Part shown: positions 1 to 64,000 of the stretch, in pieces | How the letters are laid out: every line of letters starts with the position of its first letter | Position numbering within the stretch: position 1 is the stretch's first letter | Source of the DNA: Haloarcula rubra | GTDB taxonomy: Archaea > Halobacteriota > Halobacteria > Halobacteriales > Haloarculaceae | Assembly (NCBI RefSeq): GCF_019599465.1 | Contig: NZ_RKLR01000011.1 | Span: 1 to 64,000 of the forward strand | DNA: 64,000 nucleotides | Reading direction: 5' to 3' | Notes under the pieces: model-generated | What the model saw: the letters and a program-made list of their open reading frames with translations, nothing else | Told to the model about the DNA's origin: nothing | Database searches by the model: none | Translations under genes and position numbers: made by a program

Positions 1-564
1 CCAGCAGGTCCGCTGCAGCCGATTCCGACACGAATCGGCTCATTGGGAACATATCGGGCACCGCTGGCGCGGTGCCCTTGCCCTCTTCGACTTTCAGCCG
101 CAGCTCTCGCTATCAACAATCTACTTCGCAAGAGCGAACAACGGAAGCAGGTCGCCAAGGTGAAGCGTCATATCCGGCGGAAGGTCCTGGACTACCAGCA
201 CAAACTCACAACATGGCTTGTCCGCGAGTACGACGCCGTATTCGTGGAAGACTTGGACGTGAAGGAGATGCTGGAGCAGTCGCACAACGCTCGCAACAAG
301 CAGGACGCGGCGTGGCGACAATTCATCACGCTCCTCGAATACAAGGCCGAATTGTATGGCACGCACGTTGTGCAGGTCGAACCCGAGGGGACGACCAAGG
401 AGTGTGCGTCGTGTGGTGTGGAAACGGCGAAGCCTATCTGGGTTCGGGAACACTCGTGTCCGTCGTGTGGGTTTGAGACGGACAGGGACGCGAACGCGGC
501 GGTGAACGTGTTGCAACGCGGTTTTGTTGAACTAGGGCTGGGATGGCCCGAGTCAACGCCTGTC
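1..564 (+). pseudogene. tnpB: TnpB (IS200/IS605, IS1341-type) nuclease, truncated front part, interrupted by an IS
   Basis: The frame open from about position 120 matches the C-terminal half of TnpB, the RNA-guided nuclease of IS200/IS605 elements. It shows the RuvC-like stretch AVFVEDLDVK, the four-cysteine zinc ribbon (CASC and CPSC) and the last RuvC aspartate in FETDRDANAAVNV. Residues encoded before about 120 do not resemble TnpB, so the N-terminal half is outside the window or scrambled. The family match runs to GWPESTPV and stops at 564. The missing tail resumes at 2006, on the other side of an IS110-type element. The gene is therefore dead. Typical full TnpB proteins are about 400-430 residues; fewer than half remain. 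Confidence 0.85.
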
Positions 565-696
565 ACTCCATGAGAATTCTGCTAAGTCCCTGGAGCGTGA
601 AGTACGCCAGGGAGTGAAAGGTCGATCAGTCTCCTACGCCTGAGAGCGGGGGCCTGTGACGGACCAACCATGCGAAGGAACAGGAGAACTGGGATC

Positions 697-730
697 GCAG
701 CCCGGCTGACCCACGGTCAGCCGTGGCTGC
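697..730 (+). ncRNA. Candidate bridge-RNA stem-loop in the 5' flank of the IS110 element
   Basis: In the non-coding left end of the element, GCAGCC (697-702) pairs with GGCTGC (725-730), and GGCTGAC (704-710) pairs with GTCAGCC (716-722) around a five-base loop. This makes a 13-pair stem with one small internal loop. IS110-group elements carry bridge RNAs at the left end, IS1111-group ones at the right end. The assignment is therefore an inference from position and folding only. Confidence 0.35.
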
Positions 731-782
731 AAGCCCGCAGAGATGACGTTCCGCTTCACGCGTGCCACTCCAGAGGTGACCA

Positions 783-1796
783 ATGAGCGATCATTACCTG
801 GGCATCGATGTCCACAAAACAGAGTCTCAGGTCGCAGTTATTGACGAGATGGGTGAAGTGACTGAAGAGGTTCGCGTCGAGAACGCGAACCTCGACGAAA
901 TTGCACAGAAGTACGCTGGGAGTGACGCTGCACTTGAAGCGACCAGCAACTACTTCACGATCTACGATACGCTCGACGAGTATCTCGATGTGACGCTCGC
1001 CAATCCGGTGAAAGCGGATTGGCTCGCTGGCCAAAAGCAGAAGAACGACCGTGTAGATGCGAAGCAGCTTGCACGGTTTCTCCGGTTGAACGAAGTCCCA
1101 GAGAGTTACGTGCCGTCAAGAAAGCTCAGAAGGTGTCGTGCGCTCGCACGTAGCCGGAAGAAGCTAGTCAACAAACGCACTGATTTCAAAAACGAAGTCA
1201 GCGCGTTGCTTGATCAGACCGGAAACGTGTATGACGGGAAACTTTGGACGGAGGGAGGGCGTGAGTTCTTGGCAGAACTCACGCTCGAAGAGCCGTATGA
1301 GATGGTTTTAGACCAGTGGTTGGAGGCAGTTGATGAGTTCACGGTGAAAATCAAGCGACTTCAGCGGAAGATCGAGACGGTGGCGACAGAGTTAGAGGAG
1401 ACAACGCTGTTGATGTCTGCTCCGGGTGTTGCTGCGTATTCGGGCGTAATGATCCTCTCCGAACTAGGTGAAGTGGACCGATTTGATCGGTCGAGTGAAG
1501 CAGTGAGTTATGCTGGACTCGATCCGGTCGTCCGCGAGTCGGGGGACTCGCGGACTGAGCATGGGATCAGCAAGGAAGGAAACGGGTATTTGCGCTGGAT
1601 TCTCGTCCAGTGTGCGAACACAGCAGTTCACAACGCGAAGGATCCGTACTTGAGTGAGTTCTACTGGCGGTTGCGTGAGACACGAAACAAGCCGCATAAA
1701 GTAGCGATCGTAGCAACAGCTCGCAAGCTGTTGGTGTCGCTGTTCCATATGCTCAGCCGTGAGGAACCATACGATCCGCCGGGGGTGAGTGCCTGA
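783..1796 (+). CDS. IS110-family DEDD transposase
   Basis: A 337-residue protein with the two domains of IS110 transposases. The N-terminal RuvC-like DEDD domain shows D9 in GIDVHK, E52 in ALEATSNY, and D89/D92 in KNDRVDAKQLA. The C-terminal Tnp domain shows APGVAAYSGV and GISKEGNGYLRW, the latter carrying the conserved serine. In this family the enzyme recombines DNA guided by a structured bridge RNA made from the element's own non-coding end. The reading frame is intact, so the element may still be active. The ATG at 783 gives the family's usual N-terminus. Confidence 0.95.
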   Translation: MSDHYLGIDVHKTESQVAVIDEMGEVTEEVRVENANLDEIAQKYAGSDAALEATSNYFTIYDTLDEYLDVTLANPVKADWLAGQKQKNDRVDAKQLARFLRLNEVPESYVPSRKLRRCRALARSRKKLVNKRTDFKNEVSALLDQTGNVYDGKLWTEGGREFLAELTLEEPYEMVLDQWLEAVDEFTVKIKRLQRKIETVATELEETTLLMSAPGVAAYSGVMILSELGEVDRFDRSSEAVSYAGLDPVVRESGDSRTEHGISKEGNGYLRWILVQCANTAVHNAKDPYLSEFYWRLRETRNKPHKVAIVATARKLLVSLFHMLSREEPYDPPGVSA

Positions 1797-2005
1797 GAGA
1801 CGCTGTCGCGTCTCTCTTCGACCGGGCTAGAGCATCATGAGCCACAGGTGACGCCATACAAGATATCTCCGCACACTGGAAAGTCATATCATCACTGGGC
1901 TGTAGTCTGGTGATTTCTTGCCGTCCCGAAGTTGACACTGAGAGCGACCCCAAATCATTATATCGCCAACGGTGGTTAGTTCAGGTAGCAGAATTCTCAG
2001 AGATG

Positions 2006-2089
2006 GAGACTGTGACCGCTACGGACGCTGATGAGTTTCGAGAGGTGTCTGCAAGTCACGTCGTGGAAACAGGAAGCCTGTCCTCGTAA
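2006..2089 (+). pseudogene. tnpB: TnpB C-terminal tail, continuing the fragment ending at 564
   Basis: The frame encodes ETVTATDADEFREVSASH and then VVETGS before a TAA at 2087-2089. This tail is typical of haloarchaeal IS1341-type TnpB proteins and continues the GWPESTPV end of the fragment at 1-564. Joining 564 to 2006 restores the frame exactly, which places the IS110-type element between them. Confidence 0.8.
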
Positions 2090-2099
2090 GAACAGGATT

Positions 2100-2121
2100 C
2101 CCCGCGCACGGTGGCGCGGGG
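2100..2121 (+). repeat. Right-end hairpin of the tnpB element
   Basis: CCCCGCGC and GCGCGGGG form a perfect 8-pair stem around a six-base loop, 11 bases after the tnpB stop. Subterminal hairpins just past tnpB mark the right end of IS200/IS605 elements and usually belong to the 3' part of the guide RNA. Confidence 0.65.
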
Positions 2122-2158
2122 TAACATTCAATGGGGAGTTCGTTCTATTAATCTCACA

Positions 2159-2464
2159 GTGGTTGTTTTACACGCTACGTTCCCGCTCGATCCAGAAACT
2201 CGTGACGAAGCACTCGACCTCATCAGAGACCTCGTCGAACAGTCTCAGCAGGAAGACGGGATGATCGACTACCGCGCCGCGACGGACATCGCGGACCCGA
2301 ACGTCGTACGGTTCTTCGAACAGTACGAAGACGCCGCTGCATTCGAGGCCCACTCGCAGACAGACCACTTCCAGGAGTTCGAAGCTCGGCTCCCCGACTT
2401 GCTCGCAGGTGAGCCCGAAGTTCTCCGGTTCGAGATCGACTCGGCGACCGAACTCGAGCTCTGA
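2159..2464 (+). CDS. Antibiotic biosynthesis monooxygenase (ABM)-like small protein
   Basis: From a GTG start at 2159 the protein has 101 residues, the usual size for single-domain ABM (YgiN-type) proteins. These fold as ferredoxin-like barrels and act on quinones or other small redox substrates. Recognisable features are the opening strand VVVLHATF, DEALDLIRDLVEQS, the central strand GMIDYRAATD, FFEQYEDAAAFEAHSQTDHF and a final strand before the acidic end. A longer frame back to 2111 reads through the right end of the tnpB element, so that extension is unlikely to be native. Insertion of that element may have replaced the original promoter. The substrate is unknown. Confidence 0.75.
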   Translation: MVVLHATFPLDPETRDEALDLIRDLVEQSQQEDGMIDYRAATDIADPNVVRFFEQYEDAAAFEAHSQTDHFQEFEARLPDLLAGEPEVLRFEIDSATELEL

Positions 2465-2629
2465 CGGGAGGTACTCAGTAGATTCCGTCCAACGCCAGTC
2501 AGTGAACTAACGGCGTTGGTTTGGCATCAGGGTCTACCTCACCCCCCAACCACGGGAAATGGCGCCAGTAAGCCACCGTATATCGTCACAGCGACGAGGT
2601 GGTGTTTTTTGGTCGACAGCCACCGGCAG

Positions 2630-3745
2630 TCACTCGGACGCGACCTGCCGCCGTTCCGGGTTCTCGTACTCGAACTCCTTCGATTGGATCATTGCCAGGG
2701 TTTCTTCGATGGACGGCCGGTCGCCCCAGAACGTTCCGTAATAGGCGAAGCGAACAGCCCCAGTCGGATCGAGAATAATCGTCGCAGGTCGATTGATATA
2801 CTCGGCGTGGACGGCGTAAGCCATCGGATCGACGCCGTATTTCGCGCCGACAGCCCCTGCACGATCGAGAAGGTGTGGCCACCAGATCTCCTCGGCGTAC
2901 GACTCAATAAACGACTCCTCAGCGAACCAGTACTCCGGTTCGAACTCCCGACCGACCATCACGCGACCGCGATACTGGCCGTGACATTCGATCGTCGCCA
3001 CGTTGATATCCGCCTCCTGCAGCTCCTCGCGAAGCTCGATCAGTTCGTCGAACTCGCGGTGACAGACCGGACACCAGTCGGCGAACACCCAAATCAGGAC
3101 TGTCCAATCGTCTCCAATCGAGTCCTCCAAATCCCATGTCCGTCCGTCAGTATCTGGCAGTACGAATGACGGCGCACCCTCACCGACTGCCAGCTGTTCG
3201 AACGTGTTCTCGTCGAGATTTCGATACGCGGCCTCCAGATCGGGTTCGGCGACGGCGCCCTTTTCGATGCGGTCGATCGAAAGTTCGGCTTGATGACGGA
3301 CGTCTTTCGAGTCGTCGTTCGCGTGCCGGTCACGTAGCAAGTCCAGCGACTGGGTGGCACCGATTTGCCCCAACGCGACGATCGCCTGCGATCGTGCCAG
3401 TGGGTCAGGATCTTCGCGGACCACCCGTTCGAGCGACTCCACCTCGCTCTGGGCTCGCAGAATTCCCAGCGCCGTTGCACAGACGTAGCGTACCTGTACG
3501 TCGTCGTCCTCAAGTCCGCCGGCGGTTTCAGACGTTTTGGCGTCACCGAGCCGAACGAGGTCGCGGACGGCGAGCAGTCGGACCCGCCAATCGTCGTCGT
3601 CGAGGTCCGCAATGCCGTGTTCTTCGAGCGTCCGATCGACCGTGAAGCTTGTCTCATCAACAGGGTGGAATGTGTGCGTCCGGACACGGTCGAGTACCGC
3701 CTCCACGGACATTCCATCGGAGGAGCTCACTTCTGTATCGTTCAT
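2630..3745 (-). CDS. HEAT-repeat protein fused to a thioredoxin-fold redoxin domain
   Basis: A 371-residue cytoplasmic protein; the ATG at 3745 gives a normal acidic N-terminus (MNDTEVSSSDG). Residues about 45-165 hold HEAT-like helical repeats (DDDWRVRLLAVRDLVRLG, VQVRYVCATALGIL, ARSQAIVALGQIG). Residues about 185-350 form an AhpC/TSA-type thioredoxin fold with the redox pair C225-P-V-C228 in ADWCPVCHREF, and a cis-proline region near NRPATIILDP. The redoxin domain probably reduces peroxides or protein disulfides; the HEAT part would bind a partner protein. It lies among other redox genes on the same strand but is separated from them by 160 bases. Confidence 0.85.
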   Translation of the reverse strand: MNDTEVSSSDGMSVEAVLDRVRTHTFHPVDETSFTVDRTLEEHGIADLDDDDWRVRLLAVRDLVRLGDAKTSETAGGLEDDDVQVRYVCATALGILRAQSEVESLERVVREDPDPLARSQAIVALGQIGATQSLDLLRDRHANDDSKDVRHQAELSIDRIEKGAVAEPDLEAAYRNLDENTFEQLAVGEGAPSFVLPDTDGRTWDLEDSIGDDWTVLIWVFADWCPVCHREFDELIELREELQEADINVATIECHGQYRGRVMVGREFEPEYWFAEESFIESYAEEIWWPHLLDRAGAVGAKYGVDPMAYAVHAEYINRPATIILDPTGAVRFAYYGTFWGDRPSIEETLAMIQSKEFEYENPERRQVASE

Positions 3746-3905
3746 ACACCCACGAGACGGCCGGACCAGAAAAGGATACGCGACGGCGAGACCGAGACGG
3801 CGGCGGAAGCCGGGTAACCGTGCCGTGAAATCAGACGCCGAGCGTCTCACCCGTTCAAGGAACGTGGACCGATCGGTGCGCGTTCAAAATGCGACCGGAA
3901 CCGGG

Positions 3906-4889
3906 CTACGACGGTCGGGCCGCGGTCTCGTCAGGACTTGAGAGCCGATCCCGGTCGTGGGGTTGGTCGTAATCGAGCCCCGGCCCGATCGGCGTAATCT
4001 CCCCTTGGTAGTAACCGTCGTCTTTGATGTGCTCCATTCGCACCGTCTCCGCGAACCCCGGCGTCTGGTAGAGATCCCGCAGGTACGGCCAGAGGTTGTC
4101 GTACTGATGGATGTACTGTCGGTTGCACTTGAACGCCGTATGATAGCACTCATCGAACCGAATCAGCGTCGGAAACATTCGCACGTCGGCGAGCGTCAGC
4201 CGGTCGCCGGCGAGGTAGCGTTGGTCGGCGAGGACCTCATCCCAATGGTCCAGCGCATCGAACACGTCGGTGACGGCCTCGTCGTAGGCAGCCTGTGACT
4301 CCGCGAAACCGGCCCGATAGACGCCGTTGTTGATCGAATCGTAGATCGAATCGATGATCCGGTCGATCTTCTCGCGGTAGCCCTCGGGATACAGCTCGCG
4401 CCCATCGTCACCGTAGTCGGCGAACTCGGTGGCGAACATCCGTATGATCTCAATGGATTCGTTGTTGACGATGGTCTCGTGCTCTCGGTCCCAGAGAACC
4501 GGCACGGTCACCCGACTGGTGTACTCGGGGTCGGCCGCGACGTACACGTCCCGGAGATATTCACAGCCGTTGACTGTGTCGGGAGTACAGCCGTCTTTCT
4601 CGGGGGTGAACTCCCAGCCCTCGTCCTCGCGCCACGGATCGACGATGTCCATCGAGACGACGTCGGTCAGCCCGGCGAGGCGGCGCGTGAGCGCGGCACC
4701 GTGTGCCCACGGACAGTTCCGCGCGATGTAGAGGTGGTACCGCCCGGCCGCCGGCTGGAGTTTGGTATCCGGGGCGTCCTGAATCCAATCACGGAACGAG
4801 GTTTCAGCCCGATCAAACGCGCCACTCTCGTCAGTATACGGTCCGATATCGGTCTTCCAGTCCCCGTCGACGAGCATATTCCGACCCAT
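3906..4889 (-). CDS. Glutathionyl-hydroquinone reductase-like (Xi-class GST) protein
   Basis: A 327-residue protein matching the YqjG/ECM4 group throughout: start MLVDGDW, catalytic cysteine C59 in ARNCPWAHG, TVPVLWD with the nearby NNESIEI, and an all-helical C-terminal domain (YLAGDRLTLADVRMFPTLIRFD, then FKCNRQYIHQYDNLWPYLRDLY). The family reduces glutathionyl-hydroquinones. Haloarchaea generally use gamma-glutamylcysteine in place of glutathione, so the natural thiol here is uncertain. It is transcribed in the same direction as the flanking redoxin and SDR genes. Confidence 0.88.
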   Translation of the reverse strand: MGRNMLVDGDWKTDIGPYTDESGAFDRAETSFRDWIQDAPDTKLQPAAGRYHLYIARNCPWAHGAALTRRLAGLTDVVSMDIVDPWREDEGWEFTPEKDGCTPDTVNGCEYLRDVYVAADPEYTSRVTVPVLWDREHETIVNNESIEIIRMFATEFADYGDDGRELYPEGYREKIDRIIDSIYDSINNGVYRAGFAESQAAYDEAVTDVFDALDHWDEVLADQRYLAGDRLTLADVRMFPTLIRFDECYHTAFKCNRQYIHQYDNLWPYLRDLYQTPGFAETVRMEHIKDDGYYQGEITPIGPGLDYDQPHDRDRLSSPDETAARPS

Positions 4890-4978
4890 AGGACGATAGA
4901 GGGGCTTCTCGCATACAATCCTGCCGCCCAGTCGTGCTCAGCCAGCACAACCGATGGGTGGTTCCGTTCCCACCGCAG

Positions 4979-5698
4979 TCAGATGAACTCGGAGTTCTGC
5001 GGGCCGTTCGTGATGTGGACCTCGAACGGCTGTGTACTGACATCGCCCTGGTCGACGAGGTGCCAGTAGGTCTCGGCCATCTCGTCGGGGTCGAGGAAAG
5101 TCTCGTCCTCCCGGTCGGGGAATCGGTCACGAACGCCCGGCGTGTCGATCTGCCCGTCGATGACGACGTGCGCGACGTGAACTCCTTCGGGGCCAAACTC
5201 TTGGGCGATATCCATCGCCATCCCGCGGGCGGCGAACTTCGCGGCCGTGAATCCGATCGCCCCACCAAGACTCCGGACGGCGGAGGTTGCACCCGTGAAA
5301 ATGACTGTCCCGCCGCCCGTCTCAAGCATGTCGCCAACGGCTTCTTGCGAGCAGACGAACGCACCCCGCCCGTTGACCGCCCACGCCTCTTCGAATTCCT
5401 CGACGTTCACGTCCATAAGCCCCTTCCAGGAGGCGGCACTCGCGTGGTTCACCAGGATATCGACCGGCCCGAATGCCTCGCGAACCGCCTCGAACCCATC
5501 TCGGATCTGCTCAACCTCTGTGAGATCAGTCTGGACAGCCAGCCCCTCTCCAGCGTCCGGAAGATCCTCAGCAAGTTCGTCGATGTAGCCCGCCGACCGA
5601 GCGAAGAGAGCGACCTGACATCCCTCGGCTGCGAATTTTCGTGCGAGTGATTCACCGAGTCCTGGACCGACCCCTGCGATGACTGCTGTACGAGTCAT
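4979..5698 (-). CDS. Short-chain dehydrogenase/reductase with Tyr-to-Phe change at the active site
   Basis: A 239-residue Rossmann protein. The ATG at 5698 puts the nucleotide-binding strand TRTAVIAGVGPGLG at the N-terminus; the frame upstream of it has no family resemblance. GVGPGLG replaces the usual GxxxGxG spacing in a recognisable way, and DL59-60 and VNHAS fit the SDR pattern. The catalytic YxxxK is F150-TAA-K154, with T138/S139 before it. The tyrosine normally donates the proton, so catalysis may differ or be lost. The C-terminal part (HVVIDGQIDTPGVRDRF) is typical of a haloarchaeal subgroup. The substrate is unknown. Confidence 0.85.
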   Translation of the reverse strand: MTRTAVIAGVGPGLGESLARKFAAEGCQVALFARSAGYIDELAEDLPDAGEGLAVQTDLTEVEQIRDGFEAVREAFGPVDILVNHASAASWKGLMDVNVEEFEEAWAVNGRGAFVCSQEAVGDMLETGGGTVIFTGATSAVRSLGGAIGFTAAKFAARGMAMDIAQEFGPEGVHVAHVVIDGQIDTPGVRDRFPDREDETFLDPDEMAETYWHLVDQGDVSTQPFEVHITNGPQNSEFI

Positions 5699-5744
5699 AG
5701 AACGGTCTACGAACCGGACCGGCAAAGCCGTGGTGACGGACCGC

Positions 5745-6299
5745 TCACTGGTCAGTCGACAGCTGGGCACCGAATTCACCACTCTCACCCAGTTCGATGA
5801 GCGCGCGATTGAGGAGTTCTCGAACGACGAACTCCTCGTAGTGTTGCGTCTCGCAGTATTCACACGGCTTCATCTCCCGGGCCACAGCCTCGATCTCGTC
5901 GCTATGTTCCTCAGCAAGGGTCTCTATCAGGCCGGCCAGTTCCTCGGTCGTCGTCTCCTGTGCCGAAGCAAGTAGCTCTCCACTGCTTTCCGGAAGATCG
6001 TAGGAAAAGACTCGCGTGTTCGACTTGTAGTACTTCCGCGTCCCCCCGCCAGCCTCTTCCAGACGGGCGATTTCCACCATCCCCGCATCCTTCAGGACGT
6101 TCACGTGGTGACGCACTGTCGTCTCGGCCTTCTCTTCGCCGCGACGATGCAGTTCGTCGTGAATCTCCTCGATCGTCATCTCCTCAGTCGCGAGCATGTC
6201 GAGGATCTTCGCCCGGACATCGTTTTCCAGTGCCTTCGCTTTCTCCGGGTCGGTGGTTACGACTTCCCGGATCGGCACGTCAGATTCGAGGAGCGCCAT
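5745..6299 (-). CDS. ArsR-like winged-helix regulator, likely metal-responsive
   Basis: A 184-residue protein. Residues about 15-95 form a winged helix (ENDVRAKILDMLA, TIEEIHDELHRRG, TTVRHHVNVLKDAGMVEIAR) with the hairpin wing GGGTRKYYKSNTR. The C-terminal helical part contains CEYCETQHYEEF, a CxxC plus histidine arrangement suited to binding copper or another soft metal. The gene is divergent from copA with a 131-base shared intergenic region that contains an inverted repeat. This suggests it controls copA and copZ. The start at 6299 gives MALLESDV; the longer frame adds a non-acidic leader. Confidence 0.82.
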   Translation of the reverse strand: MALLESDVPIREVVTTDPEKAKALENDVRAKILDMLATEEMTIEEIHDELHRRGEEKAETTVRHHVNVLKDAGMVEIARLEEAGGGTRKYYKSNTRVFSYDLPESSGELLASAQETTTEELAGLIETLAEEHSDEIEAVAREMKPCEYCETQHYEEFVVRELLNRALIELGESGEFGAQLSTDQ

Positions 6300-6389
6300 T
6301 CTTGTGACGAGGTAAGCGGACGACGACGGTAAGAGTAACGCCACGCTCCCGGCAGTGGTGGTATAATATCGAGACCGCTATAACTACCG

Positions 6390-6420
6390 TCGTAATGGTT
6401 ATCTCCGTTGCACGATAACC
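6390..6420 (+). promoter_or_regulatory. copA promoter operator: shared 17-mer plus inverted repeat
   Basis: TCGTAATGGTTATCTCC (6390-6406) is nearly identical to the sequence upstream of copZ (8932-8948, opposite strand; 15 of 17 match). Overlapping it, GGTTATC (6397-6403) and GATAACC (6414-6420) form a perfect inverted repeat with a 10-base spacer, ending 10 bases before the copA ATG. This looks like the binding site of a copper-responsive regulator, perhaps the divergent winged-helix protein. Confidence 0.6.
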
Positions 6421-6430
6421 AACAAGCACG

Positions 6431-8707
6431 ATGGGAACGACACACGAACAATTCAACGTCGGGGGGATGTCCTGCTCGTTCTGTGCCGAGAGCATCAAGA
6501 AGGCCTACAGCCGAACCGATGGTGTCGAGGACGTCGACGTGAGTCTCGCCCACGAGGAAGTTCTCGTCGAATACGACGACGACCTGCTGAGTGAGGTCGA
6601 GGTGAAGGACACGCTCCAGGACCTCGGGTACACCATCCGCGACCCAGACAAAGCGAAGCGGTACGAGCAACAGCAGGCCGAACTCGCCGACGGCAAGCGC
6701 CGCCTCCTCATCGCCGGTGGCGCATCCATCGTTGTCGCTGCCCTGATGGGATGGATGTTTGTCGTGATGGGGCGCTTCGAGTCAGCATCTCTCGCGATGG
6801 ATATATTGAACTTAGGACTGGCGCTCGGGACGATGTTCGGCCCTGGACGGTATATCAAACAGAAGACGTTCCAGAGCCTGCGCCGAGGGATCTTCAACCA
6901 GCACGTCCTCCTGGAAGCGGGCGCGTTCGCCGGGCTCGTCGGCGGACTGCTTGGCCTGTTCGTGTTCCCGAGCTTCCCGACCGTCCACTTCTTCGCCGTC
7001 TCCGTGTTCATCACCACCTACCACATCCTCTCGGAGTACACCAGCCTCATCGTCCGCACTCGGGCCTCCCAAGCCGTCCAGAGCCTCCTCGATCTCCAAC
7101 CCGACACAGCACGCCGCGTCAGTGATGACGGTGATGTCGAGGAGGTTCCTGTCGACGATCTCGACGTCGATGATCGCGTCCGGGTAAAGCCCGGTGAGAA
7201 CATCCCCGTCGACGGCGAGATCATCGAGGGTAAATCCACAGTTGACGAGTCGGTCGCCACTGGTGAGTTCATCCCCGAAGAGAAGGCCGAAGGCGACGAG
7301 GTGATTGGCGGCAGCGTCAACGAGACCGGGACGCTGCTCATCGAGGTAACTGCAACCGGTGAGGACGCGTTCCTGAACCAGGTGGCACGCGAAATTGAGG
7401 AGGCGCGGGCGATGAAACCCGGCATCATCCAGCTCGCCGACCGCGTGCTCAAGTACTTCGTCCCAGGCGTCTTGACGATTGCCGCGCTCTCGTTCCTCTT
7501 CTGGGTGGTCGCACCGCTCGCGTGGGGGGCAGCCCCCAACGTCCAGCGCGGGGCATTCGCAGCCTTGGCCGTCCTCGTCCTCGGCTATCCGTGTGCGCTC
7601 GGGATGGCGACGCCGCTCGCCCTCATCCGGGGCGGCGGAAAGGCCGCCGACCGTGGCATCCTGATGCGTTCCGGCGACGCCTTCCAGATCTTCCCCGACG
7701 TCGACCACATCGTGCTGGACAAGACCGGCACCATCACCGTCGGCGAACCCGCCATCAGTGAGGTCGTCGCGTTCGGTGCCGACGAGGTGGATGTACTCAG
7801 GACTGCGGCCAGTGCAGAGGCGTTCTCCGAGCATCCGCTCGCCGATGCGATCCTCGAGTTCGCCGACGAGCAAGATGTCGAGTACGCTGACCCCAATGAT
7901 TTCGACTCTGTGACCGGCAAGGGCGTCCGGGCAACCGTGGCCAGCGACGACGTGCTGCTCGGGAAACCGGGATGGCTCAGCGACGAGGGAATCGACCTAT
8001 CGAAGAGGGCCGACGACATTAAGCGACTCCAGGGCCGCGGCCTCACCGTCTCTGGGGTCGTCCGAGGCGGTGACCTAATCGGCCTGATCGGCATCGGCGA
8101 CGAAATCAAAGCCGACGCCGCCGAGACCATCCGGCGGATGCGCGACGCCAGCATCACGCCCGTGATGATTACTGGAGACAACGAGCGCACCGCAAACGCG
8201 GTTGCCGACGAGGTCGGCATCGACCGCGTCATGGCAGACATCCTGCCCGATGAGAAACGCGAGGAGATCGGTCGCCTGCAGCAAGCCGATCACCGCGTAG
8301 CGATGGTCGGCGACGGCATCAACGACGCGCCGGCACTCACGCAGGCGGACATCGGCATCGCCATCGGCGCCGGCACCGATATCGCCATCGAGTCAGCGGA
8401 TATCGTCCTGATGGGCGACCGGCTCGGTGGCGTGATGGATGCCTACGAGATCGGGAACGAGAGCTATCGGAAGACTCGCCAGAATCTCGTGACGGCCTTC
8501 GCGTTCAACGGCGTCGGCGTCGCCGCCGCGACCACGGGGCTCGTTCACCCGGTGTTTGCGATGCTTGCGATGGTGTTGTCCGTCTCGGCCGTCCTCGCCA
8601 ACAGCTTCGCTGGTCAGCTCCTCTCGGGCGATGGTGTCAACACCGAGTTCGCCCTCGACGAACGCACGGATGGTGACGTGAGCGACGGCCGAGCGGCGGC
8701 CGATTAG
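6431..8707 (+). CDS. copA: Copper-type P1B ATPase (CopA-like)
   Basis: A 758-residue heavy-metal-exporting ATPase. An N-terminal HMA domain holds the metal pair C15-S-F-C18 in GGMSCSFC. Then follow the membrane helices, the actuator motif TGEF (in ESVATGEFIPEE), the phosphorylation motif D430-K-T-G-T, SEHPLADAI of the nucleotide-binding domain, TGD at 581-583 and GDGINDAP near 628. The intramembrane metal motif is Y386-P-C388 in GYPCALG, where Cu(I) pumps usually have CPC. The likely role is export of copper or a related metal from the cytoplasm. Neighbours are a winged-helix regulator (divergent) and a CopZ-like chaperone (convergent, ends overlapping by 4 bases). Confidence 0.93.
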   Translation: MGTTHEQFNVGGMSCSFCAESIKKAYSRTDGVEDVDVSLAHEEVLVEYDDDLLSEVEVKDTLQDLGYTIRDPDKAKRYEQQQAELADGKRRLLIAGGASIVVAALMGWMFVVMGRFESASLAMDILNLGLALGTMFGPGRYIKQKTFQSLRRGIFNQHVLLEAGAFAGLVGGLLGLFVFPSFPTVHFFAVSVFITTYHILSEYTSLIVRTRASQAVQSLLDLQPDTARRVSDDGDVEEVPVDDLDVDDRVRVKPGENIPVDGEIIEGKSTVDESVATGEFIPEEKAEGDEVIGGSVNETGTLLIEVTATGEDAFLNQVAREIEEARAMKPGIIQLADRVLKYFVPGVLTIAALSFLFWVVAPLAWGAAPNVQRGAFAALAVLVLGYPCALGMATPLALIRGGGKAADRGILMRSGDAFQIFPDVDHIVLDKTGTITVGEPAISEVVAFGADEVDVLRTAASAEAFSEHPLADAILEFADEQDVEYADPNDFDSVTGKGVRATVASDDVLLGKPGWLSDEGIDLSKRADDIKRLQGRGLTVSGVVRGGDLIGLIGIGDEIKADAAETIRRMRDASITPVMITGDNERTANAVADEVGIDRVMADILPDEKREEIGRLQQADHRVAMVGDGINDAPALTQADIGIAIGAGTDIAIESADIVLMGDRLGGVMDAYEIGNESYRKTRQNLVTAFAFNGVGVAAATTGLVHPVFAMLAMVLSVSAVLANSFAGQLLSGDGVNTEFALDERTDGDVSDGRAAAD

Positions 8708-8910
8708 GCCACGACATCGTACCCGGCCTGTTCGATTGCCGCGTTCACCTCATCATCGGAGACCTCATCCTTGAGGATTACGTCGATCGTATCAGCGTCG
8801 TGGTCGGCCTCGACCCGATTCACACCATCGAGGTTTCGCAGGGCGCTCTCCACGTTCTGTTCGCACCCGTTGCACGACATCCCGGTGACTGAGATCGTCT
8901 TTCGCTCCAT
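8704..8910 (-). CDS. copZ: CopZ-like HMA copper chaperone
   Basis: A 68-residue single HMA domain with ferredoxin-like fold and the metal site MSCNGC (C13, C16). It would carry Cu(I) to the ATPase encoded by copA. The two genes converge, their stop codons overlapping by four bases. Its promoter carries the same 17-base motif as copA, so the two are probably co-regulated. Confidence 0.93.
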   Translation of the reverse strand: MERKTISVTGMSCNGCEQNVESALRNLDGVNRVEADHDADTIDVILKDEVSDDEVNAAIEQAGYDVVA

Positions 8911-8931
8911 ACGGGGTTATAAACACTTGCG

Positions 8932-8948
8932 GGGGATGACCATTACGA
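8932..8948 (-). promoter_or_regulatory. copZ promoter copy of the copA operator motif
   Basis: Read on the minus strand this is TCGTAATGGTCATCCCC, matching the copA-side motif in 15 of 17 positions. It lies 22 bases upstream of the copZ start, with an AT-rich GTTTATAACC element between motif and gene. Conservation in two otherwise unrelated promoters of copper genes supports a shared regulator. Confidence 0.6.
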
Positions 8949-9006
8949 TAACTATTGTATCGATTTCAATCCTATTAGAGGTGGGGCGTTATCGTCCGAA
9001 GAGTTG

Positions 9007-9035
9007 TTTGTGTCGGCCCCAAAGGGGTGGAGGCT
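9007..9035 (+). promoter_or_regulatory. T-run/GC-stem leader element, copy 1
   Basis: TTTGTGTCGGCCCC followed by a short AG-rich stretch and GGGGTGGAGGC, 8 bases before the ATG at 9043. Nine such elements occur in the window, each in front of a small plasmid-type gene. The common pattern is a run of T, then GTGC-like bases, a C-rich half, GAG..GGGTGC and a G-rich half that can pair with the C-rich half. Confidence 0.55.
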
Positions 9036-9042
9036 CTTCGAG

Positions 9043-9258
9043 ATGGGGACCACTGACGACGAAGAGAGTAACGAATTCCCTCCAGAGAAGCGTCTCGAAG
9101 CATCGAACACGCGTCTGATCAAGGCCGATATCGCGACAATCCCCGATATGGAAACCCTCCAGGAGTGTGTTGCCTACGAGAACTCCCACCAGAACCGAAC
9201 GCAGATCCTGCGCCGGCTCAAGTGGAAGGCCGAAGAGCTGCGTGAGGGCGAAGAGTAA
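9043..9258 (+). CDS. Small hypothetical haloarchaeal protein
   Basis: A 71-residue acidic protein of unknown function. The ATG at 9043 is chosen because it directly follows a copy of the recurrent leader element and gives an acidic N-terminus (MGTTDDEESNEF); an in-frame upstream start would read through that element. Helical throughout, with IPDMETLQECVAYENSHQNR followed by a basic LRRLKWKAEELREG. This could be a small helical nucleic-acid- or protein-binding domain, but no family is recognised. An inverted repeat starts 10 bases after its stop. Confidence 0.6.
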   Translation: MGTTDDEESNEFPPEKRLEASNTRLIKADIATIPDMETLQECVAYENSHQNRTQILRRLKWKAEELREGEE

Positions 9259-9267
9259 GCCCTATAC

Positions 9268-9309
9268 TTAACCAACACACTCTGCGTGATTTCACCTATT
9301 GTTGGTTAA
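9268..9309. repeat. TAACCAACA inverted repeat, copy 1
   Basis: TTAACCAACA (9268-9277) and TGTTGGTTAA (9300-9309), a perfect 10-base inverted repeat with a 22-base spacer. It begins 10 bases after a stop codon and ends 15 bases before leader element copy 2. Confidence 0.8.
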
Positions 9310-9323
9310 CAGACTGTACCTCG

Positions 9324-9355
9324 GTTTTTCCGGCCCCTGAACGGGCGCGGGGCGG
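9324..9355 (+). promoter_or_regulatory. T-run/GC-stem leader element, copy 2
   Basis: TTTTTCCGGCCCC, then TGAACGGGCGC, then GGGGCGG. The C-rich and G-rich halves can pair over 6-7 bases. The element ends 26 bases before the ATG at 9382. Confidence 0.6.
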
Positions 9356-9381
9356 CCAACAACGGCCTCGTGACTCCAATC

Positions 9382-10383
9382 ATGTCCCTCTATCTGAGCT
9401 CCAGCGCCAGCACGGCGAGTGAAATCGCTACCGCCAGACAAGCAGAACAGATAGCGTTCCTTCATCGTGTTCCATTTGCTGTCGACGCCTTGGCCCCAGG
9501 CTTCCTTCCCGGCTTTCGGGAGGACTGCGGGTATCAGGAGACCCAATATCAGAATCTCACCCTCCCCGTCGGTATGCTCGACAATGACTTCCGGAACCCC
9601 GATCTGGATCGATTCGTCGATCGGTTCTTCGAGTACGAACCGCAGGTCGCCGTTATCGGCGACATCTATGAACCCGCGGACGTCGATGACCACGTGGCCG
9701 CAGCTCGCGAGATCCAAGCGAGCTACCCTGAGGCCGAGCTCATCATCGTCCCGAAGTCCCAGCCGGTGATCGACATAATTCCCCAGAACCTCATTCTGGG
9801 GTATTCGCGCGGGTACGCCGACCGGTTGGCCCACGAGTTCTCTGACCCGGCGGACTGGCGCGGTCGCCGCGTCCACATCCTCGGCGGAAGCCCACCCAAG
9901 CAGCTCGACGCCATTCGACAGCTGACCAGGCCGACACTCACCGACGAGCCACCGGCCGACATCGTCGGCGTCGACTGGAACGGGCTGCATCGCGGCGCAC
10001 AATTCGGGGAGTTCTGGACGGCCGACGGCTGGGACGACAGCGGTCGCGACGCCGACCACGTCACCGTCCGAAAGACGGTGCGCCACAGCCTCGCTCGCGT
10101 CCGTGAGTTTTGGAGGGCGAACGGTGTCTGGCCCGAAACGACACCGCAAGACGAGGGGCTCAACGTCGGGTACGAGGGACCGAGTCCTGCCGATCTCGAG
10201 CACGCCGCCTGTACCGAGTGCGGGACGAACGTCTGGCGAACTCGCCACGGCCCGTACGTCGCCGAATACGATACCGGCGCAATCTGTGGATACTGCAGCT
10301 ACGAGTGCTACTTCAGCCACCGTCACCGGAACAACCTGGAGGAAATCGCTGGCGAGCAGAGCGTCTACCTGCCGCCGGCGTGA
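9382..10383 (+). CDS. DUF6610-type protein, possibly related to TGT/DpdA transglycosylases
   Basis: A 333-residue protein of a kind common on haloarchaeal plasmids. The central part alternates strands and helices like a TIM barrel: PFAVDALAPGFLPGF, VAVIGDIYEP, AELIIVPKSQ, LILGYSRGYAD, RRVHILGGSPPKQLDAI, ADIVGVDWNG, FGEFW. The HILGGSPPKQ and late D-N-G/FGxFW elements recall DpdA, a tRNA-guanine-transglycosylase relative that puts 7-deazaguanines into DNA. That relation is my inference. The last 70 residues hold two Cys pairs (CTEC, CGYC) and a histidine, a likely zinc site. The start at 9382 lies behind leader element copy 2. Confidence 0.65.
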   Translation: MSLYLSSSASTASEIATARQAEQIAFLHRVPFAVDALAPGFLPGFREDCGYQETQYQNLTLPVGMLDNDFRNPDLDRFVDRFFEYEPQVAVIGDIYEPADVDDHVAAAREIQASYPEAELIIVPKSQPVIDIIPQNLILGYSRGYADRLAHEFSDPADWRGRRVHILGGSPPKQLDAIRQLTRPTLTDEPPADIVGVDWNGLHRGAQFGEFWTADGWDDSGRDADHVTVRKTVRHSLARVREFWRANGVWPETTPQDEGLNVGYEGPSPADLEHAACTECGTNVWRTRHGPYVAEYDTGAICGYCSYECYFSHRHRNNLEEIAGEQSVYLPPA

Positions 10384-10394
10384 CTTCACGACCT

Positions 10395-10427
10395 GTTTTT
10401 CGTGCCCCCAGAGAGGGCGAGGGCTCC
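10395..10427 (+). promoter_or_regulatory. T-run/GC-stem leader element, copy 3
   Basis: TTTTTCGTGCCCCC, then AGAGAGGGCG, then AGGGCTCC. It starts 12 bases after the preceding stop codon and ends 27 bases before the GTG at 10455. Confidence 0.6.
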
Positions 10428-10454
10428 TTCGAAAGCTCTCAGAGGTGACTTCCA

Positions 10455-10802
10455 GTGAGTCAACAACAGCGTCCCGACAACGTCTCGATCGACGAGATCC
10501 CGGTCGATATCGACAACACGCAATCAGCGGAGGTCGATCCCGCCGATATCCCCGACGAAATCGAATCCATCACCCGTGGGCTCGCCGGCGAGCAGCCGCC
10601 GACGAATCCCATAGTGGTTCTCAAAGCGGCGCGCTGGTGGTATCTACAAGGCAAGGGTGGCACGGATCCCGCCTTCCAGTGGGCCATCGAGTGGGCGCGT
10701 CATCTTGCGACCGACACGCCCAGTGACGTCGAGCGATTCGACGAGTTCCTCGAGTACCTCGTTACGGTCGGCTTCGCGGACGAACGCCACGAGCTCCGCT
10801 AA
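10455..10802 (+). CDS. Hypothetical haloarchaeal plasmid protein
   Basis: A 115-residue acidic protein, starting at GTG 10455 behind leader element copy 3. The first 45 residues are acidic and probably disordered (DEIPVDIDNTQ, DPADIPDEIES). The rest is helical, with NPIVVLKAARWWYLQGKGG and AFQWAIEWARHLATDTP. No catalytic motif is seen and I do not recognise a function. It sits 12 bases before another leader element, so it looks like one member of a series of separately expressed small plasmid genes. Confidence 0.6.
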   Translation: MSQQQRPDNVSIDEIPVDIDNTQSAEVDPADIPDEIESITRGLAGEQPPTNPIVVLKAARWWYLQGKGGTDPAFQWAIEWARHLATDTPSDVERFDEFLEYLVTVGFADERHELR

Positions 10803-10814
10803 CCGACAGAGTGG

Positions 10815-10846
10815 TTTTTTGAACGTCCCTGAGGGGTGCGGCGCGG
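10815..10846 (+). promoter_or_regulatory. T-run/GC-stem leader element, copy 4
   Basis: TTTTTTGAACGTCCC, then TGAGGGGTGC, then GGCGCGG. It starts 12 bases after a stop codon and lies 43 bases before the ATG at 10890. The T-run and the GAGGGGTGCGG core fit the family; the stem is weaker than in other copies. Confidence 0.55.
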
Positions 10847-10889
10847 TCTGAGCAGACGCAGTCGCCGTGAACTTGATTCGGTGAACACA

Positions 10890-11642
10890 ATGGCTACGAC
10901 CAGTGATTCGTCGGTCTCCTTCGACCAGACCGACACGCGATCCGACGAGATGAACAGCACTATCGAACAGTGGATCGACGACCTCGTCGCCGGCGTCGAC
11001 GACGCGCAGGCCAGCGCGGAGTTCCAGGAGTGGCTGGACGTCCAGAGTCGCTTCCACGACTACTCCTACCGGAACACGCTCCTCATCAAGCGGCAGTGTC
11101 CCGAGGCGACCCGGGTGGCGGGCTACCGGACGTGGCAGGAGGAGTTCGACCGCCACGTCCAGGAGGGGGATTCGGCCATCTGGATCTGGGCGCCGATCAT
11201 CACGAAGCAGTGTCCAGAGTGCGAGAACTCGCCAAGCTACCACGAGGACAGCGACTGTGACTACGACGAGACACCGCCTGAAGAGTGGTCCGAGGGCCTC
11301 GTTGGGTTCAAGCCTGCGCCGGTGTTCGACGTCTCTCAGACCGAAGGCGAACCGCTTCCTGATCTCGATACGGAAGCCACCGGGGACGCCGGCGACCTCG
11401 TCGGTCGGCTGACTGGAGCTGCCGACGAACTTGGCGTGACGGTTCGGATCGTTCCGGAAGCGGAGTGGACGCACGGTGAGGCCAAAGGCATCTGCGAGCA
11501 GCTGAGTCTCGTCGATATGCAACCGCGTGTCGAGGTGCGTGATCGGGAGAACGATGCCGACCTTGCGCGGACGCTGATCCACGAGTACGCGACGGCCCAT
11601 ACCTGGACATCGTCGACGACTATCGAGATTCGGCGGACATGA
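10890..11642 (+). pseudogene. ArdC-like antirestriction/ssDNA-binding protein, truncated at its metallopeptidase motif
   Basis: The frame encodes a typical haloarchaeal ArdC N-terminal domain: WIDDLVAGVDDAQASAEFQE, FHDYSYRNTLLIKRQCPEAT, VAGYRTWQEEF, then IWAPI with a Cys-rich insert (CPEC). ArdC proteins protect incoming plasmid DNA from restriction and coat single strands during conjugation. The second domain should carry HEYAH with further helices. Here LIHEYA is followed at once by an unrelated tail (TAHTWTSSTTIEIRRT) produced by a frame disruption near 11595. About 60 or more C-terminal residues are missing. The N-terminal DNA-binding part could still be made. It follows leader element copy 4. 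Confidence 0.7.
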
Positions 11643-12285
11643 CCATCTCCAGGGACAGCGTTCCGTGGATCTGTTCGCGAAAGCCTTCGACCAGCTTCCA
11701 GAGCGGATGGCCGTCACCGATGGAGACGTTTTCGGTGCCGTCTGTGAGGAGTACGGTCTGTCCAGCGATGCGTTCGGGCATCACTTCACCTCACTCCCTG
11801 TGTGTGAGTTGCTGTTCGACCTCGCCGGCGTCGTCGACGAGTCAGACAACGATCAGCGGCCGACCGTTACCGATCCGGCGTGTGGCAGCGGTCGGTTGCT
11901 CCTAACGGCTGGCCATACACAGCCTGAGGCGCTGTTCATCGGACAGGACAAAGACCCGCTGTGTGCGAAGATGGCCGCGTTGAACTGCTATTTCCTCAAT
12001 CTCGATGCGTACATCATTCAAGGCGATTCTCTAACTGTCGAGTGTCAGCGAGTGTGGCAGACGTCCCGGTCGCCGATGTGCGGCGCTATTCGTGAACACG
12101 ACGAAGAGGGGGTGATGGCGCTTCGCGATTCGTTGACCGAGACTTTCGAGAGCGAGTCTGGAGATAGTCCTCCTGCCGGCGTGGGCGAGGCGTCTGCGGA
12201 TGGCGAGGAGGCCGCTCGGTCTGACCTATCGACCCTGACTGGTAGTGAGCAGGCATCGCTTGGAGCCTTCGACAGCGACCACTGA
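11608..12285 (+). pseudogene. N6-adenine DNA methylase-like fragment without NPPY motif
   Basis: Open from a GTG at 11665 for 206 residues. VTDPACGSGRLLLTAG (residues about 68-83) is the SAM-binding motif I of HsdM-type N6 methylases, and HFTSLPVCELL is the usual upstream helix. The catalytic NPPF/Y that should follow GDSLT is replaced by WQTSRSPMCG, so methylation is unlikely. Upstream, codons from 11608 in another frame (YLDIVDDYRDSAD) look like the missing N-terminus, out of frame because of about five extra bases near 11640. The region is thus decayed, fused head-on to the broken ardC. It may alternatively be a catalytically dead family kept for DNA binding. Confidence 0.6.
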
Positions 12286-12296
12286 GTACAGGGCAG

Positions 12297-12325
12297 GTTT
12301 GTGCGCCCCAAGAGGGTGCGGGGCG
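12297..12325 (+). promoter_or_regulatory. T-run/GC-stem leader element, copy 5
   Basis: GTTTGTGCGCCCC is close to the consensus, then AAGAGGGTGC, then GGGGCG. CGCCCC and GGGGCG pair perfectly. It starts 11 bases after the preceding stop and ends 28 bases before the ATG at 12354. Confidence 0.65.
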
Positions 12326-12353
12326 TATCCAAGTGGACTCCCCACATAGAAAC

Positions 12354-12605
12354 ATGACTGACAACAACAGTCCAGATACCGTTGAGCGTGTCGAACGAAC
12401 CGATGTCGGGACCAGTCTCGAAGCCCGGCTCAAGCGAGGCACCAGTACTCGGGACGAAGACCGCATCACGATCAAAGCGAAGGGCGAAACGGCAGCCGAC
12501 ACACTCGAAGCGTTCGAGATACTGCTTGCAAGGTACGAGTCAGAGTATAGCGATCGACTGCGCGCACTCCAGCCGTCGGAGGACAACGACGTCGACGAGA
12601 TGTAA
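12354..12605 (+). CDS. Small hypothetical protein (DUF7389-like)
   Basis: An 83-residue protein with the pattern ERTDVGTSLEARLKRGT, DEDRITIKAKGETAADTLEAFE and a final helix EYSDRLRALQPSE. This alternation of two strands and helices resembles small haloarchaeal proteins annotated DUF7389; the function is unknown. The ATG at 12354 is preferred over an in-frame one at 12333, as it leaves the leader element outside the coding region. Confidence 0.6.
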   Translation: MTDNNSPDTVERVERTDVGTSLEARLKRGTSTRDEDRITIKAKGETAADTLEAFEILLARYESEYSDRLRALQPSEDNDVDEM

Positions 12606-12712
12606 TCTCCGAACAGACCTGCTGAAATTCACATCTGCTATTTGAACGTGGTACAGGCTGTTTAGCCTCGGAACTGATATCATTCCTTCAAGCCCAGACA
12701 ACTGAATCAAAC

Positions 12713-13864
12713 ATGAAATTGTCCGTGGATACTGAGTATTTTCAGGTAGAGAAGACGCATGACGCATTTATACCCCCCGAGGGAGAAGTCTATGAAAGAG
12801 ATACCGAGGAAATGGGAAGCATACATCACCAATCATTTCTAGAAGCCATCGAAGCTGCTGGGCATTCGATCTATGTCACCGACGAAAATGGCGTTATAGA
12901 ATACGCTAACCCAGAATTCGAGAAGATCACCGGCTACTCCAAACATGAAGCCGTCGGGCAAACCCCACGTATTCTGAAGTCAGGAGAACACAACCAACAA
13001 TTCTACCAGGAGCTGTGGGAAACCATCATATCTGGCGAAGTTTGGCGGGGTGAAATCACCAATACTACGAAATCTGGTAACCAGTTTGTCGTCGACCAGA
13101 GCATCGCACCGGTTACCGATGATACAGGTGCAATCACGAACTTCGTTTCCGTCAACATCGACATCACCGACCAGAAGGAACGGGAGCGGGAACTCAAACG
13201 GGAACGGGATCGGCTTGATGAGTTCGCAAATATCGTCAGTCACGACCTTCGAAACCCCCTGACGGTCATCAAAGGACGGGTAAAACTTGCTCGAGAAGAA
13301 ACCGACAGCGAACACCTAGACGCAATCGAGACTGCAGCTGCCCGGATGGAGCGTCTCATCAATGATGTTCTCTGGCTGTCTCGTGAGGGGAGAGACATCG
13401 GGTCTTTGGACGCTGTGCAGCTTTCGGATGTCGTTGATTCCGCGTGGACGCTTGTGGCCGATGGGGCAGACAAGCCTGAGCTGCGCTACAAGGATGGCCC
13501 GCAATCGCTGCCGACGTTTGAAGCCGATTCCGATCGACTCCGCCAACTTCTCGAAAACCTGTTCCGGAACACTATCGAACACGGTGGTGACGACGTAACA
13601 GTTACTGTTGGTGTTCTAGACGACGGCTTTTATATCGAGGATAACGGGCCTGGCATCCCTGAAAGTCGACGTGATGACGTGTTTACTCCTGGGTACTCGA
13701 CCAGCGAAGCGGGAACGGGCTTTGGGTTGAGTATCGTCAAGCAGGTTGTTGAAGGGCACGGCTGGGTGGTTCGGGTGACCGACGGCTCGAACGGCGGCGC
13801 CCGATTTGAGATCACAGGTATACACCCCATCAACGAAGAGATGCGTATGTCGAAGGATTCGTGA
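12713..13864 (+). CDS. Soluble PAS-domain sensor histidine kinase
   Basis: A 383-residue kinase with no membrane segment. A PAS domain covers residues about 40-155 (SFLEAIEAAGHSIYVTDENG, ITGYSKHEAVG, FVSVNIDITDQK). The HisKA region has the phospho-acceptor H177 in VSHDLRNPL. The ATPase domain has the N box ending in N286 (ENLFRNTIEHG), DNGPGIP at 310-316 and GTGFGLSI at 334-341. Haloarchaea have many such orphan kinases sensing redox state, light or small ligands. No response regulator gene is adjacent. It lacks the leader element seen before its neighbours and is somewhat AT-richer, so it may be a separate acquisition. Confidence 0.92.
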   Translation: MKLSVDTEYFQVEKTHDAFIPPEGEVYERDTEEMGSIHHQSFLEAIEAAGHSIYVTDENGVIEYANPEFEKITGYSKHEAVGQTPRILKSGEHNQQFYQELWETIISGEVWRGEITNTTKSGNQFVVDQSIAPVTDDTGAITNFVSVNIDITDQKERERELKRERDRLDEFANIVSHDLRNPLTVIKGRVKLAREETDSEHLDAIETAAARMERLINDVLWLSREGRDIGSLDAVQLSDVVDSAWTLVADGADKPELRYKDGPQSLPTFEADSDRLRQLLENLFRNTIEHGGDDVTVTVGVLDDGFYIEDNGPGIPESRRDDVFTPGYSTSEAGTGFGLSIVKQVVEGHGWVVRVTDGSNGGARFEITGIHPINEEMRMSKDS

Positions 13865-13997
13865 TCTTCTACATTGAGTGACCACTCTTTCTTCTCTGAA
13901 CTCTGTCTTGTTGACGGTGTGTCGTGTAACCATTAGACCCTGCAATCTCTCTCACAGTTAGGCTCCAATATGGTTGCCTCAGTCTGTCGCTAGTTGG

Positions 13998-14028
13998 TTT
14001 TGTGCTGCCTCTTGCGGTGGAGGCATTC
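13998..14028 (+). promoter_or_regulatory. T-run/GC-stem leader element, copy 6
   Basis: GGTTTTGTGCTGCCTC, then TTGCGGTG, then GAGGCATTCC. GCCTC pairs with GAGGC. Five bases separate it from the ATG at 14034. Confidence 0.6.
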
Positions 14029-14033
14029 CAGAA

Positions 14034-14867
14034 ATGCACGCCGAGACAGACGAGATAGTTGAACCGACCTTCATCGACGACGTGCCGTTCGAACCCGACC
14101 TCAAACAAACCATCGCGGCCGAACATGGGCTGCCGTTCTACGTCGACATCAATCGACCGGACGAGGTGCCAGCAGATGAAGCCGAACGTACTATCGACCT
14201 CGCCGAACGGGTACTCTCTGCTGGCGGGTGTCGCACTGGCTTCGGGCACCACGAGGAACTCCGTCGGTCGATGGCCGAGTGGGCACCTGACCGTGACGAA
14301 GACCGACCGGACGATCCCGGCTACTGGCGGCGGATGGTGTACACTATGTCCCCTCGGGAACGGAACTTTGGCCGGTTGCAGGGCAACCCCGACAAGCAGT
14401 TGCAGAAGGCCAGAACCGTACTAGCGTGGGCCAGCGACTGCATCGACGAGGGCGTGTTACGAGAGATCGAACACGCCCAGCTGACCGATATCGAGCAAGC
14501 TTGGCGCGACGCCGCCGAAGCGGAGAAAGAACGGCGGGCTATCGAGGCATTCGAACAGGATCCACCGGCGGAGTTCGAGGGCTGGACACGGTTTGCCGCC
14601 GACCACGATGCTGTCGACGTCGCCTACCACGCGAAGAACCATGGGACACCGGTCATTGCGACGGTGTTCCGGACCAGCGACGGGAGCATGGACGCGCAAG
14701 AGTTCACGTTGGAGACGTGGCTCGACGCCGGCGGCGATCCACAGGCAGCCCGGCCGAACCGGTACTGCGTCACCAGCACTGGCGATGGACACTACGCTCG
14801 CCTGCGGTCGCATCTGCAGACGTTCGATGTCGACTCGCTCGCCGAGGCGTCTCTGGAGGAGTGCTGA
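14034..14867 (+). CDS. Hypothetical haloarchaeal plasmid protein
   Basis: A 277-residue acidic protein without a recognised domain. The N-terminal part has a helical region (ADEAERTIDLAERVLSAGG) and a basic patch in MVYTMSPRERNFGRLQGN. The middle is a long helix rich in Glu and Arg (EQAWRDAAEAEKERRAIEAFEQD). The end is a beta-rich domain with TPVIATVFRTSDGSMDAQEF. The ATG at 14034 follows leader element copy 6, whereas an upstream in-frame start would translate the element. Its stop overlaps the next start (TGATG), so the two genes are translationally coupled. Confidence 0.65.
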   Translation: MHAETDEIVEPTFIDDVPFEPDLKQTIAAEHGLPFYVDINRPDEVPADEAERTIDLAERVLSAGGCRTGFGHHEELRRSMAEWAPDRDEDRPDDPGYWRRMVYTMSPRERNFGRLQGNPDKQLQKARTVLAWASDCIDEGVLREIEHAQLTDIEQAWRDAAEAEKERRAIEAFEQDPPAEFEGWTRFAADHDAVDVAYHAKNHGTPVIATVFRTSDGSMDAQEFTLETWLDAGGDPQAARPNRYCVTSTGDGHYARLRSHLQTFDVDSLAEASLEEC

Positions 14868-15310
14868 TGTCGCGACATCGATCACGTGCATCACAACAGC
14901 GACAATCGGAGTTCGCTGAATCGTTCGCCTGCGAGTTCGACGCCGCTGCGATCCATAATACGGTGTGGGAGACTGTCGACGAAGACTCGGACTTGGCACG
15001 ACTCTGCGATGCGGCCGCGGCCGCTGATGAGGCGCTCGATATTCGTGGTGACGGTGCGCTCGTAGCGAAACTCGATGAAGCGTGGGGACGCCTTGACTGG
15101 GTCGCCCGACAACGTGCCCTTGAGGTCGTCGCCGAAGCCTGTGCCGTAGTCATTACCGAGGGTGGGCAATGGGTCACAGACGGTCACTGGGACGCTGAAG
15201 AAATCACCGACGCGCAAACGGAAGCGCGTGACTGGATAGCCACGCATACCGACGTCGCTGAACGGGTCGGCGTTCTCACCGACATCGCGACGCATACAGC
15301 CGACGACTGA
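14867..15310 (+). CDS. Hypothetical protein coupled to the preceding gene
   Basis: A 147-residue acidic, largely helical protein. It begins with a short basic stretch (MSRHRSRASQQRQ) followed by a body with DSDLARLCDAAAAADEALD and VARQRALEVVAEACAVVITEG. Its ATG overlaps the stop of the upstream gene by one base, so both are expressed together. No motif points to a function. Confidence 0.65.
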   Translation: MSRHRSRASQQRQSEFAESFACEFDAAAIHNTVWETVDEDSDLARLCDAAAAADEALDIRGDGALVAKLDEAWGRLDWVARQRALEVVAEACAVVITEGGQWVTDGHWDAEEITDAQTEARDWIATHTDVAERVGVLTDIATHTADD

Positions 15311-15374
15311 CTGTCGTTCCACACTCCTCCATCGATGTGTTCTGTAAACTTACTGAGGTGCCGATGGTTTATCA

Positions 15375-16403
15375 ATGAGGACGAACAGACGCAGGTGTGT
15401 GACCGATCGGACCCCTGAATTTGACCCTGCAGATCTCCGAGGCGCGGCAAGTTCTGATCCCAAGACCAGTCGGGACGACGGCGACTGTCGGCGCGGTGAC
15501 TATCCAACGAAGTCTACAGAGGATTCAAACCAGTGTAACTCCTGCTCTCGGACGATTTCTGCCGAGGAACCACAATGCCCTTTCTGTGCGACTGCAGGTG
15601 TTACCGACTCTCCAGTAGAGGGACAGTCAGACGATGAGTGGACGTTCGGCCGTGTCGTCGTCGCCGTCGTTGACGCCAACTCTACGTACCACGCGAAGGC
15701 GCTCGGGGCAGCGGCACTCTCCATTGCTGACGATCTCGTTGCCGGGTCAGACACGTCCCACAGTGCGGTCAAGCCCATCGCGGACTTCGAAAGCGAGCCA
15801 GCCTCACACCTTACTGAGGGGTGGCCATCGTTGCCGGCGGCAGCACCTCTCACGGCCGAGACCGGGGGTGAGGTGCTTTCGGCCGCTCGCACACAGACCG
15901 ACTGGGCAGCTGATGACGCCACCCCAGTCATCTATCGCGAGGACGGGACGCCGATCCGGGACGAGAGTGAGTTCGACTCTCTCTTAGCTGACTCCGCTGG
16001 GATGTCGTACTGGGTTGTGCCAGGACTCGCCCAGCGCTACGACGCATCGCCGGACGTCGACGCACTCATTGAGCACTTCGAAGGCGCGACTATCGAACAC
16101 GAGTTCGCCTGTCGAGCGTGTCAGACGAGTACTGCGCATACCTACGTTGGTGAGGATGGGGTCGCGACACACCCGTATACTGGGCGCGCGATATGGGTGT
16201 GTCAGGACTGTGGCCACCCTCGTCACGAACCGGCGGCGGCCGACGCTCGGCCAGACTTGCGTGACCGACCAGCACTTGCTGAGCACTCTTCGGTTTCGTC
16301 GGCTGACGCGACCCACCGTGAGATGGTTGCAATTCAGACGCAGGAATTCGACGCTCAGATCGCGGCATATCGCGAGCGCCATGACCGATATCCGTGGCAA
16401 TAG
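15375..16403 (+). CDS. Zinc-ribbon hypothetical protein
   Basis: A 342-residue protein with two four-cysteine clusters: CNSCSRTISAEEPQCPFC near residues 54-71, and CRACQ followed by CQDCGHPR near 240-275. Both look like rubredoxin-like zinc ribbons that bind DNA, RNA or a protein. Between them lies a region starting WTFGRVVVAVVDANSTYHAK, then an acidic, probably loosely structured segment. Similar two-ribbon proteins of unknown role occur on haloarchaeal plasmids. An AT-rich stretch about 30 bases upstream suggests its own nearly leaderless promoter. Confidence 0.65.
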   Translation: MRTNRRRCVTDRTPEFDPADLRGAASSDPKTSRDDGDCRRGDYPTKSTEDSNQCNSCSRTISAEEPQCPFCATAGVTDSPVEGQSDDEWTFGRVVVAVVDANSTYHAKALGAAALSIADDLVAGSDTSHSAVKPIADFESEPASHLTEGWPSLPAAAPLTAETGGEVLSAARTQTDWAADDATPVIYREDGTPIRDESEFDSLLADSAGMSYWVVPGLAQRYDASPDVDALIEHFEGATIEHEFACRACQTSTAHTYVGEDGVATHPYTGRAIWVCQDCGHPRHEPAAADARPDLRDRPALAEHSSVSSADATHREMVAIQTQEFDAQIAAYRERHDRYPWQ

Positions 16404-16452
16404 ACTCAAATAGACTGACACTGACACATGACCACGAGGATATCGTACATAG

Positions 16453-16863
16453 ATGAATATTCCATCCGAACTTCGCAGTTTGTTTACCGCCGATATTGAG
16501 GAGACCGACGAGTCGTTCGTCGTCGAGGTTCCTGAAAGTGAGATCGACGCCGGTGCTGTGGATTCTGGCAAGACGTACCGAATCGCACTCATCCCAACAG
16601 ATCCAGCGACACAGCAGTCCGATAGTGTATCGCGGTCGGCTGAGACTGCGGCTCCACAGCCACCCGTCGAGGAAGGAGAGACACGCCGTCTCGAAATCGA
16701 GACGCTTGGCGATCAGGGTGATGGGATCGCGAAAGTCGAGCGCGGGTATGTCGTCATCGTCCCCGACACTGAAATCGGCGAACGCGTCGCTGTCGAAATC
16801 GAGTCGGTCACCCAGAACGCGGCTTTTGGCTCTGTCACTGAACGACTTGATCTTTACGAGTAA
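16453..16863 (+). CDS. TRAM-domain protein
   Basis: A 136-residue protein. Residues about 78-136 form a TRAM domain, a small RNA-binding beta barrel (RLEIETLGDQGDGIAKVERG, VVIVPDTEIGERVAVEIESV, AFGSV). Stand-alone TRAM proteins are abundant in haloarchaea and are thought to act as RNA chaperones. The first 60 residues are an extra region (PSELRSLFTADIEETDESFV, then a Ser/Ala-rich linker) also seen in haloarchaeal members. Confidence 0.85.
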   Translation: MNIPSELRSLFTADIEETDESFVVEVPESEIDAGAVDSGKTYRIALIPTDPATQQSDSVSRSAETAAPQPPVEEGETRRLEIETLGDQGDGIAKVERGYVVIVPDTEIGERVAVEIESVTQNAAFGSVTERLDLYE

Positions 16864-17256
16864 TCGACACGACGCTATCTCCGAGTCTTGATCCGCTAGT
16901 TCAACGTGTACGAACCTCTGCGGAACGGCTGTCCCACACGACAAAAGCCACCGGGGTACCACACCCGGCGGAACTGGTAATGGGGTGGGAAGTGGGGGAT
17001 GACGGACACGCTGGGAGTGATGGCTTCAGCGGTGTCCGCAGCGGACGTTATCAGTGTGTTATATATGACTATTATGGTATGCGTCTCGAACTTTGGTTGA
17101 CCATGCCGCGACAAGGGGCCGTTCAAGAACGGCTGGGTCAATTGTCGGTCGGCCACCGCTACCGACGAGTCCTGATAGCCACTCTCACTATCCAACCACG
17201 GCCACTCAACAGCGTCCCGGCGACGGTGTCGAGTCGCTCACTCGCCTCCGCTGTCG
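16864..17256. other. Intergenic region without a supported gene
   Basis: A 393-base stretch. An ATATATGA-like TATA element lies at about 17060-17068. The short frames here are rich in Arg and lack the acidic composition of the neighbours, so none is called. It may hold the promoter of the DUF6735-type gene downstream. Confidence 0.4.
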
Positions 17257-17285
17257 TTTTGTGTGCCCCCGAGTGGGTGCGGGGT
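17257..17285 (+). promoter_or_regulatory. T-run/GC-stem leader element, copy 7
   Basis: TTTTGTGTGCCCCC, then GAGTGGGTGC, then GGGG. CCCC pairs with GGGG. It ends 24 bases before the ATG at 17310. Confidence 0.65.
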
Positions 17286-17309
17286 GACACAGTCCCCCGC
17301 TGATACTGC

Positions 17310-17921
17310 ATGGGACATCGCGCACTCGTTGCCTACGAACGGCCGGACAGCACGTACAATATCCACTACACGCACTGGGGTGGGCTCAACCTCCGACTCA
17401 AACAGGAGATTACACCACAGACGCCCTTCGGTGGCGACACACCCTCGGACCAACAGCAAGCGACGTACGAACAACTCCAGACGGCGACCAGTGTCGACAC
17501 CGACGCGTTCGAGAAAGAAGATGACGCTCGGGTCTGGATCGAGCCAGAGGTTGTCGGGGTGACGTTCGATGACGTGTTAGAGACGCACTTGAACTACTGT
17601 TCGCACGAAGCGTTGTACGTCGTCGACGCCGACCTGCGAGTTACGGCGTATCGCACGCACTGGTTCGGGTTGCAGTACGATTGTGAGTCGATTACCGATG
17701 GTGCGAGGACCGGCAACGGTGCGGTGAGGACCGTCCGGTGGCACAACGGTGAGCCAGTCGGTGATGGGTATGTGCAGGGGGAGTTTCAAGCGCTCAGGGA
17801 TGTCGTCGGCGATATGGTTGACCGTGGAGTGTTTACGCGGCAGTCAGCGGTCGGGTACATGGAACAACAACTTCGAGAGTGGACTGGGTCGAATCAGGAG
17901 TTGCACGTTCGGACGGCTTGA
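17310..17921 (+). CDS. DUF6735-type haloarchaeal protein
   Basis: A 203-residue protein opening with MGHRALVAYERPDSTYNIHY and THWGG, the signature start of the DUF6735 family as I recall it. The family is confined to haloarchaea and their plasmids and has no assigned function. A beta-rich N-terminal half is followed by EALYVVDADLRVTAYRTHWFG and a C-terminal helical segment (REWTGSNQELHVRTA). The start is fixed by leader element copy 7. Confidence 0.75.
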   Translation: MGHRALVAYERPDSTYNIHYTHWGGLNLRLKQEITPQTPFGGDTPSDQQQATYEQLQTATSVDTDAFEKEDDARVWIEPEVVGVTFDDVLETHLNYCSHEALYVVDADLRVTAYRTHWFGLQYDCESITDGARTGNGAVRTVRWHNGEPVGDGYVQGEFQALRDVVGDMVDRGVFTRQSAVGYMEQQLREWTGSNQELHVRTA

Positions 17922-18095
17922 TTCGGTGTGGTTTGACGGCGTGGACAATTCAGTTGACGAGCACAACTTCTGGTCTGCTGGCTTTCCCTTACGATGGGGA
18001 TGTCTGAGGTTTGAGTGACATTATAGTGGGAAGCCGCTTTTTCCCTCAGTGCAGCCGGAGCACAGCGGTCGAAATGTCGGTATTGGTGGAATCAG

Positions 18096-18138
18096 GCTAA
18101 CCAACATACAGATGAACTTTCCCCGTCTGTTGGTTAGC
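18096..18138. repeat. TAACCAACA inverted repeat, copy 2
   Basis: GCTAACCAACA (18096-18106) and TGTTGGTTAGC (18128-18138): perfect 11-base arms, 21-base spacer. The right arm overlaps the stop codon of a possible minus-strand gene remnant. It lies just left of the accessory island. Confidence 0.85.
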
Positions 18139-18421
18139 ACTCGCTGTGGATAGACACTGGCGACGGCGTCGGCCCCAGGGTCACCTCGGTGGGCGGTATG
18201 CTATCGCTCGTCGCCAGCGCGATGGAGAAACTCTCGCCTCTCCGGACGGTGTGGTGGAAAATCTGGTCCCGTCGGCATAGAGTCGCGGTGATCCTGTTTG
18301 GACTTGGCAACGCCGACGTTGGCAGCATGCGATGGGATTGCCGACGTCGATTGAATGGGGGTGGAAGCACAGCCGGCGGTGGTGGAGGTGTTCGGCACGG
18401 TCGTCGGGTCCGTCTGACCAA
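18134..18421 (-). pseudogene. Possible degenerate paralogue of the gene at 42097-42348
   Basis: The last codons on the minus strand read VTLGPTPSPVSIHSEC, resembling the end of the 42097 protein (MTLRPTPSQAGYQHVTATV). Both stops lie beside a copy of the TAACCAACA inverted repeat. The rest of the frame is Arg- and Pro-rich and does not align, so if this is a relic it is badly decayed. Otherwise the 18.14-18.44 kb stretch is plain intergenic DNA. Confidence 0.3.
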
Positions 18422-18439
18422 CGTTGGGAAGCCCTCTTT

Positions 18440-19375
18440 TTAGATGCCCAGTTGCTCCAGTATCTCTTGCTCGACAAACTCAACCAGGACCGGGAATTCC
18501 TTTAGGACATCTTTGAGGCGATCCAAGAAATCGTCTGTAGAGGGATTCCAAATCACGTCATCCATTATCGTCTCCGCCTGATACCTCGTGTCAAACTGAA
18601 ACTCTGTGGATAACGAATCTAATTCACCCACAGCATACGCAACTGCATTTTTCGAATCGTATAGGTGGCCCTGAATGATTTCTAGACCTAATCGCTGGAA
18701 CCAGTGAGACAGTATCATCAAGACTGTGTGTACCAACTGTCCTGCGTTTCCGGGGAGGTATCGCTGAACTCGATACAGGACTCGGTTCGAAAGATATCGA
18801 GTCCCACGCCATGCAAAGCGGTAGTTGAACGGAACGTAGAATAACGATAGCTCAATGAGTAATCCGAGTATAGCGAAACCAAACTTCTGGTGCTTCTGTG
18901 AGTCGATCTTTGAAGGTTTGAGTCCTTGCTTTGTGTTGGCTCTATGTAGAGGAACAGCTGTGTTCCCGATAGTTCCGAGTGAGAGGAGTATCCCCCCAAT
19001 CTTGCTGGCGTAAGACAGCATCGCAATCGGACGGCTCGCTATTCTCAGGTTTAGTGATTTATCCAACGTCTCGAAGATGCTCTTTATCGCTTGGTAGTTG
19101 TTCTCCAGTACAGCCTGCGTATCTGACAAGGCCGTCAGATTGTGAGGGAACAGGTCGGAATGCTCCAGATAGATCGGGGCGATCTCGTTTGCCAGATCCA
19201 CGAAGGTCTGCATCGTTCCCTGAATCCCCTCATCGGCAAGCGTAGAAGCGAGTCGAAGTATCCTGTTCAGAATCTCGTCACCTACCCACTCTGGAGGGGA
19301 ATTTGTCTTGGCGGACCTCGCAAACGGTGTACTAATCCCCACACCCATCGCACTCATGAAATCACGACGATACAT
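18440..19375 (-). CDS. Hypothetical membrane-associated protein with Tat-like N-terminus
   Basis: A 311-residue protein. The N-terminus MYRRDFMSAMGVGISTPFA has a twin-arginine and a short hydrophobic run, suggesting Tat export, though RRDFM is only a fair match to the consensus. The middle contains hydrophobic stretches (IAMLSYASKIGGILLSLGTIG and FAILGLLIELSLFYVPFNYRF, near residues 117-137 and 170-190) that could span or lie on the membrane. The remainder is helical. I do not recognise a family. The gene is AT-richer than the backbone and is the first gene of the accessory island. Confidence 0.6.
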   Translation of the reverse strand: MYRRDFMSAMGVGISTPFARSAKTNSPPEWVGDEILNRILRLASTLADEGIQGTMQTFVDLANEIAPIYLEHSDLFPHNLTALSDTQAVLENNYQAIKSIFETLDKSLNLRIASRPIAMLSYASKIGGILLSLGTIGNTAVPLHRANTKQGLKPSKIDSQKHQKFGFAILGLLIELSLFYVPFNYRFAWRGTRYLSNRVLYRVQRYLPGNAGQLVHTVLMILSHWFQRLGLEIIQGHLYDSKNAVAYAVGELDSLSTEFQFDTRYQAETIMDDVIWNPSTDDFLDRLKDVLKEFPVLVEFVEQEILEQLGI

Positions 19376-19871
19376 AATACAACTCCGGAACCCATGATGT
19401 TAAAATAATTATCATCCCATCAAACCTTTCATACATGAGGGCCCTAGCATTGTTGGCCGGTTGGATATGCGCGAGAAGCGTGTGTCCTAGATGTTTTGCA
19501 ATAGAACTCGGGAACGAGTGCATGAGGCTGAAGGACTACGACGACAAAAAGGACGAGTTTGAGCCTCGGACTTCCACCGAATTAGACGGTGTAAAGAGGG
19601 TTCGAACCCAACAGTTACGGACAAATCGACTCTGGTGAATCGCTGGACAGCGTCGGCTTTGCGCTAGCGCTTAGTTGAGATGTCGAAGACGAATTTCTTG
19701 CGGCGCCTGCCGAGTATATAGATTACCTCTCCTTTTCGGTGGGGCGTAGAAAGCACTAGCTTCTCACGCAGTCCTCAAAACACTCGATAGAATTGATTCA
19801 GTCAAATAGAACCAGAGTTTCTTCACCGAACACAGGGACCTCCGTACAGTCGTCGACTCCCTTTGCCTGAT
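19376..19871. other. Intergenic, no supported gene
   Basis: About 496 bases between two minus-strand genes. A 67-codon plus-strand frame at 19435 has an unusual composition and no family resemblance. GGGTTCGAACCC at 19598-19609 looks like a tRNA T-loop, but no tRNA can be folded around it. TATA-like AT-rich bases occur before the 19375 start. Confidence 0.4.
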
Positions 19872-20138
19872 TCAGTCCTCAGACTCTCCCTCCTCGTAGC
19901 CAGCTTTGTACTCATCTCGTACTGTTCTCGAAGCTCGTCTTGAGATCTTAGCGAGATTCTTGTTGAATCGACGGATAGAGAGGTAGATGTACAGCAGGAG
20001 GAGATACGGCCAGATGAACAACTCCACGACTGCGTAGAGAACGAGTTTGAGAAACCGGTACTCTATCGGGCCGATATGGACACTACCTATCTGGATGCCG
20101 CCCGATTCGTCTTGCTGGTCGCTGTCTGAATCAGTCAT
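19872..20138 (-). CDS. Small single-pass membrane protein
   Basis: An 88-residue protein: an acidic start (MTDSDSDQQDESGG), a hydrophobic region about residues 30-55 (LVLYAVVELFIWPYLLLLYIY), then a basic stretch (RRFNKNLAKISRRASRTVRD) and an acidic tail. One or two membrane passes with positive charges next to the membrane fit a small membrane anchor. No family is recognised. Confidence 0.55.
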   Translation of the reverse strand: MTDSDSDQQDESGGIQIGSVHIGPIEYRFLKLVLYAVVELFIWPYLLLLYIYLSIRRFNKNLAKISRRASRTVRDEYKAGYEEGESED

Positions 20139-20375
20139 TGTAATCTTCGGCCGACGCCGTCGCTGCTAGAACTAGCAGCGCCAGTAGGACCTATTCAGAG
20201 AGACAGCCATGAAGAATATAGAATTACTGACACAACCTCCAGAACATAGCCTAATCAGGCACCAAAACATGCCATACAGAATGATAGCCTTTGACTGACA
20301 AGTAAAATAATGCCCCATTAGGTTGTTCTTGAGTGCGACGCCGATTTGTAGCTTGGAGCTTCATTTACACTCAGG

Positions 20376-21200
20376 ATGAGCCAGAGTGAGGTACTTAGGA
20401 TTCTCAGAGATTTTGACGGCGAGGCAACGGTTAGTGAAATTCGGAGAGAAGTGCAAAAAAGATTTCCAGACCGTTCTTTAGACACGTATGTTCACAAGAG
20501 GCTCTATTCACTCAGGAACCAAGGCTTAGCTTCTGCCTCAGAGGTAAAAGGAGAAACTGTTTGGAGATTAACTGAGAGAGGTGAAGAATACAAAAATCTC
20601 AGCTCGAATATTGCGGGCATAAGTTCGGCCTCTGCAGAAAAAATAAAAAGCCGTGGTTTATCTGTGGGTAATATTGTTGCTACTGTACTTGTAGCTAATG
20701 AACTTGACTTGACTGAAATAGCTTCAAATCTACAGGCTGCAGAATATCACTCTGAGGTGGATTCTCATCTGACATACTCCCCAAAAGAGTCTATTTGTGT
20801 TTCTTTACGGGTCCCATCAACAGGTCGGGTCACAGTCACTGGGGCAAAGAACTCGGAGCAAATATGTACTGGATTGATGCAGCTCTGCTCTGAGCTTGAT
20901 AAAATCGGTATGAGTGCAGAATTTGATAGAGAGAAAATCATAATTCAAAATGTCATTGCAACTAGAGGAATAGGTCAAGAAATAGACTTAGATGCTTTGA
21001 CCGCATCACTTGGCGACGAAAGAGCAGAGTATAATCCAGACAATTTTCCCGGCATTATTTATCGGCCTAATATTCCAGGCACAGCCTTGATATTCAGAAC
21101 TGGAAAGATTGTATTTAATGGAGTCAAGAACTACGAACAGCTAGCTGAATTGAGTGATAATGTCGAATTGGAAATTTCGAAGAGAAATATTGACTACTGA
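20376..21200 (+). CDS. Winged-helix domain fused to a TATA-binding-protein (TBP) fold
   Basis: A 274-residue protein. Residues 1-75 form a winged helix (SEVLRILRDFDGEATVSEIR, YVHKRLYSLRNQGLASAS, VWRLTERGEEY). From about 95 to 270 it follows the two-repeat TBP saddle. Repeat 1 (NIVATVLVANELDLTEIASNL, then TGRVTVTGAKN) lacks the FPGL segment; repeat 2 (IIIQNVIATRGIGQEIDLDA, NFPGIIYRP, ALIFRTGKIVFNGVKN) is complete. TBP places RNA polymerase at archaeal promoters. A winged-helix fusion suggests a promoter-selective or autoregulating variant. AT-rich codon use contrasts with the backbone. A second TBP gene converges on it 10 bases away. Confidence 0.85.
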   Translation: MSQSEVLRILRDFDGEATVSEIRREVQKRFPDRSLDTYVHKRLYSLRNQGLASASEVKGETVWRLTERGEEYKNLSSNIAGISSASAEKIKSRGLSVGNIVATVLVANELDLTEIASNLQAAEYHSEVDSHLTYSPKESICVSLRVPSTGRVTVTGAKNSEQICTGLMQLCSELDKIGMSAEFDREKIIIQNVIATRGIGQEIDLDALTASLGDERAEYNPDNFPGIIYRPNIPGTALIFRTGKIVFNGVKNYEQLAELSDNVELEISKRNIDY

Positions 21201-21210
21201 CGGGAAAATT

Positions 21211-21753
21211 TCACAGGGTTTTGTATACCGAATTCTTGAAATCTGCAAAGCAACATTCTGCATCGGCGGTCTGCTTACTACCAGTTATTACAACTTTACC
21301 GGTAGCAAAGACCAAAATAACACAGTTTCCATTGTCTGGTCTATAGATTAGACCTGGGAACTGCTCAGGCTCGTATTCAGTCTTCTCGAGACCTAAGCTG
21401 ATAACAAGAGCATTTAGATTGAGATTTTGTCCAAGCTCGGCCGTACAGACGTAGTTTTGAATCGAGAACCACTTATTTTCTGGCCTTTCGATAACGTCCA
21501 TATCAGAGAACAAATTCAGAAATCGCTCTCGGAACGAATAGGACTCTTCCTCGGAGTCTGCACCGGTGATGATGAATTTCCCCGTTCTGTATACCGTTAT
21601 CAGCGGCGCGTCTTCCTCGAATCGGAGGTACATCCCCGGATACTTCTCGGGGTCGTAGCGAGCGACCGGCTCACCAATATCGTCAGCGAGGCGTTCTAAG
21701 TCAAGCTCGGCATCTAGAGCACCGGACGCGACGACATTTACAATCTCTACCAT
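21211..21753 (-). CDS. TATA-binding-protein (TBP) paralogue
   Basis: A 180-residue protein of TBP length with both repeats. Repeat 1 reads MVEIVNVVASGALDAELDLE, ARYDPEKYPGMYLRF and VYRTGKFIITGAD. Repeat 2 reads FSIQNYVCTAELGQNLNLNA, EQFPGLIYRP and LVFATGKVVITGSK. The ATG at 21753 puts the first strand at the N-terminus. Haloarchaea often carry several TBPs, some on plasmids, used with different TFBs. Its start is 144 bases from hsdR on the opposite strand, so it may control this accessory region. The sequence is more divergent than housekeeping TBPs. Confidence 0.9.
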   Translation of the reverse strand: MVEIVNVVASGALDAELDLERLADDIGEPVARYDPEKYPGMYLRFEEDAPLITVYRTGKFIITGADSEEESYSFRERFLNLFSDMDVIERPENKWFSIQNYVCTAELGQNLNLNALVISLGLEKTEYEPEQFPGLIYRPDNGNCVILVFATGKVVITGSKQTADAECCFADFKNSVYKTL

Positions 21754-21865
21754 CCTGCCCTCCGAATCACACTTAGATCTCGTTTCAAATCTCTTCAAGC
21801 CTCGTCTATACACTTGCTGGTTTCCGCTCTCTGTGAGGTATTGTTGAAAGTGACTATCGGAAGAG

Positions 21866-21874
21866 CACTTATAC
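21866..21874 (+). promoter_or_regulatory. TATA box of the hsdRMS operon
   Basis: CACTTATAC ends 22 bases before the hsdR ATG at 21897. This is the archaeal TATA position for a transcript with almost no leader. Confidence 0.5.
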
Positions 21875-21896
21875 CCCGAGTGAAATCTAGTGAGTA

Positions 21897-24119
21897 ATGG
21901 CTGACAAAGGAACCGACCCCGAAGACGAAGCCCGAGAGGTCATTGATACCCAGCTAAAAGAAGCAGGCTGGAAAGACCTCGAGGAACACGGAGGCGATAC
22001 GGGCTTCGAGCGGGAATATTCCACCTCTTCTGGTCCTGTCGACTACGCCCTTCTCGTCTCAGGGAAGCCCGTTGCCGTCGTGGAAGCGAAGGAAGCCCAG
22101 AAAGACGCTTATGCTGCCCTCACTCAAGCCAAACGATACGCACAGGACATCGGTACAGGGGAGAACTACGCCGGGCGGTACGGCGTGCCCTTCGTGTTTA
22201 CTGCGAACTCTGATGAGGTTTGGTTTCAGGACCTTCGGCAAGAGGCCCCGCTTGAACGGAAGCTACGTAACTTCCACCGACCTGAAGGATTCGAACAGTT
22301 CCTCAATACCGATTACAAGGCCGCAAAGGAGTGGCTAGAAGACACGCCGATTCGAGACTCCGACTCGGACCTCTGGGACAATCAGTTCGAAGCCATTCAG
22401 AACATCGAGGAGGCAATTCACCAGAATAAGCGCCGGATGCTCGTTCAGATGGCAACGGGAACCGGGAAAACTCGGATGGCCTGCGCTCAGACCTACCGCC
22501 TCCTGAAATCCGGCTACGTCAATAGCGTTCTCTTCCTCGTCGACCGGAACAGCCTCGGGAATCAAGCCGAGAGCGCGTTCAAAAACTACGATGTCGGCCC
22601 GGCGATGAAGCTGAGCGATATCTACATTATCGAGCAGGTCGAGGACGGCGTCTATCCCGAGAACGCGGACATCGTCATCGCCACCCTTCAGGGGATGTAC
22701 AGTCTGCTCGAAAATCACGACGAACTCGTTATCCCGCAAGACGCGTTCGACTTCATCATCTCCGACGAGTCCCACCGCTCTATCTACGGGGACTGGAGGG
22801 TCGTTTTGAACCACTTCGACGCCCTCCAGCTCGGTCTAACGGCGACCCCGGCGACCCACACACTGAGCTACTTCAACGAGAACTGGGTCTACCAGTACGG
22901 CTACTGGCAGGCCGTCGATGACGGCCACGTCGTCCCCTACGAGACGTACCGGATTCAGACGGGCATTACCATGGACGGCCTCTACTACGAGGATGAGGAG
23001 TACAATCCCGAGGACCTCGAAAACAAAATCACCGTCCCCTCTACGAACCGCCTCATAGCAGAAGAGTTCCGGAAGCAGTCAGGCGAGGACGAAAAGACGC
23101 TAGTTTTCGCTAAGAACGACCGTCACGCTACCGAGTTAGAGAAGATATTCAGGGAGGTCTACTCGGACAAGGACGACCGCTACGTCAAGAAAATCACCTA
23201 CACGACCGACGACCCCGACGGCTGGATTAAGCGATTCAGGAACCAGAAGTACCCGAAAATCGCGGTGACGGTCGATATGGTCAGTACTGGTGTCGACGTC
23301 AAACCTATCGAGAACATCATCTTTATCCGGCCGACTCGTTCCGCCGTCCTCTACAACCAGATGATTGGCCGGGGGACTCGAACCTGCGACGAGATTGGCA
23401 AGGAGAAGTTCACCATCTACGACTGTATCGGCATCGTTGACTACTTCAGCGAAACGCCGCCGTTCAACACGTATCGCCCGGATGGAACCGTCGACGAAGA
23501 GAAATCGGGGAAGAAGAAGCGAGATGACGACGATGACGACGAAATTGTCGTCGCCGACGACGTTCAGGACCACCTCGAATTCTCGGGGTATATGTTCGAG
23601 ACGGAGGACGGCCAAGAGCTACGGCCGGACGACTACGTCACCCACTTCGAGCGGTACGTGAGACAGAACCGATCCGAGATTGAAGCAATAAAAATAATAA
23701 TGGAGTCCCCGGAAGCCCTCAAGCGTAAACACCTCCGGGAACTCAATCGGAAGCTTCAGGACGAACCGGAGAAGTTCTCCGAAGAGAAACTGCAAAAGGC
23801 CTACGGGCAGGAGATGACCGACATCATCGGCTTCATCACACACGCCCTTGGTGACGACGAGTTCCCCACGACGGAAGACCGCGTTGAGAAAGCCTTCGAC
23901 GCCTGGATACAGGATAAGGACTTCACCGAGGAGGAGCGCGAGTGGCTGAATATGATTCAGCGTCACTTCGTGCAGGAGAAGGTCATCAAGAAAGAGGACT
24001 TCAACCGTATTCCGTTCTCCCGGCGCGGAGGTTGGAGGTCTGCTGCGAAAGCGTTCGGTGGCGAAGAGGAACTGAAAGACGTAATTCACGAACTCAACGA
24101 GGAAGTCATCTTAGCATGA
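21897..24119 (+). CDS. hsdR: Type I restriction enzyme, R subunit
   Basis: A 740-residue motor-nuclease subunit. The N-terminal PD-(D/E)xK nuclease shows D49 in GPVDYALLV and E63-A-K65 in VAVVEAKEAQ. The SF2 translocase has Walker A GTGKT at 188-192, DESH at 290-293, a TATPAT-type motif III and QMIGRGTRTC as motif VI. It cuts unmodified DNA after ATP-driven translocation in complex with HsdM and HsdS. Its last codons overlap the hsdM start (ATGA), so the operon is translationally coupled. hsdR is less AT-rich than hsdM and hsdS. Confidence 0.95.
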   Translation: MADKGTDPEDEAREVIDTQLKEAGWKDLEEHGGDTGFEREYSTSSGPVDYALLVSGKPVAVVEAKEAQKDAYAALTQAKRYAQDIGTGENYAGRYGVPFVFTANSDEVWFQDLRQEAPLERKLRNFHRPEGFEQFLNTDYKAAKEWLEDTPIRDSDSDLWDNQFEAIQNIEEAIHQNKRRMLVQMATGTGKTRMACAQTYRLLKSGYVNSVLFLVDRNSLGNQAESAFKNYDVGPAMKLSDIYIIEQVEDGVYPENADIVIATLQGMYSLLENHDELVIPQDAFDFIISDESHRSIYGDWRVVLNHFDALQLGLTATPATHTLSYFNENWVYQYGYWQAVDDGHVVPYETYRIQTGITMDGLYYEDEEYNPEDLENKITVPSTNRLIAEEFRKQSGEDEKTLVFAKNDRHATELEKIFREVYSDKDDRYVKKITYTTDDPDGWIKRFRNQKYPKIAVTVDMVSTGVDVKPIENIIFIRPTRSAVLYNQMIGRGTRTCDEIGKEKFTIYDCIGIVDYFSETPPFNTYRPDGTVDEEKSGKKKRDDDDDDEIVVADDVQDHLEFSGYMFETEDGQELRPDDYVTHFERYVRQNRSEIEAIKIIMESPEALKRKHLRELNRKLQDEPEKFSEEKLQKAYGQEMTDIIGFITHALGDDEFPTTEDRVEKAFDAWIQDKDFTEEEREWLNMIQRHFVQEKVIKKEDFNRIPFSRRGGWRSAAKAFGGEEELKDVIHELNEEVILA

Positions 24120-25519
24120 GTCAGAATAACGGCAAACTTGACGTAGAACAGAAAATTTGGGACATCTGCGGCATCTTACGCGACGACGGGATGCACATCG
24201 GCACCTATGTCGAACAGGTGACGGTGCTGCTGTTCCTCAAAATGATGGACGAGCGGGAGCAGTTTGGTAGCCAGTCCATCGAAATCCCCGAAGAGTGTCA
24301 ATGGAGTACTCTGAAAGACAAAGAGGGTGAGGAACTTCTCGAGCATTACAATCGGGTCGTCCTCCCCACACTCGGAGACCAAGAGGGTATTGTAGGTGAG
24401 ATTTTCGCTCGTGTCAATAGTCAGTTCCGTACTCCGGTCAACCTTCGCGAGGCGATTCGTGAAATTGACAATATAGAATGGTCGGCAGTTGATGTTGATG
24501 TAAAGGGGACTGCGTATGAAGCACTTCTCCAGAGATACGCAGAGGAAGCAAAGGGTGCAGGTCAGTATTTCACACCACGTCCTGCGATTAAGGCGATAGT
24601 CAAAGCGGTTGACCCGGACCATAAAGATAAGATTCATGACCCCGCTGCAGGGACTGGTGGGTTTCTGATTCAGGCTTTTGAGCATATTCTAGAAAAGACA
24701 AATGAGGGCTTGGACCTGAATCGGGAAGAGCGCAGAGCCTTAACCACCGAGAGGCTTTCGGGAATGGAATTGGTGCCCGAAACCCGCCGGCTTGGGTTAA
24801 TGAACCTCGCTCTTCATGACCTACAACCAGAACATTTCGATATTGGTGACTCTTTAGAACCGGGGACGCATACCAATGAGAGGTATGATATTGTACTCAC
24901 TAATCCCCCATATGGTGGTAATCAAAAAAAGACTCGTGCTAGAGATGACTTTATAGTTGACACAAAAAGTCCCGAACTCAATTTCATTCAGCACGCTATG
25001 AGCATTTTGTCTGATGGCGGTGAATGTGGGATGGTTGTCCCAGACGGAGTACTGTTCAAGGGTGGGCAGTCCGAGCGTATCCGGGAAAATCTTCTACGTG
25101 ATTTCAACTTACATACGATATTGGTTCTCCCAATCGGGGCATTCCATCCATATACCAATGTCACTACAAACGTGATATTCTTTGAAAAGGGAGAACCAAC
25201 AGACGAAGTCGGATATTATGACCTCAGAACCAACACCGAAAAAATAAAGAAAAGTAACCCATTGACCGAGAGTCATTTTGAAGATTTCATCAATAACTAC
25301 GATACGAGACATGAAAGCGAACGATTCTTTACCGTCTCCATTGAGGAGATAGAAGAAAACGGATACTCTCTCAATTACAAGCAATACAAAGAATTCGACA
25401 ATACAGAAGACGAATTACCGGAGCCAGAGGAATTGATGACTGAATTCCTATCTCTCCAAGAATCTCTCACAGAGAACATTGAAGCCATCCAAGAAGAGCT
25501 GGAGTTGGAGGAGAAGTAA
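24116..25519 (+). CDS. hsdM: Type I DNA methylase, M subunit
   Basis: A 467-residue N6-adenine methyltransferase. The N-terminal HsdM helical domain includes DICGILRDDGMHIGTYVEQV. Then come QYFTPRPAIKAIV, the SAM-binding motif DPAAGTGG (175-182) and the catalytic NPPY (263-266). The ATG at 24116 overlaps the hsdR stop. It protects host sites and forms the core of the restriction complex. The composition turns markedly AT-rich from about 24.3 kb, hinting at a recombination junction within the gene. Confidence 0.95.
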   Translation: MSQNNGKLDVEQKIWDICGILRDDGMHIGTYVEQVTVLLFLKMMDEREQFGSQSIEIPEECQWSTLKDKEGEELLEHYNRVVLPTLGDQEGIVGEIFARVNSQFRTPVNLREAIREIDNIEWSAVDVDVKGTAYEALLQRYAEEAKGAGQYFTPRPAIKAIVKAVDPDHKDKIHDPAAGTGGFLIQAFEHILEKTNEGLDLNREERRALTTERLSGMELVPETRRLGLMNLALHDLQPEHFDIGDSLEPGTHTNERYDIVLTNPPYGGNQKKTRARDDFIVDTKSPELNFIQHAMSILSDGGECGMVVPDGVLFKGGQSERIRENLLRDFNLHTILVLPIGAFHPYTNVTTNVIFFEKGEPTDEVGYYDLRTNTEKIKKSNPLTESHFEDFINNYDTRHESERFFTVSIEEIEENGYSLNYKQYKEFDNTEDELPEPEELMTEFLSLQESLTENIEAIQEELELEEK

Positions 25520-25520
25520 T

Positions 25521-26816
25521 ATGCGAATGCACAATAGTCAACTCCCCAATCATTGGCAATGGAAGAAGTTGGGTGATGTAGTGACAGTAAACCCACGATA
25601 CCAGTATGATGATTCTCTGGATGAACATCCTCATGTTCCAATGTCGGCGGTGAGCGAAGATACAAAGAGAATTACTGAATTTACCTCTAAGGAAAATATC
25701 TATTCTGGATTATCGAAATTCAAAGAAGATGATGTGCTCTTTGCAAGAATTACTCCCTGCACAGAAAACGGGAAAGTAGCGTTGGTAGCAAACATTCCCG
25801 AGAACTACGAAATGTCATTTGGGTCGTCGGAGTTTGCAGTGTTGAGTGCAGGAGACGAGATATTGCCTCGTTTCCTATATTATCTATGTCAGGCACCGGG
25901 ACTTCGCACTCGTGCAATCAACCAAATGAAGGGTGCTTCAGGTAGGAAGAGGGTCCCATATTCTTTCCTCAGAGAAGAAATAGAGATACCAATACCGCCT
26001 ATAGAAGAGCAAAAACAAATAGTTGAAATATTAGATAGTATATTCCATGAAATTGAGAATATAGAAGAAGTAACACACCGAGAAGAGGAGATAGAATCTA
26101 TCTTCTTTGAATCTGCGTTATCTGATGCGATAAATCAAATTGGAGAGCGGGAAACTAGCGAGTGGATTAGGATTTCGGATGTATGCGATGAAACCAAGAA
26201 CGGGGGGACACCAAAGCGTTCTGAAGAGCGCTATTGGGAAGGTGAAATCCCTTGGTTAAAATCAGGAGAAGTGGACAATAACAAACTGTACGATGCTGAA
26301 GAGTACATTACAAAGAAAGGTCTTGATCAGAGTAGCGCCAAGCTGTTCCGACCAGATACTGTTTTAGTTGCGATGTATGGTGATGGGAACACGAGAGGTC
26401 GCGCTTCACTGCTAAAGGAAGAGATGAGTGCAAATCAGGCTGTCTGTGGTCTCTCACCTAATCAAGAACAGTGTATCCCTGAGTATCTATGGTATTGTGT
26501 TATGTCCTTGAGGGCGAAACTACGGGCAAAAAGTCGAGGAGGGAATCAGGCAAACCTGAATCAGGGAATGATTGTCGAGGAAAAAATCCCACTTCCACCA
26601 CTGGAAACTCAAAGGCACGTCGTAAGCAAACTTAGCCGTATTCAAGATAGGTTTGATAACATCTCCTCGTCACTCGACGGGCAAAGACAGGTTCTCTCGA
26701 TTCTCCCTGAGTCAATCTTACATAGCGTTCTGAAGGGAGAGACCACTCCAGTAGAAGGAGAATTTAGAAGCGGAATCAATGACTCAGGCCAATTAGCGAT
26801 ACAAGAATTCAACTGA
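25521..26816 (+). CDS. hsdS: Type I specificity subunit
   Basis: A 431-residue protein starting one base after the hsdM stop (ATG 25521). It has the expected two target-recognition domains, each followed by a conserved helix: TRD1 opens with NHWQWKKLGDVVTVNPRYQY and ends near PIPPIEEQKQIVEILDSI; TRD2 contains NGGTPKRSEERYWEGEIPWL and ends near PLPPLETQRHVVSKLSRI. The two halves set the bipartite recognition sequence, which cannot be read from the protein alone. Confidence 0.93.
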   Translation: MRMHNSQLPNHWQWKKLGDVVTVNPRYQYDDSLDEHPHVPMSAVSEDTKRITEFTSKENIYSGLSKFKEDDVLFARITPCTENGKVALVANIPENYEMSFGSSEFAVLSAGDEILPRFLYYLCQAPGLRTRAINQMKGASGRKRVPYSFLREEIEIPIPPIEEQKQIVEILDSIFHEIENIEEVTHREEEIESIFFESALSDAINQIGERETSEWIRISDVCDETKNGGTPKRSEERYWEGEIPWLKSGEVDNNKLYDAEEYITKKGLDQSSAKLFRPDTVLVAMYGDGNTRGRASLLKEEMSANQAVCGLSPNQEQCIPEYLWYCVMSLRAKLRAKSRGGNQANLNQGMIVEEKIPLPPLETQRHVVSKLSRIQDRFDNISSSLDGQRQVLSILPESILHSVLKGETTPVEGEFRSGINDSGQLAIQEFN

Positions 26817-27080
26817 TTACCGATAATTGTCTTTGTCCATCACCATCTAGCCTCCCGTAGTCCCAAACGGGCCTATGTGGCCTTTCAGCTTGTACTCTAT
26901 TCACCTTTTGATTACGACTGTCCTCTCTCAGAGGGTAGCAGACGCGATTCTCCAACGTCTGGTCACTTCTCCTTGCAAATGTATGGATAGAAAGCTGGCC
27001 TCGGCACTCCTAGTTGATCCGACATACATAGGATTAACCGACGAATCGCTGTCTGAGGCCTTTTCTCCTACGGTGATAAC

Positions 27081-27581
27081 ATGACCGAGGACGATCCACA
27101 GTGGAAAGAGACGCTCGGCCTTGCAGACGATTCGACGAGAGTACAGATCATCTGCAAGGAACAGCACAGGGACGAATGGACAAAAGAGGCTGACGAGAAG
27201 GGGTATAGCAGCCGTAGTAGCTACCTGTACGAACTCATTGAAGAAGCCAGAGCATATCGCAAAGAGGGATTCCTTGGTTGGGAACACGCACAGGAACAGA
27301 TTGAGGAACTGGAAACGGAGGTAGAGCAGTTAGAAAATGAGCTGGATAAGGAAAAGGAAGCAAACAAATCACCGCTCAGCAATCCGACCACGGTAAAGCG
27401 GCACCTCTCAGAAAACTATACACCATTGAGCGATATCGTAGAAGAATTTCTGCAGGAAGAGGATTTGGAGCAGGTACTTCGGCCAGCAATTGAGGACACT
27501 TTGTATGCTCTCACTGGACAAGACGAGGTCGAATACCAACGGGGTCACGGTTGGCGACTCACTGAGGGAGGTGATGGATAG
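27081..27581 (+). CDS. Coiled-coil protein paired with the integrase
   Basis: A 166-residue protein. Residues 1-60 (STRVQIICKEQHRDEWTKEA, GYSSRSSYLYELIEEARAY) resemble a ribbon-helix-helix-type DNA-binding start. Residues about 72-98 form a coiled coil (EQIEELETEVEQLENELDKE), followed by a small C-terminal domain ending GWRLTEGGDG that may be winged-helix-like. Genes of this build often sit just before tyrosine recombinases in haloarchaeal elements and may be recombination directionality or regulatory factors. That role is an inference from position. Confidence 0.65.
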   Translation: MTEDDPQWKETLGLADDSTRVQIICKEQHRDEWTKEADEKGYSSRSSYLYELIEEARAYRKEGFLGWEHAQEQIEELETEVEQLENELDKEKEANKSPLSNPTTVKRHLSENYTPLSDIVEEFLQEEDLEQVLRPAIEDTLYALTGQDEVEYQRGHGWRLTEGGDG

Positions 27582-27659
27582 ATAGTTGACGACTGGTACG
27601 AGAAGGTCTTCGAGAACAAGCACGACGAAATCAACGAGTTCCTGCGGCAGAAGGAGGCG

Positions 27660-28514
27660 ATGGGCCGTAGTCCGCGAACACTCAATGCCTACAGTCGTAC
27701 GCTGAAGAAGTTCTATCACGAGCAATTTCCGGACCTGACGCCTGCAAAAACGGAAGTTAGACACATCGAAGAATATCTGCATGAACTGAACGAACGGGAT
27801 CTAAGTCAGAATACGAAACGTCGGTATCTCGAATCACTCTCCTCGTTTTTTAGCTACGCGATGAAGCGACCACGGTTTGAGAAGATCAACAGCAATCCCG
27901 CTGGCGTCGTATTGGAGGAAATCCCGAAGCGGGTTCACGATAGACCTGATTGTGCGACGTGGGAGAATGCGAAGAAGATCGTCCACGAGATTGCCGATCC
28001 TCGTGATAAGTCGGTCGCGGTGCTTCTGGCTAAAACTGGGTGTCGGTTGACTGCAGCGCTTGAGATTCAGCAAGACGACTTGATGCTGGAGGAAGGATTC
28101 ATTCGCCTGCGCAAGCGAAAGGGCGGGAAGCAGACAGTCGTACCAGTCGATGATGAGGTAATCAAGAGTCTCCGCAGGCTTCAGAAGATTATCCCTGATG
28201 ATGAGTTAGATTACCTCTTCGTCAGCATGCGGGGTCATCGTCTATCCCGTGAACGGATCCGAGTCGCTGTCCGGAAGGCTGCAATCACAAGTGGCATTAT
28301 GGAAAGAGGTGAGACTCAGTTTCACCGGAAGTTTACACCGCATACATTTCGAACTGTTTTCACGACACTGATGCGGAAGCGGGGTATGGATGATAGAATC
28401 CTCAAATATATCCGGGGCGATTCCAGCGATCAGACGATGGATGTCTACACGAGGGTTGATCGAGGGGAGGCTCGGGAACAATATCTAGACTGCGTAGCGA
28501 AATTGGGGCTCTGA
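27660..28514 (+). CDS. Tyrosine recombinase / phage-type integrase
   Basis: Catalytic residues are visible: R129 in KTGCRLTAAL, K157 in KRKGGKQ, H228-xx-R231 in PHTFR, and Y263 in DVYTRVD. Position 254, usually His/Trp, is Asp in IRGDSSDQT. The ATG at 27660 gives 284 residues, but in-frame codons from 27582 (VDDWYEKVFENKHDEINEFL) look like the natural N-terminal arm of the core-binding domain. No standard start codon is present there, directly after the TAG of the preceding gene. The enzyme would integrate or excise the accessory island. Confidence 0.9.
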   Translation: MGRSPRTLNAYSRTLKKFYHEQFPDLTPAKTEVRHIEEYLHELNERDLSQNTKRRYLESLSSFFSYAMKRPRFEKINSNPAGVVLEEIPKRVHDRPDCATWENAKKIVHEIADPRDKSVAVLLAKTGCRLTAALEIQQDDLMLEEGFIRLRKRKGGKQTVVPVDDEVIKSLRRLQKIIPDDELDYLFVSMRGHRLSRERIRVAVRKAAITSGIMERGETQFHRKFTPHTFRTVFTTLMRKRGMDDRILKYIRGDSSDQTMDVYTRVDRGEAREQYLDCVAKLGL

Positions 28515-28603
28515 AAGCCTTCCCCCCTGTTACAAGGCGTGTTCTTGGTTTGGATGCGATCCCGAGTTCGGATGTCGGTTTAACAACAACTGCTCATCCC
28601 TAC

Positions 28604-28611
28604 TTTTATAA
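28604..28611 (+). promoter_or_regulatory. TATA box of the uncharacterised four-gene cluster
   Basis: TTTTATAA ends 24 bases before the ATG at 28636, a textbook spacing for a leaderless archaeal transcript. Confidence 0.55.
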
Positions 28612-28635
28612 TTACTATCTCGGTATTTGGCAGAA

Positions 28636-29868
28636 ATGACTGATCAACAGAAAGGTAACGTTCAGCACGTCTGCATATATCAGTGCCGACCTCAAGCTGA
28701 TGACCCTTGGTACGATCTTTATGAGGAAATCGATGCTGATGAGTTAGATGATTACGAGAACACCAAGGATATTGTTCGGGGGTTTATGGGAACTTTAGAG
28801 CCAAAGCAGTATGGAGATCCGTCCATTAAGAGTGCTCGCAAACATGATTTTGATACAGAGGCCACTCAATCAACTCTCAATACCCTCTCAACCTTCCATT
28901 TGGATGATGATACTAGCGTGGACAGCGTGGAAAAAGAAGACGAATCAGAAGAAGATAGCGGCGAAGAGGAAACAGAAGGCGATAGTGAGGCTGAAGAAAC
29001 TTTTTTAGATGTATCGGATCCATTGGTTGATGGGTATGTTGAAGCACCTAATAGCGTAGATTGTTTTCTGTTGTTTGTTGAATATAGGTGGGAAAGTGAT
29101 CGGTATGAATCAGAAAACAGGTTGATGGTTGTACAACTTCCTCTGCGAGAGGACGTCTTTATTCCTGGAGAAGAGGACGAAGGAGATGAAGACGCAGAAG
29201 AACTGTTCTCTCAGCTCCAAGATGCTTTCGATGATAATTTGAAAAAATCAGTATTGTACCCTTATCAGGAGATACCCGAGTTGGAAGACGATAGCTCAGA
29301 AGAGGCTACAGATGGGACAGATGAAACTTCTGAAGACGATAATTCAGATGAAGATCGTCTGGGTGTTGCTTATCTGTATCAGGGTAATGGACAAGCACAA
29401 TACTGGTATAAGTACCTTGATTTACAAGAAGAGGAACATAAGGACGAAATTCTGGCAAATCAACGGGTTGAGATTATAAAACAGTTGCAAGATGACGATA
29501 CTGATGTGGAGGATGTTGATGATCCATTTAAAGAAATTGACTCGTTGGAAGATGTTGATCTTGATGATCTACCTGATGGTATCGATCAGTATTGGGAGAG
29601 TGGTGTAGTTGTAGAGATAGGGAATGTCAAGATCCAGGGTATTACTGTAGGCGATGTTCTCGGACAGGATGCAATTGAGTTCTATGAAAGTGAGGAGACC
29701 GACGAGGTATTCACGGTCGTAAGAGGACAGGAACCATCGTTCCGACCTGTGGGACAAGGAACTTATCACCAGACGGGCGATGAAGAAGATAATGATGAGA
29801 CTATTGACATCCCTATTTTCCCGGAACTATCTGAATACAAAGACCTGAGCCAACTGATTAATGATTGA
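28636..29868 (+). CDS. Unrecognised very acidic protein (gene A of the candidate defence cluster)
   Basis: A 410-residue protein with no recognised family. The N-terminal ~95 residues (NVQHVCIYQCRPQADDPWYD, IVRGFMGTLEPKQYGDPSIK) appear folded. Two long acidic Glu/Asp/Ser linkers, near residues 100-125 and 225-245, divide it into three folded parts, the middle one containing VDCFLLFVEYRWESDRYESE. The C-terminal part has GNVKIQGITVGDVLGQDAIE. It may be a scaffold or sensor rather than an enzyme. The ATG at 28636 lies 24 bases after a TATA box. Its end overlaps the next gene by 8 bases. Confidence 0.7.
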   Translation: MTDQQKGNVQHVCIYQCRPQADDPWYDLYEEIDADELDDYENTKDIVRGFMGTLEPKQYGDPSIKSARKHDFDTEATQSTLNTLSTFHLDDDTSVDSVEKEDESEEDSGEEETEGDSEAEETFLDVSDPLVDGYVEAPNSVDCFLLFVEYRWESDRYESENRLMVVQLPLREDVFIPGEEDEGDEDAEELFSQLQDAFDDNLKKSVLYPYQEIPELEDDSSEEATDGTDETSEDDNSDEDRLGVAYLYQGNGQAQYWYKYLDLQEEEHKDEILANQRVEIIKQLQDDDTDVEDVDDPFKEIDSLEDVDLDDLPDGIDQYWESGVVVEIGNVKIQGITVGDVLGQDAIEFYESEETDEVFTVVRGQEPSFRPVGQGTYHQTGDEEDNDETIDIPIFPELSEYKDLSQLIND

Positions 29869-31870
29869 GGAATTATCAATACTAGAATATATTCAGGAAG
29901 CCTATTTAGAGGATGCAACATGGGCTCCGGAGACGGTGACAGTCAATAACCAGCCGGTTAGTGAGCTGTCTAGATCAGAATTTGAGTCGTTAGTAGAGCA
30001 GATTGATTCTCGTCCGAGATGGTTCAGAAGTTTCCAACTCGCTATCCCGGCATCTTCACCATATGAGACCGAGACTCAGGTCCTTACCCTCCAAAACGGA
30101 GTGGGTTTTGAGCAAGGTGGAGTCACTGAAATGCTATCTGAGAGCGATGAGGATAGCGCAGATTGGGCGGGAAGAATTTCGAATCATTTCTCAGATGGTG
30201 AGCATCGAGAAGGAGTTGAGCTGATCTTTGAGGCCCTCGGTATATCAGACATAGACGAGCTAGAAATATCAATCACAGTTAATAAATCACATATCGTAGA
30301 AGATTTTTGCGACGAAAATTCGGTGGGTGTTAGCGATGCGGATGTACAACTGTGGACTAGTAAAGAGACGCTGGGGCAATGGATTGAGAGATCCAGCGTA
30401 GAACATATAATTGACAGACAGTTCAATGATTCGAGCACACCCTATCACTACTTTCTGGAAAATGAGGGAGTTGAAGAGAGCCGGTTTCTGGGTTTTGTGT
30501 CGGCTCATTCCTTGGAAAACGGTAGAACGGATTTTCTCCCCGTGAGTTGCCAGGAGAATTATAGGCGAGAACAAGAGATACTATCTTCTGTTTTTGAGGA
30601 TACTAAGTTCAGCTCCCCGCCTGTTTCACCACTTGTATTTGATAATCCAGTAATCCGTGGGATGTATCAAAGTGTCTTTGTTTTTGCGGCTACTGCTTGT
30701 CTAGCCAGTGATTACAGCCTCAGCAGAGATTCATTTGAAGCAGAGACAAAGACCGACCGGCATCATACGAGAAGTGAGTTTGATTTTAATGAACCAAGTG
30801 ATGTTTCGTTTGACGACCAACCACTGAATGACTTGTATAGTCTGTTGGAGCAGGTGCTTCACGGTGACGGACCGTCCTCCCTGAACCATTGGCACCAAGC
30901 TGTCGCCACCCATTGTTCATCTTTTACCGAGATTCCGTTAAAACGTCGTGAGATTGTTCACTACTGTGGATTCCTCCAAGAGGAAGCAGCTAAACAAGAA
31001 TTAGAGCAACTACAAAACACGGTTGAAGAAGCATTCGAGTTAACGAGAACTGTCGCAAACTCACTTTCAGAAGCCTCTCAGTCTCTTACATCGGATCTTC
31101 AGAAGGTCATCATCACACTTCTGGCCGCTATAGTAACGAATTTCGTTCTGATTCTACGCTATTCGGATCTTCATGTTCTTGCCCCATTCAGCGTAGCAGC
31201 CATCGCAGCAATTCTCATCTTTTACTTCCCGATCATTCAAAACGAGATAGATGAAACCCAGTCGGTAATGGAGAACCGTACTGGGGATTTCATAATTTAC
31301 CTTTCAGAGATCCGTAGTCACGTAGGTACACGAGTTTTTGACCTTGAAAAGATAGAGGGCCAATATAAAGTTCATCTCAGAACCGCGTTCAATTCGCTTC
31401 AAAATGCGAGACAGACCACCAGTAGAATCTATCTGCTGTTGGTACTGATTTGGGCGATAATCATCTTTTACGGGTTGCTCATAATAGCAGATAACACATT
31501 CATTGGTCTACAAAATTCGCTCAGCGATCTTGGCTTGCAAACATCCACTAACCAGGGCCAAGGAACTATAAAAATAACAATACTAGTCTCAACAGTGCCG
31601 GCAATCTGGCTCCTCTACAAATTAATCAGCTATCACTATTCTTCTGAGGGCAAATTCCTATCATGTTCTCTGACTCCAGTTGAATCACCAAACGATCCAG
31701 AAATCAACTTCCCTCAGATAGAAGATGAGTCAACCAGCATGGACGAAGTCGATATTGACTTCTTTGAAAATGCTACCCCTCGTCATTATTTTGATTTCTG
31801 TCCGCTCCTTCTGACAATACTTTTCATTAGTATTATCGCAATCGCTGGTGCCGCAATATGTATCAATTGA
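29861..31870 (+). CDS. Unrecognised membrane protein (gene B of the candidate defence cluster)
   Basis: A 669-residue protein. The first ~380 residues are soluble and acidic without known motifs. A coiled-coil-like helix (AAKQELEQLQNTVEEAFELT) precedes two membrane segments near residues 425-475 (VIITLLAAIVTNFVLILRY; AAIAAILIFYFPII). A helical hairpin follows, then two more segments near 525-545 and 570-595, and a hydrophobic C-terminus (LLLTILFISIIAIAGAAIC). A large soluble domain joined to about five membrane helices recalls membrane-acting effectors of defence systems, but the function is inferred. It overlaps gene A by 8 bases. Confidence 0.7.
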   Translation: MIEELSILEYIQEAYLEDATWAPETVTVNNQPVSELSRSEFESLVEQIDSRPRWFRSFQLAIPASSPYETETQVLTLQNGVGFEQGGVTEMLSESDEDSADWAGRISNHFSDGEHREGVELIFEALGISDIDELEISITVNKSHIVEDFCDENSVGVSDADVQLWTSKETLGQWIERSSVEHIIDRQFNDSSTPYHYFLENEGVEESRFLGFVSAHSLENGRTDFLPVSCQENYRREQEILSSVFEDTKFSSPPVSPLVFDNPVIRGMYQSVFVFAATACLASDYSLSRDSFEAETKTDRHHTRSEFDFNEPSDVSFDDQPLNDLYSLLEQVLHGDGPSSLNHWHQAVATHCSSFTEIPLKRREIVHYCGFLQEEAAKQELEQLQNTVEEAFELTRTVANSLSEASQSLTSDLQKVIITLLAAIVTNFVLILRYSDLHVLAPFSVAAIAAILIFYFPIIQNEIDETQSVMENRTGDFIIYLSEIRSHVGTRVFDLEKIEGQYKVHLRTAFNSLQNARQTTSRIYLLLVLIWAIIIFYGLLIIADNTFIGLQNSLSDLGLQTSTNQGQGTIKITILVSTVPAIWLLYKLISYHYSSEGKFLSCSLTPVESPNDPEINFPQIEDESTSMDEVDIDFFENATPRHYFDFCPLLLTILFISIIAIAGAAICIN

Positions 31871-31984
31871 CGATTGGACTACAGGGTGCGAAGAAGGTTT
31901 GCACGAAGTTAACGATTTCCGGGGCAGAACAGTCGTAGTGCTTGTGGCTAAAGCTTTTGTCGACTGGTTAAGAATTGCGTAATA

Positions 31985-33253
31985 ATGAGCGACGGAGAGG
32001 GACTCGAAGGCTACGATCCAGACGAAGTTCTTCTGGACCGGATCGATAATCGCAGCAAGGAGTTCACCAATCGTCTCCATGAAATGTTCGCTGGTGACCG
32101 CCTCGATCACAGGGCACCAATGGTCCGCATTCTTCTTGTGGACCGTTTTGAGGAACAGGTTCGGGAGTTCGTAAAAAACTATGACCTGTTGAAAGAGCGG
32201 AACATCAACCGACGGTATGCTGAAGAATTTCTGGAGTCTGAGTATGATGTCCCGCGGGAAGACTTGGATACAGACGATCGCTGGGAATTGCTTCTCGTTA
32301 TCTACGAACATGGGCTAGAAGACGAGCTTGAAAAGATTATGTTCCGCTCGGAGCTGTTCGCGGTCAAGAACGAGGAATCATACTATCTTGATGAGAAGCT
32401 TGAGATCGACGATATCGATACCAAAGTTAGCGAGTTCATGGAACAGGTGAACATCGAGGAACAACGGTTGGACCCGCTGCGGATTCTCGTTGATTCTGAC
32501 GATGAGGCCGTATTCTTGCAAATCTATCGCGAGTACGGCCGGAAATACCGCCGAATCTTCGAGTTCCGTGATAACGGCAAGGATACACCGCCAGCAGAAC
32601 CATCTATCTCTGGAGAACAATATTACCCTCTTAAGAATATTGGCATTAGCATCGAACCGCAAGAGAGTGAAACAAAAATAACCTTTACCAAGAAACCGGG
32701 TGCCAAGGGGTGGCGGCAGGAGATTAGTGAACTGTTTGATTTCCTGTTCGGTATTGACGAACCGTTGGAACGATTTACTGAAGAACGATCTGAAGTAATC
32801 GAGACGATTCAACAGGGTGCGAAGGAAGCGGCGGAGAACGAAGAGAATACCTCCGAGGCTTTAAAAGAAGTAATTTCTGAGACGAAGGAAGATCGAAAGG
32901 AGGATCTAAAAGATGGAGAACTACCGGAAGACAAGGAAGAAGAGTTGATAACAAAATACGAATCGATAGAACTTGTGGGCTATGCGATTAGCGACGACCA
33001 GTCGACAAGCACTGACGAGTTTGTTATTATTGCGAACAACTTAGACAATCTGTTTGAGACAATCGACGGCATTGAAACCAGCTTCCAAGACTACTTAGAG
33101 AAAGCCGATGAGGAGAATATCGAACTTGTTCTGCAAATCGGCGGTGAACGGATTCGTCTGGAATCCGGCGACTGGTCGCCATTGAGCGGACGAATATCAG
33201 AAGAGAACAAGGAGGCACTGGAACGGTTCTTCCAACCCAGCAATGAGGAGTGA
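31985..33253 (+). CDS. Unrecognised helical protein (gene C of the candidate defence cluster)
   Basis: A 422-residue protein, mainly helical and charged. The start MSDGEGLEGYDPDEVLLDRI leads into APMVRILLVDRFEEQVREFV, then a region of helices about 60-150. A strand-rich segment is near 205-235 (NIGISIEPQESETKITFTKK), and a long charged helical segment follows (ENTSEALKEVISETKEDRKE). There is no P-loop, nuclease or methylase motif. It ends 11 bases inside gene D, so C and D are coupled and probably act as partners. Confidence 0.7.
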   Translation: MSDGEGLEGYDPDEVLLDRIDNRSKEFTNRLHEMFAGDRLDHRAPMVRILLVDRFEEQVREFVKNYDLLKERNINRRYAEEFLESEYDVPREDLDTDDRWELLLVIYEHGLEDELEKIMFRSELFAVKNEESYYLDEKLEIDDIDTKVSEFMEQVNIEEQRLDPLRILVDSDDEAVFLQIYREYGRKYRRIFEFRDNGKDTPPAEPSISGEQYYPLKNIGISIEPQESETKITFTKKPGAKGWRQEISELFDFLFGIDEPLERFTEERSEVIETIQQGAKEAAENEENTSEALKEVISETKEDRKEDLKDGELPEDKEEELITKYESIELVGYAISDDQSTSTDEFVIIANNLDNLFETIDGIETSFQDYLEKADEENIELVLQIGGERIRLESGDWSPLSGRISEENKEALERFFQPSNEE

Positions 33254-34697
33254 TACTGTTCAAGCACTGCAGACATTCCTCGCAGAGGAGCGTCCAGTTG
33301 AGGAGGAAATGGTTCCTGCAGAGTTAGATGGTTCGTACTGCGAGAAACTAGTGCAGCCACCCAGCACCTGTGTAATCGATGGCTGTGTCAACGAAGCCCG
33401 GGTGTTGGAAGAGGATGGACAGTTCTTGGTCCGGTGCTACGCGAACTCCGAGCATGTCGAATATGTCGATAAAAATGATCGGCAGCGGTATCGGCCTGAC
33501 TTTGAGGCCGTATTGAATGATGTCGCCGCCAATCTTAGTCTTACCCCGGTGGACTATACTGGTGATGCCTTACCCCGATATGCTTTGGTTCGGACAGAGG
33601 AAAACATCGACATTGCGGTATTGTATGGACCGAATGACTACAAGAAGACGATCAAGGACGTGTTGCAGCGGACAATCGAGAATGGCGAACCTTGTCTCCT
33701 ACTGACTCCGCGAGGCGAAATAAGCGATATCGTCGAACTGCAATCGGTCTACGGCACAGGCTATCTCGCCTATGCTATGCCTTTCCAACAGGTTGCCAGC
33801 ACCACGCAAATTCAAGAGACACTTCAAACGATTGTGGAACTGCATGCGCTCAACCAACAGGTAATAACGGACCGGTTTGGCGAAGATCCGAACGATTTCA
33901 CCGTTAAGGCCGATCGCAACCCTAGCTACATCTTGTCGGAACTAAGTCAGCTTAAGATACTCCGTTCAAATGGAGAGATTCGCAATGGAGATGGAAGCCG
34001 ATTGGAAAAGATCAGTGAGGCCGCGTTCTCACATCTATTCAGTGTACAACCAGGGTTCGGTGGTGAGGACAGTGTCGGTGAGATAGAACCGGATAATCTC
34101 TTCTACATTCAGGAGGATGGAAGCCACGGTATGATAGAGTATGAGCCGGTTCTAGGAGTTGTGGATACAAAGTCGGGGAAGGTGGCGAATTTCGGGCAGG
34201 AGAAGGTAGATGGTAAGCATGAAGAATATGTGAAGCGGGCGCGAAGTTACTCGTTCCAGAGTGCGGCGATCGCACATATTTTCGTCGTGGCAAATGTCCG
34301 TGGGAAGCAAGAGATCAAATTCTATGACCGAATGCAGCGCCATTATGACGAAGATATGTATATGGTGGTGTTGACAGTAGATGCGTTTTTGGCGATCATG
34401 GCCGCGTATCTCTCGGCAACTCTTTCGAACGAACTCTCACTCGATGGTGGATCGTTTACAAGAGGTGTATATCCGCTTTTCCACCGAGATACGTTCAATT
34501 CAGCTGAATATCAGTACCTGCGGGAGTATACACGGAGTGTCGGACGGTCGGAAGAGGAGCAGTCTGAGTATGAACAGGACTACGATGAGCGGTCTAGTTT
34601 GCTTGTGGTTACTCGAGATGTAGTCATCGCTCATTTAGAGCAGAGGATCGAAGGAACAGGAGAAATCGAGAGACTACTGGAGACTTACCTAGAATAG
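33243..34697 (+). CDS. Predicted PD-(D/E)xK-like nuclease with N-terminal zinc site (gene D of the cluster)
   Basis: A 484-residue protein. Cysteines C33, C43, C48 and C65 near the N-terminus could hold zinc. A nuclease-like core is suggested by E255/E259 in RLEKISEAAFSHLF, P283-D284, and D308-T-K310 in VLGVVDTKSGK, followed by a helix and the strand IAHIFVVAN. This is the order and spacing expected of restriction-type endonuclease folds, with Asp in place of the common Glu. If correct, this is the DNA-cutting member of the cluster. Start overlaps gene C by 11 bases. No whole-protein family is recognised. Confidence 0.65.
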   Translation: MRSDTVQALQTFLAEERPVEEEMVPAELDGSYCEKLVQPPSTCVIDGCVNEARVLEEDGQFLVRCYANSEHVEYVDKNDRQRYRPDFEAVLNDVAANLSLTPVDYTGDALPRYALVRTEENIDIAVLYGPNDYKKTIKDVLQRTIENGEPCLLLTPRGEISDIVELQSVYGTGYLAYAMPFQQVASTTQIQETLQTIVELHALNQQVITDRFGEDPNDFTVKADRNPSYILSELSQLKILRSNGEIRNGDGSRLEKISEAAFSHLFSVQPGFGGEDSVGEIEPDNLFYIQEDGSHGMIEYEPVLGVVDTKSGKVANFGQEKVDGKHEEYVKRARSYSFQSAAIAHIFVVANVRGKQEIKFYDRMQRHYDEDMYMVVLTVDAFLAIMAAYLSATLSNELSLDGGSFTRGVYPLFHRDTFNSAEYQYLREYTRSVGRSEEEQSEYEQDYDERSSLLVVTRDVVIAHLEQRIEGTGEIERLLETYLE

Positions 34698-34714
34698 GTG
34701 ATATTAGATCATGA

Positions 34715-34930
34715 ATCTGCAAGGAGAGACGGGACATACTCGAGGTCGGTGCAGATGGACGTGTTGAGTCGGTCAGTGAGGCCTTGTTGCTAGGCAATGC
34801 CAACGAAGAACTGTTCGGTGATGACAATGTCAGCATCCAAGAAATTTGTGAGGAGATTCTCTCGCTCACGAAGCTGGACGATGAGGATTCAATCTGTGCT
34901 CTTGAACTACCTGACCCAAATAAAGTCTAA
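34715..34930 (+). pseudogene. Start-less C-terminal protein fragment
   Basis: 71 codons on the plus strand, from just after an in-frame TGA to TAA at 34928-34930. They read like a real acidic haloarchaeal protein tail: RRDILEVGADGRVESVSEAL, LLGNANEELFGDDNVSIQEI, CEEILSLTKLDDEDS. There is no ATG or GTG start in frame. It is probably the end of a lost gene that once followed gene D in the cluster. Confidence 0.5.
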
Positions 34931-37890
34931 CAGTTGAGACTCCTTCAGAAGTCGTTAAGTCGGTCTTCTTGATGTTCTATACCATCTAAGAGACGGTCTT
35001 CAGCTTCTTCAGCGAACAGTCGAACGGAGGATGGGAGTGAGAGGTCTTCTTGCCAGTCGCGGAGCATCTCTATCTCATCTTCCTTCTTGCTGACTCCGGA
35101 CAGACTCCGAGTTGCGAGGGCGTCTGTGTAGAGTGCGCTGTGGATCACGTGTTGCACGGATTCTGCTTCATGGATGTTGTCGACGCCTTCGGTCGCTACT
35201 TTTCGATAAATTTTCTTCGTATCCTCAGTTACCGGGAGGAACTTGCAGTACCAGATAACTTGGAGTAACTGGTCCTCAGAACAGTCTGGGATCCTTGGTA
35301 GTAGGTGCTCTGTGATATCCGCTATGGGGAAGCACCCGGTTAGATCTGAGAACGCCATTGGGGTGTAGTAGTCAGTGTCGAGAATCCGTTCACATATTTT
35401 ACTGACTGCAGATTCGTAGCTCTCTGCTGTTTTCATCCGGTCTGTTTCTATGTCCAAGTGAGTCGGTAAAAGTGAGACACCAGTGTATTCGTTTTCCAGC
35501 CGTTGGAGAGCGAAGTCGACGAACTGCTCTGGGTCCCGTTCTGCAACCTCCTCGATTACGAGTTGAACGCTATGTGATTCTGAGGCCAGGTTTTCTCTTT
35601 TCTCAGCGTAGTCCAACACCTGCTCAAGGATTGCTCCATCCACAGCCTTCGAGTCGTCCTTGTACAACGGAAGTGGCTGCAAGGCGGAATCCACGGACTG
35701 TGGATCAAGTGACTCTGCATCTTGTAGAAGCCTAAGAAGGATTGATTCTGTCCACTCCTGATGGTCTTCCCAGTGTCCATTCACAACTTGGCTTATACCT
35801 GAGACAAATTCTGGAGGGTATGGCGATTGATGTCCCAGCAGATCCTCGACTTTCTGCTGGACGTAGTCTAGATCTTCCGAAGATAGCGCTCGGAGACCGG
35901 CTGGAGCCAAGTCGAATCGTTCTTCTTTGATATATTGGTTGACGAGGTCTTTCCCTTTCTCAGGGTCAGCAGAGCAGATTCCCATCAGGACGTGCGGTAA
36001 GCAGGGTTTGAGATCGGGTTCATCTGCTTCGAGAAGTTGTACGCCGAAGTCGGGGCGTTCATCTGCCAGTATCATGAAGAATTGGTTGAAAGAGGAGTCA
36101 GTAACCTCCGAGACGATATCCTTGAAATCGCCTGGTTCGAACCCCCCTTCGTCCATTTCTCCTGCGAAACTCCGGATTTCAGCTTCCCACTCCTCTATCT
36201 TCTTCGGTCCTCCGCGCCGCATGTGCTGAAGAAGTTGGTACCGCTCGTTGTCTTCTAGTTCTTCCTGAAATTCCTGGATCTCTTCTTTGAGCCCGAGTTC
36301 ATCTGCGTTTTCACGATCAGCTAACCGGCTCAGAGCATCGATACACTGCAAGTCCTCATCTTCAGAGACGTATTCAGTGGCGAATCCGAGTATCTTAGCC
36401 AGTTCTTCTTGATGGAATACTTCCTGATGTTTGCTGTAGTACCTGGCTTGGGAGTTTTCAAACCCTCTTAATTTTTCTGCAGCGGTTTTCCGTACCTCGG
36501 GGTGTGGATCTTTCCGGATTATCTCGATGAGTAGGTCGATTGCTTGTTTTCGGAGTTCCAGCCATGACTCCGTTACAGGCACTTTCCCCTGCCAAGATCG
36601 CATCTGAGAGCGGTTGATCGGGTCGACAGAGAAGTCGTGTATCTCGGTGCTTGAGACCTCCCCGATGACGTCGAGCAGGTCGAGTCTGAGTTCGTCGTCG
36701 AGTTCTCCAGAGAGGAAGTGTTCCCCGATTACGTATAGGATCTTTTGTTGGGCACCCGGTGATTTATTGAATCCTGGGCGTAGTGCTTCCCGTAGTTTTT
36801 GATCAACGCTACCGGTCTGAAGCTGTGACTGAGACGGATAATTGACTGCGATCCAGAGCAACCACCAAGTAGCGTCTTCCGGCTCTCCCTGTAGTGCGTT
36901 GGAAAGCAGATCGATTGACTCGATTAGAAGGTCTCCTGCTGGAGAAGCGGTATACATTGACCTCCGGAATAGCTGTTCTTCTTCCGGGTCTTCGGGTAGT
37001 TCTTCTTTTTGTACGGCTTTGACGAGTTCTATGGCGTAATGTGGATGAGTTGACCCTAGAATCTTGAACCTACGAAGCAGTTTCACTCTCTCCGCAAACC
37101 CGTATTCGCTTATTTTCTCTTTCTCCGTATTTAGACCGTCTCGAATTGTTTTCCGGGCTTCTCGACAGTTGTATCGTCGGTGAATTATAGCTAACTGGTT
37201 TATTTGATTCTTCCCGGTGAACTCGCTGAAGTTGTCGTAGATTTCATCTTGGTAGTCGCGTGGAGAGTCAGAGAAGAAGCTGTTGTAGACAATATATTCT
37301 TGGAGCGCGTCAGGTTGGACAGTTAGACGATCCGAATGTTCGGCCACGAGCCCGATATTTTCTGTCAATATTTCCCTTAGCTCGATATCAGTAGCTCTGT
37401 CCACTGATATTGCTTCTCGAAATTTCTGTAGTAGATCATCGTTGTTCGTATCCAGTTCTCCGATTGCTGCAAGGTACTTAACGTACGTCTCCAGCTTCTT
37501 CGGACTGCCTACTCCCTGTTGCTCCCCCAGTTTTTGGACATCTGATAGAACGTCGTCGAAGACGGCTTCAAGAGATTTATCTTGAGCAATGGCATCTGAA
37601 GTTTGATCATCGTTGGAAAACTGGTCGGCTAAGAGATGGGCGAAAAGAGGCAAGCCTTCACTTATTGAAACGATCTGGTCTAGTGTAGCAGGATGGTTGA
37701 TCCCGTAATATTCTTGTAAAATTTCGTGGATGTCATCGGTGTTCAACGGTTGAAGTTCGACTACTTCAGTTTCTACGTCCCTGAATCGGTTACCGTAATC
37801 TTGTAGCGAAGAGATGAAATGCGGCCTCTCTGAAAAAATGAGTTTAAGATGTGGCTGGTACTGGTCTACGAGATCAAATAGGCGCTTGAT

Positions 37891-39293
37891 CATCCGTCTT
37901 TAGCTAAGAGAAGAACCGCTGTACAGCAGTAGCTTATCGAGGCTGCTTTTCGAGAGGAATGAGGAGGCGACGAGTGTGCACAACGGCACCTCCTCATCGA
38001 GAATGATGCGTCGGCTCACTACACTGTTTCCCTCCGAGTTCCTCGAAGAGCACGCCGAGGAACTCGGCGTGGTCGAGCGAGAGGGCAAGCTTCAGATTCC
38101 TGTCCTCGTGTGGACGCTCGTGTTCGGCTTCGCCGCAGGCGAGAGCCGAACACTCGCTGGGTTTAGACGCTGCTACAACGCTACAGCTGACGAACCGATC
38201 TCTTCTGGCGGTTTCTATCACCGGTTGACGCCTACTCTTGCAGAGTATCTCCGCGACCTCGTCGAGCGCGGCCTCGACGAGGTCGCTGTCCCTGATGCTG
38301 TTGACGCTGATATCGACCGATTCAGGGACGTGATGATCGCTGATGGAACGGTGTTGCGGTTGCACGAGTTCCTCTCTGATGAGTTCCAAGCCCGTCACGA
38401 GGAGCAGGCTGGAGCGAAGCTCCACCTGCTCCACAATGCCACCGACCAGACGATTGAACGGATCGATGTGACTGATGAGAAAACGCACGACAGTGCGCTG
38501 TTCAAGACAGGATCGTGGCTGCAAGGACGACTGGTTCTGTTTGATCGAGCGTACTTCAAGTACCGCCGCTTTGCGTTGATCGATGAGAATGACGGCTACT
38601 TTGTGAGTCGGCTGAAGCAGAACGCAAATCCGGTGATAACGACGGAATTACGGGAATGGCGCGGCCGCGCCATTCCCTTGGAGGGCAAGCAGATCCACGA
38701 CGTGGTCGATGATCTCTCGCGGAAGTATATCGACGTAAAAGTCGAGGCAGAGTTCAAACGCGGGCCGTACAACGGCACACGGTCGCTGGACACGAAGCGG
38801 TTTCGCGTCGTCGGCGTCCGCAACGAGGACGCCGACGACTACCATCTCTATATCACGAATCTGCCGCAAGAGGAGTTTCTCCCGGCGGATCTAGCGACGC
38901 TGTATCGGTGTCGATGGGAGGTAGAAACGTTGTTCCGTGAGTTGAAAACGCAGTACGAACTGGACGAATTCGACACGAACAACCCTGATGTCGTGAAAAT
39001 TCTACTATACGCTGCGTTGCTGTCACTGCTGGTGAGCCGGGAGTTGTTGGATCTGGTCACCGAGCAGGCCGACGATGAGATTGTGTTTCCGCCGGAACGC
39101 TGGGCGGCGACCTTCCGGTCGCACGCCCAGCTCATCCTCCACGAACTCGGTGAGTACCTCGGCTACTCGCCACCGCCGTTGCTGGAGCGGCTGATCAAGG
39201 ATGCTCAGAAGATCCACCAACAACGACCGATACTCCAAGAGACGCTCGCTACCGCTACACAACCGAGGTGTGAGTCTTAGCTAAAGACGAATG
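37891..39293 (+). mobile_element. ISH8-like (IS4 family) insertion sequence
   Basis: The element is 1403 bp long. The left end CATCCGTCTTTAGCTAAG and the inverted right end CATTCGTCTTTAGCTAAG match in 17 of 18 positions. The target duplication GGCGCTTGAT is present on both sides (37881-37890 and 39294-39303). Size and duplication length agree with ISH8. The intact duplication implies a recent insertion into the ATPase gene. Confidence 0.92.
37976..39280 (+). CDS. ISH8-like IS4-family DDE transposase
   Basis: The open frame of 434 residues carries the DDE elements of IS4-group transposases: a first Asp in MIADGTVLRLHEF, a second in LVLFDRAYFKYRRF, and the Y-(2)-R-(3)-E-(6)-K signature with YRCRWEVETLFRELKTQY. 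The likely start is either this GTG at 37976 or a downstream ATG at 38003/38006. The frame is intact, so the element can probably move. Confidence 0.93.
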   Translation: MHNGTSSSRMMRRLTTLFPSEFLEEHAEELGVVEREGKLQIPVLVWTLVFGFAAGESRTLAGFRRCYNATADEPISSGGFYHRLTPTLAEYLRDLVERGLDEVAVPDAVDADIDRFRDVMIADGTVLRLHEFLSDEFQARHEEQAGAKLHLLHNATDQTIERIDVTDEKTHDSALFKTGSWLQGRLVLFDRAYFKYRRFALIDENDGYFVSRLKQNANPVITTELREWRGRAIPLEGKQIHDVVDDLSRKYIDVKVEAEFKRGPYNGTRSLDTKRFRVVGVRNEDADDYHLYITNLPQEEFLPADLATLYRCRWEVETLFRELKTQYELDEFDTNNPDVVKILLYAALLSLLVSRELLDLVTEQADDEIVFPPERWAATFRSHAQLILHELGEYLGYSPPPLLERLIKDAQKIHQQRPILQETLATATQPRCES

Positions 39294-40156
39294 GGCGCTT
39301 GATTTGGTCAGTGTTCCGGGCATCGTCTACGAAGAGGATAGTGTTCCTCTCCTCCTTTAGTTCGAGTTCCTCCAACCCGTCGTCGATATTTCCGGCGTGG
39401 ATGTCTGTCCAGTATATCTGCCAGTTCGGCTTTTCGGCCTCCAAGAGCAGACTGCCTTCAACGACGAGCCTTGTCTTCCCGATACCTGCTCGTCCGGAGA
39501 GTATGAGTACATCTTCCTCAGAGTTTGGAAAGTCGGTAATCGTGTCTAGTTCATTTTCCCGGCCGAAGAACGGGAGATCGTACCTATCATATGGATGTTC
39601 TCCGTTGAGCCGTTCTTGGAATCTTTCTGGTATGGGCTGGAAAACGCTGTATTTCTTATCCGTGGGGAGTCGACCTGCTATCTCTTGGATTTCAAGAAGT
39701 ATCTCACTTTGACCTTCCTCCAGATCTTCTGTGTACTGATGTATTCGCTGGGTATAGTCCATTATCAGTTTGTGACCGATCTCCTGATTTTGGCTTATCT
39801 CCAGCTCCAACTGATTCAGAAATTCGTTTACGAGGTCTTCTGGCGAGGCTTCAACCTGTTCGCCAAGCATGTCTTCGTTGAATACCTCCCCAATATCTGA
39901 AGGCGGAATCAAATCGTCTCCATCGTCAAATTCTTCGACGAGTTCAACGACATGATCATCCTCGAAGATATGGATGAAGACATCAGCGTCCAAGCCTTCG
40001 TGATTCTCCGCTACGTGAGAAGCTGCATTTTCTACAGCTTCATTCAGGAAGTGCATCCGCTTCCCCTTCCCATAGAGGTACTTCGCTGTAGAAGAAGCGA
40101 GGATGCTTGCACCTATCGAGATCGGTTCGACCATACTCCGTTTATTCAGGTTACCA

Positions 40157-40164
40157 TTTTAATA
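40157..40164 (-). promoter_or_regulatory. TATA box of the STAND ATPase gene
   Basis: TATTAAAA on the minus strand, 22 bases upstream of the ATG at 40134. Confidence 0.45.
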
Positions 40165-40350
40165 GTAGCCTCCGATAGCACTGAATCTCGTTTCAACATC
40201 TATCAAATTCTAGAACTATAGGTATTAAAAAAGAAGGTAGTCGGGGTGACGTCCGGTAGGTGTCAAATCACCAAATAGATTGAATCATCAGGAACTTATG
40301 AGCCAGAAGTATAATAGACCGGTATGATCTGTCCAAACAAAGCAGCACTA

Positions 40351-40704
40351 TTATTGCTCGCTCTCTGGTTTCCGAGGATAGGTTTTTAGCACGATTCCGG
40401 GTGGGTTGAACGAGATCGCTCCTATATCTTCATCTCGAAGTGAATAACTAAAAAAGGCCGAGAGTACTTCCAGATACCGCCGTTTCGAACTGTGTTTGAG
40501 ATCACGTTCATCCAATTGGGAAAGGAAGTCACGCACATGCTCGGTTGTCGTCTCTTTCGGCGATAGGTCTGGGAATGCCTCGATAAAGAAGAATCGAAGC
40601 ACGCGCTGATTCAGTTCGAGCACATCATCACTTAATGACGACTCCTTCTCATCGAAGTACTTCAGGATTGCTTCGTACTCAGATAATCTATCGTCAAGGT
40701 CCAT
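40351..40704 (-). CDS. Stand-alone integrase core-binding (SAM-like) domain
   Basis: A 117-residue protein that aligns with the N-terminal DNA-binding domain of the integrase at 27660: FPDLSPKETTTEHVRDFL / LDERDLKHSSKRRYLEVLSA / FFSYSLRDEDIGAISFNPPG. It stops before the catalytic domain begins. It has its own TATA-like AT-rich element (40737-40745) and a clean start at 40704. It may be a remnant of a second integrase marking the right edge of the island, or a regulator of recombination. Confidence 0.7.
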   Translation of the reverse strand: MDLDDRLSEYEAILKYFDEKESSLSDDVLELNQRVLRFFFIEAFPDLSPKETTTEHVRDFLSQLDERDLKHSSKRRYLEVLSAFFSYSLRDEDIGAISFNPPGIVLKTYPRKPESEQ

Positions 40705-41289
40705 TCAACACCACACCCCCATTATTACAGGTAATCTTTATATATGGAACGGAGGTTGGATCCCGCTTTGAGAGAGCTGACGTAGGATGAGTGGCCCCTT
40801 GGTGAATGTAGGACTCGTCCTTGGACCAAAATATTCTCTAACACGGTCAAGATGCAGTAAAAATTGAGTCCAACAAACACTCAAATGCCTCTAACGGTTT
40901 TGATTCCTCCTCAGAAGTTATTTGATGACGCTGCCGCCGATCTAACGGCAGCAGCGGGCCATTCGGCACTCATAGGGCTCGTCACTCCGTTGTAGAGGGG
41001 GACGACAGAGTGGCCGCAGTATGGTCGTGATTATCGCCGTAATCAAGATTAACAGACCAGCGTCAGGCTTGGAGACGATCAGCTGGTGAGTTTCAGTATG
41101 TAAAATTACATATGAGGGTAGGCACCTGCGGAAGACGTTTGCTTGGTACGGAGGCTTACCGTGGTACCAGCTCCGCTTTTCCCCCTCAAGGACAATATCA
41201 GCAGTGTCACGCCAACTGTCTCACCTGACTGTGAGCGGGAGGTCCGCACTCTCCAACTCACCAAGTCTCCGCTGTCTTCGCTTTCTCTC
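40705..41289. other. Intergenic, no supported gene
   Basis: About 585 bases. It holds the promoter of the truncated integrase and a 7-pair hairpin, GCTGCCG (40930-40936) with CGGCAGC (40946-40952), loop 9, possibly a terminator or element end. Sequence composition changes here from the AT-rich island to GC-richer backbone. Confidence 0.4.
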
Positions 41290-41648
41290 GAGTTCGGTAG
41301 AAGTAGGTCCGTACCGCCTCACACGTGACATCGTGCTTGTCGGCCAGCCAGTCAGTGTTGACCCACGGGTTGCGTAGATGTAGGTCGCTATCACGGCTTT
41401 GCCGGTCGCCGCGATGTTCAACGGGCACCCGTGCCCTGGTCCTCGTCGAAGATCCCCACAGTCAGGTAGACCTCCTGATACCGCTCGGCGCGTTCGCGGT
41501 CGTCAAAGATCACGGTTTCATGGGTCGGTGCCTCGAAGCGGTAGCTATACTCGACGTCGGGGCGGCCGGTCGCGTCAACGATACGGGCGAGGCGGTGCCG
41601 AGCGTGCTCCCGCTCAGTTGGTTCAAGATCGTCAAGAACAGAGAACAA
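41290..41648 (-). pseudogene. Frameshifted HTH-type hypothetical protein
   Basis: The first 76 codons from 41648 read MFSVLDDLEPTEREHARHRL, then FEAPTHETVIFDDRERAERY and GIFDEDQGTGAR. The continuing homologous-looking frame is offset: VPVEHRGDRQSRDSDLHLRN, then PWVNTDWLADKHDVTCEAVR and TYFYRTRE, which has helix-turn-helix character. One frameshift near 41420 joins the two. The family is not identified. Confidence 0.4.
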
Positions 41649-41744
41649 TCATTCACAGATTGTGATTTACGCACTATCAATCTGTGCACGGGGTAGTGCC
41701 GAGTGCTCGACTTGAGGGAGTGGTCATTCTCTGCTGGTATGGCG

Positions 41745-41985
41745 GAATGAGGAATCATATTCGGCGTTCAAGAAATTTCTTGGTCTCATCGGCCTGCTTG
41801 CACTCTTTTTCCCACGAATCTACGTGGAGTATGGAACGGGTCTCGCGTACACCGAGGCGTCCTCACCAGAGTGGAAGCCGTGGTGTACACAGGGACGCGC
41901 GTTGTTGGCCTGCTGTACGTCAGTATCGCTCTCAACGAGTTCCGGAGTGATCGGAGACACAGAACATTCGAACACCTACTGAATA
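41745..41985 (+). pseudogene. Frameshifted small membrane protein
   Basis: Codons reading KFLGLIGLLALFFPRIYVEY and TEASSPEWKPW are followed in another frame by VVYTGTRVVGLLYVSIALNE. Together they resemble small two-helix haloarchaeal membrane proteins (DUF6199-like, from memory). There is no start codon before the first part, and a frame change occurs near 41875. Confidence 0.4.
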
Positions 41986-42042
41986 GTTGCTTCAGCAGTA
42001 TAACGGGGAAGAAACGACGGTCCGAGAACGGCGCGGTGAGAA

Positions 42043-42083
42043 CTAACCAACAGTCGGTCGGATATGCTCCGATTGTTGGTTAA
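42043..42083. repeat. TAACCAACA inverted repeat, copy 3
   Basis: CTAACCAACA (42043-42052) and TGTTGGTTAA (42074-42083): nine paired bases (TAACCAACA with TGTTGGTTA), spacer 21. Inner bases TCGG and CCGA can extend the stem. It ends 13 bases before the stop codon of the minus-strand gene at 42097, just right of the accessory island. Confidence 0.85.
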
Positions 42084-42096
42084 CTCTGTCTCAGAC

Positions 42097-42348
42097 TTAC
42101 ACTGTCGCCGTCACGTGCTGGTACCCGGCTTGCGATGGCGTCGGCCGAAGCGTCATTCCGGCAAGCGCCAACTCACGCAATACCTCGGACGGTACACCGT
42201 CCGAACCACGCAACACGGCATCGAGCGTCCACGCGTCATACTGGCTCGCGTTTGGCGCGACGACGTCGACGGCTACAGTAGGAACCGCGTCCCGAATCGC
42301 CTGAGCAGCACGCCACACCTGCTCGCATCGCTCCACGGTACAGCTCAT
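42097..42348 (-). CDS. Small hypothetical plasmid protein
   Basis: An 83-residue protein coupled to the upstream gene: its ATG overlaps that gene's stop by four bases. Helical N-terminus with two cysteines (MSCTVERCEQVWRAAQAIRD), then AWTLDAVLRGSDGVPSEVLR. The end MTLRPTPSQAGYQHVTATV resembles a remnant near 18134. Function unknown. Confidence 0.55.
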   Translation of the reverse strand: MSCTVERCEQVWRAAQAIRDAVPTVAVDVVAPNASQYDAWTLDAVLRGSDGVPSEVLRELALAGMTLRPTPSQAGYQHVTATV

Positions 42349-42653
42349 GCCTCCACCGCCTGAGCGAGATCACCGACGAGCGAGCCAGCAACATGCGGGC
42401 CAACGTCCCAGCCACGGGTACCCCGAACATGCTCGCACCAGTCAGCGAGCTCGGCACACGGCGTCTCGTCCAGTTCGAACGTCTTCGCGTTGTCGACGGA
42501 CTCGGCGTCCCGTGGGACAACCGCAATAGCCGATTCGTAACTGTCCCAGTAGTTGGCGGCGTCGTCCCCGTCAATGCCGAGGAATAATCCTGGCGACTGG
42601 GTGAGTAGTTGGCGTGCGATACGTTCTTGTGAGTTCGCTTGCGTAGTTGCCAT
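42345..42653 (-). CDS. Small hypothetical plasmid protein
   Basis: A 102-residue acidic protein (ATG 42653: MATTQANSQERIARQLLTQS). It contains GLFLGIDGDDAANYWDSYES, IAVVPRDAESVDNAKTFELD and a final helix with HVAGSLVGDLAQAVEA. Immediately upstream a short hairpin (GGTTC..GAACC) precedes the start codon. The next gene overlaps its stop. No function recognised. Confidence 0.55.
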   Translation of the reverse strand: MATTQANSQERIARQLLTQSPGLFLGIDGDDAANYWDSYESAIAVVPRDAESVDNAKTFELDETPCAELADWCEHVRGTRGWDVGPHVAGSLVGDLAQAVEA

Positions 42654-42804
42654 TGGTTCTTGAGGAACCACGCGTCTCGGTGTTGCACCACCGGGGCGAT
42701 TTCCGAAAGAAACCGACCAGCCACGCGTGTATCCCTACTCGATACTATTGTGCTGGAAAAACAAAAAACTATTGCCCTAGAGTAACAAATGTGGGCTGAG
42801 ACAA

Positions 42805-43038
42805 ATGTCTACTCGAGGACCAGAGAGGAAGGTTACTAATCAAGAATTACTCGATTGTTTCGACGACGTCGACAAGCCGTTCGTGACGACATCAGACATC
42901 GCTGCACGGGTTGACTTGTCGAAGACTCGAATACGTCAGCGTCTACAGTCGATGAGAACAGAGATTCGGATAGAACGCCACAAAGTTGGAAATGCAGTAG
43001 TTTACTGGTTGCCTGAGGAGAAGTCTGGATCCAACTGA
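42805..43038 (+). CDS. Small winged-helix DNA-binding protein
   Basis: A 77-residue winged helix: VTNQELLDCFDDVDKPFVTT, SDIAARVDLSKTRIRQRLQS as the recognition region, and NAVVYWLP as the wing. Likely a plasmid transcriptional regulator. Its 3' end overlaps a convergent winged-helix gene by 37 bases, so the two transcripts are partly antisense. Confidence 0.75.
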   Translation: MSTRGPERKVTNQELLDCFDDVDKPFVTTSDIAARVDLSKTRIRQRLQSMRTEIRIERHKVGNAVVYWLPEEKSGSN

Positions 43039-43262
43039 GCACGCCCAGCATCCGTTACCCAGTACACTCGTGCACGGCCGACTCTCTCTGATTCTACCCA
43101 CCCTTTTTCCTCCATGTCCTGGAGTTTGTTACTTACAGCGGTGTTGCTGATGTCTAACCGTTCAGCAAGGTCTTTTGGTGCCTGTACTGGCGGGTAGGCC
43201 AATCTGATCTCTTTCAGAACATCAGTTTGAGTGACCGTTGGGTCAGGTCCGGGCTTAGACAC
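43002..43262 (-). CDS. Small winged-helix DNA-binding protein
   Basis: An 86-residue winged helix: TQTDVLKEIRLAYPPVQAPK, DLAERLDISNTAVSNKLQDM, and the wing VGRARVYWVTDAG. Of the MarR/PhiH1-like haloarchaeal type. The tail-to-tail overlap with the preceding regulator suggests mutual control. Confidence 0.75.
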   Translation of the reverse strand: MSKPGPDPTVTQTDVLKEIRLAYPPVQAPKDLAERLDISNTAVSNKLQDMEEKGWVESERVGRARVYWVTDAGRAQLDPDFSSGNQ

Positions 43263-43541
43263 TTTAGAAGTGATTCAATCGGTTCAGACATAGTAATGTC
43301 TCTCGACAAGTGTTCTTCTAGAGCAAGCATTATGAGGTCCCGGTGTAACAGCATGAGATAGACGACGCCCACAACGACGGCGGCGTCGCACCGACCCCAT
43401 GACCGACCACAAGCTCCCCTACGACGAGTCGCATCGCTCGCCAACGATCGTCCGCCCACGAATTCACCGATTCAGACCCACCAGAGAACAGTCCCTTCGC
43501 CCACACACCCACTCGATCAGTCCCACAAAGGTAGCCCAAGC

Positions 43542-43862
43542 ATGACGACCTACCACGAGCTGACCGGCTTCCAGCGCGACGTCCTCCAGGCCATCGCCGC
43601 CGTCGACGACGAACCCTACGGCCTCGCCCTGAAGGCCTACCTCGACGAGCGATACGCCGACCCGATCAAACACAGCCGACTCTACCAGAACCTCGACGAC
43701 CTCGTCGACCTGAACATTATCGAGCGCAACGACGTTGATGGCCGCACGAACGCGTATACGCTGACCGACGCTGGCAGACCCCTCCTCCAGCACCAAGCTG
43801 AAACGCTAACCAGTCTGTGCAACCGTCCGCGACCCGTCGCCGATGGGAGTGGGCATCGATGA
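43542..43862 (+). CDS. PadR-like winged-helix regulator
   Basis: A 106-residue protein with the PadR pattern: ELTGFQRDVLQAIAAVDDEP, GLALKAYLDERYADPIKHSR, LYQNLDDLVDLNIIERNDVD, GRTNAYTLTDAGRPLL. Such haloarchaeal proteins are frequent on plasmids and probably repress nearby promoters. The next ~580 bases are non-coding and rich in inverted repeats, a possible target. Confidence 0.85.
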   Translation: MTTYHELTGFQRDVLQAIAAVDDEPYGLALKAYLDERYADPIKHSRLYQNLDDLVDLNIIERNDVDGRTNAYTLTDAGRPLLQHQAETLTSLCNRPRPVADGSGHR

Positions 43863-44443
43863 CGGACCGGTCAGCGATTCCGCGAGGGAACAGCTCAACG
43901 TCCAGAAACTGGAATCCAGTCAGTCGATGCTGTCAGAGGCATGGGTCCACGGCGAGTGTGGTGACTGACTGGAATCCTTTTGGGTCCTATGTTACCGAGA
44001 AACATATCTGTTTCTCTTGGCCATCTATCACGACTGTCCGAAGCGATTCGACGCCCCATCGTGCTCGTCGATGGGGGTCGACATCACTTGCCTCTGACAG
44101 CACTCCGGGACAAAGCGAACTGCCCTGTTCCGGCACTAATCAGAACGCATTCCAGCATAGATGTAACTATCGCTTCATTTCGACCTGCCGACGGACAGTC
44201 CGTCGATCTACGACCGCCTCAGGTGGTGTCTCCTGATGGACACATCCGACAGCACTGACTGTCACCGGCGGCATCCCACTGCCGGGACAGCCAGCCGCTG
44301 TGGGGTGGCTCCCACGACGTCCACCTAGCGACGAGGCAGTCTGAGGTGAGCCAGTAGATACGTCGTCTGGAGAGAGGCATCGATAGCCCGTGCCGTGGTC
44401 GGCACTGTTCGGTTCGATTCCGAGGACGGGCTCTGTGGTCCCT
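43863..44443. other. Non-coding region with nested inverted repeats
   Basis: No gene is supported. CCAGTCAGTC (43916-43925) is inverted at 43963-43972, and GCTGTCAGAGGCA (43929-43941) is inverted at 44089-44101. Inside the latter, CCCCATC and GATGGGG form a small hairpin near 44054-44076. The arms interleave, so alternative folds compete. It could be a regulatory RNA, or a replication or partition site. Confidence 0.45.
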
Positions 44444-45337
44444 ATGGATGATGCGACCCGACAGGACAGTTGTGCCGGACAGAACCCAGAGACTGACGAC
44501 GCGGCGCTGGCCGACCAGTTCGACATTGACAGCGGCCAGTCTGAGCTGGATACTGCAAATCTCCAGTCCCTTGTCGACCAGCTAGAGGAGTCGGTCTCTC
44601 CCCTCGTTTCGAGTGTTCTTGAGGAATTGGTCGCGACCGTCGACCACTTGCAGACGCGGGTCGCTGATCTCGAAGCAGACCTCGACCGCACGCACGATGT
44701 CGCGACCACGGCGGTCGGCGACGCCGCCGAAAACACGAGCCGTCTCGACAACGTCGAAGCCCAACAAGAACAGACGCATGAGGTTGCCAAGAGTGCGATC
44801 GCGAAAGCCCAACAACTCGACGCTGATGCCGACCACCAGGCAGACGCCGAGACACTCCCCGAGGGCGTCGAGCCCAGTTCCTCACCGCTGGACTTCTTCG
44901 CGAACTGTCGCCAGCAGACACTCAAACAGGTGTTCGTCGAGCAGTCCAACCGGCAGAACACCTATCGAGCGATCGCGGTCGCCAAACGCTGGCCGGAGTT
45001 CGCCACCGAGCGGACCGACGGCAGTGGCGTGTTCCTCACGAAAGACGACGTCGAGGACGCGTTGCTTGCCGAACTTGGGAGGACGCCCCATCGCCAGACG
45101 ATCGCCCGGGTGTGGGACACACTGCAGGAACTCGGCGGGACGGACCTCGTCCAGAAGACACGACAGGTCGGCCGTCGACAGACCCAGACCGAGATCCTGG
45201 CGATGGACATCGAGACTGCTGAGGGCTTGCTGGAGCAACGCTACGTCGGGTTGGACTTGCTGACTGGCAGTGCGGGCAAAGTGACGACGGGTGGCGTCAC
45301 ACCTGTTGTGACCGGGGGTGGTGGGGCTACGGTGTGA
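44444..45337 (+). CDS. Coiled-coil plasmid protein with winged-helix-like C-terminal region
   Basis: A 297-residue acidic protein. Residues about 35-130 are a long coiled coil (LQSLVDQLEESVSPLVSSVL, DHLQTRVADLEADLDRTHDV). Residues about 155-265 look like a DNA-binding helical domain (NRQNTYRAIAVAKRWPEFAT, DDVEDALLAELGRTPHRQTI, RVWDTLQELGG). The tail is Gly/Thr-rich. Coiled coil plus DNA-binding domain fits a plasmid maintenance or replication accessory factor, an inference only. The ATG at 44444 starts MDDATRQDS. Confidence 0.6.
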   Translation: MDDATRQDSCAGQNPETDDAALADQFDIDSGQSELDTANLQSLVDQLEESVSPLVSSVLEELVATVDHLQTRVADLEADLDRTHDVATTAVGDAAENTSRLDNVEAQQEQTHEVAKSAIAKAQQLDADADHQADAETLPEGVEPSSSPLDFFANCRQQTLKQVFVEQSNRQNTYRAIAVAKRWPEFATERTDGSGVFLTKDDVEDALLAELGRTPHRQTIARVWDTLQELGGTDLVQKTRQVGRRQTQTEILAMDIETAEGLLEQRYVGLDLLTGSAGKVTTGGVTPVVTGGGGATV

Positions 45338-45581
45338 CGCCGGCGTACTGAGACACGTTTCGGCTAACAAGTGGCTGTGGGGACGCGACAGCACGTGTCC
45401 TGCTGTCGTCGACACCGCTGTGCGCTAGCTGCAGGGCTGGACAGGACCCCCTCTGGTTCAGAGATAGAGCGAGTGTTCGTAACAAGAGCGACCCAGTGGG
45501 TGCGGTCGACGGCGTCACAACAGGTGTGACAGATCGCGAAGAGTGTGGCAGCGAATCGTCCGCAATCCCCAGCGGCATTGT

Positions 45582-45624
45582 GCTAACCAACATACCGTCA
45601 GATTTGCCGCCCCTGTTGGTTAGC
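45582..45624. repeat. TAACCAACA inverted repeat, copy 4
   Basis: GCTAACCAACA (45582-45592) and TGTTGGTTAGC (45614-45624): perfect 11-base arms, 21-base spacer. It lies 14 bases upstream of leader element copy 8. The bases 45338-45581 hold nothing else but a degenerate leader-like stretch (CCCAGTGGGTGCGG, about 45491-45504). Confidence 0.85.
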
Positions 45625-45638
45625 TAGCTCCCTCCAGA

Positions 45639-45670
45639 TTTTGTGCTCTCCTTCGAAGACTGGAGGCACT
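45639..45670 (+). promoter_or_regulatory. T-run/GC-stem leader element, copy 8
   Basis: TTTTGTGCTCTCC, then TTCGAAGACT, then GGAGGCACTCC. GTGC-CTCC pairs with GGAG-GCAC. Four bases separate it from the ATG at 45675. Confidence 0.6.
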
Positions 45671-45674
45671 CCTA

Positions 45675-45914
45675 ATGAACAACCACCAAGACGTCAGCTT
45701 CGAGCAGTACGCGTTCGACGACGGCGACCGAGTACACGTTGACTGGTCCGAGGGTATCGGCCCACTCGACGCGTTCGTTGGCACCGTCACCGGAATCTCA
45801 CGAAGCGCCGGCGACGTGATTGTCGCCGTCGAGGCCGATGCCGGCCAGTATCCTGACGGGTCGATCTACGGCGGCACCCACGACTGTGCGCCCGAGTGGG
45901 TCACGCCGCTTTAG
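45675..45914 (+). CDS. Small hypothetical beta-rich protein
   Basis: A 79-residue acidic protein with alternating strands: DDGDRVHVDWSEGIGPLDAF, VGTVTGISRSAGDVIVAVEA, GGTHDCAPEWVTPL. An SH3-like small barrel is plausible. It starts four bases after a leader element. The function is unknown. Confidence 0.6.
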   Translation: MNNHQDVSFEQYAFDDGDRVHVDWSEGIGPLDAFVGTVTGISRSAGDVIVAVEADAGQYPDGSIYGGTHDCAPEWVTPL

Positions 45915-46059
45915 CTGTGGTAGCAGAGGTTTCCATACATTCGCAGTCATGGGTATCTCTGACTGACAGGTTGGCCGTAATTCCAGACGAATGGGCGACG
46001 CCAAGTGTCTGTACGGTGGCTCCGGAGGAGCTTTTGTCCGGAGAACTGATAGGGCAGGT

Positions 46060-46536
46060 ATGCACCCGAGTGCCGAGCAGTTCGTCAATCGAGCCCGCGA
46101 CCAGTACGGCGTCGAGATCGACGCCCACGAGTTTCCCGAGGGAACGAAGACGGCCGCCGACGCAGCCGATGCGGTCGGCTGCGAGCTCGCCCAGATCGCC
46201 AGCAGTATCGTCATGTCCGTTGACGACGACCTAGTGGTGGTCGTGACCAGTGGCGCCAACCGCGTGAGCGAGTCGAAAGTTGCCGCCCATTTTGACGTCC
46301 CGGAGGAGCCGGTATCGATGGCCGACGCTGGGCAGGTCAAAGAACGGATCGGCTGGTCAATTGGCGGCGTCCCACCGATCTGTCACGACGCCGCGGTTCC
46401 CGTCCTGTTTGATGAGACTCTAACGAAGTTCGACACCGTCTGGGCGGCGGCCGGCACACCCGAGGCGGTCTTTCCGATCACACCGTCTCGCATTCGGGAG
46501 CTGTCGGAGGCGACGGTGCTGGACGTCGCCGAGTAA
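46060..46536 (+). CDS. YbaK/ProX-type aminoacyl-tRNA deacylase
   Basis: A 158-residue protein of the YbaK/EbsC group, which hydrolyses mischarged aminoacyl-tRNAs. Features: KTAADAADAVGCELAQIASS, VVVVTSGANRVSESKVAAHF, the loop IGWSIGGVPPICHD and DTVWAAAGTPEAVFPI. The ATG at 46060 (MHPSAEQFVNRARDQYG) gives the family's usual N-terminus. It appears to be a stand-alone gene. Confidence 0.88.
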   Translation: MHPSAEQFVNRARDQYGVEIDAHEFPEGTKTAADAADAVGCELAQIASSIVMSVDDDLVVVVTSGANRVSESKVAAHFDVPEEPVSMADAGQVKERIGWSIGGVPPICHDAAVPVLFDETLTKFDTVWAAAGTPEAVFPITPSRIRELSEATVLDVAE

Positions 46537-46694
46537 TCCCCGGAGCACGACGATAGTACCGATAGCATGCACATCGGCATGTTTCAACTTTAATTACGGC
46601 CGACCCAGTGGCAAGTTGGTTCTCGATGTCGATTGTGCCGGTTAACGGGGCTCTCAAACCGGGTTACGAGATGGGTAAACAGCCCGCAGACACA

Positions 46695-46846
46695 CCGGGT
46701 TTCCGGTGAACTATCGCTTGGGGCTGGCGGTCGGGAATGAGCGCTGGAAGAACGGGGTGCGGTAGGCGTGGGACTGACGGACTGGGCTGAGAAGGGGTTT
46801 CCTTGGTGTGGCATAGCCAGCGGCATAAGCCGCTTCTGAGCGGCTG
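46695..46846 (+). repeat. 152-bp conserved non-coding repeat, copy A
   Basis: It aligns without gaps to 47609-47760, about 84 % identical by hand count. A central block (GGCGTGGGACTGAC, GGGCTGAGAA, GGTTTCCTTGGTGTG) is nearly unchanged. The end can fold as AGCCGC-6-GCGGCT in both copies, with differences confined mostly to the loop. Frames across it are not convincing proteins. Confidence 0.8.
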
Positions 46847-46961
46847 TAATAGTGACTGGAGCTGCAGACTTAGTCTCCGATGAGCAACATAGCTTCAGCA
46901 TCGAAAACATTTCGAGGGGTGGCGATAGCGTTTTCTGTGAGTACGATAGATGTACGCCTGT

Positions 46962-47237
46962 ATGTCGGAAGCGGACTCAAACAACGGCGACCCCGAGATT
47001 GACCGGATCAACCTCCGCATCGCACGGTCGTTCCTTGACGTCGTCGACGAGACGTGGCGAGAACGGGGCTTCAACAGCCGCAGCGAGTTCATCCGGTTCG
47101 CACTACGTGACGCCGTAAACCACCCGGAAGGCGCGGGCGTTTGGAAGGATCTCGCGATTAGCGAAGCGCAGTTCGACGAGGGGGACGGCATATCGAGCGA
47201 CGAGATTCGAGCACAGTATGGATCCGACAGCGAGTGA
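46962..47237 (+). CDS. Ribbon-helix-helix antitoxin
   Basis: A 91-residue protein: acidic start, then the RHH core DRINLRIARSFLDVVDETWR and NSRSEFIRFALRDAV, and an acidic C-terminal tail suited to wrapping a toxin (ISEAQFDEGDGISSDEIRAQ). The toxin gene starts within its last 20 bases. It would bind and neutralise the toxin and repress the operon. Confidence 0.85.
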   Translation: MSEADSNNGDPEIDRINLRIARSFLDVVDETWRERGFNSRSEFIRFALRDAVNHPEGAGVWKDLAISEAQFDEGDGISSDEIRAQYGSDSE

Positions 47238-47511
47238 CGAAGGGTGGGACTGGGAATTTTCGCCGCGAGCCGAGACACAGTTCGCGCAGCTCGACTCTGA
47301 CACCCAGCAGCGAATCATCGACAAGTTAGACGACGTGGTGTCTTCAGAGTGGCGCGATCCCGACGAGTTCCTCGAACCGCTGACAAACTCCCCGTTCCAG
47401 AAGTTGCGTGTCGGCGGTTACCGGCTCGGTTGTCGGTTACACCGCGAGTCGACACTGCTCCGGGTCGAGAGTGTTCGAAAGCGCGAAGGCGCATATAAGG
47501 GCGACGACTAA
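47218..47511 (+). CDS. RelE/ParE-superfamily toxin
   Basis: A 97-residue protein with the RelE fold pattern: WEFSPRAETQFAQLDSDTQQ, RIIDKLDDVVSSEWRDPDEF, FQKLRVGGYRLGCRLHREST, LLRVESVRKREGAYKGDD. Such toxins cut mRNA on ribosomes or inhibit gyrase. It overlaps the antitoxin gene by 20 bases. A decayed copy of the same toxin lies at 50359-50640. Confidence 0.85.
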   Translation: MDPTASDEGWDWEFSPRAETQFAQLDSDTQQRIIDKLDDVVSSEWRDPDEFLEPLTNSPFQKLRVGGYRLGCRLHRESTLLRVESVRKREGAYKGDD

Positions 47512-47608
47512 CGGCTCTGGCAAGTTGGCGTTTGGGACCCGGTGCCTGGAGTACTGGATGCTGCGGTCGCTTATCGGGTCGCCGGTCAAAACGGTAAGAT
47601 TGAGAGAT

Positions 47609-47760
47609 ACCGAGTTTCCGGTGGACTGTTGCGTGGGGCTGGCGACCGGGAATGATCGACGCAAGAACGGTGTGCAGTAGGCGTGGGACTGACAGAGTGG
47701 GCTGAGAAAGGGTTTCCTTGGTGTGCCACAGGCAGCGGCGTCAGCCGCCGCCGAGCGGCT
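47609..47760 (+). repeat. 152-bp conserved non-coding repeat, copy B
   Basis: Second copy of the repeat at 46695-46846, in the same orientation. The two copies bracket the toxin-antitoxin pair. Confidence 0.8.
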
Positions 47761-48638
47761 CTCCCAGTTGGTTGGTGGCCGGGTGGGTCTACAGTGGTGT
47801 TCACAGGGGTTCAGGCAGCCGAACATGACAAAGTCGAGTACCCCTACACGTGGGATTACAATTGGTTGCAGTATTGTGACTACGATTGGCCATTCATGTG
47901 GAGAGATTGTTTGAGGTAGGAGTGGACGCAGTCTTACGGGGCGGCTTGACGGCACTAACAACGGTACGCCTGAAATGACACCTGATTGTGACCGGTAAAT
48001 CACCACAACAGCAACGACGACATCGACGTCGATCCAGCACAACTTGAAAGCCCCAAGCCGCTGGCGGCCGCTCAGCGACATATCCTCACTGCGTTCGGAT
48101 AGGGGTCGCTGAGGCGACCAAGGCAAGCGCCAGCGGCGTGCCCCTTTCAGTCCCGCCAGTACAGCAGGAACCCTCGGGACCGCCCTCCCTCGCCGGAACG
48201 AGGACGCTCGCTGACTCACGACAGCGTCGTTCGTCGGCGCGGCCGCAAGTGGCCGCGCACCGCTCGCTGTGGTCCGGGCTGCTCACTCCGTTGCGCTGCC
48301 GGGCTTTCACCCATCCGGCACTCGGTCGGTCCCTCGGGATGCTCACCACAACTGCAACCGCACACGAGGTCCCCGCCGCTGGGGGTGGCACCCCGACTAG
48401 CCTTTATATACTATTCTGGCCGGAAACGACACCCTGGAATCAGGCAATAGAGACCTACTATACCGAATCTAATACAGTTAAACCAAATATATTTAGTCGT
48501 TGGTTTTAAGTAAGTGGCACCCATGGCCTTATGTACGGAAAGGCACGACACGCGGCGCTCTCGAAGCCGTTTTGCGCTGTAGGAAAACCGGGTGTAGCAG
48601 CACCCGGCAAGTGTCTTCCCGTGGACTACGGTAAGACA
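47761..48638. other. Long non-coding stretch with nested inverted repeats and promoter-like ends
   Basis: No gene is supported. GCCGCTGGCG (48057-48066) pairs with 48128-48137, CTCAGCGAC (48071-48079) with 48105-48113, and TATCC (48081-48085) with 48097-48101, giving one long nested stem-loop. TATA-like elements lie at 48403-48410 and 48486-48496, and a 7-pair hairpin (CCGGGTG/CACCCGG) at 48588-48607. Confidence 0.5.
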
Positions 48639-49685
48639 ATGTACGATAACGACTCCGCCGGTAAGAAAGCATCGTCCGATTTCGACCAGACGGTCCTCCT
48701 TAGTGACCACGTCGAGGGAGCCGAGCATATGCTCGACGCCGTCGCCGAAACCGCAAACGGCGACGAACTCGATTACCGCCCTAACCGTGGCCACGACTCG
48801 CGCGGGAACTACTACGAACGCCAGACGGATTACGACTGGACCCGCTCGACCGATGTCGGCCCGAACCGTCGGTTTGGCGAGACGCTCGCCCAGCAAGAGG
48901 AACGCCACGGCCGCGAAGCCGAACAGGCCCGGCACGCCGAGACGGCACGCGATGCCCACACGGACGACGCCGACCGTGAAGCGTCGGCCCGCCAGCTCAC
49001 GACGAGCGAGACCGAGCGAGCCGACGGCTTCGAAGCCGAAGCCGACCCACGGGCTGACATGGACACCGCGACGCTGGCCGACGTGAATCAGGACGCTGTC
49101 CGCGTGAGTGATGAGACGGGTATCTCTCGGGCCGCCGCAAGTCGACTCGTGGCCGACCACGCCGCAGATGGCGGGTCGGTGTTCGACGGCGTGTTTGGCG
49201 CACTCCTCAGTGCGCGGGCCGCGATGAACACGCCGGTCCCGGTTGCGGACGTGAACCCCTACGCCTACGAGACCACCATCGAGGGGACGGTCACCCACCT
49301 TATCGAGGACCCGGACGCCCCGAACCAGTATCAGGTGGCATACGTCGAGGACGACGACGGCGACACGGCGAAAGTCACGGTCTGGGTCAAATCCGTCCAC
49401 GGTGGCCGGATGGTGCGCACGCTCCACGAAGGCGACCGCGTGCGTATCTGTGGCGGCAAGCCCGACGAGTACAACGGGCTCACGACTGTCTCGGTCACGA
49501 GCGACACCACCATGTGCATTCTCGACCGCGGCGACGGGCCCGCTCCAACCGGTGACTGTCGGGCCTCGTTCGGCTGTGCCGGTGACAGTCCCCGGCTGGC
49601 CCCGTGGGATGCCGAGTCAGATACCCACGCATGGGCGAACCAGATGGATATGGATATGGCCGTTGCGGTGACGCTCGGCGACTAG
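48639..49685 (+). CDS. OB-fold nucleic-acid-binding protein
   Basis: The 348-residue version starts at ATG 48639 (MYDNDSAGKKASSDFDQ). Residues about 1-140 are very acidic, charged and probably disordered or helical. An SAP/UBA-like helical part follows (LADVNQDAVRVSDETGISRA, AASRLVADHAADGG). An OB fold covers about 210-300 (ETTIEGTVTHLIEDPDAPNQ, AKVTVWVKSVHGGRMV, HEGDRVRICGGKPDEYNGLT). It is related to haloarchaeal plasmid DNA-binding proteins of the SSB/RPA kind. An in-frame ATG at 48531 would add 36 non-acidic residues over a hairpin, so the later start is preferred. Confidence 0.75.
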   Translation: MYDNDSAGKKASSDFDQTVLLSDHVEGAEHMLDAVAETANGDELDYRPNRGHDSRGNYYERQTDYDWTRSTDVGPNRRFGETLAQQEERHGREAEQARHAETARDAHTDDADREASARQLTTSETERADGFEAEADPRADMDTATLADVNQDAVRVSDETGISRAAASRLVADHAADGGSVFDGVFGALLSARAAMNTPVPVADVNPYAYETTIEGTVTHLIEDPDAPNQYQVAYVEDDDGDTAKVTVWVKSVHGGRMVRTLHEGDRVRICGGKPDEYNGLTTVSVTSDTTMCILDRGDGPAPTGDCRASFGCAGDSPRLAPWDAESDTHAWANQMDMDMAVAVTLGD

Positions 49686-50171
49686 GCCGGTCCCAGCCGG
49701 TCAGTCGACCGGCGCCGTCTCGTCGGGGTAGGCCCCCGTCGGCGCGCAGCCACCTCGTGCACGCGGCCTCGTCGCCGCCCATCGGCACACCAGGGCGGCG
49801 ACGAGCCAACCGCGCGCACGGACTGGGACGGGGTACTGCTCAACGCGTCGCGTTGGTCAGTCGAACCGAGTGTCCAAGATACTCGGTATCCCGGGTGGTG
49901 CGCTCGCGTGGGCCAGCCGGCCTGGGTGTCGACAGTGTGGGCAAATCGTGTGTGGCCGCACGCGGCGCCGCCGGCTGACTCACTCCGTTCGTCTGCCGGG
50001 CCCTCGTTCGCTGTCGCTCACGAGGACGACGGAGCGCTGCGCTCGGCGCAACCGCGCGCCTCGCGTCGGTCCACCGCGCCTGCAGTCGCGGGCGCGGTCC
50101 CCGCAGACAGTATCCACGAGTGGACGACTTGCGCTCAGCTGCGACGACCCCGAAAGCGGAGGGACGAGTCT
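49686..50171. other. GC-rich non-coding stretch
   Basis: Frames here are open only because of high GC; they are Arg/Pro/Ser-rich and unlike haloarchaeal proteins. Parts (CACTCCGTT, CTGCCGGGC) recur near 48285-48305. No gene is supported. Confidence 0.4.
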
Positions 50172-50212
50172 CTAACCAACATCGGGGGTATCCGAGCCCG
50201 ATTGTTGGTTAG
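50172..50212. repeat. TAACCAACA inverted repeat, copy 5
   Basis: CTAACCAACA (50172-50181) and TGTTGGTTAG (50203-50212): perfect 10-base arms, spacer 21. Inside, TCGGG and CCCGA can extend the stem with one offset base. Confidence 0.85.
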
Positions 50213-50358
50213 CTCTATGAGACGACTTAGGCCTATGCGGGCGTAACGCATTGTCCTGCGTTTTCTCGTGGAGGATGGACGCAAACCGCTGCAAGTGAGC
50301 AAGACGTTCGGTCCGATACTGCAGAATTGGTTTCGCGAGAGGGCGTTGTTGAGATAAT

Positions 50359-50640
50359 GGACCAGGGCGAGGATGACGAGTAGTGGTGACTGGATTTCAA
50401 AGGTTATGTCAGGTTGTCTCGAAACTCGACGAATTCGGCGGCTCTGAGTGGCGAGATCCGGACGATTTCCTTACACCACTGCCCGGTAGTCCATTCTCGA
50501 AACTTCGGATCGGATAGTACCGACTCGCCTGTCTCCTCGATCACGGTTGGTCCTTGAGGTCCATCGGAGTGAACATCGGGGCGGTGCCTACACCGCCGCC
50601 GACTGAGGAGAGTCGAGAGTATTGACGTGTTCGAGACGTC
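50359..50640 (+). pseudogene. Decayed RelE-type toxin gene
   Basis: Codons from 50422 read KLDEFGGSEWRDPDDFLTPL, then PGSPFSKLRIG, TAG (50515-50517) and YRLACLLDHG. They align with KLDDVVSSEWRDPDEFLEPL and FQKLRVGGYRLGC of the intact toxin at 47218. An earlier frame at 50359 (MDQGEDDE) may be its old start. A stop and frame changes make it non-functional. No antitoxin frame survives upstream. Confidence 0.65.
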
Positions 50641-50769
50641 GGTACGCCAGTGAGCGCTTCGTGTCATAGGTGGCTGTGAGAATACACCGTTCTGTAGATG
50701 TGCTAAATCACAAGCAGCTTCACATGACTTACCCGTCTGGCGAGACGACCCAAAGTCAGGCAACTCAGT

Positions 50770-51180
50770 ATGTCTCCAGCAGATTCTTCCCACCAATCGG
50801 ACGACTTCCAGAGTCATCCGCCGATTCCCTGTACTGCGTGTGAGTCTGCGTTCCAGTCGAACGCTATGCCCTCATTCCTACTCCTTGATCAGCTCACAAT
50901 TCCGCTCGTCGGCTGTGATACCCACCTCACACAGTTTACCGATATCTGTGAGTATACAACCGAGAACACCGCAGATCTCCTCGATCATCAACCCGCCGGA
51001 GATCTGGGGTGTCCTAGCTGTCACCTCTCGCCCTACGATCCGAACTACCCCATGATCCCAGTCCAAGATGGTGCAGTTGCTGTTCTTGCGTGTCCGGATC
51101 ATCAGTCAGAAATCGTTGAGCGGTTCCATACCGGACTTAACACGAAACAACAGCTCACAACCTCCCTCAATATGTCATAG
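50770..51180 (+). CDS. Cysteine-rich hypothetical protein
   Basis: A 136-residue protein with Cys/His pairs suggesting zinc binding: CTACESAF near residue 21, GCDTHLTQF near 49, LGCPSCHLSPYDP near 80 and ACPDHQ near 108. It is less acidic than most neighbours. No family recognised; a small zinc-binding regulator is possible. Confidence 0.5.
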   Translation: MSPADSSHQSDDFQSHPPIPCTACESAFQSNAMPSFLLLDQLTIPLVGCDTHLTQFTDICEYTTENTADLLDHQPAGDLGCPSCHLSPYDPNYPMIPVQDGAVAVLACPDHQSEIVERFHTGLNTKQQLTTSLNMS

Positions 51181-51453
51181 GCTCACTCGAGTCTCTTGAT
51201 TGCAATTTTCGGGGTGAGAAATCTGGATACGCTGTTCGGTGTGTCCTTTGTATCTTGCACGCTCGGTTTACCTTTGCAAGAGCTGTCAGAATCAGCGTGC
51301 TAAATGTAGAGGATGAGTTCAGCACGGCACCCTCATTTTTTACGCTGAAGGCAGTGAACCAGTTGCTTAGTAGTTGGTGAACACTTGACAATATCAGATG
51401 ATATTGATGGTTCCGACACATCAATTAATAATACACTCATCCCCTGACCCGTA

Positions 51454-52224
51454 ATGGCAGATAGCTCACATGGGGTGGATGGGGCATCAACCCTGCCGAT
51501 GTCCCGCCGGCAGTTGTTGACTGCACTTGGTGCAGCAGCAATGCCAGCCGCCGCCGGTTGTAGTAGCTCGACGGATGCCTCCGATACCACAGAAACGACC
51601 ACCACGATGCAACAGACCACTACCTCACAGCAGACGGACAGTCAGGCAATCAATTCCCGATTCGGGTATATCGGGACAAGTGACGAGTCGCCACCGGTCG
51701 AACCAGATCACACGATCAGCCTCGAAATTCGGCCACGAGAGAACATCCCGATTCCAGAGTTCTACTTCGAACCCAGCGGGCTCGCCATCGACGTCGGTGA
51801 CACCGTCCGGTTCAACATGGCGACTCCTCACCACAACATCAACGCCTATCACCCAGCATTCGGCTACACACAGCGGGTTCCCTCGGACGTGCCGCCCTAT
51901 TCGTCGCCGATTCTGGCCGCTGGCGACTACTGGCTCTACACGTTCGAAACAGAAGGCGTACACAATATCATGTGTGCTCCCCACGAACTGTTTGGGATGG
52001 TCGGAAGCATCGTCGTCGGGTCGGCCACGGGTCCTGGTGCGAATCCTGTCGGCGAAGCGCCGGCGCCCTCCGAACAGTCTCGCCCACCGGAGTTCACGGC
52101 CGGCCTCGTGCTGAGCGATCCCGCGATGGCACCCGAAAACATCGTCGAGCAGGGCTCGGTCTCCTGGAGCGACCTCGCACCTGAGAGCAAACGACCACTT
52201 CTGACACCGGTCGAAGAAGGCTAA
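51454..52224 (+). CDS. Tat-exported lipoprotein cupredoxin (blue-copper-like)
   Basis: A 256-residue protein. The signal has a twin-arginine (MSRRQLLTALGAAAMPAAAG) followed by a lipobox cysteine in AAGCSSSTD, so it is probably exported folded and lipid-anchored outside the cell. After a Thr/Gln-rich linker comes a cupredoxin domain: GLAIDVGDTVRFNMATPHHN with the first copper histidine region, and the second ligand loop IMCAPHELFGM (Cys, His, Met). It resembles halocyanin-type electron carriers. About 60 extra residues follow the domain. The ATG at 51454 leaves 15 residues before the RR. Confidence 0.88.
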   Translation: MADSSHGVDGASTLPMSRRQLLTALGAAAMPAAAGCSSSTDASDTTETTTTMQQTTTSQQTDSQAINSRFGYIGTSDESPPVEPDHTISLEIRPRENIPIPEFYFEPSGLAIDVGDTVRFNMATPHHNINAYHPAFGYTQRVPSDVPPYSSPILAAGDYWLYTFETEGVHNIMCAPHELFGMVGSIVVGSATGPGANPVGEAPAPSEQSRPPEFTAGLVLSDPAMAPENIVEQGSVSWSDLAPESKRPLLTPVEEG

Positions 52225-52904
52225 CGCGGTAGCCCCTCGATTCTCGACGTTGTCGTACTGGTCGAGACATACACATTCACTGTGGGTCAAACTACACTTT
52301 GTCGGCTCTGTTGAAATTCTAGTAGTTCAACGACCTATCCTGGTGAATTAGCCGGTCGGTAGGACTGCTCACTTAGCTTCTATCGCAACTGGAGATTCCA
52401 CTCAGTACATCGAACAGTAAGATGAGGCGGGAAATTGTATGGTGCACTATGCCACAACCACCCGCCTCAACGAGGAAACACTGGGTTGCTATTTAGACTT
52501 TTTGTGCTGGCCGATTCGAGTTCGCTAAACGAGCATCATCTCTGTGCGAGATATGCGCGCTGTATTCAGCACGACCGCTAAAACCTATCACCAACTGACG
52601 GTTTCAACAAGGTAGTTTAATTCAACGAGACACTCCTCTCTGTCAGTGGTCTGTCTAACAGGTTCGGCAAGCCTGTATTCATTGAGACCAATAGTGTCTC
52701 AGCGTCTCGCGGTGCGTATGAGTTGTTGTGGACGTAACCGGTGTCGGATTGCGGTGGTATGTGCGGTATCCATCCATGCACTGGACCGCAATCCACGTGA
52801 ATCATCAGATGGCCTGAATAAAAAGATTAGTTTGTATCTCGACCAGGGAATCTCATCGAATTTCGCCTTCTCGAATCGAATCCCCATTTAACGGCTGCTT
52901 CGAG
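52225..52904. other. Non-coding region with a possible MITE-like element
   Basis: At about 52306 CTCTGTTGAAA and near 52600 the inverse of TTGTTGAAA give imperfect ends about 300 bases apart. Inside, TGAGGCGGG (52423-52431) pairs with CCCGCCTCA (52461-52469). No transposase frame is left, so a small non-autonomous element or IS relic is possible. The rest, to 52904, shows nothing supported. Confidence 0.35.
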
Positions 52905-53057
52905 CTACTCGGGAATTTCGTATCGACAAAACGCAGTCGCCCCACACGCGTCACACTCGTCAGTCTCTGGAGCGACCGTTGTGCCGCACTGTCGACATTC
53001 GACGACGACAGTCACCTCGCTGTCGAGGAACTGCTCAAGGATTGTGCGGACACTCAT
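52905..53057 (-). CDS. Small zinc-ribbon protein
   Basis: A 50-residue protein: MSVRTILEQFLDSEVTVVVE followed by a zinc ribbon CRQCGTTV..CDACGA. The ATG at 53057 is used, since upstream codons are Arg-rich. Small zinc-finger proteins of this size are frequent and often functional in haloarchaea, but the role of this one is unknown. Confidence 0.65.
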   Translation of the reverse strand: MSVRTILEQFLDSEVTVVVECRQCGTTVAPETDECDACGATAFCRYEIPE

Positions 53058-53214
53058 CCTGGTCTGGAATGTACGGGGCTCAGATGTAACCCTTCCGGAG
53101 ACCGTTTTCGCTCGAAACCGCCAGACATAGCGACAATACACCACCAAACGCTTATTTTCGTGGCCGAATCACACTCTCGTGGAAGGGGAACTGTCACACG
53201 CTCCTTCCGTTTCC

Positions 53215-53367
53215 ATGACCCGTGATGCGTCGACGCTTGGTCGGTGTCCAGAATGCAGCGCGAGCATCTCTGCTGCATGGGTGTTAGTCGAGTACGAGAA
53301 AGCCGACGGTACGACCGGTATCTGGGCTGAATGTCCGGCCTGTGACGATGTTGTTTGTCCCGAGTAG
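53215..53367 (+). CDS. Small zinc-binding protein (DUF7837-like)
   Basis: A 50-residue protein: LGRCPECSASISAAWVLVEY, EKADGTTGIWAECPACDDVV. Two CxxC pairs form a zinc ribbon; the pattern matches haloarchaeal proteins I recall as DUF7837. The ATG at 53215 is preferred over an earlier in-frame one because the upstream bases include a GGAAGG/CCTTCC stem. Confidence 0.65.
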   Translation: MTRDASTLGRCPECSASISAAWVLVEYEKADGTTGIWAECPACDDVVCPE

Positions 53368-53453
53368 CAGCCGTATTGGCTCATACCTAGTCCGACCAGT
53401 GTCTGACACGCCGTCGCCGCAGAACGGTCGTGCAGTGCGGGGAGTCGCCAGCA

Positions 53454-53714
53454 CTACGGAAGGGTGTCTGGATCAGTCTCCTCGAGGAGTTTCCGGCGGG
53501 TGTGCGTGTTTTCGCCTTCCGCAACGCCGCCTGTAGCGGCAGTCCCTGCACAAAGTGAGCAGTCTGGCCAGTGATCCGGTAGCTTCTGTCGCTCCGTTTT
53601 TTCAACAGCGGTTGCTTGCTGGAGCGGTTGGCAGTCTGGATCTGTGTGAATGTGTACGGTGGCCCCTGCCCCGACTGGACCCCGTTTCTTGATCCAGACT
53701 GTCTTACTCGCCAT
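53454..53714 (-). CDS. Small cysteine-containing hypothetical protein
   Basis: An 86-residue protein with DPDCQPLQ and, further on, CSLC. The start MASKTVWIKKRGPVGAGATV leads to VHIHTDPDC. It could bind a metal through three Cys and a His. The acidic-basic balance is unusual for the organism. Function unknown. Confidence 0.5.
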   Translation of the reverse strand: MASKTVWIKKRGPVGAGATVHIHTDPDCQPLQQATAVEKTERQKLPDHWPDCSLCAGTAATGGVAEGENTHTRRKLLEETDPDTLP

Positions 53715-53794
53715 TGTCGTTCTTACCGGCGCTTTCTGCAGGACAGGCTTATGTATTTCGTCCGTCGACGGCAGCCTCTGCTCTCGTGAGCGTG

Positions 53795-53825
53795 ATTTGT
53801 GCGTTCCACGGATGAGTGGTGAACC
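53795..53825 (+). promoter_or_regulatory. T-run/GC-stem leader element, copy 9
   Basis: TTTGTGCGTTCCAC, then GGATGA, then GTGGTGAACC, ending directly at the ATG. GTTCCAC pairs with GTGG-GAAC with one bulge. The paired sequence differs from other copies while the T-run, GTGC and stem-loop shape are kept. Confidence 0.5.
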
Positions 53826-54143
53826 ATGACTGACCTACCACACCCACGATGGTTAGCTGACCAGTTCGACGAGTACGGACAGATCCGAGTCGACACGTGG
53901 CCCGACGCCGTCGCACTCGTGACACAGTTTCTCGAAATGACTGGTCGGGTGTGTGACGTCGACATCAGGCCCCGCGTGTTACCGGGACAAGCTGACCCGG
54001 TCGAGTACCTCGTCATCTTTCAGCGTCTTCGGTACGACTCCGAGTCAGGTTGGTTTCGTGGCGACTACTATCGCTGGTCTCTCGACTGGACCGAGGAAGA
54101 GCGGCCCGATGACGTCCCTGTGCTCACTGTGAGCGACGACTAG
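53826..54143 (+). CDS. Hypothetical haloarchaeal plasmid protein
   Basis: A 105-residue acidic protein: HPRWLADQFDEYGQIRVDTW, PDAVALVTQFLEMTGRVCDV, PVEYLVIFQRLRYDSESGWF, then an acidic tail. The alternation of helix and strands suggests a compact domain. No family recognised. It follows leader element copy 9. Confidence 0.6.
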   Translation: MTDLPHPRWLADQFDEYGQIRVDTWPDAVALVTQFLEMTGRVCDVDIRPRVLPGQADPVEYLVIFQRLRYDSESGWFRGDYYRWSLDWTEEERPDDVPVLTVSDD

Positions 54144-54829
54144 CGAGTGGTGGTGGCGACGTCAACGAAAGTCGGTAGTGCCGTCATCTCTGTTGTCGCT
54201 ATGAGGACTCTCTCAAACCGATTCGAGCACCCGTCCCAAGAGTGGTTGCACCCAGTGGATGTGTGCATCCTCCGGTGGTCTAGCTGCGCTGGCTATGGTA
54301 GTTTCCTTCCCATTCGGTAGCGTGCTACATCTACGGATTCTAAGGGGTTTGATAGCCGGCTCAGAACGTCGGATGGGGACTCCAATTTTGCGCGCCGACA
54401 GCCACCACCGAACATTAATCGATTTCGATATATCACACTGAATATCTGAGCCAGACTTCCGCGAATTTCTGGGGCAAGATAAATGGTCTAAGTATTTGTG
54501 ACTTATTCGGCTCTCGTCCTGCGATTAGAACAAGTCGTGACAATATTTTCTTATAAAAATATGACTTAGACGGCCGCATTCTTGCGTTTTCGAGCTAATA
54601 TACATTAGAAGAAAATACCTTACTGGAGATGTTACAAATAGTCAGCTCAGGGGAGCCTCACGATTGGGAGATAGCAGAGACAAACTCGGTGGAAGCGTTG
54701 AGACTCAGACTATTAGTTAGGTATCTAAAAGTAGTGAGTCGAAGCCTCAATGGGCTGGAAAACTAACGGGACTCTCCGCAAAGACTGGGGGATCAGAGCG
54801 AGACATCCAGCGACTGAAAACGTCGGAGG
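54144..54829. other. AT-rich non-coding region between convergent units
   Basis: 686 bases between a plus-strand gene and the end of the conjugation operon. A degenerate leader-like stretch lies near 54243-54272. From about 54480 the sequence becomes AT-rich, with ATATTTT and AAAATAT forming a small hairpin near 54544-54563. It may hold terminators for both sides. No gene is supported. Confidence 0.4.
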
Positions 54830-57424
54830 CTACATGAAGTCGGCCGCGTTGAAATCGTCGTCCTCGTCGGATGACTTGGAACCGGACTTGGAGGCACAAT
54901 CATTGCCAGTGGCGCCAGTATCATCTACTGGCTCATCAACTGACGATGACGTAACAGAGCCTGTTTCCTCAGCATCGTCCGACTGGTCAGCGCCGGGAGA
55001 CATAGTAGGCGTCTCCGAGTTATTTCCGGTAGCCGCTGCTGATTTATCAGCATTCAGTGATGACTCCTCTGCTGGTGACTCATCCGATGGGTTCTCTCTG
55101 GACTCAGACCGCTCACCTGCACCACTGGTATCACTCCCTTCAGACGGAAGTGGTGTATCTGATTCGTCCTCAAACAGGCTCTCAGGGACATCAGAGTCGT
55201 CAGCGACAGTCGGGGTGACAGCAGTTGAGTCGCTGGCCAGCGCCGCAGTGGTATACTCCTCCTGGAACGAGTCGCTCATCCGGAGGATACTGGTCCGTTT
55301 CTCGACCTCGTCAAGGATGTCAGAGGGCAGGAGTCCAGTCGCACGGTCGATTTCGAGGAGCCGCTCACGAATTTCGACGGTGGTTTCCTCTTTGTCAGGT
55401 AAGTCCAGTACTCGCCGATCGAGCATCGCACACAGGTCCGAGAAGGCGTCGACGTTCTGCCCCTGCGTGATCGGGGCGCTATCGACGTCGAGTCGCGAGA
55501 GGGCATCCTGCCAGCGCCGGTCGCTGTAGGTTATCGCCGGCGTCTCGTCGACGGCTGAATCCGCCCATACATCCGAGTCGACATCGCTGACGGACTGGTC
55601 GTCATTCACGTCATCGTCAGCCGTCTCCCGTCGGGCGACATACTGCTTGACCATCTCTATCCAGCTATCCGTCTCCGTCAGCCCACCATCAAGATCTTCC
55701 TCACGGGGTTTTCCGGGGGAGTCGACGCCACGCTCAGGCAAGTCGTCGCGGACCTGATGGAGCTCGTACGTCTGACCGTGCCACCAGGACGTTCGCGTAA
55801 CGGTGATACACTCACCGGGTTCAAAATCCCGGAGTTGCCCAGACGTGACGGGCGCTTTTTCCGTCTCCCGGACACTCTCCCGGGCTTGCGAGCGCTGTGT
55901 TTTCGCGCCTGTGTTTCGGGACAAAGCGTGGGTTTCAGTGCGGTCGAGGATCCGTCGCTCGCCGATTTCGTTCCGAATGAACTCGGTCGACTGGGCATCG
56001 CCTGGCCCGAAGTACAAGCCCTGCGGACAGTTGCCGAGGATTCCGGAGATGTCGCTATACGTGTCCTCTAATTGGCCGATCGTCTGGACGCCGACGAGCG
56101 CCCGTGCTTTCTCCTTGCGCCCACGGGCGGTGAGATTCGTGATCTGACCGAGCGGTGGCAACTGGTCAATTTCGTCGAGGACATGGACGGTCGGATTGGG
56201 TGACTCCATCGCGAAGCGGATTGACCAGTCGATAAGCAGCTGGAACATCGGGCCCAGGGTCGCCATTCGCGACGGACTGGAGTCAATGATTAACACGCGG
56301 CCGTCGGGGTTCTGGATATACTCGCGCAGTGAGAACGACCCATGGTCTCCGAAGTCGTCGACGAAGACTGGCCGGGTGTATTCGATGAGTGTCTGGTAGA
56401 CGTTCTGTGCACCTTTCCCCTGGTCAGTGTCCAGATGGTCAGATTCGAGTCGGTCGTAACGATCGAGTTTCTTGTAGATGCCAGCCCGCCCCTCTTCGAG
56501 CAGCGAGACGATATCCATGTGCGAGAGGTTGTCCCGCCGGTTGTTCCGCTGGGCCTCCAGATGGAGGTACATGAGCATGTCCTCGAACACCTGCTTGGCC
56601 GGCGTATGAAACGGGTTGTGACCGTCTGGGTTCCCGAAGACGGCGGCTGCGATTTCGCGGAAATCCTGCATCGACTCGGCGTCCCTGAACAGGTTCCACG
56701 TGACGTCGCCGTCGAGGCCGACACGCTTGACGTCGAATCCAAGGTCACCGTAGAACTGCTGGAACTCTTCGCCGGCGTCATGGGCGATGACGGCAGTGTC
56801 TGCGTTGTAGGGGAGTTGGTAGGCGAGTAACTGCATCGCCGAGGACTTTCCACTCCCCGTTTCACCGATGACGGCCGTCGAGACGTCCTGTTTGAGTGTC
56901 GGTGGGGTTGGTGCGTCGTCGTGTTTGGTCTCGGTGTCCTCGTACGGGACGACCAGCTCATCGTCGTCACACTCCCACGGCTCACGAGTCAACAGTTTCG
57001 GAGAGGTTCGTCGACCGACTTCGACAGCGCCAATCGTCACCACAAGCGCAGTATACGTCGTCGCCGCGATGGGATAGGAAACGAACGGAACCGCAGCACC
57101 GGGCACCTGGAACCCCATGAACAGGCCGGTGACAGAGAACGCGGCGAGGACGTGTGCAAACGGGAACAGCACCAACACGAGATAGTCCCCACTCAAAAGC
57201 GCTTCAGAGTAGTACAGCGCGGTTGCGAGGAAGAAGCCGAGGTAGACGTATCGCCAGGCCCAGAACCGCTTGTGGAACGGCTTGTCTCCGTCCATCCACA
57301 TCGGCGGGAACAACAGCATGAACAGACTCCAGACGATCATCGCCGGTTCGTCGTACTTGAGACTGGCCGGCAACTCCGCTGGCTGTTGTCCCGGTGGCGT
57401 GGACGACTGAGAGTCCTGTGGCAT
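54830..57424 (-). CDS. VirD4/TraD-type conjugation coupling ATPase
   Basis: An 864-residue protein. N-terminal membrane helices lie near residues 27-42, 58-75, 80-105 and 110-133. Then come Walker A GETGSGKS (187-194), Walker B VHVLDEIDQLP near 412, and the coupling-protein loop ARGRKEKARALVGVQT. A long acidic Ser/Asp-rich tail follows residue about 600. It would link the relaxase-DNA complex to the transfer channel. The ATG at 57424 overlaps the relaxase stop (TGATG). It is the last gene of the operon. Confidence 0.92.
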   Translation of the reverse strand: MPQDSQSSTPPGQQPAELPASLKYDEPAMIVWSLFMLLFPPMWMDGDKPFHKRFWAWRYVYLGFFLATALYYSEALLSGDYLVLVLFPFAHVLAAFSVTGLFMGFQVPGAAVPFVSYPIAATTYTALVVTIGAVEVGRRTSPKLLTREPWECDDDELVVPYEDTETKHDDAPTPPTLKQDVSTAVIGETGSGKSSAMQLLAYQLPYNADTAVIAHDAGEEFQQFYGDLGFDVKRVGLDGDVTWNLFRDAESMQDFREIAAAVFGNPDGHNPFHTPAKQVFEDMLMYLHLEAQRNNRRDNLSHMDIVSLLEEGRAGIYKKLDRYDRLESDHLDTDQGKGAQNVYQTLIEYTRPVFVDDFGDHGSFSLREYIQNPDGRVLIIDSSPSRMATLGPMFQLLIDWSIRFAMESPNPTVHVLDEIDQLPPLGQITNLTARGRKEKARALVGVQTIGQLEDTYSDISGILGNCPQGLYFGPGDAQSTEFIRNEIGERRILDRTETHALSRNTGAKTQRSQARESVRETEKAPVTSGQLRDFEPGECITVTRTSWWHGQTYELHQVRDDLPERGVDSPGKPREEDLDGGLTETDSWIEMVKQYVARRETADDDVNDDQSVSDVDSDVWADSAVDETPAITYSDRRWQDALSRLDVDSAPITQGQNVDAFSDLCAMLDRRVLDLPDKEETTVEIRERLLEIDRATGLLPSDILDEVEKRTSILRMSDSFQEEYTTAALASDSTAVTPTVADDSDVPESLFEDESDTPLPSEGSDTSGAGERSESRENPSDESPAEESSLNADKSAAATGNNSETPTMSPGADQSDDAEETGSVTSSSVDEPVDDTGATGNDCASKSGSKSSDEDDDFNAADFM

Positions 57425-58023
57425 CAACGTCCCCCGCCACGGTCGAAGTCACGATCCGGCGTGACCTCCCGTTCCGACTCCTCAACTACTGTCGAGTCGG
57501 AGTCGGTAGTCTCCGCTAGGTCAGAGTCGCGAGTCTGATCGTGGGCAGCATCAGCAGTGATCGCCGACGCTCGCTCGGGAGCCCGCTCTTTGAGGCGGTC
57601 GGGTTCTCGAAAGACCTCTCTGGCACGGTCACGGAGCCGCTCAAGATCGTCCCTAGCCATCTGCAGTTCCGGTTCGGTCCCAGTCGCAGCAACGTGCGAG
57701 TGGACAATCTCGCTGTCCTCGTGGACGGCGTACACATAGTCAGTCGTCGGTTGCTGTCCGAACGCATCCTCCATGAACTCGCGTGTGTTCTCGCCGACCG
57801 CCTGGGGCGAGAACTGAGCGTCCGGATGGGGCGAGACGATGAAGTGGCGCTGGAACCCGAACCGTTCGCTCTTCTTGACGAACTGTTCGATTTGTTCTTC
57901 GGGGAGTGCCCGGCCAGTCCGGTTCCGAAGCGGCACCTTCTGCCGGTCTGTCTCTCTGTCCCGACGGATGTATTTCAGCAGGTCCCCTGCACCGGACCGC
58001 TGGAAGTCAGTTTTCAGAATCAT
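57424..58023 (-). CDS. MobA/VirD2-type relaxase
   Basis: A 199-residue protein with relaxase hallmarks: an N-terminal tyrosine, Y18 in DLLKYIRRD, and the metal-binding histidines H101, H108 and H110 in VYAVHEDSEIVHSHVAAT. The stretch RHFIVSPHPDAQFSPQAVGE is the usual strand before the helix leading to them. It should nick the transfer origin and lead the strand through the coupling protein. It is short for a relaxase, with only an acidic tail after the catalytic domain. Start overlaps the upstream RHH gene (ATGA). Archaeal relaxases are poorly studied. Confidence 0.82.
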   Translation of the reverse strand: MILKTDFQRSGAGDLLKYIRRDRETDRQKVPLRNRTGRALPEEQIEQFVKKSERFGFQRHFIVSPHPDAQFSPQAVGENTREFMEDAFGQQPTTDYVYAVHEDSEIVHSHVAATGTEPELQMARDDLERLRDRAREVFREPDRLKERAPERASAITADAAHDQTRDSDLAETTDSDSTVVEESEREVTPDRDFDRGGGR

Positions 58024-58484
58024 GAGTCAGGAGCGAGCAAGGATGCGAGTGACGACACTTGGTCAGCCGCTTCGGCATCATCCTCCGACAGAGCACTCGC
58101 TCCCGTTTGACTGTCAGCCAACCGGAGAGCAGCTCGTTTGATCGCGTCTTCGCGTTCTTCCGGGCTGTATTCGTGTTTGAGCAGTTCCCAGAGCGCCATC
58201 ACGTACATCGTCCGCAGCGACTGGAGGTGTTCGAAATCTGGGGTCGTGTCGTTCTGTAGTTCGTCTATCGAGTTGACGAGGTCATCGACAGCGTCGTTGA
58301 TTGTCGATATGAGGTCCTTATCAGCCGAGTAGCGAGAGTGGCGCTCCTCCGGTTCCATATCGTGATGAGTCTTCAGAACCATCTCGCAATACGCAGATGC
58401 TGACAGGCCTTCCTGCTCAGCCTGCTCTTCAACCATCTCTACCACTTCCTCACTCGTGTAGACCTGCAACCGAGCATCCGACAT
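58020..58484 (-). CDS. Ribbon-helix-helix relaxosome accessory protein (MobC-like)
   Basis: A 154-residue protein. The RHH start ARLQVYTSEEVVEMVEEQAE / GLSASAYCEMVLKTHHDM would bind DNA, perhaps at the transfer origin. The remaining helices include YVMALWELLKHEYSPEERED. It is a clear paralogue of the next upstream gene. Its ATG overlaps that gene's TAA by one base. Confidence 0.8.
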   Translation of the reverse strand: MSDARLQVYTSEEVVEMVEEQAEQEGLSASAYCEMVLKTHHDMEPEERHSRYSADKDLISTINDAVDDLVNSIDELQNDTTPDFEHLQSLRTMYVMALWELLKHEYSPEEREDAIKRAALRLADSQTGASALSEDDAEAADQVSSLASLLAPDS

Positions 58485-58864
58485 TATGCATCATCCTCTT
58501 CCTTCTGCCGGAGTTTCTCAAGTCCTCTGTCCAGCTGCTCCGAGGCGTTTGCCATCGCATCGGCCTGTGCTTCGCTAGGATGCTCCGAGCTGAGGAGATT
58601 CCATAGGGCAACCCCGTAGAACTGTTCCTCCTCAGTCGACGGCGCAAACGTCGATTCTATCTCGTCAATAACTTCGTCCTGCATCTGCTCTAGCTGCTGG
58701 TCCAGGTCAGTCTCCGAGATGCGTTCAAAACGGACATCGCGAGCGAGCTGTCTATCGAGCGCGAGCACACAGTATTGAGAAAGGCTCATATCTCGTTTGT
58801 CTGCCATCTGCTCGATCATCTCCTTCTGCTCATCCGATGTGTAGAAGGTCACGTGTTTACTCAT
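58484..58864 (-). CDS. Ribbon-helix-helix relaxosome accessory protein (paralogue)
   Basis: A 126-residue protein: KHVTFYTSDEQKEMIEQMAD, MSLSQYCVLALDRQLARDVR as RHH, then QFYGVALWNLLSSEHPSEAQ matching the ALWELLKHEYSPEE region of its neighbour. The ATG at 58864 overlaps the virB4 stop region by 8 bases. Two RHH proteins may act as a heterodimer on the origin. Confidence 0.8.
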   Translation of the reverse strand: MSKHVTFYTSDEQKEMIEQMADKRDMSLSQYCVLALDRQLARDVRFERISETDLDQQLEQMQDEVIDEIESTFAPSTEEEQFYGVALWNLLSSEHPSEAQADAMANASEQLDRGLEKLRQKEEDDA

Positions 58865-61800
58865 CGGCATCACCACCAGTGTCGTGCGCTGCTGGGGCTG
58901 TGCCGTTCGTCGTAGTTGACTGCCGTTGCGCCTCCATGGAATCGAGTACCTGTGTCATAGAATCGGTAAACGAGTCGACGCCGGCATCAGTTGTCGTACT
59001 GTTCGCTGTTGCTGGCTCCTGCCCGTCGTCAGCCGATGATGAACTGGAACGCTCCTCGTCGGCGTCGGTCGCCCGATCAAGCGCGACCGATAGCGCGTCG
59101 AGGAGTTCCGCATCCGACACCCCGGACAGGAGAGTCTCGGCCTGGTCTCTGGTCAGTCCGTGTTGCTTGGTCAGGTCGCTCACCATCGCTTCGTGGGTGA
59201 GGAACTCGTCGAACGCTTCAACCTGCTCAGGTCGATTCTCGATCAGGACGTCCAGTGGGTCATCCACTGTCGTGTCGAGGTCGATGACGCGCTTTTCCTC
59301 CCACGAGGTGCGAATCTGGACCGGGTAGTCGCCCTGCTCGTCGACACGGACCAACGCCTCGCTGTAGCCCTGGCCGTCGCCAACTGACTCTTTCCCGGCC
59401 TGCGCGTTGTTCACGTAGTGTTGTTGTTCACTGGTCAGGCCAGCACGCTGGGCGGTCTTAGCGTCCAGACTCGGCTCTCGGTGATGCACCATAATCGGGC
59501 ACATCCCAGCTATTTCTTCAGCAGCGTCGCCGTCGTAGAACTCGTTGAGTGTCTGGGAGAGCATCACCAGTCGGATCCCCGCGTGTCGCTGATGGCGGGC
59601 AATCTGGTTCAGGAATGCCAGGTTGGCATCGTCGGCGAAGAGATAGTGGGCTTCGTCGATGATGACCTCCACCTTTGTCTCCATATTCTTCGCCTGCTGG
59701 TACAGCGTCGAGAGCAGCAGTTGCATGATGAACGACTGTTTGCCCAGCCCCTCACCAGAGCCTTCGACCTGCTGGAGATCCAGATACACGCCCTTGCTGT
59801 CGTTGTCGATGAGGTTCAGATTCGACTCTTCTGCGAGATTGCCGTACGTACTCCCTTTGCGGAACGGCTGCAACGCTACTGACAGCTCGTCGGCGTACTC
59901 CCGAATCGTCTGTTTCGCGCTCTCTGTTTCGGCGCCAGGGAACCGTTCTGGATTTGTCTGAATCTCGTCGATGAGGTCGAGGATGTCCTGCATCGTCGGG
60001 GAGTTTTCGGGCGTGTGCGTCGACGGGTCATCCCGATCGATATCGGATTCCTCGAACACCGTTTGAATGAGGAACGTGATCAGGCCGCTGTGCATGTCGA
60101 GGTCGATATCCCGCGATGCGAGGAAGTTCATGATGACCCCGTACACCTCGTCGATCTTCGCCCGGACGGGCTCCATATCCGGTGATTGTTCGAGGACGTG
60201 CTGGGGCGTGGGATGCATCTCGCAGGGATTCAGCGGTGTGTCCCCGCTGATAGTGATGGTCTTCGCGTCCAGCACCTGCGCGTTCCCGCGCATGTCCCCG
60301 ACCGGGTCGATATAGACTTGCTTGACGTCCGAGCGCTTTTTCAGCATCCGCAGGGCTCGGGCTTGCGTCCCGTGGGTCTTTCCGCCGCCGGGCATCCCGG
60401 TGACCAGTTCCGAGTGGCCGGTCTCCAGTTCCCACGGGTCGATGAGCACCGTCGAGTCGTTGTGGTCGTGGGTGCCGTACTGGATGCCGTCGGCCATCCG
60501 CAGGTAGTTCGACGAGAACGGGAATAGCGATCCCAGTGCTTCGCCGGTCATCGATGACAAACGGTTTCGTCCCAGTTCGTTCCCGCCGATGGGCGAGACT
60601 GTGACTAGCCCCTGTTCCTGTCTCCGGGTCGCCCGCTTGATCGAGCAGTTCGCCGGCGAGTCCCGCAGTAGCGTTTCCAGTTGGGTGGTCTGCTGGCGCA
60701 GTTCTTCTTTGGAGTCTGCGGTAACGCGGATGAACACGCCAGCCTGATACAGTGACGTGTGGTTCCGGCGGACGGCCTGCCGGATGTACTTCGCACGCTG
60801 GATATCGTGCTGGAGGTCTTCACTATCGAGTTCGCCGACGTCCTCTTGCAGGACTCGCAGCGAGGAGACCCATTCTGAAATAACCTCCACGGCGTCCTGC
60901 GAGTCGTACGGGTCGATATGGATGGAGACGTCGGCTTTCAGATCCGTATCCAACAGGAGGCGTTCGAGCATCCCGTTGGTCGGATGCTCTGGGAATGTCT
61001 CGATCCAGAACGTCCGCGCGAACGTCTCGTTATCGAGGATCGTGTAGTCCTCGTACCAGTCAACCGCCGATGGCGCGAGCAAGGACTGTTGTTCTTGGCC
61101 GGGCTGACGGAACGCCGCCGGAACTGCATCGGTATCCACATCCTCGAACCCGGGAGGTTCCTCTTGCAGGTCTTCTCGATCGAGGTCTTGCGTCGCTGCA
61201 TCCTGTCCACGAGTGTAATGCAGCGGGGAGAGGCCAGACGTCTCCGCAAGCGCTCCGAACGACTGAGACTCACACGCCCAGTATTCTTTGGTGAGCTTCG
61301 CCAGCTGTACCGGTGAAACCGGGGTGCCACTACACCGATACAGGCTATTGACAGCACGAGTCGTCGACGTGACGCGGTCTTTCAGTTTCTTCGCCTTGTA
61401 AGTCTCGCGCTCACTCTGAGTGAGGCCATCAGAGGCGACGACCTCAGCGAGACGGCCCACGACGGGTACATCTGCCAGCGTGTGGAGTAGCGACGCCGAC
61501 TCACGGTCGATCGCATCGATATCGTCGTCCGTAACCGAGACGATAATGTAGTACTCTCGTTCCATCTCCGTCCCGGCTACCGGCTCGTCGTCGGTCGTGT
61601 AGCGGTTGACCCACTCCATTAGCAGCCCCCGAAGTATGGGGAGCCGGTTCGTGTCGGGATCGCTCAGGCGTTCCTGATGTGAGCGGATGTGATTCGACTG
61701 GTCGATTTCTCGAGTCGTGACGTACAGGTCCGTCTTTCCTTCCAGTGAGTTCGCCAAGTCAGTGAGCGAGCGAACTGCCTGCTGCCACTGCTCACCGTCC

Positions 61801-62234
61801 TGGAGGGCCATGTTGGCGGGTGTGACCTGGACTGCGCCGAGATGCGCGCCGTCGACGCGCTTGATGCCGTGCGGGAGGACCCGATCGACACGGGTGACCG
61901 CCCGCGTGTCCTGTGCCCCGTCGTCGAAGAGATACTCGGGTTTCTTGATGGCCCACCGGAGGCGAACTGACAGCCACTCAGTCAGCCGATAGTACCGGGG
62001 CCGGGCTTTGTGGAGCCCGAGCAGGAACAGTTCCGTCGCGATGAGCAGTCCCGTCGCTGGCACGAGGAAGCCCGATGGCACGAACGGCATCCCGAGGAAG
62101 ACGAGCCACCCGAAGAGGGGCAGGATGAACAGCAGTAACTCTCCAAACGTGTACTGTCCCCAGAACTCGGTCGTCCCGCCGAGATCGTCGTGGACGATAT
62201 TCGTGTTGAATTCGTCAGTCGATGCGTTACTCAT
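58857..62234 (-). CDS. VirB4-type conjugation ATPase
   Basis: A 1125-residue protein. Two N-terminal membrane helices occur near residues 29-68 (LLLFILPLFGWLVFLGMPFV, LVPATGLLIATELFLLGLHK), an arrangement seen in archaeal and Gram-positive VirB4 fused to a VirB3-like part. Walker A GMPGGGKT lies near residue 610 and Walker B VEVIIDEAHYLF near 855, followed by the VirB4 element LVMLSQTLNEFYDG. It powers the secretion channel. The ATG at 62234 overlaps the upstream gene's end by 8 bases. The C-terminus is Ser/Thr-rich and acidic. Confidence 0.93.
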   Translation of the reverse strand: MSNASTDEFNTNIVHDDLGGTTEFWGQYTFGELLLFILPLFGWLVFLGMPFVPSGFLVPATGLLIATELFLLGLHKARPRYYRLTEWLSVRLRWAIKKPEYLFDDGAQDTRAVTRVDRVLPHGIKRVDGAHLGAVQVTPANMALQDGEQWQQAVRSLTDLANSLEGKTDLYVTTREIDQSNHIRSHQERLSDPDTNRLPILRGLLMEWVNRYTTDDEPVAGTEMEREYYIIVSVTDDDIDAIDRESASLLHTLADVPVVGRLAEVVASDGLTQSERETYKAKKLKDRVTSTTRAVNSLYRCSGTPVSPVQLAKLTKEYWACESQSFGALAETSGLSPLHYTRGQDAATQDLDREDLQEEPPGFEDVDTDAVPAAFRQPGQEQQSLLAPSAVDWYEDYTILDNETFARTFWIETFPEHPTNGMLERLLLDTDLKADVSIHIDPYDSQDAVEVISEWVSSLRVLQEDVGELDSEDLQHDIQRAKYIRQAVRRNHTSLYQAGVFIRVTADSKEELRQQTTQLETLLRDSPANCSIKRATRRQEQGLVTVSPIGGNELGRNRLSSMTGEALGSLFPFSSNYLRMADGIQYGTHDHNDSTVLIDPWELETGHSELVTGMPGGGKTHGTQARALRMLKKRSDVKQVYIDPVGDMRGNAQVLDAKTITISGDTPLNPCEMHPTPQHVLEQSPDMEPVRAKIDEVYGVIMNFLASRDIDLDMHSGLITFLIQTVFEESDIDRDDPSTHTPENSPTMQDILDLIDEIQTNPERFPGAETESAKQTIREYADELSVALQPFRKGSTYGNLAEESNLNLIDNDSKGVYLDLQQVEGSGEGLGKQSFIMQLLLSTLYQQAKNMETKVEVIIDEAHYLFADDANLAFLNQIARHQRHAGIRLVMLSQTLNEFYDGDAAEEIAGMCPIMVHHREPSLDAKTAQRAGLTSEQQHYVNNAQAGKESVGDGQGYSEALVRVDEQGDYPVQIRTSWEEKRVIDLDTTVDDPLDVLIENRPEQVEAFDEFLTHEAMVSDLTKQHGLTRDQAETLLSGVSDAELLDALSVALDRATDADEERSSSSSADDGQEPATANSTTTDAGVDSFTDSMTQVLDSMEAQRQSTTTNGTAPAAHDTGGDADE

Positions 62235-63843
62235 CGGTGTCCTCCATCTGTTGAATACGGGCGCTGCTGTCGTCTGGGAACCGGTACGCGTCCGGCCCCA
62301 GGATATCAGCATCCGTCTGCAATGCTTCGTGGAGCTGTTCTACTCTGGACCCGGATTCCGTAGCGCCGCCGCCCTCTGGTGCGTCGGCGTCGTGGTGATA
62401 CACTGTGGTATCGTCCCGATTGTACGACGATTCTTCGTCGTCGACGACTGCCGTTGGCCGATTTCGAACTTGCTCACCATCGGCCGGTTCCGTTTGCCGT
62501 GAGGTAACTTCGCTACTGTCGGCAGTCGTCCCATCATCAGACTCCCTGCCGAAAGCTTGTTCAAATGGATCTGCCGCAGTGGAGTTTGATGAACTCCCGG
62601 TGGCTGATGCAGTCCCCGCGGCTGTGGATGGACTCCCAGTACTGGCGGACCCACCTGCCGAGCTACTCGGCGGCGCCGAGGGGCCGGGTGGACCACCACC
62701 GTCGGTTCCAGCTGGTGCACTCCCTGCGCCAGTCCCGCTGGATCCTGACCCGTTTGGTCCCTGTGACGGACCGCTTCCAGACGAGCCACTGCCGGACAGC
62801 TCGCGATGGACCATGCGAGCACCCAGTGCGGTCCCGGTCGAGTTGCCTTGCATCGCACTCTGTGCGGCAGTCACTGCGCCACCAGCCGCGGGACCACCGA
62901 CGGCGTAGGCACCGAGCGTGGCGGCGGCACCACCGACCTCGACGGGCTTTTTGCCCGCCGCCCAGGCCTGGTCGCTCATTCGGACCAGCGTCGGACTGCT
63001 CTTCTGAATCATCATCTTCTGGGCTTTCGCCGACAGGTACAGCAGGAGGGGTGCAGCGAAGAGTCCCATCCCCGGCACTCCCCAGTCGTTCACTTCGATG
63101 CCGATGCGGATGAGCAGTGCCGAAGGTAGGCTTGCCGCGATGAGTCCAGGATACGTCGCAGCAATCTGCTTCGAGAGGCTGCTGAACTTCCCGAACGGCC
63201 ACACCTCGATGGCCCAGAATGTCGCCAATAGCGGCATACCCAGTGTGAGCAGTATGACGCCAATCCAGCGAGTAATCGAGATCGCGAGGACCTTCGCGTA
63301 AATATAGAGCAGGATAGCTAGCATGACGAGCGCGATCGGAGGCGCAAAGGATATGAGCGAATTGAAGACGAAGATTTCGGCGGCCACTGCGCCTTCGTCT
63401 GCACCTTGGAACGTAGAGATCGTCGTCCCAAGCACGTCGAAGAATTGCAGGCCTAGGGAGGCCATTGGTAGCCAGACAAAGACAGAGAGGAACGCAATAA
63501 AGAGTCGACGGCCTACCTTTTTTCGGATAACTGGATTCATCGATTGGTACCGTAGTCCGACCGCTGCGATTACGATGAGTTGGAGGCCGAGCGCAAGTCC
63601 TACGACGTAATCAAAATAGATCGTCTCAATAAGACTGCTCCAGGGGCTGTTGACAGCGGTTCTAAATGCGATTTGGAAGGTATCTGTGGGCCCACCCCTC
63701 GGTGCTGGGGTTCCGACGAGCGGCTCCACAAGTGTATTCATCACATGCCTACGGAGCCACTCTTTGAACGCAACCGGAAAGAGATTCATCAGGTCTACCA
63801 ACGCCTGATAGAAGACGTCTCTGAGGGTTTCGAGACTCTGCAT
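62227..63843 (-). CDS. VirB6/TrbL-like polytopic membrane protein
   Basis: A 538-residue protein. Residues about 75-290 hold several membrane helices (VVGLALGLQLIVIAAVGLRY, LFIAFLSVFVWLPMASLGLQ, SFAPPIALVMLAILLYIYAK, VILLTLGMPLLATFWAIEVW, LFAAPLLLYLSAKA). Then comes a Gly/Ala-rich part and a long low-complexity Ser/Gly/Ala/Pro tail ending acidic. This layout is that of VirB6/TrbL channel proteins. Its stop overlaps the virB4 start, and its own start lies 3 bases after the partial gene upstream. Confidence 0.82.
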   Translation of the reverse strand: MQSLETLRDVFYQALVDLMNLFPVAFKEWLRRHVMNTLVEPLVGTPAPRGGPTDTFQIAFRTAVNSPWSSLIETIYFDYVVGLALGLQLIVIAAVGLRYQSMNPVIRKKVGRRLFIAFLSVFVWLPMASLGLQFFDVLGTTISTFQGADEGAVAAEIFVFNSLISFAPPIALVMLAILLYIYAKVLAISITRWIGVILLTLGMPLLATFWAIEVWPFGKFSSLSKQIAATYPGLIAASLPSALLIRIGIEVNDWGVPGMGLFAAPLLLYLSAKAQKMMIQKSSPTLVRMSDQAWAAGKKPVEVGGAAATLGAYAVGGPAAGGAVTAAQSAMQGNSTGTALGARMVHRELSGSGSSGSGPSQGPNGSGSSGTGAGSAPAGTDGGGPPGPSAPPSSSAGGSASTGSPSTAAGTASATGSSSNSTAADPFEQAFGRESDDGTTADSSEVTSRQTEPADGEQVRNRPTAVVDDEESSYNRDDTTVYHHDADAPEGGGATESGSRVEQLHEALQTDADILGPDAYRFPDDSSARIQQMEDTDE

Positions 63844-63846
63844 ATG

Positions 63847-64000
63847 TTATTCAGTTGTCGTCTGGTCTCGTTCTACGATGGTTTGTTTCCCGTCAAGAGA
63901 GATCTCGCAGAAATTCTCACGCTTCGGACTATATCTGAACGTCTGGATGAACGTTACTGGATCGCTGAATGCCGATTTCAAGGTCAATTTAGCATCTCGT
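63847..64000 (-). CDS. Partial gene at window edge, first visible gene of the conjugation operon
   Basis: The last 50 codons of a minus-strand gene: RDAKLTLKSAFSDPVTFIQT, FRYSPKRENFCEISLDGKQT, IVERDQTTTE and TAA at 63847-63849. It lies 3 bases before virB6, so it belongs to the same operon. Too little is visible to name it. Confidence 0.55.
   Translation of the reverse strand, partial: RDAKLTLKSAFSDPVTFIQTFRYSPKRENFCEISLDGKQTIVERDQTTTE

What the first reader, a model, noticed from the sequence alone, without database searches (positions are those of the whole stretch)
20376..21753. Winged-helix domain fused to TBP, tail to tail with a second TBP, next to hsdRMS
The 274-residue protein joins a winged helix (1-75) to a TBP saddle whose first repeat lacks the FPGL segment. 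A second, complete but divergent TBP converges on it with a 10-base gap. Plasmid TBPs are known in haloarchaea, but I know of no TBP with an N-terminal winged helix. The pair might redirect basal transcription to the accessory genes or act as a switch during infection.
Basis: partly seen in the sequence, partly recalled or inferred. Interest (0 to 1): 0.75.

Follow-up and report, generated by a model that had tools for sequence, protein, structure and literature searches.

The report
TATA-binding proteins tied to restriction systems
In salt-loving archaea, a whole branch of altered TATA-binding proteins, one of them here fused to a second DNA-binding domain, sits almost without exception beside virus-defence genes that methylate and cut DNA, so a supposedly general transcription factor looks like a dedicated controller of immunity.

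Summary
Window 20376-21200 (+) encodes a 274-residue protein with a winged helix (1-75) fused to a full TBP saddle (AlphaFold pLDDT 92; Foldseek and Pfam agree). A second TBP (21753-21211, -) ends 10 bases away and is divergent from hsdRMS, with 143 bp between the two start codons. The fusion is rare but not unique: one other genome (G073) has it, inside a BREX type 5 operon, between pglX and pglZ.

The wider result is stronger. Both proteins belong to one haloarchaeal TBP clade (68 sequences, support 0.97), matching the described 'TbpC-like' TBPs. These lost the N-terminal DNA-intercalating phenylalanines but keep the C-terminal pair and the TFB-contact acids. TBPs of this type have restriction-modification (R-M) or BREX genes within 6 kb in 58 of 64 cases, against 2 of 76 ordinary TBPs and 0 of 24 haloarchaeal ordinary ones. 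Five of the six misses also carry such genes on annotation. Two related haloviruses carry different R-M systems at one site, each with its own TBP of this type. dN/dS of 0.06-0.26 in both halves argues against decay.

Best reading: system-encoded initiation factors that control defence operons. The promoter and TFB steps are inferred. I found no published link.

The parts
20376..21200 (+). wHTH-TBP fusion protein, 274 aa (group W of the TbpC-like clade)
   Evidence: ORF; PF00352 3e-30; AF2 pLDDT 92.2; Foldseek TBP 4e-16; full-length relative L008/L038 in G073
20376..20600 (+). N-terminal winged-helix domain, residues 1-75
   Evidence: DSSP elements H3-12, E16-18, H19-29, H36-48, E52-57, E60-65; Foldseek 2co5; weak NCBIfam NF050184 phage protein 4e-7, below its cut-off; 33% identical to the G073 wHTH, E=2e-13 for the single comparison
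20658..21182 (+). TBP saddle, residues ~95-269; N-lobe stirrup residues D129 and P147 replace Phe, C-lobe F224 and F240 kept; TFB-contact positions N220/D222 instead of E/E
   Evidence: position names from PMC7221094
21201..21210 (.). 10-base gap between the convergent 3' ends of the two TBP genes
   Evidence: the same tail-to-tail layout with a 9-base gap in L331
21211..21753 (-). TBP2, TbpC-like TBP, 180 aa (Tyr at both N-lobe stirrup positions, C-lobe FF, TFB contact EE)
   Evidence: PF00352 3e-47; A3; relatives in G052 and G392
21754..21896 (.). 143-bp divergent promoter region between TBP2 and hsdR
   Evidence: aligns along its length with L174 and L298
21857..21873 (+). Putative BRE/TATA-like element TCGGAAGAGCACTTATA, ending 23 bp before the hsdR ATG
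   Evidence: conserved in L174 and L298; only match in the 4.67-Mb genome at up to 1 mismatch; function inferred
21897..24119 (+). hsdR, type I restriction subunit
   Evidence: PF08463, PF04851, PF04313; PADLOC REase_I
24116..25519 (+). hsdM, type I methyltransferase (ATG overlaps the hsdR stop)
   Evidence: PF02384 3e-70, PF12161; for the start
25521..26816 (+). hsdS, type I specificity subunit
   Evidence: PF01420 6.5e-44

Best explanation
The pair belongs to a haloarchaeal clade of TBP paralogs (TbpC-like and relatives) that act as system-encoded initiation factors for DNA-methylation-based defence systems. TBP2 is thought to bind the divergent 143-bp promoter region it shares with hsdR through its intact C-terminal lobe. 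It would recruit one of the cell's TFBs through the conserved acidic contact pair and so set and balance expression of itself and hsdRMS, playing the part that controller (C) proteins play for bacterial R-M and BrxR for bacterial BREX. The altered N-terminal stirrup would change promoter preference so that the housekeeping TBP does not freely substitute. The wHTH-TBP is a second, rarer partner: its winged helix supplies a second DNA anchor where the N-lobe lost its intercalating Phe, and its weakened TFB contact (N220/D222) suggests it modulates or opposes TBP2 at the same promoter. Shown: the fold, the residue changes, the clade, the R-M/BREX linkage, the purifying selection, the conserved divergent region and the recurrence of TBP pairs. 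Inferred: TFB recruitment, promoter specificity, regulation, and the modulator role.
For: Non-Phe N.L5.1 TBPs have an R-M/BREX marker within 6 kb in 58/64 cases against 2/76 Phe TBPs (Fisher 9e-30); 52/58 against 2/76 without the window and BREX-selected loci. Haloarchaeal ordinary TBPs 0/24. Five of six misses carry IIG, BrxC, BrxHII or N6_N4 MTase genes on annotation; the sixth, L082, is a Thermoplasmata TBP outside the clade. One clade of 68, support 0.973. C-lobe Phe at C.F1 64/64 and C.L5.1 62/64; TFB-contact E/E 63/64. dN/dS 0.06-0.26 in close pairs, alike in both halves. TBP2-hsdR divergent layout and intergenic sequence conserved in three genomes. TBPs in R-M/BREX operons with overlapping or near-abutting genes. 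Two haloviruses with different R-M systems at one site, each with its own TBP.
Against: No expression or binding data. Most BREX-5 loci have no TBP (10 of 64 do), so the TBP is not required by that system. The element before hsdR is one conserved site and no general TbpC promoter motif was found across loci. The wHTH-TBP has the only non-E/E TFB contact in the set. Operon placement (overlaps of 1-4 bases with helicase genes) fits a structural subunit equally well.
Confidence: 0.58

Rival explanations
1. Structural or sensing component: the TBP is a DNA-bending or target-sensing subunit of the R-M/BREX machinery itself, not a transcription factor.
For: Genes overlap by 1-4 bases with helicase or HsdM genes in several operons (NRC-1). 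TBP-like lobes outside transcription bind nucleic acids (RNase H3, RnlA; PMC7221094) and TBPs occur in bacterial TALON/TOTE conflict systems (PMC12458937). Tyr at N.L5.1 recalls the Tyr/His of bacterial TBP-like lobes.
Against: The TFB-contact acids, not conserved in bacterial TBP-like lobes, are E/E in 63/64. The same clade serves unrelated enzymes (type I, IIG, type II, BREX, DUF1156), which fits a common regulator better than a fitted subunit. Many TBPs are divergent from the enzyme genes.
Confidence: 0.2
2. Counter-defence or selfish-element control: the TBPs belong to the mobile islands and plasmids and serve to express island genes in new hosts; R-M linkage is a side effect of sharing islands.
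For: Low-GC island with integrase; many loci on plasmids; viral copies.
Against: Ordinary TBPs on the same kind of plasmids show no R-M linkage (0/13). Linkage is at the level of adjacent genes or the same operon, and in NRC-1 pNRC200 a TbpC-type TBP and an ordinary TBP lie in different contexts.
Confidence: 0.12
3. Decaying paralogs: loss of the N-terminal Phe pair marks relaxed selection, as suggested possible for TbpC (PMC4230888).
For: tbpC deletion has no apparent phenotype (PMC2121645); a few copies are broken (L040, L234, L257).
Against: dN/dS 0.06-0.26 in both halves; Tyr at N.L5.1 in 53 of 64 non-Phe TBPs; near-universal gene linkage.
Confidence: 0.05

Closest known systems
TbpC-like haloarchaeal TBPs (Becker et al. 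2014, PMC4230888; tbpC = VNG5142 of Halobacterium NRC-1, PMC1971269)
   Same: N-terminal Phe pair lost, C-terminal pair kept; patchy distribution. NRC-1 VNG_RS11040 is Tyr-type and sits in an MTase-helicase-TBP operon; taken here as tbpC by signature and position.
   Different: The passages read describe no genomic context and leave function open ('nonfunctional or very specialized'). The R-M/BREX linkage, the purifying selection and the Pro-type group W with a wHTH fusion are added here.
Controller (C) proteins of bacterial R-M systems and BrxR of bacterial BREX (own knowledge)
   Same: Small DNA-binding regulator encoded beside the defence genes, often divergent.
   Different: Those are HTH or HTH-WYL repressors/activators; here the regulator is a basal initiation factor fold.
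TBPL1/TRF2-type eukaryotic TBP paralogs
   Same: N.L5.1 Phe replaced, other promoter preference proposed (PMC7221094).
   Different: Trp instead of Tyr/Pro; nuclear genes; no link to defence.
TOTE / TALON conflict systems with TBP (PMC12458937)
   Same: A TBP gene inside a conflict-system operon.
   Different: TALON is described in Bacillati, with TPR-CSD and a NERD nuclease; no such partners were seen in the window locus.
BREX type 5 of haloarchaea
   Same: The only other wHTH-TBP found lies between pglX and pglZ.
   Different: The window locus has type I R-M, no PglX/PglZ, and TBPs occur in 10 of 64 BREX-5 loci tested.

Membership tests
TBP (PF00352) | Two-repeat saddle fold | tested here: met
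   for the wHTH-TBP; for TBP2
TBP (PF00352) | Intercalating Phe pair in the C-terminal stirrup | tested here: met
   F224/F240 in the wHTH-TBP; FF in TBP2
TBP (PF00352) | Intercalating Phe pair in the N-terminal stirrup | tested here: not met
   D129/P147 in the wHTH-TBP, Y/Y in TBP2; hence not ordinary TBPs
TBP (PF00352) | Acidic TFB-contact pair (C.L3.2, C.L3.4) | tested here: inconclusive
   TBP2 E/E; wHTH-TBP N220/D222, the only departure among 64
TBP (PF00352) | Recruits TFB and RNA polymerase at promoters | not testable with these tools
   needs biochemistry
TbpC-like clade | Loss of N-terminal Phe pair with C-terminal pair kept | tested here: met
   both window TBPs
TbpC-like clade | Clusters with tbpC homologs in a tree | tested here: inconclusive
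   All non-Phe TBPs form one clade of 68, support 0.973; the TBP2-side Tyr clade has 0.782; the wHTH-TBP is in the sister group W, 0.96. NRC-1 TbpC itself was not placed in this tree; it is linked by signature
Type I R-M | hsdR, hsdM and hsdS together | tested here: met
R-M controller protein / BrxR | HTH (or HTH-WYL) protein | tested here: not met
   TBP2 is a TBP fold with no HTH or WYL match; the fusion adds a winged helix to a TBP; works-like claim only
R-M controller protein / BrxR | Controls transcription of the neighbouring defence operon | not testable with these tools
   needs deletion and RNA-seq
TOTE/TALON | TPR, OB/CSD and effector genes with the TBP | not tested
   no dedicated search; no TPR/CSD match among the window neighbours scanned

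The most novel reading that the evidence does not exclude
The altered N-lobe (Tyr/Tyr or x/Pro) and, here, the winged helix let the TBP read the methylation or integrity state of DNA at the shared promoter, so that a basal initiation factor couples restriction-gene transcription directly to whether the genome is protected; paired TBPs of the two kinds would then form an on/off switch.
Probability: 0.1. Interest if true: 0.92.

Novelty: new variant of a known kind. Interest (0 to 1): 0.76.

Why it matters
TBP is treated as the general factor of archaeal transcription, and why haloarchaea carry so many TBP copies is an open question. TbpC in particular was left as 'nonfunctional or very specialized'. 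The near-universal link of this clade to R-M and BREX genes gives it a concrete, testable role and names a laboratory organism (Halobacterium NRC-1 tbpC) in which to test it. It also suggests that archaeal immune systems carry their own promoter-recognition factor, a solution unlike bacterial controller proteins, and gives a sequence signature (N-stirrup Tyr/Tyr or x/Pro with an intact C-stirrup) for finding defence loci.

Tried and rejected
A separate wHTH gene homologous to the fused domain near unfused group-W TBPs: none by a two-sequence profile. A PadR-like wHTH gene does sit beside three TBPs of this type or in their loci, but it is not detectably homologous to the fused domain (E about 0.03-0.04). 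Dedicated TFB on the window contig: none among the 25 TFB matches in the genome. Viral contigs with the wHTH-TBP: none. A general TbpC promoter motif: not found across loci; TCGGAAG recurs in front of a few, too few independent cases to claim. BREX-5 as the obligatory partner: rejected, 10/64. Pseudogene or decay: disfavoured by dN/dS. Caveats: several markers were taken from group-W loci, so the W count is partly circular (the Tyr-type test is largely independent, its HsdRMS queries coming from the window); rows are related, so the P values are not from independent events; most ordinary TBP controls are not haloarchaeal, hence the separate 0/24.

Full report
OBSERVATION. The 274-aa ORF at 20376-21200 (+) and the TBP on the minus strand are present as described. 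Pfam finds two TBP repeats in the first (3e-30) and in the second (3e-47). No start codon lies between residue 26 and residue 97 of the first ORF, so the TBP part cannot be made alone without entering the saddle. AlphaFold2 on a 49-sequence alignment gives mean pLDDT 92.2 and shows a winged helix (residues 3-65), connecting helices, and a saddle (96-269). Foldseek against the PDB returns 44 matches at E<=0.001, all TBPs; the winged-helix part matches STIV F93 (2co5, E=1.4e-3). In addition the other stirrup Phe is Pro147, while F224 and F240 in the C-lobe are kept.

WHERE IT LIES. The window is the start of a 114-kb contig of a 4.67-Mb haloarchaeal genome. It is probably Haloarcula: genome G012, listed as same genus, has a 363,408-base contig with TBPs at the positions of the Haloarcula halophila plasmid NZ_CP119561 of the same length (inference). 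The genome has one ordinary TBP on another contig and many TFBs, none on this contig. The region from about 18 to 41 kb is AT-rich and holds hsdR, hsdM, hsdS and an integrase. TBP2 starts at 21753 and hsdR at 21897, divergent, 143 bp apart.

RELATIVES. In 146 genomes of the family only G073 gives a full-length wHTH-TBP (33% identity, residues 1-272). The class-wide search (391 genomes) used a TBP-core profile without the wHTH columns; the best-scoring loci it returned showed no further fusion. In G073 the gene lies 102 bp after pglX and 5 bp before pglZ of a BREX type 5 operon that continues to brxHII. The two winged helices are 33% identical. Closest TBPs without the wHTH form group W (10 sequences, support 0.96), 8 of which have Pro at N.L5.1. 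They lie in BREX-5 loci (L040, L171, L172), beside a type IIG enzyme (L170), a DUF1156 methylase with SNF2 helicase (L039), and N6/N4 methylases (L041, L169; weaker in L173/L037).

THE PATTERN. TBP2-like TBPs were collected by profile from 391 genomes without regard to context and 20-kb regions fetched. Ten marker proteins (PglX, PglZ, BrxC, BrxHII, HsdR, HsdM, HsdS, type IIG MTase, DUF1156 MTase, N6N4 MTase) were sought within 6 kb. After merging duplicates, TBPs whose N.L5.1 residue is not Phe have a marker in 58 of 64 cases; Phe TBPs in 2 of 76 (Fisher 9e-30). Leaving out the window and loci fetched because of BREX: 52 of 58 against 2 of 76. Haloarchaeal ordinary TBPs alone: 0 of 11 among those loci and 0 of 13 on plasmids (Phe motif seen in 12 of the 13; one is a fragment), against 4 of 4 Tyr-type plasmid TBPs. 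Five of the six misses prove to carry type IIG, BrxHII with a type IV enzyme, BrxC with TmtA, or N6_N4 methylase genes; the sixth (L082) is a Thermoplasmata tandem TBP outside the clade. Reciprocally, 10 of 64 BREX-5 PglZ loci have a TBP within about 9 kb, two of the six found truncated; about 1 of 64 would be expected for three TBPs per genome. The HsdR of this window has two close relatives in the 391 genomes (94-95%), and both have a TBP2-like gene divergent from it; they lack the wHTH-TBP.

VIRUSES. Haloarcula virus HJTV-2 carries TBP, a convergent winged-HTH gene, an N4-cytosine MTase and an Eco29kI endonuclease. Halorubrum virus HRTV-9 carries a type IIG enzyme followed 16 bp later by a TBP. 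Both cassettes lie between the ribonucleotide reductase and the integrase. Both viral TBPs lack Phe in the N-lobe stirrup. The HJTV-2 winged-HTH gene has homologs 52 bp upstream of the group-W TBP in L169 and near the TBP of L329. So wHTH plus TBP plus DNA methylase recurs as separate genes, although that wHTH is not detectably homologous to the fused one.

PAIRS. Seven of 63 loci hold two or three TBPs: window, L040, L176, L313, L314, L321, L331. In general one is a Tyr/Tyr type and the other a more divergent member. L331 repeats the window's tail-to-tail layout with a 9-bp gap and an enzyme gene divergent from one of them.

FUNCTION. Position names follow Ravarani et al. (PMC7221094): N.L5.1 is the TATA-contacting Phe, C.L3.2 and C.L3.4 are the TFB-contacting acids. 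In the 64 non-Phe TBPs the C-lobe Phe residues (64 and 62 of 64) and the TFB acids (63 of 64) are kept. Close pairs have dN/dS 0.06-0.26, similar in the two halves. That argues for a working protein that can still meet TFB, with a changed N-lobe. The 143-bp divergent region is conserved in three genomes, and the element TCGGAAGAGCACTTATA before hsdR is unique in the genome. I therefore favour a dedicated initiation factor for the defence operon (0.58). The wHTH-TBP is the only member with a changed TFB contact (N220/D222), so I read it as a modulator with a second DNA anchor; this step is inference.

PRIOR ART. Becker et al. 2014 (PMC4230888) described TbpC-like TBPs that lost the N-terminal Phe pair and left their role open. 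tbpC of NRC-1 is dispensable (PMC2121645) and 1.7-fold up in low salt (PMC1971269). The NRC-1 Tyr-type TBP (VNG_RS11040) is in an operon with a methyltransferase and a helicase. The archaeal R-M survey (PMC10609329) and the halovirus genome paper (PMC8651126) do not mention TBP in their main text. TBPs in bacterial TALON/TOTE systems are the nearest idea (PMC12458937). My literature search covers open-access papers only.

Noticed in passing
L367 (HJTV-2 31047-34324) and L368 (HRTV-9 31319-35615): Two related haloviruses hold different R-M cassettes at the same site between ribonucleotide reductase and integrase, each with its own TBP lacking the N-lobe Phe; HJTV-2 also has a separate winged-HTH gene overlapping the TBP 3' end.
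   Followed up: yes
L350 (NRC-1 pNRC200 107069-112532): The Tyr-type TBP of Halobacterium NRC-1 (VNG_RS11040, probably tbpC) overlaps by 4 bases the end of a methyltransferase-helicase operon.
   Followed up: partly
window 28627-37893: Five large genes (410, 669, 422, 484, 982 aa) after the integrase have no Pfam or PADLOC match apart from weak HEAT repeats in the last; candidates for an unknown defence system.
   Followed up: no
window 37976-40704: DDE transposase, a STAND-type NTPase gene fragment (39280-40134) and a truncated integrase N-terminus (40354-40704) at the right end of the AT-rich island.
   Followed up: no
L082, L089, L090, L110, L126: Thermoplasmata genomes with tandem TBP genes, several with changed TFB-contact residues (N/K, D/A, R/K); a separate TBP duplication, not linked to R-M markers.
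   Followed up: no
L038 3948-5543: An AriA/OLD-like ATPase gene is divergent from the BREX-5 operon that contains the second wHTH-TBP.
   Followed up: no
L349, L357, L361: PadR-family wHTH genes lie next to ordinary plasmid TBPs too, so TBP-wHTH adjacency is wider than the defence clade.
   Followed up: no
window 21857-21873: TCGGAAGAGCACTTATA before hsdR is the only such site in the genome; similar TCGGAAG sequences precede TBPs in L176 and L321.
   Followed up: partly
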